A stretch of 64,000 bases of DNA from an uncultured Polaribacter sp. (GTDB lineage Bacteria; Bacteroidota; Bacteroidia; Flavobacteriales; Flavobacteriaceae), in the NCBI GenBank assembly GCA_943787375.1, contig CALSME010000001.1:10001-74000 (forward strand), given 5' to 3'. Shown here piece after piece: positions 1-64,000 of this stretch (the stretch's first letter is position 1; every line of letters begins with the position of its first letter). The notes below the pieces were generated by a model. The model ran no database searches, was not told where the DNA came from, and saw nothing but the letters and a program-made list of their open reading frames with translations. The position numbers and the translations under genes are program-made.

Positions 1-1020
1 ATGAAACAATTTTTAAGTGTTTTTTTTCTTTTATGCATTCAAAATTTGCTAGCTCAAGTTGGTGGTGAATCTGTATATCAGTTTTTAAATCTTTCCTCTT
101 CAGCAAGACAGATTGCTTTAGGTGGAGAAACACTTAATATTATGGATGATGTAAACCAACCTATATGGAATCCATCAGTCATCAACACTTCGATGGATAA
201 TACAGTATCTGTAAACTATTCTAGTTATTTAGCAGGAATTAATATTGGTTCTATTTCCTATGCAAAAACTTTTTCGAGAAGATTTGGGACTCTTCATGGC
301 AGCATTAAATATTTAGATTATGGTACTATTATTGGTGCTGATGAATTTGGTGTTGAAACGGGAAATTTTAGTGCAAATGATATTGCCATTTCTCTTGGTT
401 ATGCTTACAACATACCGCGTTCTAATATTTTCATTGGCGCGAATTTTAAATTTATAAATACTACAATCAGTAATTATACTTCAGTTGGTATTGCTTTCGA
501 TCTCGCAATGCTTTATTACAGTGAATTTAAACCCTTATCGATGACTGTTGTTGTTCGAAATATTGGAGCTCAATTAAAATCCTATAATGGTATACAAGAA
601 AAAATGCCTCTTAAAATTGCTTTAGGAGTTTCTTATCGATTGAAATATGTTCCTTTAAAATGGTATGGCACCTTAGATAATTTGCAGCAATGGGATATTT
701 CTGTATCAAATCCATCGAATCAAACTGTAGATTTGGAAGGAAATGTGACTAAAGAGGATATAAGTTTCCTAAGCAATATGTTCCGACATATTATAATTGG
801 TGCAGAGTTATTTCCTGATAGTTTGATCAATATTCGTGCTGGATACAATTTTAAAAGAGCCCGTGAATTGGCATTACAAAATGCGAGAACATTTAGCGGT
901 GTTTCACTGGGTTTTGGTATTAAAATGAATAAATTTAAGTTCAATTATGCATATTCTAAATTTCATGCTGCTGCGAATGCGAGTACTTTTAGCTTATTAA
1001 TTGACTTAGACAAACGATAA
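1..1020 (+). CDS. porQ: Type IX secretion system protein PorQ
   Basis: 339 residues. The protein begins with a signal peptide (hydrophobic stretch at residues 4-17, likely cleavage after LLAQ) followed by alternating amphipathic strands typical of a FadL/PorV-like outer-membrane barrel (GGESVYQFLNLSSSARQIALGG near the N-terminus is the usual opening of this family, with residues S-A-R-Q-I-A-L-G-G). PorQ is one of the two barrel proteins that work with PorU/PorZ on the cell surface when the type IX system releases and anchors cargo proteins. The next gene is cmk, two bases downstream, a neighbour pair commonly seen in flavobacteria and a good support for PorQ over PorV. The start codon is the very first base of the window, so the promoter is not visible. 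Complete at the C-terminus. Confidence 0.85.
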   Translation: MKQFLSVFFLLCIQNLLAQVGGESVYQFLNLSSSARQIALGGETLNIMDDVNQPIWNPSVINTSMDNTVSVNYSSYLAGINIGSISYAKTFSRRFGTLHGSIKYLDYGTIIGADEFGVETGNFSANDIAISLGYAYNIPRSNIFIGANFKFINTTISNYTSVGIAFDLAMLYYSEFKPLSMTVVVRNIGAQLKSYNGIQEKMPLKIALGVSYRLKYVPLKWYGTLDNLQQWDISVSNPSNQTVDLEGNVTKEDISFLSNMFRHIIIGAELFPDSLINIRAGYNFKRARELALQNARTFSGVSLGFGIKMNKFKFNYAYSKFHAAANASTFSLLIDLDKR

Positions 1021-1022
1021 AT

Positions 1023-1718
1023 ATGGTTGGTAAAATTACAATTGCAATTGATGGTTTTTCATCAACAGGTAAAAGCACAATCGCAAAAGCGTTGGCAAAA
1101 AAGTTGGGTTATATTTATGTGGATACTGGTGCTATGTATAGAGCAGTAACACTTTATGCTATGAATCACAATTTGGTTTCTTTTGATGATTTTGATTGGG
1201 AAGCGCTTGTTCGTTGTTTGCCTAGTATATCTTTGACTTTTAAATTCAATGCAGATTTAGGTTTTGCTGAGATGTATTTGAATGGTATTAATGTTGAAAA
1301 TGAAATTAGAACTTTGGAAGTCTCTCAGTTAGTGAGCAAAGTTTCTGCAGTCTCATCTGTACGAAAAAAACTGGTTCTTGAACAGCAAGAAATGGGGAAA
1401 CATAAGGGTATTGTAATGGATGGTAGAGATATTGGTACTGTTGTTTTTCCAGATGCTGAAATTAAACTTTTTATGACAGCTTCTGCCGATACCAGAGCTC
1501 AAAGACGCTATAAAGAATTGATAGCTAAAGGAGATACTGTTAGTTATGAAGAAATTTTACAGAACGTAGTTGAAAGAGATCATTTAGATTCTACTCGTAA
1601 AGATTCTCCATTGATTAAAGCAAAGGATGCTATTGAAATTGATAATTCTGATCTTGGATTAAATGAGCAGTTTGATAAAATATATGCCCTTGTAAAAAGC
1701 GTATCATCGATCAATTAA
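1023..1718 (+). CDS. cmk: Cytidylate kinase
   Basis: 231 residues, normal length for (d)CMP kinase. It transfers the gamma phosphate of ATP to CMP/dCMP in the cytoplasm, for nucleotide recycling and phospholipid/DNA precursor supply. The P-loop GFSSTGKST is at residues 11-19, the YVDTGAMYRA substrate-binding motif follows, and GRDIGTVVFPDA near residue 139 is the family signature that contacts the cytosine nucleotide. The gene begins two bases after porQ stops, so they are probably co-transcribed. Its stop overlaps the convergent queE stop by four bases. Confidence 0.97.
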   Translation: MVGKITIAIDGFSSTGKSTIAKALAKKLGYIYVDTGAMYRAVTLYAMNHNLVSFDDFDWEALVRCLPSISLTFKFNADLGFAEMYLNGINVENEIRTLEVSQLVSKVSAVSSVRKKLVLEQQEMGKHKGIVMDGRDIGTVVFPDAEIKLFMTASADTRAQRRYKELIAKGDTVSYEEILQNVVERDHLDSTRKDSPLIKAKDAIEIDNSDLGLNEQFDKIYALVKSVSSIN

Positions 1719-2350
1719 GGAATGTTCAGATATTTGTGCGTTTGCAGTGATATTTTCCATTTCGGATTTTTCATTACATAATCGACAATTAGTTCCGTCA
1801 TTTTTTCCTTTCGACTCCATTCTGGTTGTAAAAACAATTGACATTTTTTACCAACCTTTTCGGCTTGAGCTTCAGCAAATTCAAAATCTGATTTGTTATG
1901 AATAATCATTTTCAATTCATCAGCTTCTTTGTAAACTTCTTCCAAAGGTAGTTTTGTTTTTTTTGGAGATAAACAAAACCAGTCCCATTTTCCTGAAAAC
2001 GAATAGGCTCCAGAGGTTTCAATATGCGTTTTAATTTTGTTCTTTTGAAGTAACTCTGTAATGTAATCCATAGACCACATTAATGGTTCACCCCCAGTTA
2101 TAACAACGGTATTGGCGTGTTTCGTTATGTTTTCAACTATGGTATCTGCTAATGTTGGTGGATGCAAATCTGCATTCCAACTTTCTTTTACATCACACCA
2201 ATGGCAACCAACATCACAACCACCAACTCTAATAAAGTAGGCGGCAGTTCCAGTATGCGCACCTTCTCCTTGTATTGTATAAAACTCTTCCATAAGCGGA
2301 AGCATAATACCTTGATTTACTAATTCTTGTGTTTTTTTATCCATTGCCAT
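1715..2350 (-). CDS. queE: 7-carboxy-7-deazaguanine synthase QueE
   Basis: 211 residues from the ATG at 2350. A longer reading from a TTG at 2362 is possible, but the ATG is preceded by a GGAG-like ribosome site and the family normally starts here. This is a radical SAM enzyme that converts 6-carboxytetrahydropterin to 7-carboxy-7-deazaguanine in queuosine/deazaguanine synthesis. Visible: the glycine-rich EFYTIQGEGAHTGTAAYFIR opening, the iron-sulfur motif CDVGCHWC (CX3CX2C), and the TGGEPL SAM-binding motif. No other queuosine genes are in the window. A promoter-like pair lies at 2380-2406. Confidence 0.93.
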   Translation of the reverse strand: MAMDKKTQELVNQGIMLPLMEEFYTIQGEGAHTGTAAYFIRVGGCDVGCHWCDVKESWNADLHPPTLADTIVENITKHANTVVITGGEPLMWSMDYITELLQKNKIKTHIETSGAYSFSGKWDWFCLSPKKTKLPLEEVYKEADELKMIIHNKSDFEFAEAQAEKVGKKCQLFLQPEWSRKEKMTELIVDYVMKNPKWKISLQTHKYLNIP

Positions 2351-2379
2351 TATAATCTCCAAAGAGGTTTTAAAAAACG

Positions 2380-2406
2380 CAAAGGTAGTTTTTTGATTAG
2401 CAACAA
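2380..2406 (-). promoter_or_regulatory. Promoter candidate for queE
   Basis: On the minus strand TACCTTTG (2387-2380) fits the Bacteroidetes -7 consensus TAnnTTTG, and TTG at 2406-2404 lies 16 bp upstream, slightly short of the usual 19. The predicted start of transcription lies a little over 20 bases before the ATG at 2350. Confidence 0.45.
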
Positions 2407-2457
2407 TAAAAAGAATAATAAACTAATTCTAAAACCTTAAAAATCAAATGATTTTTG

Positions 2458-2465
2458 TAAATTTG
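2458..2465 (+). promoter_or_regulatory. -7 promoter element for rpsA
   Basis: TAAATTTG followed by CA is a very typical flavobacterial -7 element of strongly expressed genes. No clear TTG was found at -33. The predicted leader to the rpsA ATG at 2589 is about 115 bases, long enough for the S1 autoregulation known in other bacteria, although I see no specific structure in it. Confidence 0.5.
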
Positions 2466-2588
2466 CACTCCTTTTTACGGTAACAGATTTAAAAAAGGAA
2501 CGAAACAAATCATTTTATAAAAACAACTCTTTGCGTTTTTATCGTTAAAAATCTGAAAAACAATAAGATACAAAATTTATTTTCGGAC

Positions 2589-4400
2589 ATGTCTGAAGAA
2601 ACAAAAAACACTGAAGAGCAAGTAGTTGCTACGGAAGTACAAGAAACAGTGGTAGAAACTGTAAATCCAGAACAATTTTTAGCAGACTTTAACTGGCACA
2701 AATACGAACAAGGTATTGAAGCTGTTGATGAAGCGAAATTAGTAGAATTTGAAAAAGCGTTGGAAGGAACTGTAGGTTTCGTAAACGAACGTGATGTAAT
2801 CGAAGGTACTGTAATTAGAATTACAGACAGAGATGCAATCATTGACATCAATTCTAAATCTGAAGGAGTTATCTCTTTGAACGAATTTCGTTACAACCAA
2901 GCATTAGCTGAAGGAGATAAAGTAGAAGTATTGGTAGACAAGAGAGAAGATTCTTCTGGTCAATTAGTATTATCTCACAAAAAAGCAAGAGTTATTAAGG
3001 CATGGGAACGTGTTAACAATGCGCATGAAACAGGTGAAGTAGTTAACGGTTTTGTTAAATGTAGAACTAGAGGTGGTATGATCGTTGATGTTTTCGGAAT
3101 CGAAGCATTCTTACCAGGTTCTCAGATTGATGTGAAGCCAATTAGAGATTACGACCAGTACGTAGAAAAAACAATGGAATTCAAAGTTGTGAAAATCAAC
3201 CATGAATTTAAAAACGTTGTTGTATCTCATAAAGCATTAATTGAAGCTGATATCGAAATCCAAAAGAAAGAGATTATTGGTCAATTAGAAAAAGGACAAG
3301 TATTAGAAGGTGTTGTTAAAAACATTACTTCTTATGGTGTCTTTGTTGATTTAGGTGGTGTAGATGGATTGGTCCATATTACTGATTTATCATGGTCAAG
3401 AATCAATCATCCAAATGAAGTTGTTGAATTAGATCAAAAATTAAACGTTGTAATTTTAGACTTTGATGATAACAAATCTAGAATCCAATTAGGATTAAAA
3501 CAATTATCAGCACATCCATGGGAAGCTTTAAACACTGACTTAAAAGTTGGCGATAAAGTAAATGGTGAAGTTGTTGTTTTAGCTGATTATGGAGCATTCG
3601 TAGAAGTTGAACAAGGAGTAGAAGGGTTGATTCACGTTTCTGAAATGTCTTGGTCTACACACTTACGTTCTGCACAAGATTTCGTTAAAGTTGGAGATAA
3701 AGTAGAAGCGCAAGTTTTAACTTTAGACCGTGAAGACCGAAAAATGTCTTTAGGTATCAAACAATTACATCCAGATCCTTGGACCGATATTACTACGAAA
3801 TATCCAGTTGGAACTACGCATACAGGAACTGTTCGTAACTATACCAACTTTGGTGTATTTGTAGAATTGGAAGAAGGTATCGATGGTTTGGTTTATATTT
3901 CTGATTTATCTTGGACTAAGAAGATCAAGCACCCATCAGACTTTGTAACTGTAGGTGATAAATTAGAAGTTCAAGTATTAGAATTAGATGTTGAGAACAG
4001 AAAGTTAAACTTAGGTCATAAGCAAACTCAAGACAATCCTTGGGATGCACATGAAGCTACTTATGCAATCGATTCTAAGCATGAAGGAACAATCAAAGAA
4101 AAGAATGACAAAGGAGCAGTAGTAACTTTTGCTGATGGAGTAGAAGGTTTTGCACCAAGTCGTTTCTTAGAAAAAGAAGATGGTTCTAAATTAGATAAAG
4201 GACAAACAGCTGAATTTGTAGTTTTAGAGTTTTCTAAAGAATACAGAAGAGTTGTTGTTTCTCATACTTCAATCTTCAAAGTGCAAGAAAGAAAAAATAT
4301 CAAAGTAGCGGCAAAGAAATCTGCTGATGCTGAAAAAACCACGTTAGGTGATATTGGAGGTCTTGCAGCCTTAAAAAAGAAAATGGATGAAGGTAAATAA
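2589..4400 (+). CDS. rpsA: 30S ribosomal protein S1
   Basis: 603 residues with an acidic, low-complexity N-terminal tail of about 50 residues and then six S1 RNA-binding domains. Starts of the repeats can be read at GTVIRITDRDAIIDI, GFVKCRTRGGMIVDV, GVVKNITSYGVFVDL, GEVVVLADYGAFVEV, GTVRNYTNFGVFVEL and GTIKEKNDKGAVVTF. Repeats 3 to 5 end in the classical DLSW/EMSW signature. S1 binds mRNA on the small ribosomal subunit and helps unfold leaders; this matters in Bacteroidota, where Shine-Dalgarno pairing is weak. It is a single gene, followed by a strong terminator at 4429. Confidence 0.97.
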   Translation: MSEETKNTEEQVVATEVQETVVETVNPEQFLADFNWHKYEQGIEAVDEAKLVEFEKALEGTVGFVNERDVIEGTVIRITDRDAIIDINSKSEGVISLNEFRYNQALAEGDKVEVLVDKREDSSGQLVLSHKKARVIKAWERVNNAHETGEVVNGFVKCRTRGGMIVDVFGIEAFLPGSQIDVKPIRDYDQYVEKTMEFKVVKINHEFKNVVVSHKALIEADIEIQKKEIIGQLEKGQVLEGVVKNITSYGVFVDLGGVDGLVHITDLSWSRINHPNEVVELDQKLNVVILDFDDNKSRIQLGLKQLSAHPWEALNTDLKVGDKVNGEVVVLADYGAFVEVEQGVEGLIHVSEMSWSTHLRSAQDFVKVGDKVEAQVLTLDREDRKMSLGIKQLHPDPWTDITTKYPVGTTHTGTVRNYTNFGVFVELEEGIDGLVYISDLSWTKKIKHPSDFVTVGDKLEVQVLELDVENRKLNLGHKQTQDNPWDAHEATYAIDSKHEGTIKEKNDKGAVVTFADGVEGFAPSRFLEKEDGSKLDKGQTAEFVVLEFSKEYRRVVVSHTSIFKVQERKNIKVAAKKSADAEKTTLGDIGGLAALKKKMDEGK

Positions 4401-4428
4401 TCATTTACATTTCATATAAGTTTTAAAA

Positions 4429-4457
4429 GCCGATACAATTTGTATCGGCTTTTTTTT
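4429..4457 (+). terminator. Intrinsic terminator of rpsA
   Basis: Nine-base perfect stem GCCGATACA / TGTATCGGC with an ATT loop and a run of eight T. Confidence 0.9.
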
Positions 4458-4844
4458 GTTAGTGATATACATTGGGATCGGTGTCTTTTTTAATTTTTAT
4501 AAAGTTGTGAACGTATTAATTATTGAAAGTTTCAGTTTTTTGTTTAGAGATCATATGTAAATAAACTATTCATTTACAATTTTTTAATTTTTTAATTTCA
4601 TCAATTTTAAAATTACCACTTATTCCTATATATTCCCTATTATTACGAATAACTCCCACTTATTACTTAGCGTATGTATAACTTTTTTCTTTTTTGCACC
4701 TTCGTATTATTATTGATTTTTTGACTAGGTTCTTGGAACTTATAATGAATAGAAAAACGAATTATTTCAACTAAAAAAACCATTCTGTCGAACTTTTTTT
4801 GACAAATAGTTTGTAACAAAGTTTTAGTATTAAAAAAAGAACAA
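4458..4844. other. AT-rich intergenic region
   Basis: 387 bases without a convincing gene. The DNA is very AT-rich. The nonamer CCACTTATT occurs twice (4616-4624 and 4656-4664), 40 bp apart. The region must carry the promoter of the operon that starts at 4845, but I could not pick a clear TTG/TAnnTTTG pair. Confidence 0.5.
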
Positions 4845-5429
4845 ATGATGAATTCCATTTTTTTTGATTCGAGCACTTATTTTATTGATGACAATATCAA
4901 TTATTTTAAGCATGGGAATTGCTTTAGAGTATTTAACGAAAAAGGAATTCAGGTTGGCTTTATTAGCGATGAAATTTCAAGAGGACATAAATTTATTAAA
5001 TATTTCTTAAACAAAAATATAGTCCCATTTCAATTTGAAATTAAGGACAGTAAAGGCAATTTACAATCTTCCATTTTTAAAGGTTGGACACTCATGCTTT
5101 CGCCTATTGTAATAAAAAATGAGAAAGCGCTTACAATTGGTTTTGTAAAACGAAAAATTAAGTTATTTAATACTACTTTTTCAATCTATAATAATAACAA
5201 TCAAGTTTTAGCAAATATAATTGGAACTTTTACCAATGACTTTTTTCAAATACAGGATTCAACCGGAAAAATCATTGGAAGTATCAATAAAAAATGGGAC
5301 GCAGATATCACTGGGTTCTTCACCACTGCTGACAAATGCAATATCATATTGAATTCTAGTGCTTTAGATCATTCAAGTAAAAAAACCATCTTATTGGGTG
5401 CACTGATCATTGATAAAGTTTTAAAATAA
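4845..5429 (+). CDS. Scramblase / LURP-one-related protein (tubby C-terminal fold)
   Basis: 194 residues, no signal peptide or membrane helix. The pattern of short beta strands and the closing segment (GSINKKWDADITGFFTTADKC, then about 25 residues later KKTILLGALIIDKVL) match the C-terminal signature of the phospholipid scramblase-like family Pfam03803, a 12-stranded tubby-type barrel. The cellular role of bacterial members is not established; lipid or nucleotide binding has been suggested for relatives, so function is left open. It leads a three-gene run with the next two genes (spacing 9 and 3 bases). Two ATG codons in tandem at 4845 and 4848 make the exact start uncertain by one residue. 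Confidence 0.7.
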   Translation: MMNSIFFDSSTYFIDDNINYFKHGNCFRVFNEKGIQVGFISDEISRGHKFIKYFLNKNIVPFQFEIKDSKGNLQSSIFKGWTLMLSPIVIKNEKALTIGFVKRKIKLFNTTFSIYNNNNQVLANIIGTFTNDFFQIQDSTGKIIGSINKKWDADITGFFTTADKCNIILNSSALDHSSKKTILLGALIIDKVLK

Positions 5430-5438
5430 TATATTCAA

Positions 5439-6245
5439 ATGCTTAAGATTAATAGAAATCGTTTATTTTTAAAATGTAAAATATTAATAATCACATTATT
5501 TTTTATAGCTTGTGACAATTTTTTTGAATATAGTGTTTATGAATCAAACATTACATCAGAAAATAAAAATACGACAACTAAAAATTTACACTTATTAAAA
5601 AGCATTGATGTAACTGCAGCTAATTTTAAATTTGCTTTTGTTACAGACAATCATTATTTCTATAAAAACCTAAGAACGGTAATTGATGATATTAATAAAC
5701 GAGAAGATATACTTTTTGTAATTTTTGGCGGTGATATTGCAGATCAAGCATTATTAAAGGAATTCGAAATTTTTCATAGTGTCATGAAAAACCTTAAAAA
5801 ACCTTATTTAACTGTCATTGGAAATCATGACTATCATTCAAATGGAGCTGCAATTTATAAAAAGATGTTTGGCGATTATAATTACTCGTTTGAATTTAAC
5901 GGTAATAAATTTATACTCTTCGACGATGTTGTGTGGGAAAGTAATAAAACACCAGATTTTGATTGGTTGACAAAGGAGTTAGCTAATAATGAATTGTACA
6001 AACAAGTATTTGTAATTGCTCATATTCCACCATATGGGGATCAATTTGATATAGATATAGAACAAACTTATAGATTACTAATGGAAAAAAATAAAGTAGC
6101 TCTATCGATACATGGACATACACATAGTTATTTTTATGAAGAAAATAGGGTGAGTTATCTAACAATACCTTCACTTAAAGAACCAACTTATTGTATTATC
6201 AATGTAGAAAGTAATTCTTTTAGTACAGAATTGATCGAATTATAA
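5439..6245 (+). CDS. Lipoprotein metallophosphoesterase (calcineurin-like)
   Basis: 268 residues. A signal peptide ends in the lipobox FFIAC (Cys near residue 25), so it is probably a membrane-anchored lipoprotein facing the periplasm or cell surface. All metal-binding motifs of calcineurin-like phosphoesterases are present in order: DNH (in FVTDNHY), GGDIAD, GNHDYH, a lone histidine in VIAHIPP, and GHTH. A di-metal centre hydrolysing a phosphomonoester or diester is therefore expected; the substrate cannot be told from sequence. It lies between the scramblase-like gene and a barrel-like gene in the same operon, suggesting an envelope or lipid-related task (inference). Confidence 0.85.
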   Translation: MLKINRNRLFLKCKILIITLFFIACDNFFEYSVYESNITSENKNTTTKNLHLLKSIDVTAANFKFAFVTDNHYFYKNLRTVIDDINKREDILFVIFGGDIADQALLKEFEIFHSVMKNLKKPYLTVIGNHDYHSNGAAIYKKMFGDYNYSFEFNGNKFILFDDVVWESNKTPDFDWLTKELANNELYKQVFVIAHIPPYGDQFDIDIEQTYRLLMEKNKVALSIHGHTHSYFYEENRVSYLTIPSLKEPTYCIINVESNSFSTELIEL

Positions 6246-6248
6246 ACT

Positions 6249-6848
6249 ATGATGATCATTAGACTTTTTTTTTGGGGGCAACTGTTGATTATGTCGACCT
6301 ATGGTCAAATTGTGACATCAACCAAGTTGGAACAGAATAAACCCGCTTGGTATATTCCAGATTATGCAAAAATGCAATTTGCAGGAAATATTGGGTTTCT
6401 TTCTTTTGGTGTTGGTTATGAAATTTTTGAAAATGGATGGTATTCTGAATTGCTATTTGGCTTTGTACCCGAATCTGTATCTGAAGTAAAAAAAATACAT
6501 TTAATAACGATTAAGAATACATTTCCTTTTTTTACAAAAGAAGTTGGTGATTTTACCTTATCACCAATTTATGGATTTACAGCTAGCCTAGAGACTGGAA
6601 ACAATTCATTTTTGAAACTTCCAAATAAATATCCCGATGGTTACTATATTACCAATGCTGTACATTTTACTTTATTTATTGGTGTTTCTGGACATAAAAA
6701 CTTTGTAAATTTAAAAACCATAAAAGGGATCGATCTTTATTTTGAATTGGGTACTGTTGAAACCTATTTATGGTATGCAATAACTTCTAAAGAGGTTCAA
6801 TTGAAAGATGTTTTTAGTTCAGCCATTGGTGTAAATATCTATTTATAA
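6249..6848 (+). CDS. Predicted outer-membrane barrel protein of unknown function
   Basis: 199 residues with a signal peptide (MMIIRLFFWGQLLIMSTYGQ) and alternating strands such as NIGFLSFGVGYEI, WYSELLFGFV and HFTLFIGVSGHK, ending in IGVNIYL. This strand pattern fits a small 8- to 10-stranded outer-membrane barrel, but I recognise no named family. It starts three bases after the phosphoesterase stop, so it is co-translated with it. The downstream gene glmM has its own promoter. Confidence 0.6.
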   Translation: MMIIRLFFWGQLLIMSTYGQIVTSTKLEQNKPAWYIPDYAKMQFAGNIGFLSFGVGYEIFENGWYSELLFGFVPESVSEVKKIHLITIKNTFPFFTKEVGDFTLSPIYGFTASLETGNNSFLKLPNKYPDGYYITNAVHFTLFIGVSGHKNFVNLKTIKGIDLYFELGTVETYLWYAITSKEVQLKDVFSSAIGVNIYL

Positions 6849-7000
6849 TCAATAAACTTTACATATTAGTATTCGCTATCGATCAATTTTATTAATTTCC
6901 AATCTTTTTTAATGTTGGGCATCGTTGATGATTCTCATTTATTTAGAGCGGTAATCTTGTCTTTTTTTTACTTAAATAAAGGAAGTAGATTAGAATCATT

Positions 7001-7008
7001 TATCTTTG
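7001..7008 (+). promoter_or_regulatory. -7 promoter element for glmM; decides the start
   Basis: TATCTTTG fits TAnnTTTG and lies 20 bases before the ATG at 7029. It falls inside the in-frame N-terminal extension that begins at 6912, so transcription starting here could not make the longer protein. No good TTG lies at -33. Confidence 0.55.
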
Positions 7009-7028
7009 TTTTTTATAAAAAAATACAA

Positions 7029-8417
7029 ATGACATTAATAAAATCAATTTCAGGTATTAGAGGAACTATAGGAGGAAATACAGGAGATAATTTAACACCA
7101 ATTGATGCTGTAAAGTTTGCCTCGGCTTATGGTGCATTCATCTTAAATAGAAATTCAAATAAAGAGCAAATAAAGATTATCATTGGAAGAGATGCGCGTA
7201 TTTCAGGAAAAATGATTTCTAGTTTGGTTGCCAATACTCTTGTTGGACTGGGAATTGACGTGATAGATTTAGGCTTGTCTACAACCCCTACTGTTGAAGT
7301 TGCTGTACCCTTGGAAAATGCAGATGGTGGCATTATTATCACTGCTTCCCACAACCCAAAACAATGGAATGCGCTAAAGTTATTAAATGAAAAGGGAGAG
7401 TTTTTAAATGGCGCTGAAGGAGAACAAATATTAGCTTTGGCAGACAGTGAAGGTTTTTCCTTTGCGGATGTTGACGATTTAGGAACTTATACTAAAGACA
7501 ATACTTATTTACAAAAGCACATTCAAGAAGTTTTAAATTTAGAATTGGTTGATGTAGCTGCGATTCAAAAAGCAAACTTTAAAGTAGTCGTTGATGGAGT
7601 GAATTCGACTGGAGGAATCTTTATTCCAGCTTTATTAAAAGAATTAAATGTAAGCTGTGTCGAATTGTATTGTACTCCTAATGGTCAATTTCCTCACAAT
7701 CCAGAACCTTTAAAAGAGCATTTAACAGATATTTCCAATTTAGTCGTTGAAGAACAAGCAGATTTCGGAATTGTAGTAGATCCAGATGTAGATCGATTGG
7801 CTTTGGTTTCCGAAGATGGTTCTATGTTTGGTGAAGAATATACACTTGTAGCATGTGCAGATTACGTTTTAGGTAGATTGGGAGGTGGAAACACGGTTTC
7901 TAATTTGTCTTCTTCGCGAGCATTAAGGGATGTTACTCAAAAACATGGCGGTGAATATACTGCAAGTGCTGTAGGTGAAGTGAATGTGGTTATTAAAATG
8001 AAAGAAACCAATACGGTAATTGGTGGTGAAGGAAATGGAGGTATCATTTATCCAGCTTCACATTATGGACGTGATTCTTTGGTAGGTGTTGCTTTGTTCT
8101 TATCACATTTGGCACATAAAAAAATATCTTGTAAAACACTTAGAGATTCCTACCCAAGTTATTTTATGAGTAAAAATAAAATTCAGTTAACGCCAGAAAT
8201 TGACGTAGACAAGATTTTAGAATCGATGGCAAAAAAGTATAAAGATGAAGATGTTAATACCATAGATGGTGTAAAAATCGATTTTGATTCACAATGGATT
8301 CACTTGAGAAAGTCGAATACAGAACCGATCATCAGAATTTATACTGAAGCCACTTCACAACAAGCTGCTGATGATTTGGCAGTTCGGTTTATCAATGAAA
8401 TAAAAGAAATTATTTAA
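7029..8417 (+). CDS. glmM: Phosphoglucosamine mutase
   Basis: 462 residues from the ATG at 7029. An open frame extends back to 6912 but the extra 39 residues look like translated leader, the promoter element sits inside them, and 462 is the usual length. The enzyme interconverts glucosamine-6-phosphate and glucosamine-1-phosphate on the way to UDP-GlcNAc, for peptidoglycan and lipopolysaccharide. Visible: phosphoserine loop TASHNP, metal loop DPDVDR, sugar-binding loop GGEGNGG, and the C-terminal phosphate-binding RKSNTEP. The family includes close phosphomannomutase/phosphoglucomutase relatives; the start TLIKSISGIRGTIGG fits GlmM-type proteins of Bacteroidota best. Confidence 0.85.
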   Translation: MTLIKSISGIRGTIGGNTGDNLTPIDAVKFASAYGAFILNRNSNKEQIKIIIGRDARISGKMISSLVANTLVGLGIDVIDLGLSTTPTVEVAVPLENADGGIIITASHNPKQWNALKLLNEKGEFLNGAEGEQILALADSEGFSFADVDDLGTYTKDNTYLQKHIQEVLNLELVDVAAIQKANFKVVVDGVNSTGGIFIPALLKELNVSCVELYCTPNGQFPHNPEPLKEHLTDISNLVVEEQADFGIVVDPDVDRLALVSEDGSMFGEEYTLVACADYVLGRLGGGNTVSNLSSSRALRDVTQKHGGEYTASAVGEVNVVIKMKETNTVIGGEGNGGIIYPASHYGRDSLVGVALFLSHLAHKKISCKTLRDSYPSYFMSKNKIQLTPEIDVDKILESMAKKYKDEDVNTIDGVKIDFDSQWIHLRKSNTEPIIRIYTEATSQQAADDLAVRFINEIKEII

Positions 8418-8428
8418 TAATTTTAAAG

Positions 8429-9895
8429 ATGAATTTAGAGCAATATTTTGATCAATTCCGTAAAAACATTGTTGGTATCAACCAAACTTTTCTTTCTCCT
8501 TATGGAGAGAAAAAAATGATGTACACCGATTGGACTGCAAGTGGAAGATTATACCATCCAATTGAAGAAAAAATGCTGCATAAATTCGGTCCTTTTGTGG
8601 CAAATACCCACACCGAAACTTCTACTTCAGGTGCTGCTATGACCTTGGCATATCATGAGGCTAGAAATATGATTAAAAACCATGTGCATGCAGATGATAA
8701 TGATGTTTTAATAACTTCGGGTTCTGGAATGACAGGTGTTGTCAATAAATTTCAACGAATTCTAGGGTTAAAAGTTTCTGAGAGTTTAAAACCTTACACA
8801 TCGGTACCTGAAGATTTAAAACCGATTGTTTTTATTTCTCATATGGAGCATCATTCGAATCAAACCTCTTGGTTGGAAACGATTGCAGATGTTGTAGTCG
8901 TTCCTTGTGATAATGAAGGTTTGGTATGTTTAAAAAGTTTTGAAGAAACGATCCAAAAACACCAGCATCGAAAAATTAAAATTGCAGCTATTACTTCTTG
9001 CTCAAATGTTACTGGAATAAAAACACCTTATCATAAAGTGGCCAAATTAATTCATAAATACAATGGATTGTGTTTTGTAGATTTCGCTTGTTGCGCACCT
9101 TATGTAGCCATTAATATGCACCCAAAAGAGGCGGATGAATCTTTAGATGCGATCTTTTTTTCGCCACATAAGTTTTTAGGGGGTCCAGGTAGTTCAGGTG
9201 TTTTAATTTTTAATAAAAATTTGTACAAGAACACCATTCCAGACAACCCAGGAGGCGGCACCGTAAGTTATACAAACCCTTGGGGAGAACATGATTATTT
9301 TGACGATGTTGAAACTCGAGAGGATGGAGGTACTCCTGCCTTTTTACAAACGATACGAATTGCACTTTCTATTCAGTTGAAAGAACAAATGGGAACGACA
9401 AATATTAAAAAAAGAGAAGATGAAGTTAATGAAATACTCTTTGAAACTTTAGAAAGCTTATCGGGTGTGAAAATTTTAGCACCAAATCATAAAAATCGAC
9501 TCAGTATTTTTTCTTTCTATTTCGAGAAATACCATTTCAATTTAGTTGTTAAGTTGTTGAATGATCGATTTGGGCTACAAACCAGAGGTGGTTGTTCTTG
9601 TGCAGGAACTTATGGACATTTCTTATTAAATGTAGACCAATCAACCTCCAATATAATTAAAAGTCAAATTTTAGAGGGTTGTTCTACAGCAAAACCTGGT
9701 TGGGTTCGGCTGTCTGTACATCCAACAATTACGAATGAAGAAGTTACTTTTATCTGTAATTCTTTAAAAGAGTTAACGAGAAATATTGAAGAATGGTCAA
9801 AAGATTATTCCTATAACGCTCAAAAGAACGATTACGTTCACAATACTCAAGCACCTGTAGAAAAGGAGTTGGTTGCAAATTGGTTTACGTTATAA
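8429..9895 (+). CDS. Class V aminotransferase, cysteine desulfurase/selenocysteine lyase-like
   Basis: 488 residues, PLP fold type I. The Schiff-base lysine is in SPHKFLGGPG and a cysteine-containing loop RGGCSCAG sits where class II (SufS/CsdA-like) desulfurases have the catalytic cysteine, so sulfur or selenium removal from a cysteine-like substrate is plausible. The N-terminal part (DWTASGR, then HTETSTSG) is typical of a Bacteroidota-wide uncharacterised branch. No Suf/Isc partners are adjacent; the gene follows glmM after 11 bases and may share its transcript. A second, distinct desulfurase lies at 31398. The precise substrate is unknown. Confidence 0.8.
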   Translation: MNLEQYFDQFRKNIVGINQTFLSPYGEKKMMYTDWTASGRLYHPIEEKMLHKFGPFVANTHTETSTSGAAMTLAYHEARNMIKNHVHADDNDVLITSGSGMTGVVNKFQRILGLKVSESLKPYTSVPEDLKPIVFISHMEHHSNQTSWLETIADVVVVPCDNEGLVCLKSFEETIQKHQHRKIKIAAITSCSNVTGIKTPYHKVAKLIHKYNGLCFVDFACCAPYVAINMHPKEADESLDAIFFSPHKFLGGPGSSGVLIFNKNLYKNTIPDNPGGGTVSYTNPWGEHDYFDDVETREDGGTPAFLQTIRIALSIQLKEQMGTTNIKKREDEVNEILFETLESLSGVKILAPNHKNRLSIFSFYFEKYHFNLVVKLLNDRFGLQTRGGCSCAGTYGHFLLNVDQSTSNIIKSQILEGCSTAKPGWVRLSVHPTITNEEVTFICNSLKELTRNIEEWSKDYSYNAQKNDYVHNTQAPVEKELVANWFTL

Positions 9896-9898
9896 CCT

Positions 9899-10789
9899 TT
9901 ACAGAAATTCTGTAGGCACTTTATCACTATGTTTAAAACGTTTGTGAGACCAAAGATAAAATTCGGGTTGCTCTAAAATATTTTTTTCAGTTAACGCAAT
10001 GTATTTATCTGTAATTTTGTAATCTTCAAATTCTTTAGGAGTATCCGTAATTAATTGAAATTCTGTTTCATAGTACCCTCTTTTTATTTTTTTTGTAATG
10101 TAGTTGATGACGACTAAATCAAATTTTTTAGACAGCATTTCTGCACCCGTATGAATGGGTACCTTTATTCCGAAGAACTCACTCCAATAATAAGTTTTGT
10201 GTACTTGTGGAGATTGATCACTCAATAAAAGATAGGCTCCTTGCTCTTTGTTGGCAAATCGTTGTTGCATTCCTTTCACCATTTCGGAGGTTTTATAACC
10301 AATGCACCCAAACTTTTCTCTTGATTCACGTACCCATTTTTCAAAGTACTTATTACTAAGTCTTGTGTAGGCTCCGTAAATCGGAGTGTCTAAGACTAAA
10401 GGGAGGCTAATAGACCATTCCCAGTTTGCTTGATGCGCTCCCACCAAAGCAACACTTCGTTGCTTTTTATAATATTCGTTTACCAATTCAGGGTTTTTGT
10501 AAACATACCTTTTAGAAATTTCTTTCTTACTAATCGAAAATGCTTTAATGCTTTCTACAAATAAGTCTGTAAAATGTGTAAAAAATTGTTTTGCGATTTT
10601 CTTTCTTTCAATTGCCGTTTTTTCTGGAAAGACCAATTTTAGATTTTCTAAAACAACCTGCTTTCGATATCTGAAAACAGTATAAATTAAAAAATAAAGG
10701 GCATCAGATAAAAGGTACAATATAGGCATTGGTAATCTAGATAAAATCCAAATTATCGGGTATGAAATTACAAATAGAAGAAACTGCAT
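9899..10789 (-). CDS. Lipid A biosynthesis-type acyltransferase (LpxL/HtrB family)
   Basis: 296 residues from the ATG at 10789; a TTG seven codons upstream is also in frame but overlaps a -7-like sequence (GATATTTG). One N-terminal membrane segment (residues 2-25) anchors the enzyme at the inner membrane. The catalytic HX4E motif is in GAHQANWEW, and the DQSP motif follows about 90 residues later. Members transfer an acyl chain from acyl-ACP to lipid A precursors; in Bacteroidota the homologue may instead serve other acylated lipids such as ornithine/aminolipids. Convergent with the preceding aminotransferase gene (3-base gap). Confidence 0.88.
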   Translation of the reverse strand: MQFLLFVISYPIIWILSRLPMPILYLLSDALYFLIYTVFRYRKQVVLENLKLVFPEKTAIERKKIAKQFFTHFTDLFVESIKAFSISKKEISKRYVYKNPELVNEYYKKQRSVALVGAHQANWEWSISLPLVLDTPIYGAYTRLSNKYFEKWVRESREKFGCIGYKTSEMVKGMQQRFANKEQGAYLLLSDQSPQVHKTYYWSEFFGIKVPIHTGAEMLSKKFDLVVINYITKKIKRGYYETEFQLITDTPKEFEDYKITDKYIALTEKNILEQPEFYLWSHKRFKHSDKVPTEFL

Positions 10790-10859
10790 CGATATGTTTT
10801 TGTTTTGCAAATATCGGATTTAAATTAATAATGATATCGTTTTCTCAAGTTCATTTTAG

Positions 10860-10867
10860 TATGTTTG
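10860..10867 (+). promoter_or_regulatory. -7 promoter element for the rhomboid gene
   Basis: TATGTTTG matches TAnnTTTG, 16 bases before the ATG at 10884. A -33 TTG is not obvious. Confidence 0.4.
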
Positions 10868-10883
10868 TTTTAGATTAAAGAAT

Positions 10884-11531
10884 ATGAATCAAGTCGTTTT
10901 ATTTATTATCATCGCAAATGTCTTAACCTCTATGAAGGGGTTTAAAGATTATTCATTTATAAATGCCTATAAATTTCAAGTCAATCGGATTTTGGCAGGT
11001 GAAAAAATAAGGATGCTAACATCTGGGTTTTTGCATGTAGATTGGACACATCTTGGTTTTAATATGTATGCATTACACTTATTTGGAGGGATTGTAACAA
11101 ATGGAATGGGAACTCTTTTTTTTGTGATCATTTATATAGGGAGCCTAATAACAGGGAGTTTATATACTTTAAATTTTCATAAAAAAGAACCTTATTATAG
11201 TGCAGTAGGCGCTTCAGGAGCAGTTTCTGGGGTTTTGTTTTCTGCAATTATTTTAGCTCCCAATAAACTATATAGCTTTATTTTTTTTCCATTCATAGAT
11301 ATTCCAGGGTATATCCTTGGAGTTGGCTACTTGATATACTCAATTTACGGAATGAAAAAACAACTTGGAAACGTTGGGCACTCTGCGCATTTAGGGGGTG
11401 CAATGGGTGGTTTTTTATTGACTTTAATTTTAAAGCCTGAATTATTCGCTATCAATAGTTTAAGTGTCTTTTTATTGGCAATACCAATTATTTTACTCTT
11501 ATTTTTTGGTGATAAGTTGAAAAATATTTAG
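10884..11531 (+). CDS. Rhomboid family intramembrane serine protease
   Basis: 215 residues with six predicted membrane helices. The catalytic serine motif GASGAVSG is at about residue 110 and the catalytic histidine is in GHSAHLGGAMGG near residue 168; the HLGFNM helix with its histidine and asparagine is also present. Rhomboids cleave transmembrane segments of other proteins. No substrate is evident from the neighbours. Single gene with its own promoter element. Confidence 0.92.
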   Translation: MNQVVLFIIIANVLTSMKGFKDYSFINAYKFQVNRILAGEKIRMLTSGFLHVDWTHLGFNMYALHLFGGIVTNGMGTLFFVIIYIGSLITGSLYTLNFHKKEPYYSAVGASGAVSGVLFSAIILAPNKLYSFIFFPFIDIPGYILGVGYLIYSIYGMKKQLGNVGHSAHLGGAMGGFLLTLILKPELFAINSLSVFLLAIPIILLLFFGDKLKNI

Positions 11532-11611
11532 AAGAAAGATTAGATATATCTCCATTTTATTTAATAGAATTTTTTCCCTTAAGAATTGTGTTTTGTGTTT
11601 GAAAACAGAAC

Positions 11612-11644
11612 AAAAAAAAGACTTCATAATTAAATGAAGTCTTT
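11612..11644 (-). terminator. Terminator downstream of tRNA-Gly
   Basis: Eleven-base stem AAAGACTTCAT / ATGAAGTCTTT with a six-base loop; the A-run at 11612-11619 gives the T-run on the minus strand. Confidence 0.75.
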
Positions 11645-11646
11645 AG

Positions 11647-11719
11647 AGCGAAAGACCAGGTTCGAACTGGCGACATTCAGCTTGGAAGGCTGACGCTCTA
11701 CCAACTGAGCTACTTTCGC
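11647..11719 (-). tRNA. tRNA-Gly (anticodon TCC)
   Basis: 73-nt cloverleaf on the minus strand: acceptor GCGAAAG paired with CTTTCGC, D-arm GCTCAGTTGGTAGAGC, anticodon loop CTTCCAA (TCC, Gly), T-arm with GTTCGAAC. The discriminator base is T and CCA is not encoded. Confidence 0.95.
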
Positions 11720-11781
11720 GTGGTATAGAGAATGCAAATATAGCACCCTTTTTAATTTACACAACCTTTTTTTGAAGAAAA

Positions 11782-12228
11782 TTAATAAAAATTACTGTCT
11801 TTTCTTACAACTTTTAAAAAGTGGAATCCATAAACATTATACCCTTCATTATAAAAAAACTTGTGTGATTTTGTGTTGCTAGTATATGAGTTTAATTCAA
11901 TTGCTTTAAATCCTTTGTCTTGCACGTGTGTATGTATCCAGTCAAAGAATTTTTTACCAAGTTTTTGCCCTCTAAAGGCGGTTTTAATAAACACATGATC
12001 TGCTTCGATCGTTTTTCCAATATAGTGTCTTGTAGAATACCACAGACCAGTAATACCAACTAGTTCATTATTTACATACAATGCAGCACACTCATAATGG
12101 GGTAATTTTACCATTTCAAAAACACGCTTTTCTAATATTTCTTTGGGTGTCTTGGTATTTAAAACAGCTAATAAAGGAAGTATCTCCAGAATTTTTTCGG
12201 ATGCTATAATTGTGAAATCAATTTTCAT
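11782..12228 (-). CDS. GNAT family N-acetyltransferase
   Basis: 148 residues, the standard length for a single GNAT domain. The acetyl-CoA pyrophosphate loop is FRGQKLGKKFF (R/Q-X-X-G-X-G/A type, residues about 91-101), and the C-terminal NTKSHKFFYNEGY segment is the usual motif B. The acceptor substrate cannot be predicted. It stands alone between the two tRNA genes on the same strand. Confidence 0.85.
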   Translation of the reverse strand: MKIDFTIIASEKILEILPLLAVLNTKTPKEILEKRVFEMVKLPHYECAALYVNNELVGITGLWYSTRHYIGKTIEADHVFIKTAFRGQKLGKKFFDWIHTHVQDKGFKAIELNSYTSNTKSHKFFYNEGYNVYGFHFLKVVRKDSNFY

Positions 12229-12588
12229 GTAGCATCGTATTGTAAGTAAGGTTTTTAATTAATGATGAAAGTAACGAGAAATAGGTATTGAATACAAAAA
12301 TAATATTTCTCTAAAAACAGCCTAAAAAAAGAGATCAATTTATTGGACTCATTTTAAAGAACACTACTTTTATTCTGTTTCAAATCAATTTTGGGATTGA
12401 ATTAGAATAATTTTGACGTTTAAAAAGCAGAATAAAAATGCTGTTAAGGCTACAAATACATTAAAATTTATTCAATAAAAAAGGGAGGAATTACGATTTT
12501 ATTTTCTTCTTTTATATGGGTATTAGTTGTTGTAGTAAGAGGTGTAGGAATGCTGTTTAAATTAAGCGTCTGGTAATCAGTTTTTAAT
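12229..12588. other. Intergenic region
   Basis: About 360 bases upstream of the GNAT gene and downstream of tRNA-Met. The only coding-like hint is a hydrophobic reading frame of about 25 codons at 12496-12573 behind a GGGAGG sequence, which has no ATG, GTG or TTG in a usable place. I do not call it a gene. Confidence 0.4.
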
Positions 12589-12614
12589 AAAAAACCCCAA
12601 ACGTTTGTTTGGGG
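12589..12614 (-). terminator. Terminator of tRNA-Met
   Basis: Perfect eight-base stem CCCCAAAC / GTTTGGGG with a GTTT loop, directly after the tRNA 3' end on the minus strand; flanked by A6 on one side and T7 on the other, so it can work in both directions. Confidence 0.85.
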
Positions 12615-12622
12615 TTTTTTTG

Positions 12623-12696
12623 TAGCGAAAACGGGATTTGAACCCGTGACCTCAGGGTTATGAATCCTGCGCTCTAACCAACTGAGCTACCTCGCC
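12623..12696 (-). tRNA. tRNA-Met (anticodon CAT)
   Basis: 74-nt cloverleaf on the minus strand: acceptor GGCGAGG paired with TTTCGCT (with G-U pairs), D-arm GCTCAGTTGGTTAGAGC, anticodon loop TTCATAA (CAT), T-arm GGGTTCAAATCCC, discriminator A. CAT could also be tRNA-Ile2 with lysidine; elongator Met is favoured, initiator features were not seen. Confidence 0.9.
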
Positions 12697-12806
12697 ATTT
12701 GTTCTTTGGGCTGCAAATATAATTGAATTTTACAGACTAACAAGAGCTGTTTTTATATTTTTTTAAAATAGAATAAATAACTATCTTGTGAGTTCAATAA
12801 AATACC

Positions 12807-13190
12807 ATGAAAAAAATAAAGTACGAAATTGAGATCCCTATTCATGCCTCGCCAAGAATGTTGTATCAATACATTTCTTCACCGTCTAATTTACAAGAAT
12901 GGTTTGCTGATAAAGTGAACTCTAGAGGCAAAGTTTATAGTTTCTTTTGGGAAGGTGTAGAGGAAAAAGCAGAATTAATCACCAAAAAATCAGATGATAG
13001 AATTCGTTTTAAATGGTTAGAGAGTGAAGGAGATGACAGTTTTTTCGAAATTAAAATTCTAGTAGACGCATTGACAAAAGATGTTTCTTTAATCATTACC
13101 GATTTTGCAGATGATGAAGATGAAGTTGAAGAATCAAAACAACTTTGGGAGAATCAAATAGATGAATTAAAACACACAATTGGTGCATAA
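12807..13190 (+). CDS. START-like (SRPBCC/AHSA1-type) domain protein
   Basis: 127 residues forming a single helix-grip domain. The opening KYEIEIPIHASPRMLYQYISSPSNLQEWFAD is the first strand and helices of this fold, followed by FKWLESEGDDSFFEIKI strands and a long C-terminal helix. It is cytoplasmic. The strongly acidic DDEDEVEESKQ stretch is common in Bacteroidota members. The ligand is unknown. A clear terminator follows at 13215. Confidence 0.8.
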   Translation: MKKIKYEIEIPIHASPRMLYQYISSPSNLQEWFADKVNSRGKVYSFFWEGVEEKAELITKKSDDRIRFKWLESEGDDSFFEIKILVDALTKDVSLIITDFADDEDEVEESKQLWENQIDELKHTIGA

Positions 13191-13214
13191 AGCGCAATTT
13201 AATAATAGTGTAAA

Positions 13215-13239
13215 ACTCGACAAATCGTCGAGTTTTTTT
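13215..13239 (+). terminator. Intrinsic terminator after the START-like gene
   Basis: Seven-base stem ACTCGAC / GTCGAGT, loop AAATC, then T7. Confidence 0.85.
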
Positions 13240-13287
13240 ATGCCTCATTATGTCAAAAAACATTAATTTTACACTTTAAGAAAACGA

Positions 13288-14124
13288 ATGATGATAAACT
13301 TTAATGGGACTTTAGAATCTCCAGAAAATTTCACTTTAACAATAAATAACAGAGCCTTTAAATATGGTGATGGAATTTTTGAAACGGTTAAGGTGTTGAA
13401 TAATAATGTTGTTTTTTGGGAAGATCACTATTTTAGATTAATGTCTTCTATGAGAATGTTGCGTATGAAAATACCGATGTCTTTTACCTTAGAGTTTTTG
13501 GAAGCAGAAATTTTAAAAACGATTAAATCGCAAGAAGCGTCAACTTCCTTTAGAGTTCGTTTAAGTGTATACAGACAAGACGGTGGTTTGTATACGCCAG
13601 TTACAAATAATATTGATTATTTAATAGAAGTTTCCCCACTAGAAATTCAAGAAAAAGCTTCTTATATGGTCGATTTATTTAAAGATTTTTATAATTATTC
13701 AGGTTTGCTTTCAACAGTAAAAACAAATAACAGGATGCTTAATACCCTGGCAAGTGTTTTTGCTTCAGAAAATGATTTAGACAATGCTATTCTTCTAAAT
13801 GAAAAAAAAGGAGTCGTAGAGGCTACTAATGGAAATATATTTATCGTAAAAGGAAATACAATTAAAACTCCTGCCTTAACTGAAGGTTGTATTAAAGGAA
13901 TCACACGAGGTAAAATTATAGAAATTATTACTAAAAATGTTGATTTTGAAGTTGAAGAAACCTCAATTTCTCCCTTTGAAATTCAAAAAGCGGATGAAGT
14001 TTTTATTACCAATGCTATCACAGGTGTCCAAATTGTTACCAATTATAGAAAAAAAGTTTTCTCAAGAGTTGTAGGAGACAAATTATTAAATTCGTTGCTA
14101 ATTTTACAGGTCTTAAAAAAATAA
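13288..14124 (+). CDS. Class IV aminotransferase (branched-chain transaminase / ADC lyase-like)
   Basis: 278 residues, PLP fold type IV. The family pattern is visible: GDGIFETVKV near the N-terminus, the PLP lysine in STVKTNN, and VVEATNGNIFIV followed by TPALTEGCIKGITR, the cofactor phosphate cup. Length and the YGDGIFE opening fit both 4-amino-4-deoxychorismate lyase (PabC, folate synthesis) and D-/branched-chain amino acid aminotransferases; without partners the two cannot be separated. Tandem ATG codons at 13288/13291. Its stop directly abuts the stop of the convergent yqgE-like gene. Confidence 0.8.
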   Translation: MMINFNGTLESPENFTLTINNRAFKYGDGIFETVKVLNNNVVFWEDHYFRLMSSMRMLRMKIPMSFTLEFLEAEILKTIKSQEASTSFRVRLSVYRQDGGLYTPVTNNIDYLIEVSPLEIQEKASYMVDLFKDFYNYSGLLSTVKTNNRMLNTLASVFASENDLDNAILLNEKKGVVEATNGNIFIVKGNTIKTPALTEGCIKGITRGKIIEIITKNVDFEVEETSISPFEIQKADEVFITNAITGVQIVTNYRKKVFSRVVGDKLLNSLLILQVLKK

Positions 14125-14676
14125 TTAATTTAGATTGATATCACTAGGCGCATTAGCCCATAGTTTATATTCACCTCCTTTTTGTAGTAATTTGTTTTTC
14201 CAGAAGGTTTCATTATTAACAGCAAAAATATTTTCAAAATCGTTTTCTGTTATAAACCAAGAATCTGTTGCTATTTCATCTAGAAGTTGATGCTCATTCC
14301 AGCCAGAGTATCCCAAGAAAAAACGAATTTCTGTAGGATCTAAAATGTTGTTTTGCAATAATTTTTTTAGAGAACTGAAGTTTCCGCCCCAATAAATCCC
14401 GTTACTTACAGCAATACTGTTAGGAATTAAATCTGGAACTCGATGTACAAAATAGAGATTATCTTGTTCTACAGGGCCACCTTCATAAATTATAAACTGA
14501 GAATTTATGTCTGGAAGCAAATCTTGAATTGTAAATTCTAAGGGTCTATTCAATATAAATCCAACCGCATTGCTTTCTGCAAATTCGGTAAGTAAAATGA
14601 TGGTTCTATTAAATGAGTTGTCATTTAATATAGAAGGTTCTGCGATTAGTAAGTTTCCTTTATTTGGTTTGATAAT
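14125..14676 (-). CDS. YqgE/AlgH (UPF0301) family protein with an apparent non-standard start codon
   Basis: About 183 residues if read from the ATT at 14676-14674. The C-terminal 142 residues are in a frame opening at a TTG (14553), but the conserved family N-terminus continues upstream in the same frame without a break (IKPNKGNLLIAEPS, then FNRTIILL and GFILNRPLEF). Between the upstream hup terminator and that TTG there is no ATG, GTG or TTG in frame. ATT at 14676, preceded by AAAAAGAGAG, gives the usual family length. Other possibilities: an ATA start, or a one-base sequence error joining the ATG at 14706 in another frame. The family has no settled biochemical role. Confidence 0.75.
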   Translation of the reverse strand: MIKPNKGNLLIAEPSILNDNSFNRTIILLTEFAESNAVGFILNRPLEFTIQDLLPDINSQFIIYEGGPVEQDNLYFVHRVPDLIPNSIAVSNGIYWGGNFSSLKKLLQNNILDPTEIRFFLGYSGWNEHQLLDEIATDSWFITENDFENIFAVNNETFWKNKLLQKGGEYKLWANAPSDINLN

Positions 14677-14716
14677 CTCTCTTTTTATAGAATCTAATAT
14701 ACATATTTTAACCCAT

Positions 14717-14746
14717 AAAAAAAACTCTCTTAAAAATAAGAGAGTT
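14717..14746 (-). terminator. Terminator of hup
   Basis: Nine-base stem AACTCTCTT / AAGAGAGTT, loop AAAAAT, with an A-run at 14717-14722 giving the T-run on the minus strand. It separates hup from the yqgE-like gene. Confidence 0.85.
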
Positions 14747-14768
14747 TTGTATAACTTAAAGTATTGTC

Positions 14769-15041
14769 TTAGTTTACAGCTTCGCTTAAACCTGCACCTG
14801 CTTTAAATTTTGCTACATTTTTAGCAGCAATCTGAATTGTTTTTCCTGTTTGAGGGTTTCTACCATTTCTAGCAGCTCTGTTAGAAACAGAAAATGTTCC
14901 AAAACCAACTAATGCAACTTTACCACCACCTTTTAATGCTGATGTTACATTACCTGTAAAAGATTCTAATGCTGCCTTAGCTGCTACTTTAGAAATTCCT
15001 GCATCTGCAGCCATTGCGTCGATTAAATCTGACTTGTTCAT
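14769..15041 (-). CDS. hup: HU family DNA-binding protein
   Basis: 90 residues, textbook HU length. [18 protein letters not shown] forms the first helices, [21 protein letters not shown] is the conserved DNA-contacting arm with the signature GRNPQTG, and [11 protein letters not shown] is the closing helix. It bends and compacts DNA as a homodimer. It has its own promoter (15090-15120) and terminator (14717-14746), so it is a single-gene, probably strongly expressed unit. Confidence 0.97.
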
Positions 15042-15089
15042 AATTAATAGATTTTTTAAATTAATATTTTATTTTGCTTTATAGCTTAA

Positions 15090-15120
15090 CAAATATAGAC
15101 GGATTAAGGTGTCATGCAAA
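15090..15120 (-). promoter_or_regulatory. Promoter of hup (full Bacteroidetes consensus)
   Basis: On the minus strand TTTG (15120-15117) and TATATTTG (15097-15090) are separated by exactly 19 bases, the best match to the TTG-N19-TAnnTTTG sigma-A promoter in this window. It lies about 48 bases before the hup ATG. Confidence 0.8.
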
Positions 15121-15224
15121 TTTACGCTCTAAAAAAGGCGTGTTTTGTTAATAAATACAATCAAATTGTTAATAACAGCTATAAAAAAGAAGTCTCTTTC
15201 TCGAAAACCAAGCTAGTAGGGGCT

Positions 15225-16169
15225 TTACACCAATTTAGCATTTTCTGTGAAAACATATCCATTTAAAAGACTTTTTGCATCCATCTTCTTCTTTCCAGCA
15301 AGTTTAATTTCTCCAATGACAATATAGCCATTTTCTACGGCCACTTTTAACTCTTTTTTAGTATAAATTAATTTTCCAGCTTCATGTTGGTGAAGTGCTA
15401 TTTCCTTTCCGATCTTATATATCTTTGCAGATATTTCCTCCCCATTGTTATGAATGTTTGTCCATGCTGCTGGAAATGGATTCAATCCGCGTATTTGATT
15501 GTAAATGACTTCTAAAGAAGCGGTCCAATCTATTTTACAATTGCTAGGATCTAGTTTAGAAGCAGATTTCTCTTCTAATTCAGGTTGTTTGTAGGTGGTT
15601 ACACTATTATTTTTAATCAGAGCAACTGTTTCATTTACAAGTTCTGCTCCTAAGTGCATTAATTTATCATGCAAGGTGCCAACAATCTCGTCCGTTTCTA
15701 TTTCAATTTCCTTTTGAAGAATTATTTCACCAGTGTCAATTTTATCATCAATAAAAAAAGTGGTTACCCCTGTTTTAGTTTCGCCATTTATAATTGCCCA
15801 ATGTATTGGAGCAGCTCCTCTGTATTCAGGTAATAAGGAAGCGTGAAGATTAAACGTACCATAAATTGGCATTTGCCACACTGCTTTGGGTAACATTCTA
15901 AAAGCAACCACTATTTGTAAGTTGGCGTTTAAGCGCTTTAGTTCTTTTTGAAAATCTTTGTTTTTTAAATTTTTTGGCTGTAAAATGGGGAGTTTTTGTG
16001 ATAAAGCATACTCTTTTACAGCGGATTGATGTATTTTTCTTCCTCTACCTGCTGGTTTGTCTGGCGCAGTAATAACACCTGCAATTGTATAATTGGCTGC
16101 GATTAGGTTCTTTAGAATGGTCACAGCGAAATCGGGTGTTCCCATAAAAACAATGCGTATATCTCTCAT
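15225..16169 (-). CDS. fmt: Methionyl-tRNA formyltransferase
   Basis: 314 residues, normal length. It formylates the initiator methionyl-tRNA with 10-formyl-tetrahydrofolate. Visible: N-terminal FMGTPDFA, the catalytic asparagine/histidine/aspartate set in NLHASLLPEYRGAAPIHWAI and DKIDTGEI, and a C-terminal OB-like domain with LNPFPAAWT. Its ATG overlaps the recQ stop (TAATG), so the two are translationally coupled. Confidence 0.97.
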   Translation of the reverse strand: MRDIRIVFMGTPDFAVTILKNLIAANYTIAGVITAPDKPAGRGRKIHQSAVKEYALSQKLPILQPKNLKNKDFQKELKRLNANLQIVVAFRMLPKAVWQMPIYGTFNLHASLLPEYRGAAPIHWAIINGETKTGVTTFFIDDKIDTGEIILQKEIEIETDEIVGTLHDKLMHLGAELVNETVALIKNNSVTTYKQPELEEKSASKLDPSNCKIDWTASLEVIYNQIRGLNPFPAAWTNIHNNGEEISAKIYKIGKEIALHQHEAGKLIYTKKELKVAVENGYIVIGEIKLAGKKKMDAKSLLNGYVFTENAKLV

Positions 16170-18061
16170 TATTTATTATTTAGGTAGAATTTATTTTGAT
16201 GGTTGAGTGCAATCTTTCCTTCTGATAAAAGGGTTTGCAAATGTATTAAAATGTGCTTCTCATTGGTGTCTATAAGATGGCATATTTCTAATGAACTTAT
16301 TGCTGTTGTTTTGGAAAGTAGTTTTAAGATAGTATTTCTTAAGGAAGGAGGTGCTTTTTTGTTTGACAAACAAACATCGCAAATACCACATGCTGTAGTT
16401 TCCTTTTCATCGAAATAAGTTAGTATTTGTTTACTTCTACAAAGAGTATTATTCTTAATAAAGTCAATTAAGTCTGCGGCTTTCTTCCTTTTCTGATCTA
16501 AGTACTGTTGTATTTCTTTAGCATTTCTATTTATGGTCTTTTCATCTTCTCTTGGGTGTAAAAACAAAACTTCAGTGTTTGACTCCGCTTGTTTGTATAT
16601 CAATACTTCTGCATCCGCTAGTTTTTTGAGGTACTCCCTTACTTGTTGATTGGTGATCCCTGTTTTTTTTGCTAAGTAATATTCATCAATCTTCGTTTCT
16701 TGTTCAAAAATACCCCCATAACTTCTTAATACAACTGCGATAAACTGATGAAGTTTGTCGTTGTTTTTGGTAAAGTTGATGACTTTTTTACTCGTAGTCG
16801 TAAAGTGCACTAATGATTTCTTGTTGAAATCGGTTTGAACCGTTACAATTCCTTGATTACTCAACAATTTTAAACAGGTAGTCACTTTGGAAGCACTAAA
16901 CCCATATTTTTCACAAAATTCTAAAAAATTAAATTCAAAAGGAGTCTCTAGTAATTCTCCATTTCCAATTTGAAAATGCTGGAACATTTTTTTGTAAATT
17001 TCTTTGATTTCTTTAATTGTAGGTAAATTACGTTCCAATTGTTCTTTAAAAAGACGAATATCGGTATCATTTTGCAAGACTACTGAGAACGATTTTTCAC
17101 CATTTCTCCCAGCCCTTCCTGCTTCTTGTACATAGTTTTCGATACTAGAAGGAATATTTAAGTGAATGACAACACCAACATTTGCTTTGTCGATACCCAT
17201 GCCAAAAGCATTGGTAGCAACAATAATGGGCGTTTTTTCTGTTATCCAATTTTCAAAAGTACTTTTCTTTATTTCAGTTGATAATCCAGCATGATAAAAA
17301 CTACTACTGAGATTATTCGCATTTAAAAAATTCGAAATTTCTTCTGCCTTTTTTCTTGAATTGATATATACAATTGCAGGTGTCTTTGTTTTTTTGAAAA
17401 TTTGTAAAAGACGATTTAGTTTATCTTCAATTGTAAAGATTTGATAGGCCAATTTTTCACGCTTAAAAGATTGTTTAAAAAGGACTCCATCTGTTAGTTC
17501 TAAATTTGAAAAAATATCCTCAATTACTTTTTGATTTGCGGTGGCAGTCAGTGCAATGAAATTGACATTTGGCAACAGTTCTCTTAGAATATTTATTTTT
17601 CGGTAAGAAGATCTAAAATCATGACCCCATTCAGAAATACAATGCGCTTCGTCTATGGCAACAAAAGAAACAGTTAGTTCTTTAATCTTTTGTTGAATGA
17701 ATCTTGATTGGAGTCTTTCTGGTGAGATGTACAAGAATTTAAAATTTCCAAATTTTAAATTATCAAAAAGAGCAATCATTTCGTCTTGAGAACTTTTTGC
17801 AGGAATTCTCATTGCTTTAATTCCTTTTTCTTGTAAACGCGCTACTTGATCTTCCATTAAAGCAGTCAATGGAGATATTACAATACAAATTCCTTTTAAG
17901 AGCATTGCTGGTACTTGGAAGCAAATTGATTTTCCTCCTCCTGTCGGTAACAAAGCTACCGTGTTTTTTTGTGCTAAAATAGCACCGATAATTTCTTCTT
18001 GTAAAGGTCTAAATGCTGAATGGCCCCAATATTCTTTCAATATTTCTCTCGGAGAAATCAT
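16169..18061 (-). CDS. recQ: ATP-dependent DNA helicase RecQ
   Basis: 630 residues. Superfamily 2 helicase with 3'-5' polarity, acting in recombination and fork repair. Motifs in order: Walker A TGGGKS near residue 40, DEAH box at about 138, ALTATA motif III, the FGMGIDKANV and QEAGRAGRNG motifs in the second helicase domain, and zinc-binding cysteines of the RQC region (CGICDVC). After these comes a winged-helix segment but no obvious HRDC domain, the typical form of the short flavobacterial RecQ. It overlaps the upstream ATPase gene by four bases (ATGA). Confidence 0.95.
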   Translation of the reverse strand: MISPREILKEYWGHSAFRPLQEEIIGAILAQKNTVALLPTGGGKSICFQVPAMLLKGICIVISPLTALMEDQVARLQEKGIKAMRIPAKSSQDEMIALFDNLKFGNFKFLYISPERLQSRFIQQKIKELTVSFVAIDEAHCISEWGHDFRSSYRKINILRELLPNVNFIALTATANQKVIEDIFSNLELTDGVLFKQSFKREKLAYQIFTIEDKLNRLLQIFKKTKTPAIVYINSRKKAEEISNFLNANNLSSSFYHAGLSTEIKKSTFENWITEKTPIIVATNAFGMGIDKANVGVVIHLNIPSSIENYVQEAGRAGRNGEKSFSVVLQNDTDIRLFKEQLERNLPTIKEIKEIYKKMFQHFQIGNGELLETPFEFNFLEFCEKYGFSASKVTTCLKLLSNQGIVTVQTDFNKKSLVHFTTTSKKVINFTKNNDKLHQFIAVVLRSYGGIFEQETKIDEYYLAKKTGITNQQVREYLKKLADAEVLIYKQAESNTEVLFLHPREDEKTINRNAKEIQQYLDQKRKKAADLIDFIKNNTLCRSKQILTYFDEKETTACGICDVCLSNKKAPPSLRNTILKLLSKTTAISSLEICHLIDTNEKHILIHLQTLLSEGKIALNHQNKFYLNNK

Positions 18062-18600
18062 CGTTTTATTTCTAATGAGTTGAGAATAAAATTGGTGCGG
18101 TCTTCAATACTTCCAAAAGGAACTAGGATCAATTCATACCCTATTTTTTGGTATGCTTTTTCAAGAAAAGTATGAATAGCTATTGCTTGCCCAAAAGTTT
18201 CATATCGTTCATTGTCTGAAGTATATATTTCTTCCCATGGAGAAAACATAAAAACCTTGTCATATAAAAGTGCTTTACTTTTATCGATGAAAAATGAAGG
18301 ATAAGAGGTTTTAAAATAATCCATGTAGGCAAAAACATCAGGAATTCCGCGATCAAAAAAAACAATTTCTTCCGCTGTTTCGGTAGCTTCATGATATTGT
18401 CTTTCTCTACCTTCCAAGAGCTTATCACTAAAAAGTAATGGCGCGGTTAAAAACAACTGGTCGATGCCATCTTCCTTCGCTTTTAAAGTGACTTCTCTTG
18501 AAACTTCGTGCATGCAAAAAAAACCTTTTTGAATCAAGGCATTTAGTACCGAAGTTTTGCCAGTTCCTGGCCCACCAATTAAAACTATTTTCTGCTGCAT
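18058..18600 (-). CDS. AAA_28-type P-loop ATPase/kinase-like protein
   Basis: 180 residues from the ATG at 18600 (an ATG six codons earlier, at 18618, is also possible). The protein opens directly with KIVLIGGPGTGKTS, a Walker A motif, and has FFDRGIPDV, a Walker B-like loop with the DRG seen in nucleoside/NMN kinase-like P-loop proteins. The family is widespread but without a proven role; a small-molecule kinase is plausible. It heads a coupled run ATPase-recQ-fmt on the minus strand. Confidence 0.75.
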   Translation of the reverse strand: MQQKIVLIGGPGTGKTSVLNALIQKGFFCMHEVSREVTLKAKEDGIDQLFLTAPLLFSDKLLEGRERQYHEATETAEEIVFFDRGIPDVFAYMDYFKTSYPSFFIDKSKALLYDKVFMFSPWEEIYTSDNERYETFGQAIAIHTFLEKAYQKIGYELILVPFGSIEDRTNFILNSLEIKR

Positions 18601-18644
18601 TTCACAAAAATAAATCATTCCCTTTATAAAACTAATATTTAGTG

Positions 18645-18652
18645 TAATTTTG
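18645..18652 (+). promoter_or_regulatory. -7 promoter element of the DUF493-to-moxR operon
   Basis: TAATTTTG fits TAnnTTTG, 41 bases before the ATG at 18694. The TTT at 18623-18625, at the right distance, is a poor -33 match. Confidence 0.45.
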
Positions 18653-18693
18653 TGTATTGTTATTTATAAATTACAAACTAAAAAATTCAATTT

Positions 18694-18978
18694 ATGGTTA
18701 ATGAAAGAGAAGCATTTTATGCAAAGTTAAAAGTACAGTTAGGAGAAACTAGTAAGTTTCCTTCGGATTATATGTATAAGTTTATTGTGCCTTCTACAGG
18801 TAATCAAGTGCAAGAGGTTAGAGATCTCTTCAGTGGAACGAATGCTGAAATAAAACTTAAAAAGTCAAAAACAGGAAAATACGAAAGCGTATCGATCGTT
18901 TTACAAGTAAAAAGCCCTTCTGAAATTATATCGTATTATAAAAAAGCAGAAAAGATAAAAGGAATAATCTCTCTATAA
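18694..18978 (+). CDS. DUF493 (YbeD-like) family protein
   Basis: 94 residues, the usual family size. An alpha-beta ferredoxin-like fold is expected: FPSDYMYKFIVPS strand, the QVQEVRDLFS helix, then KTGKYESVSIVLQVKSPSEIISYYKKAEKIKGI with paired strand and helix. DUF493 proteins are thought to be small regulatory domains related to ACT-like folds, with no known ligand. First gene of an operon with the following peptidylprolyl isomerase genes (7-base gap). Confidence 0.85.
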   Translation: MVNEREAFYAKLKVQLGETSKFPSDYMYKFIVPSTGNQVQEVRDLFSGTNAEIKLKKSKTGKYESVSIVLQVKSPSEIISYYKKAEKIKGIISL

Positions 18979-18985
18979 AAAAACT

Positions 18986-20623
18986 ATGAAAAAAAGTATT
19001 CTACTCCTCATGCTAATTGCGCATGTTGTCGTGTTTTCTCAAAAGAAATCAAAAACGTTGGTTACTATCAATGATTCAAAAATAACAGTAGCAGACTTTA
19101 AAAAAGTTTATGAAAAAAATTTGGATGCAATTGATAATGAGGAATCGAAAAACGTTCCGTATAATTTAGACTTGTACATCAATTATACGTTAAAAGTGAA
19201 GGAAGCGTATCAGCTTAAATTAGATACTTTACCTTCCTACATAAGGGAGATTGAAACCTATCGAAATCAACTTTCTGCCCCTTATTTGCAGGATAAGAGT
19301 TTTACAGAAAAATTAATAAAGGAGGCTTATTTTAGGACTAAAAATGAAATCAAAGCAAAACATATTTTAATTCGGACTAAAAAAAATGCAACGTCAGCAG
19401 ATACTTTAGCGGCATATAATAAAATTCTAAAAATTAGAAATAGAATTCTTGCAGGCGATGATTTTGAAAAAGTAGCAGTGGCAACTTCAGATGATGATTC
19501 GGCTAGAGACAACCCGCAGAGAAATTTTAAAGGAAATAAAGGGAATTTAGGTTATTTTTCTGCTTTTAAAATGGTGTATCCTTTTGAAGAGGCTGCATAT
19601 AAAACACCAGTTGGAGAAGTATCAATGCCTTTTAAAACAAGATTTGGATATCATATTTTAAAAGTTGATGAAATTAGAGTTTCCAAAGGAGAGGTAGAAG
19701 TTGCCCATATTTTGGTTACAGATTTAGCCCCAACGGGTAAAACAAAAATAGACGAAGTATATGCTAAGCTAATTGAGGGTAAATCCTTTGATTCTTTGGC
19801 AAAGACATATTCTAATGACAATTCTTCAAAGAATAAGGGAGGCAAACTAACCAAATTTGGAACCGGAAGAATGGTGCCTTCTTTTGAAAAAGTCGCTTTT
19901 TCTTTACGTGACATTGGTGATTTTTCAAAACCCTTTAAAACCCGTTTTGGATGGCATATTCTCCGCTTATTAAAAAAACACCCTCTGAAGTCTTTTGAAG
20001 CGATGAAAGCGACGATTACTGCAAGTTTAAAGAGAAGTGGTCGAATGAAACTTTCTGATGATGCCGTTCTAAATAAATTGAAGAAAAACTATCGCATTAT
20101 AGAACATGAATCAGCAAAGTTACTACTGAATAGAAAAGACATTAGAACGATTTCAAAAGATTCTTTACAAAACATCCTTCTCAGTATTAATGAGCGTACG
20201 TTTACGCAAGCAGATTTTGTTTCTGCCATTGCAAATAAAAAACAACAGCCTATTGGCATTCTTTTTGAAAACTATAAAAATCAACAAATTGTAAAGTATT
20301 TTAAAGAAAATTTGGTTAATACGGTTCCAGAATATGCAACAATCCTAAAAGAATATGAAGATGGTTTGCTTCTGTTTGAACTAATGCAACAAAAAATATG
20401 GAATAAATCTTCAAAAGATACTTTAGGGTTGAAGCAATTTTTTACAGACAATAAAAAAAACTATGACGCGCAGGAATTAACTGAGATAAAAGGAGAAGTA
20501 ATTAACGATTATCAAAATTTCCTTGAACAAAATTGGATTGCTGATTTAAGAAAGAAAAACAAGATCAAAATCAATAAAAAACAACTAAAAAAACTAATTA
20601 AATTTTACGAGAAAAAAGAATGA
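18986..20623 (+). CDS. Periplasmic parvulin-type peptidylprolyl isomerase, two PpiC domains
   Basis: 545 residues with a signal peptide (ISKKSILLL-type start; cleavage near VVFSQ). An N-terminal SurA/PrsA-like chaperone region is followed by two parvulin domains, each opening with the family phrase: AKHILIRTKK near residue 125 and VAHILVTDLA near residue 235, and each closing with a RFGYHIL or RFGWHIL strand. The last 150 residues are helical and charged. It probably assists folding of outer-membrane proteins in the periplasm. The next gene overlaps by four bases (ATGA). Confidence 0.92.
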   Translation: MKKSILLLMLIAHVVVFSQKKSKTLVTINDSKITVADFKKVYEKNLDAIDNEESKNVPYNLDLYINYTLKVKEAYQLKLDTLPSYIREIETYRNQLSAPYLQDKSFTEKLIKEAYFRTKNEIKAKHILIRTKKNATSADTLAAYNKILKIRNRILAGDDFEKVAVATSDDDSARDNPQRNFKGNKGNLGYFSAFKMVYPFEEAAYKTPVGEVSMPFKTRFGYHILKVDEIRVSKGEVEVAHILVTDLAPTGKTKIDEVYAKLIEGKSFDSLAKTYSNDNSSKNKGGKLTKFGTGRMVPSFEKVAFSLRDIGDFSKPFKTRFGWHILRLLKKHPLKSFEAMKATITASLKRSGRMKLSDDAVLNKLKKNYRIIEHESAKLLLNRKDIRTISKDSLQNILLSINERTFTQADFVSAIANKKQQPIGILFENYKNQQIVKYFKENLVNTVPEYATILKEYEDGLLLFELMQQKIWNKSSKDTLGLKQFFTDNKKNYDAQELTEIKGEVINDYQNFLEQNWIADLRKKNKIKINKKQLKKLIKFYEKKE

Positions 20624-21465
20624 AATTTGTACGTGTTTTATTGTTTTTATTTCTTTTTTCATCCTGTAACTATTTTGGTTTAAAAAAAGAAACAGCTCCC
20701 AAAGACATGCCTATTGCAGCTGTTTTTGAGGAGGAATTATACAGGGGTGCGCTACATAATTTAATTCCAACAAATATCTCTAAAGAAGATAGTTTGGTAT
20801 TGGTTAAAAGTATTATTAACAATTGGGCAGTAAAACAATTGATGCTTAAAAAATCCTTAGAAAATAATTCCTCTCAAGAAAATACAGCAATTAATGAGCT
20901 GGTAGAAAATTATAAACACAGTTTGTTAATTAACAATTATAAAGAGCAATTGATAAAACAACAACTTGATACAATTATTTCTGAAGCTGAAATAGATACC
21001 TATTATTCTTTAAATAAAAAAAATTTTAAATTGAATGAAGAGCTCTTGAAAATTAAATTTTTAAACTTCAATAACAATTTGATAAACAAAAAAGAAGTGG
21101 TTGCTCTGTTTAAATCAGATGACTTAGAAGCTTCGGAGGCTCTTGAAAAATACCATTTAAACTTTAAATCTTTTCAGTTAAACGATAGTGTATGGACGCC
21201 ATTAGATAACATTATGTTAAAAATCCCTTTTTTGAAGGAAAAATTGTTAAAAAAAACAAAATTCATTCAGAAACAAGATTCATTAAGTTTATATTTGGTC
21301 GCTGTAAAAGATGTTTTAAAAAGAAATGATCTTGCACCCAAGAGTTATATAAAATCGACCATAAAGCAATTAATTTTACATCAACGTAAAATTGAACTAA
21401 TAAGAGAAATAGAACAAATAATAGTTAAAGATGCCCTACAAAACGAGAATTTCAAAATATATTAA
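20620..21465 (+). CDS. Lipoprotein related to SurA/PrsA chaperones, apparently lacking a parvulin domain
   Basis: 281 residues with a signal peptide and lipobox FSSC (Cys about residue 18). The helical body resembles the chaperone arms of SurA/PrsA proteins, but where a PpiC domain should start (EELLKIKFLNFNNN) the active-site pattern is not recognisable. It sits between two complete parvulin genes, overlapping the first by 4 and the second by 35 bases, so a joint function with them in outer-membrane protein folding is likely. It may be a degenerate paralogue kept for substrate binding. Confidence 0.75.
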   Translation: MKFVRVLLFLFLFSSCNYFGLKKETAPKDMPIAAVFEEELYRGALHNLIPTNISKEDSLVLVKSIINNWAVKQLMLKKSLENNSSQENTAINELVENYKHSLLINNYKEQLIKQQLDTIISEAEIDTYYSLNKKNFKLNEELLKIKFLNFNNNLINKKEVVALFKSDDLEASEALEKYHLNFKSFQLNDSVWTPLDNIMLKIPFLKEKLLKKTKFIQKQDSLSLYLVAVKDVLKRNDLAPKSYIKSTIKQLILHQRKIELIREIEQIIVKDALQNENFKIY

Positions 21466-22816
21466 ATCAATCACATTATTTACCTTCTTTGCAATTTCAA
21501 TTCAAGCAACAATTGCTCAAAAAATAAAAATTGATGGTGTTGCTGTTGTCATTGGTAAAAATATTGTGTTGGATTCTGACATCGATAAATTTAAACAAGA
21601 AGTTTTAGCGAATAGTGAAGGAAAGATCGAAATTTCAGATTGCGAAATGTTAGAACAGTTAATGTTGCAAAAGTTACTTTCTCATCATGCTATCGTAGAT
21701 AGTGTGATCGTTTCAGATGAACAAGTCAATGCGAGCGTTGAAAACAATATTGCTTATTTTAAACAACAATTTGGTTCTGTCGATAAAATGGTTGCTGCTT
21801 ATGGTTTTAACGATGAAGAGGATTTAAAGAAAGAGTTATTTAAAATCGAAAAAGAGAATGCACTTATTAAGCAAGAGCAACAAAAAATTACAGAAAAAGT
21901 AGATGTTACTCCCGAAGAAGTTCGTTTATATTACAAAGGGTTAAAAGAGAATAATGAATTGCCAGAATTTCCAGCAGAAATAGAATTGGCTCAAATTGTT
22001 ATAAATGCAGAACCAACTGAAGAAGAGAATGATCGAATTGTTGCAAAACTCAATCAAATAAGACAAGATATCTTAGACGGGTCTAGCTTTAAAATGAAAG
22101 CAATTATAAATTCGGACGATCCAGCTGTAACGAATAATGGGGGGAAATATGAACTTACCAAAGAAACACAATTTATCAAGGAATTTAAAGAAGTCGCGTT
22201 TACTTTAGATACAGAAGGTCAGATTTCAGCACCTTTTAAATCTTTATTTGGGTATCACATTATTCAATTGCATAAAATAAAGGGAAATACCAGATCTGTT
22301 TCTCATATTTTAATGCAACCAGAAATACCTGAGGAGAAGTTAAAAGAAACAGAAAAGAAAGTTGCAGATATCATTAAAGAGATTGAAGAAGGAACGATTA
22401 CTTTTGAAGAAGCTGTTAAAAAGTATTCTCAAGATAAAGACACTAAAAATAATGCAGGCCTCCTTATTAATGGCCAAACAGGAGAGTCTAAGTTCGATTT
22501 AACGAGAATGGATCCTGCTTTGTACGCTAGAGTTAGTGATTTGACTCAAGGGAATATGACGCCTCCGTTTTATGATGAAACGAGAGGTGGTGAGAAAATG
22601 TACAAGTTCTTCTATATGAGAGAAAGAACGGATACGCATACGGCAGACTTAGTAAAGGATTATGAAAAAATCCAAAACTTAGCCCTTCGAAAAAAGAAAG
22701 AAGAATCGATTGCAAAATGGTCTAAAGAAAAGATTTTTGAAACCTATATTAAATTGAACAATAAGCACGGTAAATGTACTTTTGAGAGAAATTGGAAAAA
22801 GGAAATTAGTAAATAA
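21431..22816 (+). CDS. SurA-like periplasmic chaperone/peptidylprolyl isomerase
   Basis: 461 residues. A signal peptide ends near IQATIAQ, then IDGVAVVIGKNIVLDSDID is the characteristic SurA N-terminal strand-helix. Two parvulin domains follow: ELAQIVINAE to SLFGYHIIQLH, and SVSHILMQPE onward. The start at 21431 lies within the preceding gene (35-base overlap) and is supported because it alone gives a full signal peptide. SurA-type proteins escort unfolded outer-membrane proteins. The stop overlaps the ATG of the MoxR gene (TAATG). Confidence 0.9.
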   Translation: MPYKTRISKYIKSITLFTFFAISIQATIAQKIKIDGVAVVIGKNIVLDSDIDKFKQEVLANSEGKIEISDCEMLEQLMLQKLLSHHAIVDSVIVSDEQVNASVENNIAYFKQQFGSVDKMVAAYGFNDEEDLKKELFKIEKENALIKQEQQKITEKVDVTPEEVRLYYKGLKENNELPEFPAEIELAQIVINAEPTEEENDRIVAKLNQIRQDILDGSSFKMKAIINSDDPAVTNNGGKYELTKETQFIKEFKEVAFTLDTEGQISAPFKSLFGYHIIQLHKIKGNTRSVSHILMQPEIPEEKLKETEKKVADIIKEIEEGTITFEEAVKKYSQDKDTKNNAGLLINGQTGESKFDLTRMDPALYARVSDLTQGNMTPPFYDETRGGEKMYKFFYMRERTDTHTADLVKDYEKIQNLALRKKKEESIAKWSKEKIFETYIKLNNKHGKCTFERNWKKEISK

Positions 22817-23769
22817 TGTCAGACGTTGCAGCAGTAAATAATTTAGTAGAAAAGTACCATCAATTAAAAAAGGAAATTGGAAAAGTAATTATTGGGCAGC
22901 ATGAAGCTGTAAATTTTACCTTACTGTCCGTTTTTTGTGGTGGTCATTCGTTATTAATTGGTGTGCCGGGTTTGGCAAAAACACTTTTAGTAAATACTGT
23001 TTCAGATGCTTTAGGATTGAATTTTAAAAGAATTCAATTTACCCCAGATTTAATGCCCTCAGATATTTTAGGAAGTGAGATTTTAGATGAAAATCGTCAG
23101 TTTAAATTTTTAAAAGGGCCTATCTTTTCTAATATCATCCTTGCGGATGAAATTAATAGAACCCCACCCAAAACACAGGCAGCGCTACTAGAAGCTATGC
23201 AAGAACGTTCCGTTACGATTGCAGGAAATCAATATCAATTAGATTTACCATTCTTTGTACTTGCAACTCAGAACCCAATAGAGCAAGAAGGAACCTATCC
23301 TTTGCCAGAAGCACAATTGGATCGGTTTATGTTTTCGATCAATTTAGAATACCCAACCTTCGAAGAAGAAGTAGCTGTTGTAAAAAACACTACATCTTCC
23401 ATTATTCACCAGGTAAACTCTTTGTTTTCTGCCCAGGAAATTGTTGCTGTGCAGCAATTAATTAGAAAAATACCTGTCGCAGACAATGTGATTGAATATG
23501 CGGTAAGATTAGTGGGCAAAACGAGACCAAACGCTACTGAAGCAACACCGTTAGTAAAAAAATACTTGGATTGGGGAGCAGGCCCAAGAGCTTCACAAAA
23601 CTTAATTTTAGCAGCAAAAGCACATGCAGCAGTCAACGGAAAGTATTCTCCAGATATTGAAGATGTAAAAGCTGTAACCATCCCAATTCTATCGCATCGT
23701 ATTGTAAAAAATTACAAAGCAGAGGCAGAAGGAATTACCCTCTCAGAGATTATTAATTCTTTGTTCTAA
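22816..23769 (+). CDS. MoxR family AAA+ ATPase
   Basis: 317 residues. Walker A GVPGLAKT near residue 49, Walker B ILADEINRTPPKTQ near residue 112, sensor 1 LATQNP and the arginine-finger region LPEAQLDRF are all present, followed by the MoxR lid domain (PRASQNLILAAKAHA). MoxR ATPases act as chaperones for von Willebrand-factor-domain proteins, but no such partner (DUF58, vWA) follows here. It is the last gene of the folding operon. Confidence 0.93.
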   Translation: MSDVAAVNNLVEKYHQLKKEIGKVIIGQHEAVNFTLLSVFCGGHSLLIGVPGLAKTLLVNTVSDALGLNFKRIQFTPDLMPSDILGSEILDENRQFKFLKGPIFSNIILADEINRTPPKTQAALLEAMQERSVTIAGNQYQLDLPFFVLATQNPIEQEGTYPLPEAQLDRFMFSINLEYPTFEEEVAVVKNTTSSIIHQVNSLFSAQEIVAVQQLIRKIPVADNVIEYAVRLVGKTRPNATEATPLVKKYLDWGAGPRASQNLILAAKAHAAVNGKYSPDIEDVKAVTIPILSHRIVKNYKAEAEGITLSEIINSLF

Positions 23770-23795
23770 TCAATAAAATTCGCTCATTTATACGC

Positions 23796-23826
23796 ACAAA
23801 AAAAACAGAAAAAGCTGTTTTTTTTA
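23796..23826. terminator. Weak bidirectional terminator between moxR and rsmD
   Basis: A-T rich stem AAAAAAACAG / CTGTTTTTTT around a short loop, between two convergent genes. Only three G-C type pairs at the top, so strength is uncertain. Confidence 0.5.
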
Positions 23827-23840
23827 AATTCCTTTTGTTC

Positions 23841-24377
23841 TTAGTATTCAAAAAAGCTAAAGACATTTCCGCCATAGCGTTTGTCATAAGAGTGCTTTTC
23901 GTGTTTTGTTAAATCAGTATGCTTAGAATGTTCTATAATTAAGACCCCTTCTTCCTGTAAGAGTTCTTTTTCAAAAACCAAATCAGCAATTTTTAAAAAT
24001 TGTTCCTTTTCAAAATCATAAGGAGGGTCTGCAAAGACGACATCGGCTTTAAGCGCTGTTTTTTCTAGAAATGTATAAACGTCGTTCTTGTATGCGTTAA
24101 TGTCTAAATCCAACTCTTTTGCTGTTTCATTAATGTATTTGATACAACCAAAAAAAGTATCAACAGCATAAACTTCTTTTGTGCCCCTAGAGGCAAATTC
24201 AAAACTAATATTCCCTGTGCCTGCAAATAAATCAATTACACGAATGGCATCAAAATAATAGGAGTTATTTAAAATATTAAACAAGGATTCTTTTGCCATA
24301 TCCGTGGTTGGTCGTACTGGTAATTTTTTGGGAGCTTTTAAGCGTCTTCCTTTATGTTTCCCTGATATAATGCGCAT
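23841..24377 (-). CDS. rsmD: 16S rRNA (guanine966-N2)-methyltransferase RsmD
   Basis: 178 residues. SAM-dependent methyltransferase of the small ribosomal subunit. N-terminal MRIISGKHKGRRL, the SAM-binding loop DLFAGTGNISFE and the catalytic ADPPYDF motif (NPPY-type) are plain. It begins five bases after the DUF3822 gene, a conserved flavobacterial pair. Confidence 0.95.
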   Translation of the reverse strand: MRIISGKHKGRRLKAPKKLPVRPTTDMAKESLFNILNNSYYFDAIRVIDLFAGTGNISFEFASRGTKEVYAVDTFFGCIKYINETAKELDLDINAYKNDVYTFLEKTALKADVVFADPPYDFEKEQFLKIADLVFEKELLQEEGVLIIEHSKHTDLTKHEKHSYDKRYGGNVFSFFEY

Positions 24378-24382
24378 ATAGT

Positions 24383-25201
24383 TTATCCTAAAAGTATAAA
24401 GTTTGTGTGGTTCAAAAAATTGGAATTCATGAAAATAGGGTTCTTACTGTGTAAGAAATCTACATTTCGAATGTATTGATAGGTAATTTTATAAATTTCA
24501 GTTTCTTCCAGAATATCTCCTGTAAAGAACAATGGAAATTCATTGGTGTTTAATTTCAGTTGCTCTGCTGTAAAAAGAAGGTAATAGATGAAATCTTCTT
24601 TTGATGTAAAGGAAAAGGAATTCAAAAATAATACTTTTTTATCTTCTAAAACAACAACAGATATCTGATCTTTCCAAACATCAACAAACATGGTCTTTTC
24701 TGGAGTGGTAGTTGTTTGAAGTAATTTTTTGATAAAAGTGGTTGTTGAATGTTGGTACTCGAATTCTCCAAAATTTTGGAACAAATAATTGTTTACATTC
24801 ACAAAGGGCACATATACGTTTTTCGCAGCAAGTTGATCGATGCTGTCAAAAGCAAAGAAGTCAGTTTTTAAAGTCTTGATATTAAAATCTAAGTACTCTT
24901 TAAGATGTTCTTCACGAAAAAGTATATTGGGCACTAGTGTTGCTAAGTTATTCTGGTGAATGACAAAAATTTCTTTAAAATCTTCTTGTAGGTACTTGTC
25001 TTCTTGAAAAATAGTTTCAAAATGAGCTACTAATTTTTCGGGAGTTTCTAATGTTTTTGGGAATGTATACGCACAAAAATGTATTGTTTCTTGTGAGTCT
25101 AAATTAGTAATGCAAAAAGAAAATCCATCCAAAGTAAATTGGATGGATAATTTATGATTATTAGATTTCTCTAATGTTGTCTTAATTGTCTTTTTTTGCA
25201 C
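24383..25201 (-). CDS. DUF3822 family protein (actin-like fold)
   Basis: 272 residues from a GTG at 25201; another GTG at 25234 is in frame but reaches further into the upstream gene. There is no ATG near the N-terminus. The family is confined to Bacteroidota and almost always precedes rsmD, as here. Segments such as TMFVDVWKDQISVVVLEDKKVLFLNSF resemble the phosphate loop strands of the actin/hexokinase fold. The function is unknown. It overlaps the upstream gene by about 20 bases, suggesting coupling. Confidence 0.8.
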   Translation of the reverse strand: MQKKTIKTTLEKSNNHKLSIQFTLDGFSFCITNLDSQETIHFCAYTFPKTLETPEKLVAHFETIFQEDKYLQEDFKEIFVIHQNNLATLVPNILFREEHLKEYLDFNIKTLKTDFFAFDSIDQLAAKNVYVPFVNVNNYLFQNFGEFEYQHSTTTFIKKLLQTTTTPEKTMFVDVWKDQISVVVLEDKKVLFLNSFSFTSKEDFIYYLLFTAEQLKLNTNEFPLFFTGDILEETEIYKITYQYIRNVDFLHSKNPIFMNSNFLNHTNFILLG

Positions 25202-25931
25202 TTTTTTTGTCGTATAATGGAGGCCAGTTTCCACCAGTAGTCACCTTGTTTAATGAACCTACTGAAACGAAATCTCCTTTGATTTCATCGGTCGCATTTG
25301 CTTCTAGTTCTAATTTCACTAAAGAAGGATTTAGGCCTTTTAAAATCGCTTTCTTTTCAGTTCTTGCTTCAAAAGTTGGTACAATTAAACCTTGGAATTT
25401 TTCGATAACTCCAGTTTGCAGTTCAAATGTTTTACCTTCTACACCAGGTACTACAAACATGGATTTGTAATCAACATCTTTAAAGTACTTTGAAACGGGT
25501 TCATAACCGATCGTATCTTTGATTCTCATTTCTACGTCTACCATGATTCTCCCCCAGGTATTGTTACTCCCTTTATTCACTCTTACAACGGTATCTCTAA
25601 TTTCTGTTAAAGCAAGTTGCGCAGAATCGATAAATTGAATTAAAGCATCTTTGTCTTTGGTATAAACACCGTTTACTTCATGAAATCTAACTTCAGCATT
25701 TCTGATAATTTTTAGCTTCTCAACTACTTTTGCATAACGAACTACCTTTTCTTTGTTGAAGTTGATTGGTTCCATGATACCATCATAGATTTTTGATACT
25801 AATAAAACAGTACATAATAATAATAGCAAGGAAGCTATCCATCTAAATTTTAAAGGTAAAAATTTAACCACTACAATAGCTAGCACAACTGCAACTAAAA
25901 CCGCTGCTAAAATCTGTAATATTAATCCCAT
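25182..25931 (-). CDS. Membrane-anchored protein of unknown function
   Basis: 249 residues. Two membrane helices at the N-terminus (residues 3-22 and 28-47), then a soluble domain. The stretch KVVEKLKIIRNAEVRFHEVNGVYTKDKDALIQFID resembles the alpha1 spine and following loop of type II pseudopilin-like proteins, which would place it in the periplasm. I do not recognise a named family. It heads the transcript that continues into DUF3822 and rsmD. Confidence 0.7.
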   Translation of the reverse strand: MGLILQILAAVLVAVVLAIVVVKFLPLKFRWIASLLLLLCTVLLVSKIYDGIMEPINFNKEKVVRYAKVVEKLKIIRNAEVRFHEVNGVYTKDKDALIQFIDSAQLALTEIRDTVVRVNKGSNNTWGRIMVDVEMRIKDTIGYEPVSKYFKDVDYKSMFVVPGVEGKTFELQTGVIEKFQGLIVPTFEARTEKKAILKGLNPSLVKLELEANATDEIKGDFVSVGSLNKVTTGGNWPPLYDKKSAKKDN

Positions 25932-25961
25932 CTGATATTTTGTTTTTTTATAGTCTTACGG

Positions 25962-25969
25962 CAAATCTA
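25962..25969 (-). promoter_or_regulatory. -7 promoter element for the 25182-25931 gene
   Basis: On the minus strand TAGATTTG fits TAnnTTTG, about 30 bases from the ATG at 25931. Confidence 0.4.
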
Positions 25970-26012
25970 CAATTTTTTTTCATTGATAAAAATTTTTATT
26001 CGCAATTCAATG

Positions 26013-26020
26013 TATCTTTG
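26013..26020 (+). promoter_or_regulatory. -7 promoter element for the RecD-like helicase
   Basis: TATCTTTG matches TAnnTTTG, 16 bases before the ATG at 26037. It is divergent from the element at 25962, about 45 bp away. Confidence 0.5.
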
Positions 26021-26036
26021 ATCTTTTAATAGATTT

Positions 26037-27452
26037 ATGATAAAATTACCTGCCGATTTTTATAAAGAAATCGTAAATAAATTTCCTTTTAATTTAACAA
26101 TCAAACAGCGTGCCTTATTTCGTTTGTTGTCAGATTTTATTTTTAATGAAGACAAAAGTGCTGTTTTTATCTTAAAAGGGTATGCAGGGACTGGTAAGAC
26201 TACCACCATAAGTACGCTCGTTAATAGTCTCTGGAAAGTTGAAAAAAAAGCGATTTTATTGGCGCCAACAGGTAGAGCTGCCAAAGTAATAGCCGTATAT
26301 TCTAAAAAACCGGCCTTTACCATTCATAAAAAAATCTATTTTCCAAAAAAACAAAGTAATGGAGGAGTACGTTTTGTTCTTCAACCCAACAAACACACTG
26401 ATACTATATTTATTGTTGATGAAGCATCGATGATTCCAGATAAAGCTCAAAATGGTCAACTCTTTGATGCTACCTCATTATTGGATGATTTAATTTCCTA
26501 TGTATATGCGGGTAAAAACTGTAAACTAATTTTTGTTGGAGATACCGCGCAGCTCCCCCCTGTAAAACTAGACATTAGTCCAGCCCTAGTTTCAGATACA
26601 TTCGAATTGGATTATCAAAAAAATGTAGTTGAAATTGAGTTGGATGAAGTCACACGACAACACGAAAATTCTGGAGTTTTGGCAAACGCCACTTCTTTAA
26701 GGTTGCACATTCAGCAAGATACCATTGATTTTAAATTTGATTTAAAATTCCCAGATATTGTTCGTTTAACAGATGGCTATGATATCGAAGATGCTTTGGT
26801 ATTGGCATATGACTATGGCGTGGAAGATACCGCATTTATTGTACGATCCAATAAAAGAGCCAATCAGTATAATGAACAAATACGATATCAAATTAGAGGT
26901 CAAGAAAATGAGATTTCAACGGGCGACTATGTGATGATTGTTAAAAATAATTATTATTGGTTGGATGAATCTTCAGATGCTGGGTTTATTGCCAACGGAG
27001 ATATTTGTGAGATTGTAAGAATCAAAACAATTAAAGAATTGTATGGTTTTAAATTTGCTGAAGTAGCAATAAGGATGATCGATTACCCAAATATGAATCC
27101 TTTTGATACCGTGGTGATGTTAGATACGCTCTCAAGTGAAACGCCCTCTTTATCGTATGAGGAATCCAACAGATTATATGAAGCTGTAAAAGAAGACTAT
27201 GCCGATGAAAAATCGAAATACAAACAATTTTTAGCCATAAAAAGGAATAAGTACTTCAATGCTTTACAAATTAAATTTTCTTATGCGATTACCTGCCACA
27301 AATCGCAAGGAGGACAATGGAAAACTGTTTTTATAGAACAGCCTTATTTGCCTGAAGGCCCGTCTGTAATTTATTATAGATGGCTGTACACTGCTATTAC
27401 GAGAGCCCAAGAAAAATTATACTTGATTGGGTTTAAGGATGATAATTTTTGA
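26037..27452 (+). CDS. RecD-like superfamily 1 DNA helicase
   Basis: 471 residues. Walker A GYAGTGKTTT near residue 47, LAPTGRAAKV motif Ia, Walker B IVDEASMI, FVGDTAQLPPVK motif III, and the C-terminal UvrD_C_2 segment AITCHKSQGGQW with YTAITRAQEKL motif VI. This is the AAA_30/RecD2-like group common in Bacteroidota, much shorter than RecD of RecBCD and not linked to recB/recC here. The role is presumably 5'-3' unwinding in repair. Confidence 0.92.
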   Translation: MIKLPADFYKEIVNKFPFNLTIKQRALFRLLSDFIFNEDKSAVFILKGYAGTGKTTTISTLVNSLWKVEKKAILLAPTGRAAKVIAVYSKKPAFTIHKKIYFPKKQSNGGVRFVLQPNKHTDTIFIVDEASMIPDKAQNGQLFDATSLLDDLISYVYAGKNCKLIFVGDTAQLPPVKLDISPALVSDTFELDYQKNVVEIELDEVTRQHENSGVLANATSLRLHIQQDTIDFKFDLKFPDIVRLTDGYDIEDALVLAYDYGVEDTAFIVRSNKRANQYNEQIRYQIRGQENEISTGDYVMIVKNNYYWLDESSDAGFIANGDICEIVRIKTIKELYGFKFAEVAIRMIDYPNMNPFDTVVMLDTLSSETPSLSYEESNRLYEAVKEDYADEKSKYKQFLAIKRNKYFNALQIKFSYAITCHKSQGGQWKTVFIEQPYLPEGPSVIYYRWLYTAITRAQEKLYLIGFKDDNF

Positions 27453-27453
27453 G

Positions 27454-28401
27454 CTAGTTGAATCGGTAACTTAACTGAATACTCCCATAATAATTACCAT
27501 TACTAAAACGCAATCCTTCTGATTTTCTACCAGTGTGTATGTACGCGAATCCTAGGTTAAATTGATGAAAAGTAACGCTTAGTCCAAATTCTAAGTCGAG
27601 ATGAAATGGAGTAATTTTATTGGTGATTTCACTTCTTTTGTTAAGAAAACTACCTTGTAACGTTGCATCGTATAAAGTATAATGAACAGTTGTTTTTGCA
27701 TACAAAAATGCTTCTTTTTCACTTTTGTACCCCGTATTAGAGTTGTTAAGACTTGTATTAAAAGCAATTGAATTCATCATTTCTTGTAAAGGAAGCATGC
27801 CGATTCTTGTAAAAAAGCCAGTAGATAAATTGGTAAATACGGTTCCTACTTGTGCTTGATTTGTCCAAGCAAGATCAAAATGACTTGTGTTGCCTTTTAT
27901 TAAACCTTGACGGTAAGAACCCTTTAAGTTTATTCCAGGGGCATTTTTTATTTGATGTTTCCAACCAATCGCTTTTTTAAAATTAAAATAGTGATGTATT
28001 AAATCTTGCAATTCTTCTCCAAGTGCACTAGGACCAATAACTCCTAATTGTAAATTTAGAGTTAAAATTTTATTTTTATAAATATGCTGTTTGCCAAAAC
28101 TACCATATAAATATCCAGCAAAAGGTCTGTCATGCATAGAGATATCTGAAACCGTTGCTTTAAAAGGAGAATACATTTTATGGCCTACTTCCCATTCAAA
28201 AATGGTTTTCTCTAGTTTATTTTTTGTGTTTTTAGATAAGTGTCTGAATGTAAGAAATATACCATTTGTGTAATAGCGATCTTTACTTGGAGAAACATAC
28301 AAATCATTGTCTGTCTTAAATTGAAATTCTTTGCTCATTTTTTTTTGTGAAAAAAGAATCGAAAAAGAAAAGAGTAGTAAAAAGGTGAAAACGATTTTCA
28401 T
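27454..28401 (-). CDS. LpxR family (DUF2219) outer-membrane protein, putative lipid A deacylase
   Basis: 315 residues with a signal peptide ending near FSILFSQ. LpxR signatures are visible: KTDNDLY, then DRYYTNG a few residues later, and HDRPFAGYLYG near residue 90; the protein ends in a strand with aromatic residues (IQLSYRFN), as expected for a barrel in the outer membrane. In Salmonella LpxR removes 3'-acyloxyacyl chains of lipid A. Whether activity is kept here is not tested. Confidence 0.85.
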   Translation of the reverse strand: MKIVFTFLLLFSFSILFSQKKMSKEFQFKTDNDLYVSPSKDRYYTNGIFLTFRHLSKNTKNKLEKTIFEWEVGHKMYSPFKATVSDISMHDRPFAGYLYGSFGKQHIYKNKILTLNLQLGVIGPSALGEELQDLIHHYFNFKKAIGWKHQIKNAPGINLKGSYRQGLIKGNTSHFDLAWTNQAQVGTVFTNLSTGFFTRIGMLPLQEMMNSIAFNTSLNNSNTGYKSEKEAFLYAKTTVHYTLYDATLQGSFLNKRSEITNKITPFHLDLEFGLSVTFHQFNLGFAYIHTGRKSEGLRFSNGNYYGSIQLSYRFN

Positions 28402-28495
28402 AGTACACTCAAATATAAAGATTGTTGTTTAAATTGAGTATTTTTTAACAATTTTATCAAAAAAAGGAATTACTTTAGACCTTTAATTCGCGTAT

Positions 28496-29356
28496 ATGTC
28501 TGCACAAAAAAATAAACTGTCTTTAGCTGATTTTGAGAATATTGAAACAAATAAAGACTTATTAAACGTATTAGAACATAAAAAAATATCTTTTCAGAAA
28601 GTGCAAAAAAGAATTTTGTACAATGAAGAGTTAAGATTGTTACAGATAGAATTGGTGAAACTTCAGCAATGGATATCCAAAAATAAAAAACGAGTTGCCA
28701 TTGTTTTTGAGGGGAGAGATGCTGCCGGAAAAGGAGGAAGTATTCGACGTTTTATGGAGCATATGAATCCAAGGTCTTCCCGTTTGGTCGCTTTAAATAA
28801 ACCTACAGAGGTAGAAAAAGGACAATGGTATTTTCAAAGATATATTAAAGAATTGCCCAATCCAGGAGAGATTGTTTATTTTGATAGAAGTTGGTATAAC
28901 AGAGCTGTTGTAGAGCCAGTCATGGGGTTTTGTACCAAAGCACAGTACAAAGATTTCTTGGTGCAAGTGCCAGAATATGAACACATGATGTATGAGGACG
29001 GACTTATTATTATTAAGTTTTGGCTTTCCATCTCAAAAGAAGAGCAATTGAAACGATTTGAGGCACGTAAAACAAACCCTTTAAAACGATGGAAGTTTAG
29101 TCCCGTAGATCAAAAAGGACAAGAACTTTGGGATTCTTACACAGATTACAAAGATGAAATGTTTAGTAAAACCCACACTTCTTATAGTCCTTGGATAATT
29201 ATTAAAACAAATGATAAAAAGACGGCAAGATTAGAGGCAATTCGACATGTGCTTTCTAAATTCAATTATGATGATAAAGGAACTGTGGCCACTACACTAG
29301 CACCAGATCCAAATGTTGTGATGCGTTACTTTCGTTCTAATGACCAAATTGATTAA
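28496..29356 (+). CDS. ppk2: Polyphosphate kinase 2 family protein (first of a tandem pair)
   Basis: 286 residues. PPK2 transfers phosphate between polyphosphate and nucleotides. Walker A GRDAAGKGG near residue 73, the lid residues in WYFQRYI, the FDRSWYNRAVVEPV Walker B region and the KFWLSISKEEQLKRFEAR lid helix are all present. A single PPK2 domain with an N-terminal helical extension fits the class I type that makes NTP from NDP. The stop overlaps the ATG of the second copy. Confidence 0.93.
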   Translation: MSAQKNKLSLADFENIETNKDLLNVLEHKKISFQKVQKRILYNEELRLLQIELVKLQQWISKNKKRVAIVFEGRDAAGKGGSIRRFMEHMNPRSSRLVALNKPTEVEKGQWYFQRYIKELPNPGEIVYFDRSWYNRAVVEPVMGFCTKAQYKDFLVQVPEYEHMMYEDGLIIIKFWLSISKEEQLKRFEARKTNPLKRWKFSPVDQKGQELWDSYTDYKDEMFSKTHTSYSPWIIIKTNDKKTARLEAIRHVLSKFNYDDKGTVATTLAPDPNVVMRYFRSNDQID

Positions 29357-30144
29357 TGATGAAAAAGTTACTAACAGAAGCAGATTTAAAAAAGCTAAAC
29401 TCAAACAAAGGGCTTTTAGCATTGTTATCTAAAGGTCCAATAAATACAGATAGGGCCTTGCGGTATGTAGACTATGAGAAAAAACTAGTCAAATTACAAA
29501 CCGAATTGATTCGATTACAGACTTGGGCAATCGAAAAAAATGAACGGATTATTATTCTTTTTCAAGGAAGAGATGCAGCGGGTAAAGGGGGCGCAATTCG
29601 AAGAGTTACCGAAAGAATAAACCCTAGGCATATGCGAATTGTAGCACTGCAAAAGCCAACAATAGACGAGCAAACACAGTGGTATTTTCAAAGATATGTT
29701 GAGCAATTTCCGAAAGCAGGAGAAATTGTCTTATTTGATAGAAGTTGGTACAACAGAGCAGTCGTTGAACCGGTGAACGGTTTCTGTACACAAAAACAAT
29801 ACGATGTTTTTATGAATCAAGTGAATAATTTTGAGCAGATGATTTTAGAGTCTGGGATTCATTTGGTTAAGATTTACATGTCAATTTCTAAAAAAGAACA
29901 GGCAAAACGTTTTGAAGATATTAAAAGTGATCCATTAAAACAATGGAAAATGACTCCTGTAGACGAAAGAGCTCAAGAACTCTGGGATGATTATACGATT
30001 TATAAAAAAGCCATGTTTGCCAAAACAAATACGGCAACATCCCCTTGGAAAATTATTCGAGCAAACCGAAAAACAGAGGCAAGAGTCAATGTAATCAATC
30101 ATATTCTAAAAAGCATTCCCTACGATAAGGACATTGAAGTTTAA
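29356..30144 (+). CDS. ppk2: Polyphosphate kinase 2 family protein (second of a tandem pair)
   Basis: 262 residues, a diverged paralogue of the gene before it. The same motifs appear: GRDAAGKGG near residue 71, WYFQRYVEQFP, FDRSWYNRAVVEPV and IYMSISKKEQAKRFEDI. The overlap TAATG with the first copy indicates equal expression and possibly a hetero-oligomer. Two copies in tandem suggest division of work, for example different nucleotide preference (inference). It is convergent with the next gene, the stops overlapping by four bases. Confidence 0.93.
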   Translation: MMKKLLTEADLKKLNSNKGLLALLSKGPINTDRALRYVDYEKKLVKLQTELIRLQTWAIEKNERIIILFQGRDAAGKGGAIRRVTERINPRHMRIVALQKPTIDEQTQWYFQRYVEQFPKAGEIVLFDRSWYNRAVVEPVNGFCTQKQYDVFMNQVNNFEQMILESGIHLVKIYMSISKKEQAKRFEDIKSDPLKQWKMTPVDERAQELWDDYTIYKKAMFAKTNTATSPWKIIRANRKTEARVNVINHILKSIPYDKDIEV

Positions 30145-30773
30145 ACTAAACGATCACTTACTTTCGTGAATATGTAAAAAAGCTCCCCCGCAATTTGTTG
30201 GCTCGTTTTTTCATAAGTTTCGTGCGCTGCCTCTGTGTTATCAGAAAACTTAGGATCTACAAAAGGCAAATGAAAACGATGTGTTGCAGTAGGAATAAAA
30301 GGACAATTCTCATCGGCATTATTACAGGTCGTAATTGCAATAAATGGATTTAGATTCTGAGCATCATCAAACAACTTTGAAAATCCGAGTATCGTTTTAT
30401 CAGTGCCTTCAAATGAAATTGAATATTTCGGGTTTTGATGCGAAAAATCGATAAGTTCAAAATGAAACCCTTCCGACGCTAAGGTTTTTACTGTGTTTTT
30501 AAAAAAAGCAGTCACTTCTGTACCGCCAGAAAATGTATGGATGTTTAAATTGAAGTATTCCGCAGCAAAAAAGGCCCAAACTTGTCCAAACTGACTTCTT
30601 CTCGAATTATGTGTGCAAATAAAATTTAAGTTCACAGTTCCTTCTTTCTGGTATTCTTTTGCAATGTTTTCTGCAATGGTGTCTAGTAATTGTCCTCTCT
30701 CATTAGAAATAGCAATTGTATTTCCTGCATTTTCGAAGAAATTTTTGGTAGAAGTAGTAGAAGTCTTTGGCAT
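30141..30773 (-). CDS. Low-molecular-weight phosphatase / arsenate reductase-like protein
   Basis: 210 residues from the ATG at 30773; a TTG start six codons earlier is unlikely. The phosphate-binding loop is CTHNSRRS (CX5R type with extra Arg) at about residue 53, as in ArsC/thioredoxin-linked arsenate reductases and LMW tyrosine phosphatases. A later cysteine pair in TTCNNADENCPF is typical of the flavobacterial ArsC-like group. There are no ars genes nearby, so arsenate detoxification is only one option. Confidence 0.75.
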   Translation of the reverse strand: MPKTSTTSTKNFFENAGNTIAISNERGQLLDTIAENIAKEYQKEGTVNLNFICTHNSRRSQFGQVWAFFAAEYFNLNIHTFSGGTEVTAFFKNTVKTLASEGFHFELIDFSHQNPKYSISFEGTDKTILGFSKLFDDAQNLNPFIAITTCNNADENCPFIPTATHRFHLPFVDPKFSDNTEAAHETYEKTSQQIAGELFYIFTKVSDRLV

Positions 30774-30788
30774 CTTATTATTTTTGCA

Positions 30789-30816
30789 CAAAAATAAGAC
30801 ATAAAAATACGTCTTA
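30789..30816. promoter_or_regulatory. Palindromic operator candidate in a divergent promoter region
   Basis: A 22-bp near-perfect inverted repeat, TAAGAC..GTCTTA with inner TA pairs and an AAAA centre (30795-30816), overlaps a minus-strand -7 element TATTTTTG (30796-30789) of the ArsC-like gene. Position and symmetry fit a binding site for a dimeric repressor; it could also be chance in AT-rich DNA. Confidence 0.4.
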
Positions 30817-30835
30817 AATTAATTAATTGTTAAAT

Positions 30836-31381
30836 ATGCATTTCAATATTGGTCAAAAAGTAGCCGTTTTAGATGATATTCTAAAAGGAGAGGTTGTTTC
30901 TATTCATGGGAGCGTCATCGCTATTAGAGACCCAGAAGGAATGCTGTTTAATTTTGAGGCCAATGAATTGGTTCTTATTGAAGCGCGGCAATCCGAACTT
31001 TCAAAATTTTCAGACATCAATCATCCTTTACTAAAACAAAAAATGATCGACGTAAAAAAGAAAAAATCGGCATTCATCACCGAAAAAAAAGAAGTGATTT
31101 TAGAGGTTGATTTACACATCAATCAATTGACAAAATCAACTCGCGGAATGGATAATTTTGATATGTTGACCATGCAATTAAATACCGCTCAAAGCAAAGT
31201 GGAATATGCCATTCAAAAAAGAATTTCTAAACTCGTTTTTATTCATGGAGTAGGAGCGGGTGTTCTAAAAACGGAATTGAATTACTTACTGAATAAATAT
31301 CCGGTAAAATATTACGATGCATCCTATAAAAAATATGGACTCGGCGCCACGGAAGTGTACATTTACCAAAACCCAAATTAA
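30836..31381 (+). CDS. Smr-domain (MutS2 C-terminal-like) protein
   Basis: 181 residues from the ATG at 30836 (an in-frame TTG at 30827 is less likely). A small N-terminal beta barrel (IGQKVAVLDDILKGEVVSIHGSVIAI) is followed by an Smr domain whose signatures are LEVDLHI and the glycine loop FIHGVGAGVLK. Smr domains nick or bind RNA/DNA. This barrel-plus-Smr layout is common in Bacteroidota and distinct from MutS2, which would be about 800 residues. Confidence 0.85.
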   Translation: MHFNIGQKVAVLDDILKGEVVSIHGSVIAIRDPEGMLFNFEANELVLIEARQSELSKFSDINHPLLKQKMIDVKKKKSAFITEKKEVILEVDLHINQLTKSTRGMDNFDMLTMQLNTAQSKVEYAIQKRISKLVFIHGVGAGVLKTELNYLLNKYPVKYYDASYKKYGLGATEVYIYQNPN

Positions 31382-31397
31382 TACGTATTTTTGTATC

Positions 31398-32531
31398 ATG
31401 AAATTAATTTATTTAGACAGTGCGGCCACAACTTCTATGGATCCAGAAGTGATTAAAGTAATGCAAGCCTCTATGAAGCATAACTTTGGGAATCCTTCCT
31501 CTACCCATCAATTTGGAAGAAAAGCCAAATCTGCTATAGAAACTGCTCGCAAAAATATTGCCCATCATTTTAATGTTACCCCAAGTGAGATTGTCTTTAC
31601 TTCTGGAGGAACAGAAGCAGATAACTTAATATTACACAATGCTGTTTCCCATATAGGTGTGCAAAGAATCATCTCTACAAAAATTGAACATCACGCAGTG
31701 TCACATACTATTGCGCATTTACAAGAAAAGTATGGTATTGCTGTTGATCATGTGAATGTTGACGAATTTGGGACGGTTGATTTAGTCCATTTAGAGGCTT
31801 TATTAAGCAATACAACTCATAAAACATTGGTGAGTTTAATGCTTATTAACAACGAAATAGGGAATATTTTACCAATAGAAGCTGTTTGTGATTTGTGTAA
31901 AAAACACAATGCGTTGTTTCATTCAGATACTGTTCAGGTAGTTGGGCATTATCCGTTGGATTTACAAAAAACGCCAATCGATTTTATGGTTGCCAGTGCG
32001 CATAAGTTTCATGGACCTAAAGGAGTGGGTTTTGCTTTTTTTAGGAAAGGTTTCGGAATCATGCCGATGTTTCATGGGGGAAATCAAGAAAGAGGTGCGA
32101 GGTCGAGCACTGAAAACGTACATGCTATCTTAGGAATGGAAACGGCATTGGACATTGCCATTGGAGGAATGGAGCATGATAAAATAAAGATTCAAAAAAT
32201 AAAAAATTACTTTATTAAGGAACTTAAAAAATTAAATTCAAAGATAGCGTTTAATGGGCTTTCTGCAGATGCGGATAAAGGAACTTACACGATTTTAAAC
32301 GTTCGTTTTCCTTTTAATAATGATATGTTGCTTTTCAGTTTAGATTTAGCAGGAATTGCTGTTTCTGGTGGTTCTGCCTGTCAGAGTGGAAGTAGTTCGG
32401 GTTCTCATGTTTTGCAAGAAATTTTAAAGGATACAGCATCCAATAATACCTCCATTCGATTTTCTTTTTCAAAACTGACGACACAACAAGATATTGACAA
32501 TACGCTTTTAAAGTTACAAGCACTTTTGTAG
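31398..32531 (+). CDS. Cysteine desulfurase (NifS/IscS-like)
   Basis: 377 residues from the ATG at 31398; the frame opens earlier inside the Smr gene but the family start is MKLIYLDSAATT. PLP lysine in SAHKFHGPKG, and the catalytic cysteine in GGSACQSGSSSGSHVL, a class I type loop. It removes sulfur from cysteine for iron-sulfur clusters or thiolated tRNA. It has no Isc/Suf partners in the window. A TATTTTTG promoter-like sequence lies immediately before the ATG, which would imply an almost leaderless mRNA. Confidence 0.93.
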   Translation: MKLIYLDSAATTSMDPEVIKVMQASMKHNFGNPSSTHQFGRKAKSAIETARKNIAHHFNVTPSEIVFTSGGTEADNLILHNAVSHIGVQRIISTKIEHHAVSHTIAHLQEKYGIAVDHVNVDEFGTVDLVHLEALLSNTTHKTLVSLMLINNEIGNILPIEAVCDLCKKHNALFHSDTVQVVGHYPLDLQKTPIDFMVASAHKFHGPKGVGFAFFRKGFGIMPMFHGGNQERGARSSTENVHAILGMETALDIAIGGMEHDKIKIQKIKNYFIKELKKLNSKIAFNGLSADADKGTYTILNVRFPFNNDMLLFSLDLAGIAVSGGSACQSGSSSGSHVLQEILKDTASNNTSIRFSFSKLTTQQDIDNTLLKLQALL

Positions 32532-32875
32532 GAATTAGTGTTAGTTGTATCTAATGTTTATGCAGTCGTGCAATTCACTGGTAAAGACAAATCCAATATA
32601 ATTTTAATGAGTGAATGTACAAATAATCTCATGTTGACGGTCAACTTTAGCTTGTATTAAGGTTCTTTTTTTGATTTACAGTTACTTCGTTTGTAATTAT
32701 TTGTCAGTACTACTGTTGTAGATTTTAAGTGATGAAATTGATAATAGCGTTGTGTATTGATAGTTTTGGTTTTATTCTTAAACCATACAGAATATTTTTT
32801 TTACACTACATTTTGATTAAAATAAACAATCATATTTCTTTTTTGATTAATTTAGTAGCCAAACAATTCAAAATA
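32532..32875. other. Intergenic region upstream of the PUL regulator
   Basis: 344 bases between the desulfurase and the regulator start. It holds the perfect palindrome GTTGAC-G-GTCAAC at 32633-32645, the only compact symmetric site in the stretch. An open frame in phase with the regulator begins at 32729 but encodes a leader-like, low-quality sequence. No clear TTG/TAnnTTTG promoter was found. Confidence 0.45.
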
Positions 32876-35677
32876 ATGTTCAAATTTATTCAAAGAATAA
32901 TAACGGTTTTATTTTTCTTTTTTGTGTGCCATGTTAGTTTTTCACAAGCGCTTCCTCCGATCAATATTTTCACTACAGAAGAATACAGTGCTGAAAATCA
33001 GAATTGGGCAATTTCACAATCCGACAATGGGTTCATGTATGTGGCTAATAATTTAGGGTTGTTGGAGTTTAACGGAGCAAGTTGGCAACTCTATGAAACC
33101 CCCAACAATACGATCATACGATCTGTAAAAGCATATAAAGATAAAATCTTTACGGGTTTTTATATGGACTTTGGTTTTTGGAAGAAAAACAAGTATGGTG
33201 CACTTGAATATTCTTCGGTAGTAAAAGACAAGGGAATTAAGATGCTAGAAGATGAGCAAATCTGGAAGATTATCGAGATAGAAGGTTGGTTTTTGTTTAA
33301 GTCGCTTCAAAGAATTTATCTGTATAATTTAGAAACAAAAGAAATTAAAATTATTAACGGCGAAAATAGAATCCATGCACTTACAAAAGCAAAAGATATT
33401 ATTTATTTTCAAGAAGATAATAAAGGAATCTTTAAAATTGAGAATGGCAGTCCAACATTAATTTCAGATGCTCCTGTTTTCAAAGAAAACATTATCGTAG
33501 ATTTCTTTGAAAAAGAGAATGCCCTATTAGTTTTAACTCAAAAAAAAGGTTTCTATCTTCTGAATAATGGAAAAGTAACAAAATGGAAGTTGCCCTCAAA
33601 TGTTTTGGAGGACAAAACAATTTACAGTGCAGTACAATTAAAAAATAACAACTTTTTATTAGGGAGCATTTCTAAGGGGATTCTACATTTAAATGAAAAC
33701 GGATCCGTCAATTATCAAATGGATAAGAATTCAGGATTGAGTAATAATACCATTCTTTCTGTTTATGAAGATAAAAATAATAATATTTGGTTAGGGCTAG
33801 ATAATGGCATTAATTGTGTCAATAATACTTCTGTATTTAAAAAAGGAAATGAGGAGAGTGACTATTTAGGAACTATTTATACTTCAATTGTTTATAATGA
33901 AAATCTTTATTTAGGAACCAATCAAGGGCTGTTTTATCGAAATATAAAATCAAAAGATGCTTTTCAATTGATCAAAAACACACGAGGTCAGGTTTGGAGT
34001 TTAACTCAGATAGATGGAGCGCTTTTTTGCGGGCATGACTCTGGAACCTTCTTGATAGAAAAAAATCAGGCAAAACAGATTTTTGACAAACAAGGAACTT
34101 GGAATGTTAAAAAAATAAATGATACAACTCTCTTGCAAGGATGTTATGATGGCTTATATGTATTGGAAAAAAAGAATCAAACTTGGGAGCTTAAAAATAA
34201 GATCCGTGGTTTTAAAAACTCCAGCAAGCATTTGGTTTTATGGAATAATAAGGTTTTTGTAAACCATGAATACAAAGGAGTTTTTAAATTGGATGTGGAT
34301 GCAAGCTATACAAAGATTAATAAAGTTGAGAAAGATACCTCTTTAGAAAAAGGAGTACATTCTAGTATTATTAAATATCAAAATAAGATCTTGTATGCAA
34401 GTAAAAAAGGGGTTTTTGTGTATGATGAAGTAAATGATTCTTTTAAAAAAGATACTGTTTACAGTAGTTTAATTGATGCTGATAATTTTATTTCTGCAAA
34501 ATTAATTCATGACCCTGTAAAAAATAGGTTATGGTCTTTTACCAAAGAAGAAATTAAATACTTAACTCCAGGAAAATTAAGTAATAAGCCAAAAGTAAAT
34601 TCTATTTCAATTTCAGAATACATACCCAAAGCAGTTTCGGGATATGAAAACATTACCTATATAGCGTCTTTAAAATACCTTATTGGAACTTCCGATGGAT
34701 TCATTCAAATGGATCTAAATTCATTAAAAAAACCAGCGGACTTTATTGTGCATATTAATAGCATCAATAGTTTTAAATTAGATGGCATTAAGAACAGTGT
34801 CGACCTATCAACGGTCAAAGAATTTTCGAATGATGAAAATAATATTGAGCTATCTTTTAGTACCCCTAACTTTAATAATATCTCGGTAACGAAGTATCAA
34901 TATCAGTTATTAGGTCAAAATAAAGATTGGAGCAGGTCATCCAAATCTTCCTCTGTGTTATTTGAGAACCTTCCTTATGGGAGTTATACCTTCAAAGTTC
35001 GAGGGATTATAGCTGGAAAGATGAGTGCTAATGTTGCCAAATATCAATTTAAAATTAAAAGACCCTGGTACTATTCCAACCTCTTTATTTCCGGATATGT
35101 TAGTTTGTTTTTGTTCTTTATTTACGGACTGCATCTTACCTCCAAAAGGTATTATAAACGTCAAAGAGAGCGTTTGTTAGACAAGGCTCAAAAGGAATTA
35201 GAATTAAAAGAATTGGAAAGTTCGCAAACCATCATTAAAATTAATAACGAAAAACTGCGCAATGATATTGAAAATAAAAATAGAGAGTTGGCTATTTCAA
35301 CCATGAATATTATTAAAAAGAATGAATTCTTAAGTTCCATCAAAACAGAATTAATGAAGTCTGATGTGAATAAAAATTCAAGTGTAGTGAAAATTATTGA
35401 TAAAAATTTGAACAATACAGATGATTGGAAAATGTTTCAAGAAGCGTTTAACAATGCCGATAAAGACTTTCTGAAGAAAATGAAGAGTATGCATTCAGAT
35501 TTAACACCCAACGATCTTCGATTGTGTGCTTATTTGCGATTGAATTTATCCTCCAAAGAGATTGCACCCTTATTGAATATTTCACCAAGAAGTGTAGAAG
35601 TAAAGCGATATCGATTACGTAAAAAGATGTCTTTACCCCACGATGCGAATTTAACAAACTATATTTTGGAAGTGTAA
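32876..35677 (+). CDS. Membrane-tethered PUL regulator: beta-propeller, Y_Y_Y domain, LuxR-type HTH
   Basis: 933 residues from the ATG at 32876, which directly opens a signal sequence (VLFFFFVCHVSFSQA); upstream residues in frame are discarded. Residues about 30-650 form two-component-regulator propeller repeats (for example NNNIWLGLDNGINCV), residues about 655-730 a Y_Y_Y domain, then a membrane helix (about 732-755), a coiled coil and a C-terminal helix-turn-helix (about 876-918, SSKEIAPLLNISPRSVEVKRYRLRKKM). There is no histidine kinase, so it would sense a periplasmic glycan and bind DNA through one polypeptide, as SusR-like proteins do. It precedes susC by 166 bases in the same direction. 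Confidence 0.9.
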   Translation: MFKFIQRIITVLFFFFVCHVSFSQALPPINIFTTEEYSAENQNWAISQSDNGFMYVANNLGLLEFNGASWQLYETPNNTIIRSVKAYKDKIFTGFYMDFGFWKKNKYGALEYSSVVKDKGIKMLEDEQIWKIIEIEGWFLFKSLQRIYLYNLETKEIKIINGENRIHALTKAKDIIYFQEDNKGIFKIENGSPTLISDAPVFKENIIVDFFEKENALLVLTQKKGFYLLNNGKVTKWKLPSNVLEDKTIYSAVQLKNNNFLLGSISKGILHLNENGSVNYQMDKNSGLSNNTILSVYEDKNNNIWLGLDNGINCVNNTSVFKKGNEESDYLGTIYTSIVYNENLYLGTNQGLFYRNIKSKDAFQLIKNTRGQVWSLTQIDGALFCGHDSGTFLIEKNQAKQIFDKQGTWNVKKINDTTLLQGCYDGLYVLEKKNQTWELKNKIRGFKNSSKHLVLWNNKVFVNHEYKGVFKLDVDASYTKINKVEKDTSLEKGVHSSIIKYQNKILYASKKGVFVYDEVNDSFKKDTVYSSLIDADNFISAKLIHDPVKNRLWSFTKEEIKYLTPGKLSNKPKVNSISISEYIPKAVSGYENITYIASLKYLIGTSDGFIQMDLNSLKKPADFIVHINSINSFKLDGIKNSVDLSTVKEFSNDENNIELSFSTPNFNNISVTKYQYQLLGQNKDWSRSSKSSSVLFENLPYGSYTFKVRGIIAGKMSANVAKYQFKIKRPWYYSNLFISGYVSLFLFFIYGLHLTSKRYYKRQRERLLDKAQKELELKELESSQTIIKINNEKLRNDIENKNRELAISTMNIIKKNEFLSSIKTELMKSDVNKNSSVVKIIDKNLNNTDDWKMFQEAFNNADKDFLKKMKSMHSDLTPNDLRLCAYLRLNLSSKEIAPLLNISPRSVEVKRYRLRKKMSLPHDANLTNYILEV

Positions 35678-35843
35678 TGATTTAAGTCGTGTTGTTAAAC
35701 CATACAAGACCACAACATTCATTAAATTAAAGTCTTCGTCTTTTGTTTTTTTTCAGCTATTATTGAGTTAAACTATTTTTTTGCGATGTATGTTTTTAGT
35801 TGCGGTTATTTTTTTGATATAGCAATTTTTCTGCTCTATATTT

Positions 35844-38800
35844 ATGAAATCAATAATCAAAAACAATTTTATGCTTAGAAAAATCACATTATTACTTTTT
35901 GCATTTTCAACACTGTGTGCAACTGCACAAAAGATGGATGTAAAAGGAATTGTTAAAGATGCAGCGTCAGGAGAAATTCTTCCAGGGGTTAGTATCGTTA
36001 TTAAAGGTAGTAATACTGGAACTGAAACAGATTTTGATGGTCTGTACAGTTTGAACAATGTAACAAAAGGTGCAACCCTTATTTTCAGATACTTAGGTTA
36101 CAAATCAAACGAAGTAGTTGTAAATAGCACAACTATCAATGTCTCATTAGAGAGCTCAGCAGAGACCCTAGATGAGATTGTTGTCATTGGGTATGGTACA
36201 CAACGTAAAAAAGAAGTTACCGGTGCAGTATCTGTCGTTTCTAGTGCATCCATAGAACAATTAAAACCAACTCGAATAGAGCAAGCATTACAAGGACAAG
36301 TTGCAGGTGTAAATGTTACAGCTTCTTCAGGTTCTCCTGGTGCCGCTTCTAACATTCGAATTCGAGGGATTTCTACCAACGGAGACAACCGACCCCTAAT
36401 CTTAGTAGATGGTAATATTATTGAAGATTTAAGTGTTGTCAATCCATCCGATATCGAATCCATCAATGTATTAAAAGATGCAACGGCTGGTATTTACGGA
36501 GTTAGAGGTGCTAACGGGGTTATTTTGATTACCACCAAAACAGGGAAGAAAGAAACAGATTATAAATCAACCTTGAACTACTATGTAGGTTTCCAACAAA
36601 CCACGAAAGAGATTTCATTGTTAAATGCAACTGAATATGCTTTGCTTGCCAATGAAGCTTTCGCTGCCAATGGAGAAGCATTGCCATTTCCAAATGTAAA
36701 TGGTTTAGGACAAGGTACGAACTGGCAAAAGGCCGTTTTTGATACCGCACCAATTTATAGTTTGGATTATACTTTAAACAAAGGAACTGAAAAATCTACC
36801 TATTCATTAGGAATCTCTGTTTTAGACCAAGACGGTATTGTTGGAAGAGACAAATCCAACTTTAACAGAAGAAATGTGAAGTTCAACTACAACAGAGACC
36901 TTACAGATAAGTTGAAATTATCAACGTCTACCATCTATACAAATACCAATAAAAAGAATTTAATAGAAAATGCTTTAGGATCTGTTTTGTTCAATGCCTT
37001 AAACATGCCAGCAACTACGCCAGTTTATGATGCGAACGGTGATTTCTCTTTACCTCCAGCAATTGGAACGGGTATTGAAGTTGCCAATCCACTCGCTCAG
37101 GTAGATAATAGCTATAACCGAACTTGGGTGAATAAAATCTCTGGTTCTTATGGATTAAATTATCAATTTTTAGATGGTTTCTCTGCAGAAGCAAGATACC
37201 AATTCAACCATGCGAAAGTAAATGGAAAATCATTCTCCCCAATAGCTTATTTTGGGAATGGTAGTGTTTTTAACGTAGATGTACCCGGTGTTAACGAATA
37301 TAGCCAAACCTATAAGGATTATACTTTTGATGCTTTTGTAAGTTATGAAAATACTTTTGATGAAGATCATAATGTAAAAGTATTGTTAGGAACTTCTGTG
37401 TTTAGATCTCAAGGATTTAATGATACGAATTTTACTCAAAACGGGGTGACTGGTACGGACCTAAACAGTGTGAGTATTACACCAGGTGCTCAAGACAATT
37501 TAGCGTTGAGTAACAATCCAAGACAATTTTTTGACAGCCGATTGTTGTCTTATTTTTCTCGTTTGCAATACAACTACAAAGGGAAGTACTTAATGTCTGC
37601 CGTTATAAGGAGAGATGGTTCTTCAAATTTTGGACCTAAAAACAAGTTTGGTTTTTTCCCTTCAGCCTCTGTGGGTTGGGTAGTGTCGGATGAAGCTTTT
37701 CTAGAAGATTCAGAAGTTATTAATAACTTAAAATTAAGAGCTAGTTATGGAATCATCGGAAACGATCGAATTGGATCTTTTGGTTTTGTTTCTTTATTAA
37801 CAGGAGAAGGTGTGTATGCTTTCAATAACCAATTGACCTATGGAACAGCTTTAGGCGCAATTTCCAATCCAGAAATTAAATGGGAGAAACAAATTCCATT
37901 GGATTTCGGTCTTGATATCAGTTTGTTCAACAACAAAGTAGATATTACTGCCGATTACTTTAAAAAGACGACAGAAGACTTATTATTAAGACCTCAAGTG
38001 TCAGGAATCTTAGGAGTTTCTGCTCCTGGAGCTTCTGCACCTATTGTAAATGCAGGTTCTGTTGTCAATGAAGGATTTGAGTTCTCTATCGGATACAATC
38101 ATACCGTATCTGAAGATTTCAAATTTAGTGCCAACTACAACTTTACCACATTAGACAATAATGTAACTTTTGTAGGAAACGCGACGGGTGTAATAGAAGG
38201 TGGATCTTTTGGAGTAGGGCAACAAGCACCCTCTAGAATGGAAGCTGGTTTCCCAATCGGTTATTTCTACGGATACGAAACCAACGGAATCTTTCAGACC
38301 CAAGCAGATGTTGACGCACATGCTACACAAACCAATGCAGCGCCTGGAGATTTGAGATTTGTAGATACCAACGGCGATGGATCCATTACCAATGAAGATA
38401 GAACGTATATCGGTGATCCGATTGCAGACATTACTATGGGGATGAACTTTTCGTTCAATTACAAAGCTTTTGATTTCAATGCCTATGCTTTTGCTTCTTT
38501 AGGAAACGAAATTGTAAGAAGTTATGAAAGAAACTTGCCTTTGACCAATCGACTAAGCTATGTTTTAGACCGATGGACGGGTCCTGGGACAAGCAATACT
38601 TCTCCAAGAGTGACTACCGGTGCAACAGGAAATACCTTGTTCTCTGACTTTTATGTAGAAGATGGTTCTTTCTTAAGGTTGCAAAACATACAATTGGGAT
38701 ACACATTTGATGCGGACCAATTAGAGAAATTGCAATTTGATACAGTACGTTTTTATGTGTCAGCTAGCAACTTGTTTACATTGACAAAATACAAAGGATA

Positions 38801-38903
38801 CGATCCAACAACATCTAATGGAAGTCCAATTGGTGGTGGAATTGATCAAGGATTCTATCCAAATCCAAAGACCTTTTTATTCGGAGTTAATCTTAATTTT
38901 TAA
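35844..38903 (+). CDS. susC: SusC/RagA family TonB-linked outer-membrane transporter
   Basis: 1019 residues (1010 if the ATG at 35871 is used). A signal peptide ends near STLCATAQ, then a carboxypeptidase-regulatory-like domain (VKGIVKDAASGEILPGVSIVIKG), a TonB-box-like ETLDEIVVIGYGTQ, the plug (GQVAGVNVTASSGSPGAASNIRIRG, NPSDIESINVLKDATAGIYG) and a 22-strand barrel ending in FGVNLNF. It imports oligosaccharides across the outer membrane with energy from TonB. It forms an operon with susD 11 bases downstream. Confidence 0.97.
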   Translation: MKSIIKNNFMLRKITLLLFAFSTLCATAQKMDVKGIVKDAASGEILPGVSIVIKGSNTGTETDFDGLYSLNNVTKGATLIFRYLGYKSNEVVVNSTTINVSLESSAETLDEIVVIGYGTQRKKEVTGAVSVVSSASIEQLKPTRIEQALQGQVAGVNVTASSGSPGAASNIRIRGISTNGDNRPLILVDGNIIEDLSVVNPSDIESINVLKDATAGIYGVRGANGVILITTKTGKKETDYKSTLNYYVGFQQTTKEISLLNATEYALLANEAFAANGEALPFPNVNGLGQGTNWQKAVFDTAPIYSLDYTLNKGTEKSTYSLGISVLDQDGIVGRDKSNFNRRNVKFNYNRDLTDKLKLSTSTIYTNTNKKNLIENALGSVLFNALNMPATTPVYDANGDFSLPPAIGTGIEVANPLAQVDNSYNRTWVNKISGSYGLNYQFLDGFSAEARYQFNHAKVNGKSFSPIAYFGNGSVFNVDVPGVNEYSQTYKDYTFDAFVSYENTFDEDHNVKVLLGTSVFRSQGFNDTNFTQNGVTGTDLNSVSITPGAQDNLALSNNPRQFFDSRLLSYFSRLQYNYKGKYLMSAVIRRDGSSNFGPKNKFGFFPSASVGWVVSDEAFLEDSEVINNLKLRASYGIIGNDRIGSFGFVSLLTGEGVYAFNNQLTYGTALGAISNPEIKWEKQIPLDFGLDISLFNNKVDITADYFKKTTEDLLLRPQVSGILGVSAPGASAPIVNAGSVVNEGFEFSIGYNHTVSEDFKFSANYNFTTLDNNVTFVGNATGVIEGGSFGVGQQAPSRMEAGFPIGYFYGYETNGIFQTQADVDAHATQTNAAPGDLRFVDTNGDGSITNEDRTYIGDPIADITMGMNFSFNYKAFDFNAYAFASLGNEIVRSYERNLPLTNRLSYVLDRWTGPGTSNTSPRVTTGATGNTLFSDFYVEDGSFLRLQNIQLGYTFDADQLEKLQFDTVRFYVSASNLFTLTKYKGYDPTTSNGSPIGGGIDQGFYPNPKTFLFGVNLNF

Positions 38904-38914
38904 AATAAAGAAAA

Positions 38915-40408
38915 ATGAAAAAAATAAACATAAAGATTTTATCAGCAATCGTTCTTCTTACACTTGGTTTTTCGTGTAGTGATGATTTTGTGGATGTAAA
39001 ATCTCAAGCAGAGAATTCAGAAGACTATTTCAATACTGAAGAAGATTATCAAAATGCATTAATTGGTGCTTACGATTTATTACAATCGAGTTACATCAAT
39101 GTAATGTTAGGAGAAATTGCTTCTGACAACACCTTAGCGGGTGGAGAAAGCGCTACTGACGTTATTGGAATTCAAGAAGTAGATGACATGACACACACGC
39201 CTGTAAATGCTCAATTAAGAGATATTTGGGGATGGATGTTTTCAGGAGTCAACAGAGCGAACTATATTTTAGAGTTTAAAGACAATATCGATTTTGAAGG
39301 GAAAGAAGAAATTCTTGCACAAGCTCGCTTTTTAAGAGCTTACTATTACTTTGAGTTGGTGAAGTGGTTTGGAGATGTACCGTTAGTGGTGGATCAAAGA
39401 ATTTTATTTGGAGATCAATTTAATGTAGACAGAACTCCAAAAGCACAAGTATATGCACAGATTGAATTGGATTTAATCTATGCTGCGGACAACTTACCGT
39501 ATACCCAAGCTGAAACTGGAAGAGTTACAAAAGGGGCAGCACAAGCTTTATTAGGAAAAGCGTATTTATATCAAGATAAATTTGACGAAGCAGCAGCTGT
39601 GTTGGATAATTTGATTTTAAACGGCCCTTATGATTTGGTAACCGATTACGACACCATGTTTGAAATGGAAGGAGAAAACAACATCGAGTCTGTTTTTGAA
39701 GTACAATACTCAGAATTAGAAGGTGCTGGTTTCGGTTGTCTTCAATGTAGTGAAGGAAATGTAGCAGTTGGTTTTAGCGGGATTCGTAATTACTCTGCAA
39801 CTCCAGGATCTGAAGGAGATATTTTCTCTTCAGGATTTAGTTTCAATGTACCTGTACAAGAAGTTGTAGATGCATTTGAAGAGGGAGATTTAAGAAAAGA
39901 TGTTGCTGTTTTAGACATTGATGCTTGGGCGACACAAACCGGAATTACCTTCGGAACAGGGAATGAGCATACTGGTTTTTTCAACAGAAAATACATTCCA
40001 AGAAAAAGAAGTGATGCGGCGCAAGGAGATCGAAACTTAACCAATCCAAATAATTACAGATCGATTCGTTTTGCAGACGTTTTATTAATGGCTGCAGAAG
40101 CTTTCAATAGAGGTACTGCTTCCAATGATGCAAAAGCGCAGAGTTACTTAAATAGAGTACGTCAACGTGCTTTTGGAGACATGATGCACAATATTACTGC
40201 AACAGGAGCTACACTTACAGAAAACATTTTTCAAGAAAGACGAGTAGAATTGGCTGGAGAAGGACATCGATTCTTCGATTTGGTACGAACAGGAAAAGCA
40301 GCACAAGAAATTGATGGTTTTGTAGCAGGAAAACATGAAGTGTTTCCAATTCCAGTAATAGAAATTCAATTAACAGGAAACCGTTGGTCTCAAAACCCAG
40401 GATACTAA
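38915..40408 (+). CDS. susD: SusD/RagB family glycan-binding lipoprotein
   Basis: 497 residues. Lipobox GFSC (Cys about 21), so a surface lipoprotein that caps the SusC channel. TPR-like helices (LAQARFLRAYYYFELVKWFGDVPLV is the hallmark SusD helix) and the C-terminal FQERRVELAGEGHRFFDLVRTGKA, typical of RagB/SusD. Adjacent SusC proves the pairing. The glycan cannot be told from SusD alone; context suggests beta-1,3-glucan. Confidence 0.97.
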   Translation: MKKINIKILSAIVLLTLGFSCSDDFVDVKSQAENSEDYFNTEEDYQNALIGAYDLLQSSYINVMLGEIASDNTLAGGESATDVIGIQEVDDMTHTPVNAQLRDIWGWMFSGVNRANYILEFKDNIDFEGKEEILAQARFLRAYYYFELVKWFGDVPLVVDQRILFGDQFNVDRTPKAQVYAQIELDLIYAADNLPYTQAETGRVTKGAAQALLGKAYLYQDKFDEAAAVLDNLILNGPYDLVTDYDTMFEMEGENNIESVFEVQYSELEGAGFGCLQCSEGNVAVGFSGIRNYSATPGSEGDIFSSGFSFNVPVQEVVDAFEEGDLRKDVAVLDIDAWATQTGITFGTGNEHTGFFNRKYIPRKRSDAAQGDRNLTNPNNYRSIRFADVLLMAAEAFNRGTASNDAKAQSYLNRVRQRAFGDMMHNITATGATLTENIFQERRVELAGEGHRFFDLVRTGKAAQEIDGFVAGKHEVFPIPVIEIQLTGNRWSQNPGY

Positions 40409-40419
40409 AATATAGCACC

Positions 40420-42468
40420 ATGAAAAAAATAAAAAATATATACAAAACAATTGCAGTGTTGCTATTAATAGCAGCCTGTACAGATACTGATGAAAGAGAG
40501 TTGTCGTTTTTAGACAGCATGTCTGCACCAGCGAATTTAGAAATGTTGTTCAGCATTACACAAGATAACACAGGAGCAGCTACCATCACACCCAATGCGG
40601 ATGGTGCATCTACTTTTGATGTTTATTTTGGCGATGCAACTCCAGATCCATTAAGAATACCTAATGGAGAAAATGCACAACATGTGTATGCAGAAGGTAC
40701 TTATGACGTAAAATTAGTAGCATACAACACCAAAGGGGATGCTACAGAATTGACAAAACCTATCGTAGTTTCTTTCAGAGCTCCAGAAAATTTGATGACG
40801 ACCATTGAAAATGATGCAGCCGTTTCGAAACAGGTAAATGTGAGTGCATCTGCAGACTTTGCCATGATGTATGAATTTCATTCAGGCGAAGCAGGTGTAA
40901 CACAACCCGTTGCAACCGCAAATATTGGTGAAGCATTGTCTTACCAATATGCCGATGCAGGTACCTACACTGTTCAAATTATTGCAAAAGGGGGTGCGAT
41001 TGAAACAACAACCTATTCGGTTGATTTTGAAGTCACTGAAATTTTAGCACCAACAGCAGGTGCAACAACGCCACCAGCAAGAAACGATTCAGATGTCGTT
41101 TCAATCTTTAGTGATGCTTATACAAATGTTACATTGGATGAATTACCAACAGGTTGGTCTGCATCAGGTTTTGAAGCAACAACGATTGGTAGTGACAATG
41201 TATGGAAGTTAACGAACCTAGATTTCGTAGGAATGGTAACTAACTATGCAAATGGAATTGATGTTGCTGATATGGAAATGATGCACATTGATTATTGGGT
41301 TCCTGAAGGAGTCACTAATGAATTACTTGTTAAAATCGTAAATACAGTAGATGGTGGTGAAGATGTAGAATCTTTAGGAACTACCGTAACTGGTTCTTGG
41401 CAAAGTGTGGAGATCGATATGGCTAATTTTGATGGGAATCTTGCAAACAAAAATAAAATAACACAGATATTAATCGACTCAGACGGCGTTGCAGGTATCG
41501 TATATGTAGATAACTTTTATTTTTATAAAGCACCCTCAAGTGTTGTTACAAGTTCAGTTCAAGATTTTGAAGGAGCCGCACCTACAATCACACCTTTTGG
41601 TGATGCAGCTGCAGCAATAATTTCAAACCCTGATGCTTCAGGAGCAAACACAACAGCTACTGTAGTTGAATTTACAAAGCCAACAGGAGCGCAAACATGG
41701 GCAGGAGCAACTTTAGACCTTACAAGCCCATTAGATTTAACAAACTTCTCTAAGATAAGTGTTAATACATGGTCTCCAAAAGTTGGAGCTGTGGTAAAAG
41801 TAAAAATAGAAAACGCAGACGCTAGTATTACGCATGAAGTGGATATAAATACAACCACTACAAGTTCTTGGGAAGAATTAATTTATGACTTTAGTGCAGC
41901 GCCAGCTGCTGACTATGTAAAATTAGTGGTATTCTTTGATTTTGGAAATGGGGGAGACGGTTCCGTTTATTATTATGATGAAATCAATCTCGTGAATGAT
42001 TCAGGAGTTGTAGCATCTTTAACTTTTCAAGATTTTGAAGGAGCCGCACCTACAATCACACCTTTTGGTAGTGCAGCTGCAGCAATAATTTCAAACCCTG
42101 ATGCTTCGGGAGTAAACACAACAGCTACTGTAGTTGAATTTACAAAGCCAACAGGAGCGCAAACATGGGCAGGAGCAACTCTAGATGTTACCACTCCATT
42201 AGACTTTGCGACTTATTCTAAGATAAGTGTTAATACATGGTCTCCAAAAGTTGGAGCTGTCGTAAAAGTAAAAATAGAAAATGCAGATGCTAGTATTACA
42301 CATGAAATAGATGTGAACACTACAGTTGCTAATTCTTGGGAAGAGCTTACCTATGATTTCAGTGCAGCACCTACTGCAGATTATGTAAAAGTTGTTGTAT
42401 TTTTTGACTTTGGAAATGGGGGAGATGATACGGTATACTACTATGACGAATTAAAATTAACAAACTAA
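40420..42468 (+). CDS. Surface glycan-binding lipoprotein with PKD-like and duplicated carbohydrate-binding domains
   Basis: 682 residues from the ATG at 40420; the frame opens 12 codons earlier inside susD. Lipobox IAAC (Cys about 19). Order: two PKD/Ig-like domains (about 30-210), a jelly-roll-like domain starting SDVVSIFSDAYTNV (about 230-375), then two almost identical domains of about 150 residues beginning QDFEGAAPTITPFG. Position after susCD and lack of a catalytic motif make this a SusE-like binding protein holding glycan at the surface. The SIFSDAYTNV domain recurs in the lipoprotein at 58089. Confidence 0.85.
   Translation: MKKIKNIYKTIAVLLLIAACTDTDERELSFLDSMSAPANLEMLFSITQDNTGAATITPNADGASTFDVYFGDATPDPLRIPNGENAQHVYAEGTYDVKLVAYNTKGDATELTKPIVVSFRAPENLMTTIENDAAVSKQVNVSASADFAMMYEFHSGEAGVTQPVATANIGEALSYQYADAGTYTVQIIAKGGAIETTTYSVDFEVTEILAPTAGATTPPARNDSDVVSIFSDAYTNVTLDELPTGWSASGFEATTIGSDNVWKLTNLDFVGMVTNYANGIDVADMEMMHIDYWVPEGVTNELLVKIVNTVDGGEDVESLGTTVTGSWQSVEIDMANFDGNLANKNKITQILIDSDGVAGIVYVDNFYFYKAPSSVVTSSVQDFEGAAPTITPFGDAAAAIISNPDASGANTTATVVEFTKPTGAQTWAGATLDLTSPLDLTNFSKISVNTWSPKVGAVVKVKIENADASITHEVDINTTTTSSWEELIYDFSAAPAADYVKLVVFFDFGNGGDGSVYYYDEINLVNDSGVVASLTFQDFEGAAPTITPFGSAAAAIISNPDASGVNTTATVVEFTKPTGAQTWAGATLDVTTPLDFATYSKISVNTWSPKVGAVVKVKIENADASITHEIDVNTTVANSWEELTYDFSAAPTADYVKVVVFFDFGNGGDDTVYYYDELKLTN
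41560..42468 (+). repeat. Tandem internal duplication of a binding domain
   Basis: Two direct copies, 41560-42000 and 42028-42468, spaced 468 bp (156 codons) start to start. Long stretches are identical at DNA level, while the middle and the ends have diverged, indicating a recent duplication or gene conversion. The second copy ends exactly at the C-terminus of the protein. Confidence 0.9.
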
Positions 42469-42478
42469 AACAAATACA

Positions 42479-43393
42479 ATGAAAAATATTAATTATATAA
42501 AAACAGTATTGTTTGCAGTTGTTTTTACTTTTTTAGGCTGTCAAGAAGATGAGTATTCTTTTGGAGACATTGTGACGCCTTCAAATATTGTTATTACAGC
42601 TGAAATTGTGGGAGCAGATGCTGCAAACCCAAATGGGGATGGTAGTGGTGTTGTAAATTTTACAGCAACCGCAGACAACGCCGTTTCTTACAAATATGTA
42701 TTCAATGGTGAAGAAACAGTTTCTTTGTCTGGAAACAATAGTATTAGCTTTAGTTCTTTAGGACTAAACACCTATACGGTAACCGTAGTTGCTTCTGGAA
42801 CTGCAGGAGTCTCTTCAAGCAAATCCATCGAAGTAGATGTATTGTCTACCTATGCTCCACCAGCAGATTTAATTGCTAAGCTCTATGGATACGATCCAGC
42901 AGACCCTACAGCTGTAACATCTAGAACTTGGAAAGTGCACTCAGCTAAAAACAAACACTTTGGTTTAGGTCCAGTAGGAGGTCAAGTTCTAACCGAATGG
43001 TATGGAGCTGGTCCCGATGAAAAAGCAGGAACAGGAATGTATGACGATCGTTTTACCTTTAGTTCTGACGGTACCTTTACTCACGTTACCAATGGAACTG
43101 TTTTTGGTAGAGACCCTTATATCGTGAATGATTTAGGTCCCAATGCATCTGGAAATGTAAACGGTGCAGATATTGAAAACTATGCCTTTGACGATTATAC
43201 TGCATCTTGGACCCTTACAGCACCGGGAGGAACCGAAACGATTAGTCTTTCGGGAACTGCATTTGTAGGATACTATACGGGTGGAAATCACCAATATCAA
43301 ATCTTTGACAGAGAAACTCCTAATGAAATGATCTTAAAAACAACCGATGCAAATGCTGAATTTGACTGGTGGTTTATCATCACTTTAGAATAA
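42479..43393 (+). CDS. SusF-like surface lipoprotein with an Ig-like/PKD domain
   Basis: 304 residues. Lipobox TFLGC (Cys about 21). An N-terminal Ig/PKD-like domain (about 30-125) is followed by a C-terminal beta-rich domain with many aromatic and glycine residues (TSRTWKVHSAKNKHFGLGP, DEFTFSSDG-like DDRFTFSSDGTFTHV, FDWWFIITLE). This C-terminal domain, with its RTWK opening and tryptophan-rich end, is common in lipoproteins encoded after susD in flavobacterial laminarin loci (recalled, not searched). A glycan-binding role is inferred. Last gene before the terminator at 43451. Confidence 0.75.
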   Translation: MKNINYIKTVLFAVVFTFLGCQEDEYSFGDIVTPSNIVITAEIVGADAANPNGDGSGVVNFTATADNAVSYKYVFNGEETVSLSGNNSISFSSLGLNTYTVTVVASGTAGVSSSKSIEVDVLSTYAPPADLIAKLYGYDPADPTAVTSRTWKVHSAKNKHFGLGPVGGQVLTEWYGAGPDEKAGTGMYDDRFTFSSDGTFTHVTNGTVFGRDPYIVNDLGPNASGNVNGADIENYAFDDYTASWTLTAPGGTETISLSGTAFVGYYTGGNHQYQIFDRETPNEMILKTTDANAEFDWWFIITLE

Positions 43394-43450
43394 GGTTGTT
43401 CTTTAAATATTAGGCAACCCTTTGTTAAGGGCTTGCCTACCATAAAAAAA

Positions 43451-43478
43451 CTCAAGACAATTTGTCTTGAGTTTTTTT
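43451..43478 (+). terminator. Terminator of the susCD operon
   Basis: Nine-base stem CTCAAGACA / TGTCTTGAG with an ATT loop, then T7. Confidence 0.92.
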
Positions 43479-43755
43479 ACTTTTAAACAATAAGCTGGTA
43501 TGAAACACTGATGGAATTAGTTGCTGAATTTTTAGAATTACTAGCCTACTCCAGCCGCATAGGATCTAATTACCTCCCTGAGTCTCCTAGACTATGCGTT
43601 TGTGTCTTTATCAATGCTTTTAATATGAAATAATGTGTTTTGGGAGCATCCATCATTGTACTTCCTTGTTTTTATGTTCCGCTATGTCAAACACTTTGCG
43701 GAGTGGTCAATTTTATTTTCTACTTTGGCTTTTATATTCTAATTGTTTTTTTCCT
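43479..43755. other. Intergenic remnant region
   Basis: 277 bases without an open frame of note. Base composition is less AT-rich than the other spacers (for example CCTACTCCAGCCGCATAG at 43543). It looks like decayed coding DNA or an old insertion scar, but I can match it to nothing. Confidence 0.35.
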
Positions 43756-43813
43756 ATTCAATAAAAACATTCAGCGATAAAACACCTTTTAAAATTTCAA
43801 TAGAAAGCAAAAA

Positions 43814-43839
43814 AAAACTCCAACGAAATTCGTTGGAGT
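43814..43839 (-). terminator. Duplicated M1 terminator, copy 1
   Basis: Stem ACTCCAACG / CGTTGGAGT with an A-run giving a T-run on the minus strand; the perfect version of the hairpin at 45829. Confidence 0.75.
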
Positions 43840-43863
43840 TTTTAAGATGTAGTAAAAGAAATG

Positions 43864-44099
43864 TTATCCTTTTACTTTGTTTTTGAAGTTTTCAAACTTT
43901 GTTTCTTCCTTTTTAGGCCAGCTATTGTTTGAAGTATCTACATCCGCAGTTTCTTCATCTGGATCTATTTTAAAGCTTACAATTTCTTGAGTAGCCGAGA
44001 ACACTCTTTTTACAGAAGTGTCATCCTGCATCCATATCTGAGCAGGACAGGTTTGTCTTTCTGTAGTTCCATCTGCATAGGTCAATTCTACAATGATTG
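43864..44099 (-). pseudogene. 3' fragment of an M1 peptidase gene
   Basis: About 78 C-terminal residues, from VELTYADGTTERQT to NFKNKVKG, nearly identical to the end of the M1 protein at 45882 (for example QTCPAQ for QTFPAQ, MQDD for MQND). There is no start codon with a promoter, no catalytic domain, and the upstream DNA is the folded element at 44104. It is a truncated remnant of a third M1 copy or of a segmental duplication. Confidence 0.9.
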
Positions 44100-44103
44100 T
44101 TAT

Positions 44104-44232
44104 TAACGGTTTTGTATATGGAAAGTAGCAGATTTGTGTGTGCTATTTTTCGGTTTGAAAACAAAAATAGCAGAAAAGACATGAACTTAAAGTTTAGCTC
44201 TTAACTGCTATTTTTTATATACCGTGTTATGC
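44104..44232 (-). repeat. attC-like folded element at the 3' end of the two-gene insert
   Basis: Imperfect outer inverted arms, TAACGG..TATATGGAAAGTAGCAG (44104-44131) against CTGCTATTTTTTATATACCGTGTTA (44205-44229), enclose a perfect ten-base hairpin TGCTATTTTT / AAAAATAGCA (44141-44150 / 44163-44172). On the minus strand it starts with GGCATAAC and ends at GTTAATA. The TAA of the 138-residue gene lies inside the first arm, as stop codons often do at the R'' end of integron attC sites. It could also be a MITE-like flavobacterial repeat. Confidence 0.5.
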
Positions 44233-44643
44233 CACGTTATTTTTATCTTTCAAATTGTTTACGTGAAGATAAATAAAGACTCCTAGAGAAATTAAACCTA
44301 ACACAATAGAAGAAATTTGATTATATATCAATTCACCTGTTTTGAAGCCAGTAGCAATTATTCTATTAATAAATAAAGCTAAAAAACAAATTGTTAAAAA
44401 ATTCAAGCCAAATGTAGATAGAGGTGATGAGAAAATTTTAATAATTTTGATGTTTTTTTCTTTTGTTTTTAGGTTAATACTAATCAAAATTCCTGTTATT
44501 AAAAGTAATAAAAAAATAGTCTTTAGGTTTCTATAAAAGTCAAAAGAATTACTGTAGTTATAGAATAAAGCTATTGATAATATTAAGACTAATAACAAAA
44601 CAATCTGTAATACAATTCTGTAAAATATTTTTGGTAGTTTCAT
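44227..44643 (-). CDS. Small membrane protein, four predicted helices, in the inserted cassette
   Basis: 138 residues with four hydrophobic helices (about 10-29, 40-57, 76-97 and 109-127) and a basic C-terminus. I recognise no family. It starts 12 bases after the stop of the lipoprotein gene, so they form one unit. Its size, helices and position after a protein with a hydrophobic glycine-rich tail are like immunity or export partners of membrane-active peptides, but this is only a suggestion. Its stop lies in the attC-like element. Confidence 0.6.
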   Translation of the reverse strand: MKLPKIFYRIVLQIVLLLVLILSIALFYNYSNSFDFYRNLKTIFLLLLITGILISINLKTKEKNIKIIKIFSSPLSTFGLNFLTICFLALFINRIIATGFKTGELIYNQISSIVLGLISLGVFIYLHVNNLKDKNNVA

Positions 44644-44655
44644 AACTTACAATTT

Positions 44656-45393
44656 TTAATCTAAACCAGCACCTGGTGTATCAGGAACACATTCAAGAAC
44701 CAAATCAGCTGTTGCAGCTAATAAAGCAACTGTAGCTAAAGCACAAAGGAATACTGTCGCGCAACCACCAACAAACCCTACAATTGCAGCTACCCAAACA
44801 ATAAAAGCTACAATACACGCTATGATGCCTCTTTGCGCTACATTTGAATTTTTTGATGTTGATGAATCAAATAAAGATGGATTTTCTTCATCTACAACCT
44901 TTAAGCTATTAGCAACGTCATTATACTTTTCAAAAGTTGACTGGTCAAGATTAAGTAATACAACTTTATTTTCAAAACTTACTAATGCGTCATCTAAATT
45001 TGTGGCTTGAATATCAGATGCTAATTCATCAATCATATCTATTTCAGATTGGTTTAATAACCCGTTCGTTAAACTATACGCTTTCATATCATCAACATTA
45101 TAGTCAGATAATTCAAGCATTGGGTCGGAAATATCTAAGTTAGAATTATATTGTTGATTAATTTGCTCTAAAATTTGTCTTTTTAAAGATAAATTAGAAG
45201 TTCTATTTCTTAGAGAAGATGCAATTAAGTCTTTAGTGGATTTACTTAAAGGATTGTCCTTGTATGCTTCATATATTGCAAAGTCAAAAGCTCTTTCTTG
45301 GTTTAAATCATATTGAGAGCAAGAAAAAATTAAAAAGCAAATGGCAGAAAAGCCTATTAACTTAGAATTTCTGAAAAATTTTAAAATATTCAT
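44656..45393 (-). CDS. Lipoprotein with a Gly/Ala-rich hydrophobic C-terminal tail
   Basis: 245 residues. Signal peptide and lipobox FSC (Cys about 25, in LIFSCSQYD). Residues about 30-185 are helical and charged. From about residue 188 a long hydrophobic segment begins (IIACIVAFIVWVAAIVGFVGGC, then ALATVALLAATADLV), with four cysteines in the last 60 residues and a short polar end. Such two-part layout is unusual for a plain lipoprotein and recalls small-residue-rich pore-forming peptides attached to a leader. No family is recognised; a T9SS C-terminal domain is absent. Confidence 0.6.
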   Translation of the reverse strand: MNILKFFRNSKLIGFSAICFLIFSCSQYDLNQERAFDFAIYEAYKDNPLSKSTKDLIASSLRNRTSNLSLKRQILEQINQQYNSNLDISDPMLELSDYNVDDMKAYSLTNGLLNQSEIDMIDELASDIQATNLDDALVSFENKVVLLNLDQSTFEKYNDVANSLKVVDEENPSLFDSSTSKNSNVAQRGIIACIVAFIVWVAAIVGFVGGCATVFLCALATVALLAATADLVLECVPDTPGAGLD

Positions 45394-45441
45394 AATTTCT
45401 ATGTTTTTGAGTTAGAAAAATGTTTTACTCTTTTCGATTTT

Positions 45442-45449
45442 CAAACTTA
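45442..45449 (-). promoter_or_regulatory. -7 promoter element candidate for the inserted lipoprotein gene
   Basis: TAAGTTTG on the minus strand fits TAnnTTTG, about 49 bases before the ATG at 45393. No -33 TTG was found. If real, the cassette carries its own promoter. Confidence 0.35.
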
Positions 45450-45548
45450 TGCTCATAACATTCTCGAATTTACTGTTTTTTAATGTCATTTCAAAATTAT
45501 TCCGACTTTGGATGGTCAGTCCATTTTCGACCGTTATGTTTGTTTTAT

Positions 45549-45612
45549 GTGGCATAACTCGTTATATCCTTCTATTTTATGCGCTTATTCCTATTACATT
45601 TTCGAGATAACG
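45549..45612 (-). repeat. attC-like folded element at the 5' border of the two-gene insert
   Basis: On the minus strand GATAAC-GTTAT at the left pairs with ATAACGA-GTTATGCC at the right, two arm pairs separated by unpaired bases, as in R''-L'' / L'-R' of a short attC site. Its right end GTTATGCCAC (minus strand) is the exact inverse of GTGGCATAAC read at the 3' border of the insert (44226-44235). 45613-45773, beyond it, is AT-rich without a gene. Confidence 0.45.
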
Positions 45613-45773
45613 TTATCTTTTGTTAATCGTATCAATTTGGAAGTTGAATAGATTTAGTTATTGTTTTCATGATTTTTTAAACAATACTTTTTATTTAAAT
45701 GTATGTTAATTTTAATTTCAGTTCAAATATATATAAAAAATAACACATATTTATATTTCACTTGCTTTTTTCA

Positions 45774-46117
45774 ATTCAATAAAAACATTCAGCGATAAAA
45801 CACCTTTTAAAATTTCAATAGAAAGCAAAAAAAAACTCCAATGAAATTCGTTGGAGTTTTTAAGATGTAGTAAAAGAAATATTATCCTTTTACTTTGTTT
45901 TTGAAGTTTTCAAACTTTGTTTCTTCCTTTTTAGGCCAGCTATTGTTTGAAGTATCTACATCCGCAGTTTCTTCATCTGGATCTAGTTTAAAGCTTACAA
46001 TTTCTTGAGTAGCAGAGAACACCCTTTTTACAGAAGTGTCATTCTGCATCCAAATTTGAGCAGGGAAGGTTTGTCTTTCTGTAGTTCCATCTGCATATGT
46101 CAATTCTACAATGATTG
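45774..46117 (-). repeat. 344-bp direct repeat, copy 2 (within the intact M1 gene and its terminator)
   Basis: Partner of 43756-44099. It spans from 108 bases beyond the M1 stop into the last 79 codons of the gene. The breakpoint at 46117 falls at GGTAATGCC (minus strand), which contains GTAATGCC, one mismatch from the GTTATGCC border of the insert. Confidence 0.95.
45829..45857 (-). terminator. Terminator of the M1 peptidase gene at 45882
   Basis: Stem ACTCCAATG / CGTTGGAGT (one G-T type pair) with A7 giving the T-run on the minus strand. Confidence 0.8.
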
Positions 46118-48086
46118 GCATTACCAATCCACCAGGTTTTTCAAACTCAACAGAATAGATAAAAGATGGTACTTCTTTTCCATCTACATAGGTATCCATC
46201 GCTTTCGCATTGGCATCTTCCTTTTTGTCGGTAATGTATACCAAGTCTCCAAGGTTGTCGAAATACTGCTTGTATTGTTCCTTTAATTGGGTCATTCTTT
46301 CGTTTGGCTTGTCGGTTAAATACAAAGGCTTTACAGACTTAATTCCGATATCCGTTACATCCGTAGTATAGAACCATCCTCTCCAAAACCAATCTAAATC
46401 CATTCCAGAAGCATCTTCCATAGAACGGAAGAAGTCAGCCGGTGTTGGGTGCTTAAACATCCATCTCTTCGAATAGGTTCTAAAAGCATGGTCAAACAAT
46501 TCAGGACCCATAATGGTCTTTCTTAACATGTACAATCCAGCAGCTGGTTTCGAGTAGGCATTCGGTCCAAATTGCTTTACATAATCTCCTTGAGACATGA
46601 TTGGGGAAATATTCGATTGATCTCCGCCCATATAACGCGTAATTTCTTTGGTTGGGTTGGAAGCAAACAATTCTGCATCATACACATCTTCTGCTAAAAT
46701 TTCTACAAAAGAATTCAATCCTTCATCCATCCAAGTCCATTGTCTTTCGTCGGAGTTTACAATCATTGGAAAGAAGTTGTGTCCAACTTCATGAATAATC
46801 ACACCAATCATTCCTTTTTTGGTTCTGTCTGAATAGCTTCCGTCTGGATTTGGTCTTCCAAAATTGAAGCAAATCATTGGGTATTCCATTCCTTGTCTTT
46901 CTGAGTGCACAGAAATTGCTTTCGAATATGGGTAGTCAAACGTAAGTTTAGAGTATTCAATAAGTGTGGTTGCAACCGCTCTAGTAGAGTGTTCTTCCCA
47001 CAAAGGGTTTCCTTCTTTCGGATACAAAGAAACCGCCATTACTGTTTTTCCATTAACATTAGTTGCCATAGCATCCCAAATGTATTTTCTAGAAGTCGCA
47101 AAAGCAAAATCACGCACTTTGTCTGCTATAAAGTGCCATGTTTTTGTTCCAGTAGCACGTCCTTTTTCTGCAGCTTCCGCTTCCGCTTGGGTCACAATTA
47201 AAACAGGATTGTCAAAAGTTTTTCTTGCTTTTGCAAAGCGTTGACGTTGTTTTTTAGACAATACTTTTTTCTCATTTTGTAAATCTCCGGTTGCATCTAA
47301 GATATGATCTGCAGGCACGGTAATTTTTACATCATAACTTCCAAATTCTAAGGCCCATTCACTACGTCCCCAGAATTGCATATTTTGCCATCCTTCTACG
47401 TTGTTATAGACTGCCAATCTTGGAAAAAACTGTGCAATGGTGTAGTTGTTGTTTCCGTCAGGAAATGTTTCTAAACCAGATCTTCCACCGTCTTTATTAA
47501 TGTCGTTAATCTTATAATTCCATGCAATGCGAAATTTAAACTTTTCTCCAGGCTGTAAAGCATTTGGTAAGTTGACACGCATCATGGTTCTGTTGATGAA
47601 ATGGGATAGGGGAGCACCATTACTTTCTACTGCCGTAATATTGAATCCAAATCCTTTCTTTTCATTCATATAAGTACTCTGAAAATTCTCTGGAGTAATA
47701 AAAAGAGAAGCACCGTTCGATTTCGCCAAGGGTGTTTTAGAATCGTCTGCTCTCATGTTCTGATCTAATTGTACCCATAAGTAGTCTAAAACATCTTTAG
47801 AATTGTTGTGATAGGTAATGTTTTCATCACCATAAATTCGATTTGCACTTTCATCCAAACGAATGTCCATTACATAATCTACTTTTTGTTGTGTGTATTG
47901 GTTTCCTGGAGCTCCGGATGCTGCATGCTGATCATTTGGTGTTGCCAAAACATCTTTCATTTGTCTGAATTTGTTTTGATCGGTGTGTCCTTGTTGTGTT
48001 TTCTTTTTTTCTTTAACAGGCGCTTGTGCAAAAGAGGCAGTCGCCACAAAGAATAGTGAAAATACGAGTACAGATAATTTTCTCAT
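45882..48086 (-). CDS. M1 family metallopeptidase (paralogue B)
   Basis: 734 residues with a signal peptide ending near TASFAQ. Zinc site HEVGHNFFP with the third ligand in WMDEGLNS, near residues 440-465: a periplasmic or surface metallopeptidase. The usual exopeptidase motif GxMEN reads GMEYP here, so substrate N-terminus recognition may differ from classical aminopeptidases. An N-terminal beta domain (VDYVMDIRLDESANRIYGDENITYHN) is typical for M1. A close paralogue lies directly upstream (48248-50368), and a truncated third copy lies downstream. Confidence 0.93.
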   Translation of the reverse strand: MRKLSVLVFSLFFVATASFAQAPVKEKKKTQQGHTDQNKFRQMKDVLATPNDQHAASGAPGNQYTQQKVDYVMDIRLDESANRIYGDENITYHNNSKDVLDYLWVQLDQNMRADDSKTPLAKSNGASLFITPENFQSTYMNEKKGFGFNITAVESNGAPLSHFINRTMMRVNLPNALQPGEKFKFRIAWNYKINDINKDGGRSGLETFPDGNNNYTIAQFFPRLAVYNNVEGWQNMQFWGRSEWALEFGSYDVKITVPADHILDATGDLQNEKKVLSKKQRQRFAKARKTFDNPVLIVTQAEAEAAEKGRATGTKTWHFIADKVRDFAFATSRKYIWDAMATNVNGKTVMAVSLYPKEGNPLWEEHSTRAVATTLIEYSKLTFDYPYSKAISVHSERQGMEYPMICFNFGRPNPDGSYSDRTKKGMIGVIIHEVGHNFFPMIVNSDERQWTWMDEGLNSFVEILAEDVYDAELFASNPTKEITRYMGGDQSNISPIMSQGDYVKQFGPNAYSKPAAGLYMLRKTIMGPELFDHAFRTYSKRWMFKHPTPADFFRSMEDASGMDLDWFWRGWFYTTDVTDIGIKSVKPLYLTDKPNERMTQLKEQYKQYFDNLGDLVYITDKKEDANAKAMDTYVDGKEVPSFIYSVEFEKPGGLVMPIIVELTYADGTTERQTFPAQIWMQNDTSVKRVFSATQEIVSFKLDPDEETADVDTSNNSWPKKEETKFENFKNKVKG

Positions 48087-48200
48087 TTTTAATTGTTTTT
48101 TGAAATGGCGTCTAAATTAAGAATTTGTATTTAAATGAGTTGAAAAATGTTAAAAAATTAACAAATCTTTACCAAAATAAATGTCAAAATTGGTCATAAA

Positions 48201-48230
48201 AAAAGCGAAATCAATTTGATTTCGCTTTTT
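48201..48230 (-). terminator. Terminator of the M1 gene at 48248
   Basis: Long stem AAAAGCGAAATCA / TGATTTCGCTTTT with an ATT loop; the A-run gives a T-run on the minus strand. Confidence 0.88.
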
Positions 48231-48247
48231 AGAGATAAAGGTCTTTT

Positions 48248-50368
48248 TTAACCTTTCATTTTCTTTTTGAATTGAGTAAACTTCGTTTGTTCTTTTCTTG
48301 GAAAACTATTGTTTGAAGTATCTACATCTGCCGTTTCTAAATCTGGATCCAATGCAATATTTGTTATTTCCTTTTCAGAAGAGAAGGTTTTTGTAATTTC
48401 TTTGTCATTGTATCTCCAAATTTGTGCTGGATACGTTTTTCTCTCTGTAGAACCATCTTTATAGGTAAATTCTACAATGATTGGCATTACCAATCCACCC
48501 GGTTTGTTGTAGGTAATTTCGTAGTGAAATTTTGAGTTGGCATCTTTTTTAGCAAAGGTTAAACCTGCTGTGGTGTCTTCAATAAATTCTACGGTGTCAT
48601 TTTCACCTGTTTTCGTTTGAAACTTTTTTACACTTTGAATTCCGATGTCTGTTACGTCTGTTGTGTAAAACCATCCTCTCCAAAACCAGTCTAAATCCAT
48701 TGCAGAAGCATCTTCCATTGAACGAAAGAAATCGGCCGGAGTTGGGTGTTTAAATTTCCAACGTTGCGAATAGGTTTTAAAAGCATGATCAAACAATTCT
48801 TTCCCCATAATGGTTTCACGTAGAATCCATAGGGCAGTAGCTGGTTTTCCATAGGCGTTGTTACCAAAACTATATACATGGTCTCCTTTGGACATGATAG
48901 GTGCAATTCTAGATTGATCTCCATTCATATATTTGACAATATTTTTTGGATACCCTCTCGTAATTGGAAAATCTTTGTCATACGCCAATTCAGCTAACAT
49001 TTCCATATAGGAATTCAATCCTTCATCCATCCAAGTCCATTGTCTTTCGTCCGAATTTACAATCATTGGAAAGAAATTATGTCCTACTTCATGAATTGTT
49101 ACTTTGATCATTCTGTATTTTACACGGTCAGAATACGTTCCGTCAGCATTTGGTCTACCGGGATTGAAACAAATTTGTGGATATTCCATTCCCATTTGTC
49201 CATCTACAGAAATTGCTTTGTGATATGGGTAGTCAAAAGTATATTCAGAATAGGTTTTTAAGGTTTGTGCTACTGCTTTTGTAGAATGGTCTCCATACAA
49301 TGGATTTGCTTCTCTAGAGTAGTATGAATAAGCCATAACGGTCTTCCCGTTAATGTCTACAGCCATTCCATCCCAAATAAATTTTCTTGAACTTGCAAAC
49401 GCATAATCTCTTACGTTGGTTGCTTTAAATTTCCAAGTTTTGGTTTTCGTAGCTCTTTTCTTTTCAACTTTTTCAGCTTCTTCTTGAGATTGAATGATCA
49501 CAATTTTATCAAAAGACTTTTTAGCTTCTGCTAATTTTTTTAATTGCTTGCGCGTCAATACCTCTTTTTCATTCAATAATACCCCCGTTGCACCCAACAT
49601 ATGGTCTTCTGGAGTGGTAATGTTTACGGTGAAATCTCCAAATTCTAGCGCAAATTCACTGCGTCCCCAAAATTGATCATTCTGCCATCCTTCTACATTG
49701 TCATACACACACATTCTTGGATAAAATTGTGCAATGACATAGTTGTTGTTTCCATCAGGAAAATGCTCAAAACCAGATCTCCCTCCTTGGGTTCTATGAT
49801 TGTTGATGTTGTACCACCATTTTATTTTGAATTCAAATGTAGCGCCAGAAGGCAAAGGTGCTGTAAGATTGATACGCATCATGGTTTGATTGATCGTGTA
49901 GGACAAGTCAGAACCATCTATATTGGTAACTCCTTCAATTTTAAAACCTCCATCGAAAGCTTCAGAAGGAAAACTTCTATCGAACCTACTTTTACTTAGT
50001 TTGGTAGGTATTTTATTGGGTTGAATGTCTGGCGTTTTAGAATCTGCAGCACGCATGTTCTGATCTAGCTGAACCCATAAGTAAGTCAGTTTATCCACTG
50101 AGTTATTGTGATAGGTTATGGTTTCGTTTCCATAAATTCGTTGATTGTCATCATCTAAGACAATGTCCATATTGTAATCTACCTTTTGTTGTGTATAGGC
50201 AATACCTGGAGCACCAGAAGCTGTATGTTGGCTGTTTGGGGTTGCCAATTCATCTTTTAACTGTTTGAATTTATTCTGGTTGGTGTGTCCTTGTTTTGTC
50301 TTTTGCTGTGCAAAATTCGCTCCAGCAATAAAAACAAATGAAAACAATAGCATGCTTAGTTTTTTCAT
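48248..50368 (-). CDS. M1 family metallopeptidase (paralogue A)
   Basis: 706 residues, signal peptide ending near GANFAQ. The same motifs as its neighbour: HEVGHNFFP, WMDEGLNSY and GMEYP. The two share long identical stretches (for example HPTPADFFRSMEDAS and WRGWFYTTDVTDIGI) but differ in the C-terminal third, where B has an insertion. Each has its own terminator, so they are separate transcription units from an old tandem duplication. Upstream on the same strand is the DUF6702 gene, a frequent companion. Confidence 0.93.
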   Translation of the reverse strand: MKKLSMLLFSFVFIAGANFAQQKTKQGHTNQNKFKQLKDELATPNSQHTASGAPGIAYTQQKVDYNMDIVLDDDNQRIYGNETITYHNNSVDKLTYLWVQLDQNMRAADSKTPDIQPNKIPTKLSKSRFDRSFPSEAFDGGFKIEGVTNIDGSDLSYTINQTMMRINLTAPLPSGATFEFKIKWWYNINNHRTQGGRSGFEHFPDGNNNYVIAQFYPRMCVYDNVEGWQNDQFWGRSEFALEFGDFTVNITTPEDHMLGATGVLLNEKEVLTRKQLKKLAEAKKSFDKIVIIQSQEEAEKVEKKRATKTKTWKFKATNVRDYAFASSRKFIWDGMAVDINGKTVMAYSYYSREANPLYGDHSTKAVAQTLKTYSEYTFDYPYHKAISVDGQMGMEYPQICFNPGRPNADGTYSDRVKYRMIKVTIHEVGHNFFPMIVNSDERQWTWMDEGLNSYMEMLAELAYDKDFPITRGYPKNIVKYMNGDQSRIAPIMSKGDHVYSFGNNAYGKPATALWILRETIMGKELFDHAFKTYSQRWKFKHPTPADFFRSMEDASAMDLDWFWRGWFYTTDVTDIGIQSVKKFQTKTGENDTVEFIEDTTAGLTFAKKDANSKFHYEITYNKPGGLVMPIIVEFTYKDGSTERKTYPAQIWRYNDKEITKTFSSEKEITNIALDPDLETADVDTSNNSFPRKEQTKFTQFKKKMKG

Positions 50369-50434
50369 TTTAATTGATTGTTTTAAATATTTTCCTAATT
50401 TATGAATATCTATTAATATAGGGGCTTTAAATTT

Positions 50435-50932
50435 TTAATATTTTAAGGTTTCTGAGTAATTTTCTGCATCCAATAAAACACTTTTGTTGACTTTACCAAC
50501 TTTCGATTTTATGAGATTTTCTTGTTTTGGAAAGTGTTTGATGAGTATTTTATTGGAGATAGTTATTTGATCGACGGCTTTAATATTTTCAATCTCTAAA
50601 TAAAAATACACCAATTCTCCCTCGTATTCTTTACCTATATAACTAAATTTTTGGTCAATAGCATTTACTTTAAAATGCAATTTTTCGTTCAAATACTTTT
50701 CAAAATAAACATCATTTCCTTTGAGTTCTTTCTCGGTGGTCAATTGTAAATCAATATTATAATCTTTGTTCAAAGCCGTTTCTATGTCATCCATAAAAAC
50801 ATTGATAATTATTTGTACCGATTTTGATTTCGGACTAAAGTTTATTTGAGTAAGACTCAAGTAATATTTGTGTGCAGAAAAAGACAGTAATGGTAAGAAG
50901 AGTAAAAGCAAAAAGGTTTTTTGTAGTTTCAT
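50435..50932 (-). CDS. DUF6702 family secreted protein
   Basis: 165 residues with a signal peptide (LLLLFLPLLSFSAHKYY, cleavage about residue 18). The mature protein starts HKYYLSLTQINFSPKSKSVQIIINVFMDDIE, the family signature, followed by paired beta strands. The family is nearly always encoded next to M1 peptidases and a carboxypeptidase-regulatory-like protein in flavobacteria, as here. The function is unknown; a peptidase helper is one option. Confidence 0.8.
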   Translation of the reverse strand: MKLQKTFLLLLFLPLLSFSAHKYYLSLTQINFSPKSKSVQIIINVFMDDIETALNKDYNIDLQLTTEKELKGNDVYFEKYLNEKLHFKVNAIDQKFSYIGKEYEGELVYFYLEIENIKAVDQITISNKILIKHFPKQENLIKSKVGKVNKSVLLDAENYSETLKY

Positions 50933-50948
50933 AGAAGAAGCAAATCAA

Positions 50949-51725
50949 TTAGCGAGCCAAATTACTGTTTAATATATTAAATTCGATGGCTTTTTCTTCT
51001 AAGAATTTAATAAGCGCAAATTCATCGTTAAAGAGCACTTTGTTAAACATGCTATCGGTTCTACAAAAATACAAGAAGCGTGTTGTGTTCTCTTTTAGAA
51101 TGTTGAAATTTTTTTCCAAATCATAATTGTATTGCTTTAACAAGACTTGAACATCAATGTCTTCTTCAACAATCACTTTCTTTTTTCGCAACATTTTTAT
51201 TCTACCAGACAAGGTGTTTATTATATGGTCTAAAGAAATACCGCCACTACTGGTGGTCGCTGTGTAAATTTCTCGGTCTACTTTTTTCATTTTTTTTCTT
51301 CCTGCATTTGGGAGCCCTAAGGTGACAGCACTTATTTCATTCTTCTTAATCACTTTTTGAACATCGATGCCCAAGCGTCCAGACAAATTATGTTTTTTTA
51401 ATTCAAACGCTTCCAAGACAGTCGTCTCAATGAGCAATTGAATGGCGATCTTTTTACGCGTAAAAATAGTCTTAGAAATGTAGATAATCTTTGTAATGTG
51501 CTGTACAGAAGAGAGTCGCAACGAATCTCCCAACCGAACGCGAATCTCAAAAACTCCCTCATCATTGGAGATTGTTCCTCTTTTTGTGCTTAAATTTAAA
51601 ATAGTAGCGTCGGAAATTGTTCCAATAGAATCTTTAAGATGTCCCATTATCAAAGTACTTCTTTGTGCGACCATTCCATTTGAAGCAAAGCCGAAGAGGA
51701 ATAAAATGAGCACTGTCTTATACAT
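50949..51725 (-). CDS. Carboxypeptidase-regulatory-like domain protein
   Basis: 258 residues from the ATG at 51725, which opens a signal peptide (ILFLFGFASNGMVAQ); a start at 51758 is less likely. Residues about 20-105 form a CarboxypepD_reg-like beta sandwich (MGHLKDSIGTISDATILNLSTKRGTISNDEGVFEIRV), the rest is helical and charged. No catalytic residues are seen. The gene lies 16 bases before the DUF6702 gene and belongs to the same transcript. Role unknown. Confidence 0.75.
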   Translation of the reverse strand: MYKTVLILFLFGFASNGMVAQRSTLIMGHLKDSIGTISDATILNLSTKRGTISNDEGVFEIRVRLGDSLRLSSVQHITKIIYISKTIFTRKKIAIQLLIETTVLEAFELKKHNLSGRLGIDVQKVIKKNEISAVTLGLPNAGRKKMKKVDREIYTATTSSGGISLDHIINTLSGRIKMLRKKKVIVEEDIDVQVLLKQYNYDLEKNFNILKENTTRFLYFCRTDSMFNKVLFNDEFALIKFLEEKAIEFNILNSNLAR

Positions 51726-51894
51726 AGATAATTCTATTTTAGAAAAAATGATACACACAAAAATAAGAAAAAATAGTCCTCTTTTAAGAACAAAGAAAAC
51801 ACAATCAATTTCTTAATTGTTTGAAGGCAGGTATAATTTTTTGTTAAAGAACCCCTTTAATTCTTTAAATTCGCAAACGATAAACATCTCAATT

Positions 51895-52596
51895 TTGAAA
51901 AAAATAATAATTGCAAGTACGTCAACGGTATATGGTAGTGACTATTTAGAATATCTTCTACCCACATTAGCTTCATTCTTTGAGGGGATATCTACATTGT
52001 TATTCATTCCATATGCAAGACCAGGAGGCATTTCATATGACGCATATACTAAAATAGCTGCGAATGCATTTACAAAAATAAAGATCGATGTGAAAGGGAT
52101 TCATGAATTTGAAAACCCCAAAGAGGCAGTTCAAAAAGCACAAGCCATCTTTACCGGTGGGGGAAATACTTTTGAGTTGTTAAACCAACTCTATCAACAT
52201 GACCTCATTACAGAATTAAAAACTGTTTTGGAAAACGGAACGCCCTATTTAGGAACCAGTGCAGGAAGTAATATTTGTGGTGTTTCTATTCGCAATACCA
52301 ATGACATGCCTGTAGTGTATCCGCCAAGCTTTAAGGCATTGGAGACGATACCTTTCAATATCAATGCCCATTATTTGGATCCTGTTAAGGGATCAACGCA
52401 TATGGGAGAAACGCGTGAGACACGTATCCAAGAATTTCATGTCTATAATGACACACCTGTTTTAGGTTTGCGAGAAGGAAGCTGGCTTGAAGTGATTGAT
52501 CAAAAAATTATACTAAAAGGAGCTTTGCAAGCAAGATGGTTCCAAAAGAAGCAACTTCCTTTAGAATTGGCATCGGGGAGTGAAATAGCTCTTTAA
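51895..52596 (+). CDS. pepE: Dipeptidase E (peptidase family S51), TTG start
   Basis: 233 residues if translation begins at the TTG at 51895 (LKKIIIASTSTVYGS is the conserved N-terminus); there is no ATG upstream in frame that gives a sensible protein. Class I glutamine amidotransferase-like fold; catalytic serine in GTSAGSN near residue 121, FTGGGNTFELL before it, and the later histidine in INAHYLDP. The enzyme splits N-terminal aspartyl dipeptides in the cytoplasm. Divergent from the preceding gene. Confidence 0.88.
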   Translation: MKKIIIASTSTVYGSDYLEYLLPTLASFFEGISTLLFIPYARPGGISYDAYTKIAANAFTKIKIDVKGIHEFENPKEAVQKAQAIFTGGGNTFELLNQLYQHDLITELKTVLENGTPYLGTSAGSNICGVSIRNTNDMPVVYPPSFKALETIPFNINAHYLDPVKGSTHMGETRETRIQEFHVYNDTPVLGLREGSWLEVIDQKIILKGALQARWFQKKQLPLELASGSEIAL

Positions 52597-52653
52597 AGAA
52601 AAAAGCTGTAAAATGAATTACCGCTTTTTTATAATATAAGGATGAGGGTCGGT

Positions 52654-54051
52654 TTATTTTAATCCACCAATCATTTCTTCAGGTTTTACCCAAGCATCAT
52701 ATTCTTCAGGGGTTACATAGCCTAAACGAACTGCCTCTACTTTTAATGTAGTGCCGTTTTCATGCGCTGTATTTGCAATTTCAGCAGCCTTGTAATACCC
52801 GATTTTTGTATTTAAAGCCGTTACTAACATTAAAGAATTGTTTACCAATTCTGTAATTCTTGTGTGGTTGGGTTCAATGCCCGCAGCACAGTTTTCATCA
52901 AAAGATTTACATGCGTCTCCTATTAACTGCGCCGATTGTAAAACATTTGCGGCCATCATAGGTTTGAAAACATTCAATTCATAGTGTCCTTGCGTTCCAC
53001 CAACAGTTACAGCAACATCATTTCCCAGTACTTGTGCACACACCATAGTAATGGCTTCTGCTTGTGTTGGATTGACTTTTCCTGGCATGATAGAAGAGCC
53101 AGGTTCGTTTGCCGGAATGATCAATTCTCCAATTCCAGATCGAGGTCCAGACGCCATCATACGAATGTCGTTTGCAATTTTATTTAAAGAAACAGCAATT
53201 TGTTTTAACGATCCGTGTGTTTCTACAAAAGCATCGTGAGCTGCCAATGCCTCGAATTTGTTTTCTGCGGTTATGAAGGGCAATCCCGTAAACTGGGCAA
53301 TGTACTTAGCTACTAAAACATCGTAGCCAGGAGGGGTATTTAATCCCGTTCCAACGGCAGTACCTCCTAAAGCTAACTGGCTTAAGTGTGCTAAGGTATT
53401 TTTCAACGCTTTCACACCAAAATTTAATTGGGCTACATAGCCAGAAAACTCTTGTCCCAAAGTTAGTGGAGTTGCATCCATTAAATGTGTTCTTCCTATT
53501 TTTACAACGTCTTTAAATGCTTCTGACTTTAATTTTAATGTATTTTTCAGTTGCTCGATGCCCGGAAGGGTGGTTTCTACAATTTTTTTGTAGGCTGCGA
53601 TGTGCATCCCTGTTGGAAAGGTATCGTTTGAAGATTGTGATTTGTTTACATCATCATTGGGTTGAATCGTCTTTTCGCCTTCACCTATAACATGTCCTGC
53701 AATTTCATGGGCTCTGTTTGCAATCACTTCATTCACATTCATATTTGATTGTGTACCTGAACCCGTTTGCCAAATGACTAATGGGAATTGATCATCATGT
53801 TTCCCGGCCAAAATCTCATCACACACCTTTGCAATTAAATCTCTTTTTTCGGAGGTTAGAACACCCAAATCACAATTGGTATAAGCTGCTGCTTTTTTAA
53901 GATAGGCAAAACCATATACAATTTCAAGAGGCATCGATCCTGCTGCCCCAATTTTAAAGTTGTTGCGAGATCGTTCTGTTTGCGCTCCCCAATATTTATC
54001 TGCTGGAACCTTTACTTGTCCCATGGTATCCTTTTCTATTCTGTAGGTCAT
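52654..54051 (-). CDS. fumC: Class II fumarate hydratase
   Basis: 465 residues. Iron-independent fumarase of the citric acid cycle. Fumarase/aspartase superfamily signature [13 protein letters not shown] near residue 316, [18 protein letters not shown] near residue 97 and [17 protein letters not shown] near residue 185. Length is standard. No neighbours of the cycle are present. Confidence 0.96.
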
Positions 54052-54208
54052 GTTTGTGTGAATGAAATATTAAAACACAAATTTACAAAAACTAAGATGA
54101 AAGCTATTATGAATCGCTTTTAAAAACAATTGAAAAATTTTCATTTTACATAGTAGAATATGAAAATATGTATTATTTTTGCTGTAATAATTTTTCAAAT
54201 AAAAGCAA

Positions 54209-54382
54209 ATGTTAGATTTTTCTCAATTTTCAGGATTAGTTTTATTCATGTTTATTTTTACAGCCGGTTTCTGGTTGTTGATCTTCCTGTTAACATTTGT
54301 CGTACCTTATTGGATTGGTGGGACTATTTGGGAAAATTTAAAATTAAAAAGAGAAGCAAAAAAAGCTGCGGAAGGTAAATAA
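54209..54382 (+). CDS. Small membrane protein, 57 residues
   Basis: MLDFSQFSGLVLFMFIFTAG opens a protein with one long or two short hydrophobic helices (LVLFMFIFTAGFWLLIFLLTF), a PYWIGGTIWENLK loop and a basic tail. The composition, clear stop and following terminator support a real gene. I believe proteins of this type are conserved among flavobacteria near core genes, but the role is unknown. The larger overlapping frame at 54160-54378 is not coding. Confidence 0.75.
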   Translation: MLDFSQFSGLVLFMFIFTAGFWLLIFLLTFVVPYWIGGTIWENLKLKREAKKAAEGK

Positions 54383-54437
54383 GTAGCGATTTCATATGGA
54401 TCGTATTATTTCAATACTATTCAAGCAAAATTAAAAA

Positions 54438-54468
54438 GGCAATAATCGTAAGATTACTGCCTTTTTTT
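54438..54468 (+). terminator. Terminator after the 57-residue gene
   Basis: Stem GGCAATAATC / GATTACTGCC with one mismatch, loop GTAA, then T7. Confidence 0.85.
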
Positions 54469-54959
54469 ATTAAATACGCAGCATTTTTGGAATTGGAAAG
54501 AACGCATTTTTACTTTTTTATAGTTTGGATGTTATCAAAGAATCCCAAACAAATCAAAATAAATATTTAAAATTGAGCTTTCAATTTTAATGCTTTCTGT
54601 TAAGGTATTGTTCTCCAAATCCCTTTAATACAAGGTAGTTTTTCAGAAAACCAGAACGCTACATATATTTTCTAAATTTAAATTCTCACAACAACTTAGA
54701 AATAAGCAATACAATACCACAACAATTATTGCGAGTGTGTTTTTTTTACCCTGAGAATCGTAGTTGTTTTGGCGCTATCACTATGATTTTAGTTTATTCA
54801 AAATTGTATGTTTTTTATTGAGGTATAATTCTTAGACTGAACATTTATAATACCTAAATTTATGAAAATTAATAAAAGTAGAAAATTTTGTTCTCATTCA
54901 TTTGAGTAAAATAAGTGTCTGGATGTAAATTTAGATTGTCTACAAAACAAATAAAACAT
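54469..54959. other. Intergenic region upstream of the glucan enzyme operon
   Basis: 491 AT-rich bases. No gene was seen. A loose inverted pair GTATTG..TTAATAC surrounds 54603-54630. No clear TTG-N19-TAnnTTTG was found, nor the GTTGACGGTCAAC palindrome present before the regulator. An in-frame GTG at 54915 precedes the true ATG. Confidence 0.4.
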
Positions 54960-57900
54960 ATGAGGAATTATTTTTTAAGAATTATTTTATTATGCTGTTC
55001 TTTGAACTTATTTGCGCAAGCAAATAGCGTTAAAATAATTGACAATGAGCAAGGAGTTAAATTGTCCGTTAATGGAAACGATTTTATGATTAATGGTATG
55101 AATTGGGACTATTTTCCAATTGGCACCAATTATTCATACAGTTTATGGAATCAATCCGAAGATGTTATAAAGGCAGCTTTAGATACAGAAATGAGTTTGC
55201 TTAAAAATATGGGTGTAAATACGATTCGTGTATATACAGGGATTCAGCCAAAATGGATTACTTATATCTACGAAACATACGGAATTCATACCATGCTTAA
55301 TCATTCATTTGGTAGATATGGATTGACGGTCAATGGCGCATGGGTTCCTAAGACAGATTATTCTGATGCTACCACACAAGCCATTTTATTGAAGGAAATT
55401 ACAGCCGTTGTTAATGAATATAAAAACACGCCTGGTTTACTCATGTACCTATTAGGAAATGAAAATAATTATGGATTGGTTTGGAAAGGAGCCGAAACGG
55501 AAGACCTACCCATCAATGAAGATGATTATTCTGTTGCCGCTAAGTATCTATACCAAATGTTTAATAAGGCAGCAGTAGCTATGAAAGAAATGGATCGTTC
55601 GCATCCAGTAGCGATCTGTAATGGCGATTTAGGTTTTTTGGATATTGTTTCAAAAGAATGTAAAGATGTAGACATTTACGGAACAAATATGTATCGCGGA
55701 AAATCTTTCGGAGATGCTTTTAAAAGAGTAAAAAAAGAACTAAACATGCCCATCATGTTTACCGAATTTGGAGCGGATGCATTCAATGCAGTTACCAACG
55801 AAGAAGATCAGAAAATGCAAGCGCACTTTATGGTTGAAAACTGGAGAGAAATTTACCAAAATGCTGCCGGATTAGGAAAAGCAGAAAATTCCTTAGGTGG
55901 TTTTACGTTTCAGTTTAGTGATGGTTGGTGGAAATTTGGTCAGACAAAAGACTTAGATGTTCATGATAACAATGCTTCTTGGTCCAACGGAGGATATTAT
56001 ATAGATTTCAAAGAAGGAAAAAATAATATGAATGAAGAGTGGTTTGGAATCTGTGCCAAAGGACCCACAAACGCGGCAGGATTGTATACTTTATACCCTA
56101 GAGCAGCTTATTATTCCTTACAAGAAGCACATCGCATCAATCCATTTGATGAAGGAGTTACATCTACTTCAGTAGCAAAACATTTTTCGAACATTAGTTT
56201 AATGGACGGCGTTTTAAGAGCAAGAGGCGGTAATGCTACAATGGGGAGTAACGAAAAAATAAGTCTGAGTAATTTAAGAGCAGAATTTACAACGTTCAAT
56301 ACAGGAGGAGATTTATTAACCACGCCAAGTATTGCAGATCCAGAAAACACAGGCTATCCAAATAGAACTGGTTTCGATCACATGCAATCTTATTTTATAG
56401 GAGTGCAAGCACAACCCTCTGCAAATATGAGAGCAGAAGTGAATGTCAATGTCCTAGGGAATGTGGCTGCAAATCCGATTGATGAAATATTCTACGAAAA
56501 TAGAAATCGTCCGGTAGTGGTTAACACAGACAATGGAAACGTAACCCTTACAGACAATAATAGAGTCCAAGTTTACAATGCATCTTTCGATTGGAAATCA
56601 GATGCTTTTGATGTGAGAGGATTTTATAGAACAGGTCATTACCATTGGCAATATGAAGGTGACGTTTTTGGGTTATATCCAGAAGCAAATTATGGACCGA
56701 ATTTAGATATTTACGGAGGTGAGATTTTAGGTATTGAAGTAGATGGTAAAGGGGTTTTGGAAGGATTAAAAGCTGCTTTTGGACCTCAGTTATGGTGGGG
56801 AGCAAATCCAGCATTGCTTTTAAAATACAGTACAGAAATCGGGAAATACACTTTTACAAGTGTGTTTCATGAAGATGTTAATAAAAGAGATACTAGAGAA
56901 GCACAAACATCTGGTTTTATTCCTTTACCTCAAACACGTAGATTGACACTAGCATTGGAAAGAAAATATGATAATTTCGGATTCCAATTAGGAGGTATCT
57001 GGGGAGGTCAACCCTTAAACGGAAGAGAATACCAAGATATTAGATACAATAATGATGGCACAAGTGATGTTGTGGTAGATCGTGTGAAAGCAGCTGATAA
57101 CTGGGGAAGTAAATTAAAAGTGACCTATACCAAAGGAACTTTTAACTGGTATGCACAATCTGCTGTAATGGGACTTGTTGCAAACGGAGGTGCCGATGCA
57201 ACCACTACTTTTACAGGCTGGAAATTGAAAGACAATGGAAGTGGGAATCAGGCAAACTTTTTAACAGGATTTACATTCAGTTCAGGGAACTTACAAATAG
57301 CACCCAACTTTTTATGGCAAAAACCCCTTGTTGCTGCCATGCCAAACGGTATTGATGCTCCAGGAAGATTAAGAAATATACAGGCAGATCCATTTGTGGT
57401 AAGAGGCAATAGAGAAACGACTGCAGGAGAAATTTTATTTACTTATGATCCAACACCAGGAACTTGGATGTATGAGTGGGATAATGACCGTGCAGAAGAC
57501 GCCAATTTTGCGATGAATTTAGGATTTGTATACAGACACCTTCCAACAACACAAGATGCTGCAATCGGTTTCTTTTCCAATCGATCAATTTTTGCATTTG
57601 GAGAATCAGCACCTGCTGAAGACCTTTGGGAAGTAAATTCAAGAATTGTTTCTAAAATGAGTCCAGATTTTGGGTTTATTGCCAACCTCTATTATGGAAA
57701 TGGTCAAGCGAACGGAAGTGATGCACGATTGATAACAAGATCGGGTGGAGACCTTCGTATGATTTATAATAAATTGAAAGTAACCGCTACCGCAAAGTTT
57801 AATGATTGGGGACCTTTTGATTATCACCGAGATTTTAATTTAACATATCCTACACAATTAATGTTGGATTTCTCGACCACTTTAGGAAAGCCAGGTTGGT

Positions 57901-58076
57901 TTGTTTTACCAAATACCAAAATGGGAATTCGCGGAACTTGGAGATCCCTAGACCAATATTCTCCGAGATATACTTTTAGCAGTACAGATGCTTCTACTTT
58001 AAACCTAGCAGGACAGTCAAACGGTTCTGAATGGGAAATTAGAACATACATTCATATTAATGTTGGAAAACAATAA
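54960..58076 (+). CDS. Clan GH-A glycoside hydrolase (GH2-like TIM barrel) with a C-terminal outer-membrane-barrel-like domain
   Basis: 1038 residues from the ATG at 54960, which opens a signal peptide (IILLCCSLNLFAQA). Residues about 20-430 form a TIM barrel of the Glyco_hydro_2_C/GH-A type: INGMNWDYFP, GVNTIRVYTG, the acid/base glutamate in LGNENNYG (E168), DIYGTNMYRG, and the nucleophile glutamate in MFTEFGADAF (E269). The usual GH2 sandwich domains are missing. The other 600 residues are amphipathic strands with aromatic girdles (ASFDWKSDAFDVRGFYRTGHYHW, RRLTLALERKYDNFGFQLGGIW, VNSRIVSKMSPDFGFIANLYYG), ending in EWEIRTYIHINVG, like a porin. Substrate inferred from neighbours: beta-1,3-glucan. 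Confidence 0.75.
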   Translation: MRNYFLRIILLCCSLNLFAQANSVKIIDNEQGVKLSVNGNDFMINGMNWDYFPIGTNYSYSLWNQSEDVIKAALDTEMSLLKNMGVNTIRVYTGIQPKWITYIYETYGIHTMLNHSFGRYGLTVNGAWVPKTDYSDATTQAILLKEITAVVNEYKNTPGLLMYLLGNENNYGLVWKGAETEDLPINEDDYSVAAKYLYQMFNKAAVAMKEMDRSHPVAICNGDLGFLDIVSKECKDVDIYGTNMYRGKSFGDAFKRVKKELNMPIMFTEFGADAFNAVTNEEDQKMQAHFMVENWREIYQNAAGLGKAENSLGGFTFQFSDGWWKFGQTKDLDVHDNNASWSNGGYYIDFKEGKNNMNEEWFGICAKGPTNAAGLYTLYPRAAYYSLQEAHRINPFDEGVTSTSVAKHFSNISLMDGVLRARGGNATMGSNEKISLSNLRAEFTTFNTGGDLLTTPSIADPENTGYPNRTGFDHMQSYFIGVQAQPSANMRAEVNVNVLGNVAANPIDEIFYENRNRPVVVNTDNGNVTLTDNNRVQVYNASFDWKSDAFDVRGFYRTGHYHWQYEGDVFGLYPEANYGPNLDIYGGEILGIEVDGKGVLEGLKAAFGPQLWWGANPALLLKYSTEIGKYTFTSVFHEDVNKRDTREAQTSGFIPLPQTRRLTLALERKYDNFGFQLGGIWGGQPLNGREYQDIRYNNDGTSDVVVDRVKAADNWGSKLKVTYTKGTFNWYAQSAVMGLVANGGADATTTFTGWKLKDNGSGNQANFLTGFTFSSGNLQIAPNFLWQKPLVAAMPNGIDAPGRLRNIQADPFVVRGNRETTAGEILFTYDPTPGTWMYEWDNDRAEDANFAMNLGFVYRHLPTTQDAAIGFFSNRSIFAFGESAPAEDLWEVNSRIVSKMSPDFGFIANLYYGNGQANGSDARLITRSGGDLRMIYNKLKVTATAKFNDWGPFDYHRDFNLTYPTQLMLDFSTTLGKPGWFVLPNTKMGIRGTWRSLDQYSPRYTFSSTDASTLNLAGQSNGSEWEIRTYIHINVGKQ

Positions 58077-58088
58077 ACAGTTACAATC

Positions 58089-59492
58089 ATGAAAACTAAA
58101 AAACAAATTTATTCAAAAATCACCCTTCTTTTAAGCTTACTCTTAGTAGTAACTACAGGGTGTGAAAGAGCACTTTCAGAAGATGTTGTATTGGCAACCT
58201 ATTCTCCATCTCCAGATGTTTATATCGATGGTTTTAGTAGTGGACTAGAATACTACCCGTATTTAAATTCTAAATACGAAGCCTTTTCTGTAGACATCGA
58301 AGAAAAGTACAAAGGAAGTTCTTCGATGCGTTTTGATGTACCTGTAGAAGGAGATCCTGCCGGAGGGTATGCGGGAGCTATTTTTAGAGATGATAATGGT
58401 GGACGAAACCTAACAGAGTACAATGCTTTAACCTTTTGGGCAAAAGCAACACAATCGGCAAAAATTAATGATATTGGTTTTGGACAAGATTTTGGAGAAA
58501 ATAAATTTGAAGTAAGCAAACGAGGATTGCAATTAACCACAAATTGGGTAAAATATGTAATCCCAATTCCAGATGCCTCTAGATTAGTGCAAGAAAAAGG
58601 AATGCTTTGGTATGCAGAAGGCCCAGAAAATGGAGAAGGATATAGCTTTTGGATTGATGAAGTGAAGTTTGAAAAATTAGGTACTATTTCAGATATTGAA
58701 GCTTTAATTTTAGAGGGAGATGACAAAGTAATTACCTCTTTTAATGGTGTACAAACAACCATAGATGGAGTTTCTGCTACCTTTAACTTCACAGATCAGA
58801 TCTCTCAAACCATCTCAATCTCTCCAGCTTATTTAAACTTTAGTTCTTCGAATACAAGCGTTGCTACTGTTGATGAATTTGGCGTAGTAACTACACTAAA
58901 TGCAGGAACTGCAGTCATAACAGCAACCTTTAATGGGCAGCAAGTAGCAGGAAGCCTAACCATCAATTCTTTGGGAGCATTTTCACATGCACCCATTCCA
59001 ACACAGGATCCAGCAAATGTAATTTCATTATTTTCAGATGCTTATACCAATGTGCCAGTAAACTATTATAATGGATATTGGGCTCCTTGGCAAACAACTT
59101 TGTCTGATGACTTTACGGTAGATGGCGACAATATATTACAATACACCATTTTTAATTTTGTAGGTGTAGAGTTCAGTTCACCAACGGTAGATGCTACATC
59201 CATGTCTCATTTCCATTTAGATGCATACATTCCAGGTCCAATTGCTCCAGGAAGACAGCTTAGAGTATTGTTGGTAGATTTTGGTGCGGATGGCGCCTAC
59301 GGAGGTGGAGATGATACCAGGCATTCAACAACCTTTACAGCCCCTACTTTAGTGTCTCAAAACTGGATATCAATCGATTTACCTTTTTCGAGTTTAACAG
59401 GTTTAGGCAGTAGATCGAATATGGCGCAGTTGATATTAGAAGGTGGAGATGGCTCCAAAATTTTTATTGACAATCTTTATTTTTATAACTAA
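58089..59492 (+). CDS. Surface carbohydrate-binding lipoprotein with an Ig-like (BIG2) domain
   Basis: 467 residues. Lipobox TTGC (Cys about 25). Three domains: an N-terminal jelly roll (about 40-200; YIDGFSSGLEYYPYLNSKYEAF, LTEYNALTFWAKATQSAKI, GYSFWIDEVKFEKLG), a BIG2-like Ig domain (about 215-295; NTSVATVDEFGVVTTLNAGTAVITATFNG) and a C-terminal jelly roll (about 315-467) that starts NVISLFSDAYTNVP and ends IFIDNLYFYN. The last domain is the same family as the middle domain of the SusE-like protein at 40420. No catalytic residues: a glycan-binding helper. It is 12 bases after the GH-A gene. Confidence 0.82.
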   Translation: MKTKKQIYSKITLLLSLLLVVTTGCERALSEDVVLATYSPSPDVYIDGFSSGLEYYPYLNSKYEAFSVDIEEKYKGSSSMRFDVPVEGDPAGGYAGAIFRDDNGGRNLTEYNALTFWAKATQSAKINDIGFGQDFGENKFEVSKRGLQLTTNWVKYVIPIPDASRLVQEKGMLWYAEGPENGEGYSFWIDEVKFEKLGTISDIEALILEGDDKVITSFNGVQTTIDGVSATFNFTDQISQTISISPAYLNFSSSNTSVATVDEFGVVTTLNAGTAVITATFNGQQVAGSLTINSLGAFSHAPIPTQDPANVISLFSDAYTNVPVNYYNGYWAPWQTTLSDDFTVDGDNILQYTIFNFVGVEFSSPTVDATSMSHFHLDAYIPGPIAPGRQLRVLLVDFGADGAYGGGDDTRHSTTFTAPTLVSQNWISIDLPFSSLTGLGSRSNMAQLILEGGDGSKIFIDNLYFYN

Positions 59493-59550
59493 ACAAATAA
59501 AAGAAATAGTAATTTAAAAAGTAAAAAACATATATAGAATATGTTTTGAG

Positions 59551-62500
59551 ATGTATTATATGACGAAGAATCCGATTTTTTTAGGAAAAAATAGCGCTTA
59601 TAACCCTTCTTTAGAAGTGAGCGGAACCCAAGTAATTATAGAAGGCGAGGTCTATTATAAAATTTCGAATAGCAATAAAATGAGACCGTTTTTCATTAGT
59701 CTCGTAAGTAATTCCGATCATTGGATGTTTATTTCAAGTAATGGAGGTTTATCTGCTGGTAGAAAAAATGCTGAGAAAGCTTTATTTCCTTATTATACAG
59801 ACGATAAAATAACAGAATCTTCAGACACTACAGGAAGTAAAACCATCCTTCATGTTCACAAAGAGGATAAAACATTTCTTTGGGAACCGTTTTCAGATAG
59901 ATATGAAGGCGTATATGCTATCCAAAGGAATTTGTACAAAAATAATTATGGAAACAAACTTATTTTTGAAGAAGTTAATGAAGATTTAGGAATTACTTTT
60001 CAGTACCAATGGAATACAAGTACAAAATTTGGTTTTGTAAAGAAATCTACGATAGAAAATAATAGTACCACAGCTGTTGAGGTTACTATTTTAGATGGTA
60101 TTCAAAATATTTTACCTTACGGAATCGCTTCAGATTTTCAAAATAGCACGAGCAATCTTATCGACGCCTACAAAAAATGTGAATTAGAAAAAGATACCGG
60201 TTTAGGAATTTTTGCTTTGAGCGCTGTGATTGTAGATAAAGCGGAACCAAGTGAAGCTTTGAAGGCCAACACTGTTTGGTCTACAGGTGTTAAAAATCCG
60301 ACCTATTTAATTTCGTCATTGCAATTAAATGCTTTTAGAAAAGGAGAAGAAGTTCATCAAGAAGAAGATATAAAGGCAGAAAAAGGGGCTTATTTTACAG
60401 TGCAGAATCTCACGTTAGCGGCTAACAATCCAATTTCTTGGATGTTGGTTGCAAATGTAAATCAGAACCTTATTTCGATACAAGAAACAAAAGGAATCAT
60501 AAAAAACACTCCAGATGTTACTGCCTTTCTCCAAGAAGATATTGAAACAGGAACTGCGAAGTTGGTGCAGTTAGTTGCTGGGTCTGATGGATTGCAATTG
60601 GGAGAAAATCAACCCAGAAACACAAGACATTTTGCCAATACCCTTTTTAATATTATGAGAGGTGGTATTTTTGATAATAACTATCAAATTGAAAAAGAAG
60701 ATTTTATAAAATACATTTCAAAAGCAAATAAGAAAGTTGCCAAAAAGAAAGAAGATGTTTTAAAGAATTTACCAGAATTTTTCAATGTTGATTTTATTAA
60801 AAACCTTGCAGATACTGATTACGACGCCAATTTTAAAAGGCTTTGTTACGAATATTTACCGTTAAAATTTAGTAGAAGACATGGAGATCCAAGTAGACCT
60901 TGGAATAAGTTTTCTATCAATACCCGTAGCGAAATAGACGGTTCAAAAATTTTAGATTACGAAGGAAACTGGAGAGATATATTTCAAAACTGGGAAGCCT
61001 TAGCGCATTCTTATCCAGAGTTTATTGAAGGAATGATCTATAAGTTTTTAAACGCAACAACTTTTGAAGGTTACAATCCGTATCGAGTAACCAAAGATGG
61101 TTTCGACTGGGAGATTATTGAAGAAAATGACCCTTGGTCTTATATTGGATATTGGGGAGATCATCAAATTATTTATTTGCTGAAGTTCTTAGAATTTATA
61201 GAAAAATATTATCCAAACAAATTGTCTAAAAACTTTACAGAAGATGTGTTTGTATATGCGAATGTACCTTATGTAATTAAAAGTTACGAGGACACCTTAA
61301 AAGATCCAAAAGACACCATTGATTTCGATGCAAAATTAGACCAAAAAATTCAAGAAGAGAAAGAAAGACTTGGTGCTGATGGCGCTTTGTTAAGAGACGA
61401 AAATTTCTTTATACACAAAGTGAATTTAATCGAAAAATTATTGGCCACTGTATTGGCGAAAGTTTCCAACTTTATTCCCGAAGGAGGTATTTGGTTAAAT
61501 ACACAAAGACCAGAATGGAACGATGCCAACAATGCTTTAGTAGGAAATGGGGTTTCTATGGTGACACTATATTATCTAAGAAGGTTTATTAATTTCTTTG
61601 AAAATATTGTAGAAAAATCTTCGGAAGCATCCTATGCAGTTTCAAAAGAACTAACACACTTTTTCCAATCTGTAGCTTCAGGATTACACAGTCAACAGGG
61701 GATATTGTCAGGCAAAATTTCAGATACTGACCGTAAAACACTTTTAGACATCCTTGGAAAAGCAGGAAGTACCTATAGAGCCACAATATATGAAACGGGT
61801 TTTACTAGTGATAAAGAAGCAATTACGAAAGATGATTTAACTTCGTTCTTCAATGTGCTTAAAAAATATTTAGACCACACAATTGTTGCGAACAAACGTA
61901 CAGACAATCTGTATCATGCTTATAATCTGATGACGGTAGAAAACGATGCTGAGGTGTCTATTTCCTACCTATCAGAAATGTTAGAAGGTCAAGTAGCTGT
62001 TTTAAGTTCTGGTTATTTATCTGCAAAAGAAGCCTTATCTGTGTTGGATGGTTTAAAAGCAAGTGCTCTTTTTAGAGACGATCAATACAGTTATATTCTA
62101 TATCCGAATAAAGACCTGCCAAGGTTTACTAACAAGAATATCATTCCAGCAGCATCGGTAGAAAAATCGGAATTATTAAATCAACTCCTTGCAGATGGTA
62201 ATACACAGATCATCGAAAAAGACATTACAGGCGCTTATCATTTTAATGCCAATTTTAACAATGGTATTCGATTAAAAGAAACGTTGAATACACTTTCAGA
62301 TAGGTACCAATCATTATTAGCAAAGGATGAAAAACTCATTTTAGCAATTTATGAAGAAATGTTTGATCATAAATCCTTTACAGGAAGATCTGGAACATTT
62401 TTTGGCTATGAAGGTTTAGGATCTATTTACTGGCACATGGTTTCGAAGTTGTTAATCGCAGCACAAGAAAACTGTTTATTGGCAATTAATGAGAATGAAA

Positions 62501-63018
62501 GTGAAGTAGTAATCGGAAGATTATTGGAGCACTATTATGAAATAAATGAAGGGATTGGAGTTCATAAGTCTCCTGAATTGTACGGAGCATTTCCAACAGA
62601 TCCTTATTCTCATACCCCAGCAGGAAAAGGCGCACAACAACCAGGAATGACGGGCCAAGTGAAAGAAGATATTCTCTCGAGGTTCGGTGAAATTGGTGTT
62701 TTTGTAAAAGAGGGACAGTTGCAGTTCAATCCGAGGTTATTAAGAAAAGAAGAGTTTCTAACCGCTTCGAAAGATTTTACCTATGTCGATCTTGACAGCA
62801 GCAAAAAGACGTTGCACTTAGAAACAAATACTTTTTGTTTTACCTATTGTCAAATTCCAGTCATTTATAAGATTTCAGAGAAGAAGGGTGTTGAGGTGTT
62901 TTTTGAAGATGCATCCACCAAAGAATTTAAAGACTTAGTTGTAGATACAGCGGTAAGTCAAAAAATATTTGAAAGAACTGGTGAAGTAAAAAAGATAATC
63001 GTTTATATCAATAAGTAG
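59551..63018 (+). CDS. GH94/GH149-type beta-glucan phosphorylase, probably beta-1,3-oligoglucan phosphorylase
   Basis: 1155 residues, no signal peptide, so cytoplasmic. The glycosyltransferase-36-like N-terminal sandwich (VEGVYAIQRNLYKNNYGNKLIFEE-like segment, about 1-300), a helical linker and an (alpha/alpha)6 barrel are arranged as in inverting phosphorylases. The catalytic aspartate should be D658 in RPEWNDANNALVG, corresponding to the DWND aspartate of GH94. The length well above 800-residue cellobiose phosphorylases and the GH17 neighbour favour GH149, known to act on beta-1,3-glucan oligomers releasing glucose 1-phosphate. GH161 is the main alternative. Confidence 0.78.
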   Translation: MYYMTKNPIFLGKNSAYNPSLEVSGTQVIIEGEVYYKISNSNKMRPFFISLVSNSDHWMFISSNGGLSAGRKNAEKALFPYYTDDKITESSDTTGSKTILHVHKEDKTFLWEPFSDRYEGVYAIQRNLYKNNYGNKLIFEEVNEDLGITFQYQWNTSTKFGFVKKSTIENNSTTAVEVTILDGIQNILPYGIASDFQNSTSNLIDAYKKCELEKDTGLGIFALSAVIVDKAEPSEALKANTVWSTGVKNPTYLISSLQLNAFRKGEEVHQEEDIKAEKGAYFTVQNLTLAANNPISWMLVANVNQNLISIQETKGIIKNTPDVTAFLQEDIETGTAKLVQLVAGSDGLQLGENQPRNTRHFANTLFNIMRGGIFDNNYQIEKEDFIKYISKANKKVAKKKEDVLKNLPEFFNVDFIKNLADTDYDANFKRLCYEYLPLKFSRRHGDPSRPWNKFSINTRSEIDGSKILDYEGNWRDIFQNWEALAHSYPEFIEGMIYKFLNATTFEGYNPYRVTKDGFDWEIIEENDPWSYIGYWGDHQIIYLLKFLEFIEKYYPNKLSKNFTEDVFVYANVPYVIKSYEDTLKDPKDTIDFDAKLDQKIQEEKERLGADGALLRDENFFIHKVNLIEKLLATVLAKVSNFIPEGGIWLNTQRPEWNDANNALVGNGVSMVTLYYLRRFINFFENIVEKSSEASYAVSKELTHFFQSVASGLHSQQGILSGKISDTDRKTLLDILGKAGSTYRATIYETGFTSDKEAITKDDLTSFFNVLKKYLDHTIVANKRTDNLYHAYNLMTVENDAEVSISYLSEMLEGQVAVLSSGYLSAKEALSVLDGLKASALFRDDQYSYILYPNKDLPRFTNKNIIPAASVEKSELLNQLLADGNTQIIEKDITGAYHFNANFNNGIRLKETLNTLSDRYQSLLAKDEKLILAIYEEMFDHKSFTGRSGTFFGYEGLGSIYWHMVSKLLIAAQENCLLAINENESEVVIGRLLEHYYEINEGIGVHKSPELYGAFPTDPYSHTPAGKGAQQPGMTGQVKEDILSRFGEIGVFVKEGQLQFNPRLLRKEEFLTASKDFTYVDLDSSKKTLHLETNTFCFTYCQIPVIYKISEKKGVEVFFEDASTKEFKDLVVDTAVSQKIFERTGEVKKIIVYINK

Positions 63019-63019
63019 A

Positions 63020-64000
63020 ATGCAAAAGAAGCGAATGATTACATACCGAAATCCCAGAAAAGCAATACTCAGTATGAGTATAGCTCTTGTGGTCTTGGTT
63101 TTTAGTCTTTCGTGTACCACCTCAGTTCCCAAAGATGTAATTGTCAAAAAGACATCCAAAACTGCTGCACAGCTATTAGGAAATCCTAATTATTTGGCAA
63201 TGTCATATGGAGGATACAGAGAGAATTCAAGAGAAATACAGCCGACGATATCAGGATTAAAAGAAGATTTAAAAATTCTTTCTGCAATGGGGGTTAAAAT
63301 TATTCGAACCTACAATGTACAAAATCAATTCCCTCATGCAGCCAATGTTTTAAAAGCAATTTCCGAGCTTAAAAAAGAAGATTCCAACTTCGAAATGTAT
63401 GTGATGCTGGGCGCTTGGATTGATTGCTTAAATGCATGGTCTGCATCAGTACCAGATCACAACAAAGAAAGTTTGCAAAACTCTGGAGAGATTGACAGAG
63501 CTGTTGCTTTGGCAAAACAATATCCAGATATTGTAAAAGTAATTGCAGTGGGGAATGAAGCGATGGTGAAATGGGCCACAAGTTATTTTGTTCAGCCTAG
63601 TATAATTTTAAAATGGGTGAATCACCTTCAAAAATTAAAAAAAGAGGGTACATTGTGTAAAGACTTATGGATTACAAGCTCCGATGATTTTTCTTCTTGG
63701 GGTGGAGGAGATGCTAGTTATCATACCCAAGATTTAGAAGCTTTGATGCATGCAGTAGATTATGTTTCAATGCATACCTATCCGTATCATAATTCTCATT
63801 ACAATCCTTCTTTTTGGAAAACACCAGACCATTTAATCAGTTTTTCAGAAAATGAAAAAGTTGATGCTGCCATGATGCGCGCTCTAAATTTTGCAAAAAA
63901 TCAATATTACGCAGTTTCAAACTATATGAAAAGTCTAGGAATTGAGAAACCAATTCATATTGGTGAAACCGGTTGGGCAACGATTTCAAACGGACACTAC
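63020..64000 (+). CDS. GH17 endo-beta-1,3-glucanase-like lipoprotein (partial, runs off the window)
   Basis: 327 residues seen; the 3' end lies outside. Start ATG at 63020, one base after the phosphorylase stop, which implies coupled translation. Signal peptide with lipobox SLSC (Cys about 32). Clan GH-A barrel: YLAMSYGGYRE, GVKIIRTYNV, proton donor in AVGNEAMVKW (E180), VDYVSMHTYPY and nucleophile in HIGETGWAT (E316). GH17 enzymes hydrolyse or rearrange beta-1,3-glucans such as laminarin. As a lipoprotein it would work at the outer membrane surface. Confidence 0.9.
   Translation, partial: MQKKRMITYRNPRKAILSMSIALVVLVFSLSCTTSVPKDVIVKKTSKTAAQLLGNPNYLAMSYGGYRENSREIQPTISGLKEDLKILSAMGVKIIRTYNVQNQFPHAANVLKAISELKKEDSNFEMYVMLGAWIDCLNAWSASVPDHNKESLQNSGEIDRAVALAKQYPDIVKVIAVGNEAMVKWATSYFVQPSIILKWVNHLQKLKKEGTLCKDLWITSSDDFSSWGGGDASYHTQDLEALMHAVDYVSMHTYPYHNSHYNPSFWKTPDHLISFSENEKVDAAMMRALNFAKNQYYAVSNYMKSLGIEKPIHIGETGWATISNGHY

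Follow-up and report, generated by a model that had tools for sequence, protein, structure and literature searches.

A gene joining a glycosidase to a predicted outer-membrane beta-barrel heads a laminarin-type operon in Polaribacter and other Bacteroidota

What could a polysaccharide-cleaving enzyme do when it is made in one piece with an apparent outer-membrane channel? The question is raised by a gene in the stretch of DNA analysed here (the window, 64,000 nucleotides of contig CALSME010000001.1 of an uncultured Polaribacter sp.), for which the initial annotation had described an unbroken 1038-codon frame with a complete GH-A catalytic domain (E168, E269), followed by some 600 porin-like residues and lacking a lipobox. 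The frame stands: it opens with the ATG at 54960 and runs uninterrupted on the forward strand until the stop at 58074-58076 (gene 54960..58076, 1038 amino acids plus stop), with a GTG at 54915 as an alternative start, and no other frame of at least 100 codons overlaps it on either strand. It was recovered near full length in 121 loci (some of them the same genome twice), which reduce to 69 non-redundant ones (mutual identity below 80%); these supplied 58 rows of alignment A1 and 67 rows of alignment A2. Because near full-length copies occur in 121 loci, 69 of them below 80% mutual identity, the frame is not a product of chance or of misassembly. The gene is thereby confirmed as real and conserved, encoding a glycosidase and a predicted outer-membrane barrel in one frame.

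The N-termini of the window protein and its homologues indicate a type I signal peptide in residues 1-20 (54960..55019, forward strand), which ends in FAQ and has no lipobox, as had been claimed. A loose lipobox pattern matches only 3 of the 121 fused homologues, and each of the three hits is followed by an ordinary AQ or SQ site; a lipobox is found in 2 of 67 fused proteins when L016 and L112, whose N-terminus is cut or whose match contains a stop, are left out of this count and of the barrel alignment. On these figures, we rejected the idea that the fused protein is held by a lipid anchor.

The glycosidase fold begins directly after the signal peptide and occupies residues 21-428 (55020..56243, forward strand), taking in a C-terminal helix that the barrel-less relatives also keep. 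The Pfam family PF02836 (GH2 TIM barrel) matches residues 71-284 with 29.8 bits against a cut-off of 21. The predicted acid/base E168 (55461..55463) lies in a GNE motif (GNENN) and the predicted nucleophile E269 (55764..55766) in a TEFG motif (TEFGAD), both on the forward strand; the two residues are invariant in 58 of 58 sequences, and phmmer (E 0.42) pairs their motifs with the GNE and TEFG of a GH158 chain. The similarity to GH158 in sequence is marginal, the best E being 0.00096 with a profile and 0.42 with a single sequence, and the nearest solved folds are GH158, GH157 and GH2 chains, tied at Z 26-27 in VIA searches (for 9p26, Z 27.4, rmsd 2.9, 287 residues aligned). The N-terminal sugar-binding and Ig domains of GH2 enzymes gave no Pfam match at E up to 1, and the C-terminal Ig-like domain of the GH158 type is not present, the predicted barrel standing in its place. 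By analogy, the domain is presumably a GH158/GH157-like endo-beta-1,3-glucanase. With the laminarinases of these families (BuGH158, GH158(Pro), LaGH157) it has in common the TIM-barrel fold, the catalytic motifs and the laminarin context; however, BuGH158 ends in an Ig-like domain, according to the available text of PMC7157763, whereas the fusion ends in a predicted outer-membrane barrel.

As for that C-terminal half (residues 434-1038, about 605 residues; 56259..58073, forward strand), AlphaFold2 models it alone as a barrel of about 24 strands with pLDDT 80.1 and pTM 0.79. The full-length model has a similar pLDDT of 79.7 and a pTM of 0.55, and the relative placement of the two domains is therefore uncertain. 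We counted 24 core strands on the DSSP line of the full-length model. Two of them (590-596 and 603-608) are short, and the strand count rests partly on these. Since the full-length VIA list was taken up by the glycosidase, the barrel was searched separately. In Foldseek, 49 of the 50 rows listed were titled outer-membrane barrels (the exception, 9j9n, is an artificial metalloprotein), ZnuD, BtuB, MOMP and OprC being the best among them. All 50 rows listed by VIA were membrane beta-barrels, one of them mitochondrial, including AlgE (Z 14.6, rmsd 5.5, 289 aligned), PapC (Z 13.6, rmsd 5.0, 367 aligned over model positions 3-613, that is, nearly the whole), FimD, OprD/OccK porins, LamB and chitoporin. 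Neither an autotransporter nor a SusC chain stands among these 50 rows, which excludes nothing. The fold matches are distant ones, with rmsd of 4-9.

Should AlphaFold2 have been misled, the C-terminal half would be a soluble beta-rich module, a reading that we consider highly improbable. It would agree with the lack of a Pfam match in the barrel of the window's copy, with the scattered weak matches to ten families (best E 0.013) obtained for 67 barrel domains at E up to 1, none of them convincing, and with the lack of a relative in the PDB by barrel profile search. The hydrophobic/polar alternation of the strands (0.41, against 0.25 +/- 0.04 in within-strand shuffles, none of 5000 being as high) is not decisive alone, because a soluble sandwich could alternate too. 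However, the Foldseek and VIA lists, the parity of long and short loops described below and a type I signal peptide without a lipobox all speak against a soluble module, and stacked jelly rolls or a soluble sandwich, which the initial annotation had named as a fold that would refute it, were rejected on the two lists. Signal peptide, barrel fold and long outer with short inner connections occur together in the model, and the porin-like character first noted in this half is thus supported, as a prediction, in the form of an outer-membrane beta-barrel. Standard annotation misses it because no Pfam family matches convincingly.

How widespread this architecture is was approached in two ways. A scan of 84,980 species genomes gave at least 591 confirmed matches, from which 80 loci were kept; among the matches listed, the closest loci (L002-L005) are 91-98% identical to the window's gene. 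In a sample of 395 genomes drawn evenly from the phylum, a search for like fusions, proposed in the initial annotation, detected the barrel in 34 genomes, always with this glycosidase: the catalytic domain is matched in 34 of 34, in 33 of them within an intact frame of 1028-1084 residues (G474 has the single broken copy), and the barrel profile revealed no other fusion partner in the 395 genomes. The catalytic domain itself occurs in 52 of the 395, namely in those 34, in nine without the barrel at 52% identity or more, and in nine as a weak match (23-34%). A quick tree built from 86 catalytic domains implies eight changes for the barrel-less form, at least six of which are forced by supported branches. 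In G373 the barrel was lost, since beyond the stop of the barrel-less gene 62 positions of a barrel are still recognisable (E 1.4e-9). Judging from these sequences, the fusion is old.

On which side of the membrane would the enzyme lie? Long connections of outer-membrane proteins face outside, and the N-terminal domains of ushers are periplasmic. In the barrel model, the connections after odd strands have a mean of 22.7 residues and those after even strands of 4.9 (Mann-Whitney p 1e-4), and the glycosidase is attached on the short-turn side. Taking the long connections as outside, strand 1 should rise from the periplasm and the glycosidase should be periplasmic. The enzyme would thus sit at the mouth of the barrel, as originally proposed, but the topology gives the periplasmic mouth and not the outer one. 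In Bacteroides, acidic residues behind the lipidated cysteine act as a surface signal of outward-facing lipoproteins, as stated in the accessible part of PMC6222051. We counted at least two acidic residues at +2 to +6, only in proteins with a lipobox recognised by the loose pattern: 53 of 77 partner lipoproteins (34 of 77 by a stricter pattern), 61 of 70 small GH16 proteins, 17 of 21 SusD, 24 of 36 GH17, 9 of 11 GH30 and 6 of 10 barrel-less glycosidases (L145 and L190, whose N-terminus was not in view, were left out). The signal is found in 46/53 partner lipoproteins, 49/61 small GH16 proteins and 17/17 SusD, and in 2/24 GH17, 0/9 GH30 and 1/6 barrel-less glycosidases. With the signal in one of six, the latter look periplasmic, like GH17, which agrees with the topology predicted for the fusion; MlGH17A of Muricauda is a predicted periplasmic lipoprotein, according to the text available of PMC13188888. 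Taken with the usher match and the evidence of the barrel-less relatives, the loop parity makes a periplasmic glycosidase likely.

Type V autotransporters have an N-terminal passenger and a C-terminal barrel. The enzyme and the barrel follow one another here in the same order, and the barrel might take the glycosidase to the cell surface, where BuGH158 is predicted to act (PMC7157763, in the part accessible). We find this improbable, since about 24 strands are predicted and not 12, neither the fusion nor its barrel has an autotransporter Pfam match, and the acidic surface signal is missing from five of the six barrel-less relatives in which a lipobox was recognised. Moreover, the helix before the barrel is, by eye, kept at the C-terminus of the barrel-less relatives and is therefore not a pore-spanning linker.

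The fusion gene heads a laminarin-type operon composed of a lipoprotein, GH16, GH149, GH17, GH30 and an MFS transporter. In the window, it is followed after 12 bases by an SGBP-like partner lipoprotein (58089..59492) with a TTGC lipobox and then ERALSED, by a GH149 1,3-beta-glucan phosphorylase in which no signal peptide was seen (59551..63018; NCBIfam NF058639, 1807 bits) and by a GH17-like lipoprotein that runs off the window (63020..64000), all on the forward strand; no GH16 was found between the lipoprotein and GH149 in the window. GH30 and the MFS transporter come after GH17 in the genome, beyond the window (the families of these two and of GH17 were assigned via homologues in L143). Among the 80 loci kept of at least 591 matches, the partner lipoprotein is the next same-strand gene in 77 of 77 fused loci, with a median gap of 12 bases (three had no downstream gene in view), and the second gene downstream is GH16 in 68 of 74; GH149, GH17, GH30 and MFS genes follow in varying completeness. 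In further fused loci the lipoprotein comes next in 14 of 15, L201 being the exception. Operon and fold, by analogy, make laminarin very likely to be the substrate.

At barrel-less loci the partner lipoprotein is next in 0 of 10 and GH149 in 8 of 10 (L145, with no downstream gene in view, was left out). Barrel and lipoprotein thus travel together, and this joint presence is not predicted by the main rival to a transport function, in which the barrel merely tethers the glycosidase to the outer membrane, in the manner of the lipid of the barrel-less relatives, and SusCD transports. In favour of an anchor, a lipobox is present in 6 of 10 barrel-less proteins with a readable N-terminus but in just 2 of the 67 fused proteins (Fisher p 2e-5, uncorrected for relatedness). 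Yet 24 strands would be a costly anchor, and the predicted outer connections are conserved like the strands (57 of 272 positions invariant versus 52 of 275).

The remaining argument for and against an anchor comes from SusCD. The window has a SusC-like TonB-dependent transporter of the laminarin type (35844..38903), a SusD-like lipoprotein (38915..40408), a surface glycan-binding-like protein with PKD/CBM domains (40420..42468) and a 304-residue protein with no Pfam match at 0.01 (42479..43393), preceded by a Y_Y_Y/LuxR-type regulator (32729..35677) whose homologue elsewhere often lies just upstream of the fusion gene; all are on the forward strand. This set (35844-43393) ends 11.6 kb upstream of the fusion gene, and, since homologues of the set, those of SusC and of the 304-residue protein among them, immediately precede the fusion gene in L011, L053 and L058, it is the laminarin SusCD, split off by unrelated genes. 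Twelve fusion-bearing genomes of the window's family were searched, among them the window's own, and in all 12 the same strand carries, 3.4-17 kb upstream, a SusC that shares 49-100% identity with that of the window (within 8 kb in 9 of the 12, further off in 3); this speaks for an anchor role.

Outside that family the situation differs, and this speaks against an anchor. Profile searches detected no SusC or SusD in 15 loci (14 of them 20 kb long, the other 5.8 kb) bearing 11 other family labels, which were chosen, not drawn at random, from 32 fused loci outside the window's family; their upstream reach is only about 8-9 kb, a distance that SusC exceeds in 3 of the 12 family genomes above. No TonB-receptor family was matched among seven large unassigned genes in these loci, the one in L194 (1088 residues) matching nothing. 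In six genomes outside the family, a search with SusC gave no match at E 1e-100 in two; in three the only matches, at 31-36% identity, lay elsewhere than at the locus; and in one (G025) a gene with a single 1053-residue frame matched at 42% identity about 12 kb upstream. In an 8-kb count over 53 of the 80 loci (those of at least 19 kb; 80 of at least 591 matches), SusC and SusD are both present in 12 fused loci and either one in 13. Of the 11 barrel-less loci, five have both SusC and SusD and six neither (L147, L149, L150 and L153 with 6.7-7.7 kb upstream in view, L146 and L151 with about 2 kb). The barrel is therefore dispensable and was not simply exchanged for SusCD; a plain replacement of SusCD by the barrel is also contradicted by the SusC nearby in the window's family. 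Considering the lack of SusC and SusD in the 14 twenty-kb loci, it is plausible that outside the window's family the fusion works independently of SusC, as first suggested for it. Weighing all this, we regard a purely anchoring barrel as unlikely, though it is the strongest of the competing explanations.

We therefore return to a transport function. The fusion, its conservation, the predicted barrel fold, the operon and the co-occurrence of barrel and lipoprotein were computed; from them we infer conduction of glucan by the barrel, towards which the balance tips slightly. The reading that we prefer, and hold to be somewhat probable, is that the barrel serves as a port for glucan in the outer membrane, at whose inner mouth an endo-beta-1,3-glucanase is held. 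In this case the type I signal peptide would export the protein and its C-terminal 605 residues would fold as a barrel of about 24 strands; both barrel ends being in the periplasm, the N-terminal GH-A domain would hang at the inner mouth. The partner lipoprotein on the outer face would capture laminarin chains; the first cut would be made, in most relatives, by a GH16 lipoprotein at the surface. Fragments would traverse the barrel and be cut again on emergence by the tethered glucanase, by which the gradient would be kept, and the products would feed periplasmic GH17 and GH30, then the MFS importer and finally the cytoplasmic GH149 phosphorylase. The predicted cytoplasmic location of Muricauda GH30_1, as given in the available text of PMC13188888, counts against a periplasmic GH30. 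We suggest tentatively, and with more doubt than confidence, that the fusion and the lipoprotein could be a complete SusCD-free and TonB-independent glycan port of Bacteroidota, the lipoprotein and GH16 loading the barrel and the glucanase pulling the glucan through by cutting at the exit, to which the window's family would have added SusCD later.

MFS transporters belong to the inner membrane and are not outer-membrane barrels. The GH17 enzyme FbGH17b of Formosa, fused to a membrane-spanning transport protein and at that time undescribed in other bacteria (PMC6246565, part of the text), is also an enzyme-transporter fusion of a laminarin locus, but its partner is an MFS transporter (PMC10108472, part of the text). 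A survey of 76 outer-membrane pore families found fusions to other domains to be rare; the portion available of it (PMC4827864) describes one enzyme fusion, of OMPP to a sphingomyelinase (SpmT, TC 1.B.79), likewise a pore with an enzyme, which differs in coming from Actinobacteria and in having about 450 residues, eight strands and another enzyme. SusCD and BtuB-BtuG resemble the present pair in being a barrel and a lipoprotein from one operon, whereas the fusion has no plug (PF07715 gave no match in it and is present in the window's SusC), no TonB-receptor Pfam match, about 24 strands and not 22, and an attached enzyme. The PapC/FimD ushers, aligned over model positions 3-613, have a 24-strand barrel too (PMC4827864, same portion); unlike them, the fusion has no Pfam usher match (ushers are absent from the ten families matched by the 67 barrels at E up to 1), its N-terminal domain is an enzyme and its neighbours are those of a sugar locus.

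The published laminarin loci share GH17, GH30_1 and GH16 with the operon of the fusion, and those of PMC10108472 also have GH149 and an unclassified GH0 gene: variant B of Flavobacteriia comprises GH16, GH17 and GH30 (PMC6298971), variant 1 is exemplified by GH149-GH0-GH30_1-GH17, and one NS4 locus was reported without susCD (both in PMC10108472); in Muricauda, a GH2 is listed upstream (PMC13188888). The accessible parts of PMC6298971 and PMC10108472 mention no barrel or porin fusion in their accounts of the two variants. The fusion gene is probably among those listed in such papers as GH0 or GH2, and the GH0 of PMC10108472, in the text available, may by analogy be this very gene. In our searches of the open-access literature, which was covered in part, we came across no paper describing such a union of glycosidase and outer-membrane barrel.

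What appears to be new here is the fusion of a glycosidase with a barrel; the glycan locus and the outer-membrane barrel as such are known, and there is a fair chance that the fusion forms a separate uptake route. That an enzyme fused to a pore stands at the head of such loci in many families, at times without any SusCD in view, suggests a second way across the outer membrane, for which the fusion offers a single test gene. Possibly, algal sugar is taken up in this way without the usual transporter, through an arrangement conserved across many Bacteroidota.

Two genes of M1-family peptidases lie side by side on the reverse strand (45882-50368 of the window), with the SusCD set on one side and the fusion gene on the other. 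The pair sits within the interval that splits these two halves, which are contiguous in some relatives. Immediately behind the laminarin operon, just downstream of the window in the same genome, two multi-domain secreted proteins are encoded (L154:5132-6736 and L154:7155-10247); both contain repeated domains, and their closely similar C-terminal tails resemble type IX secretion signals.

Among the 15 further fused loci, only L201 (genome G395) lacks the partner lipoprotein next to the fusion gene; there a GH18 protein follows, and GH149, GH30, MFS and one PKD-type protein are encoded ahead of the fusion gene.

In genome G373, a barrel-domain remnant (L146:3444-3629) spans the stop of a glycosidase gene without a barrel and continues past it; this remnant is a fusion in the course of decay.
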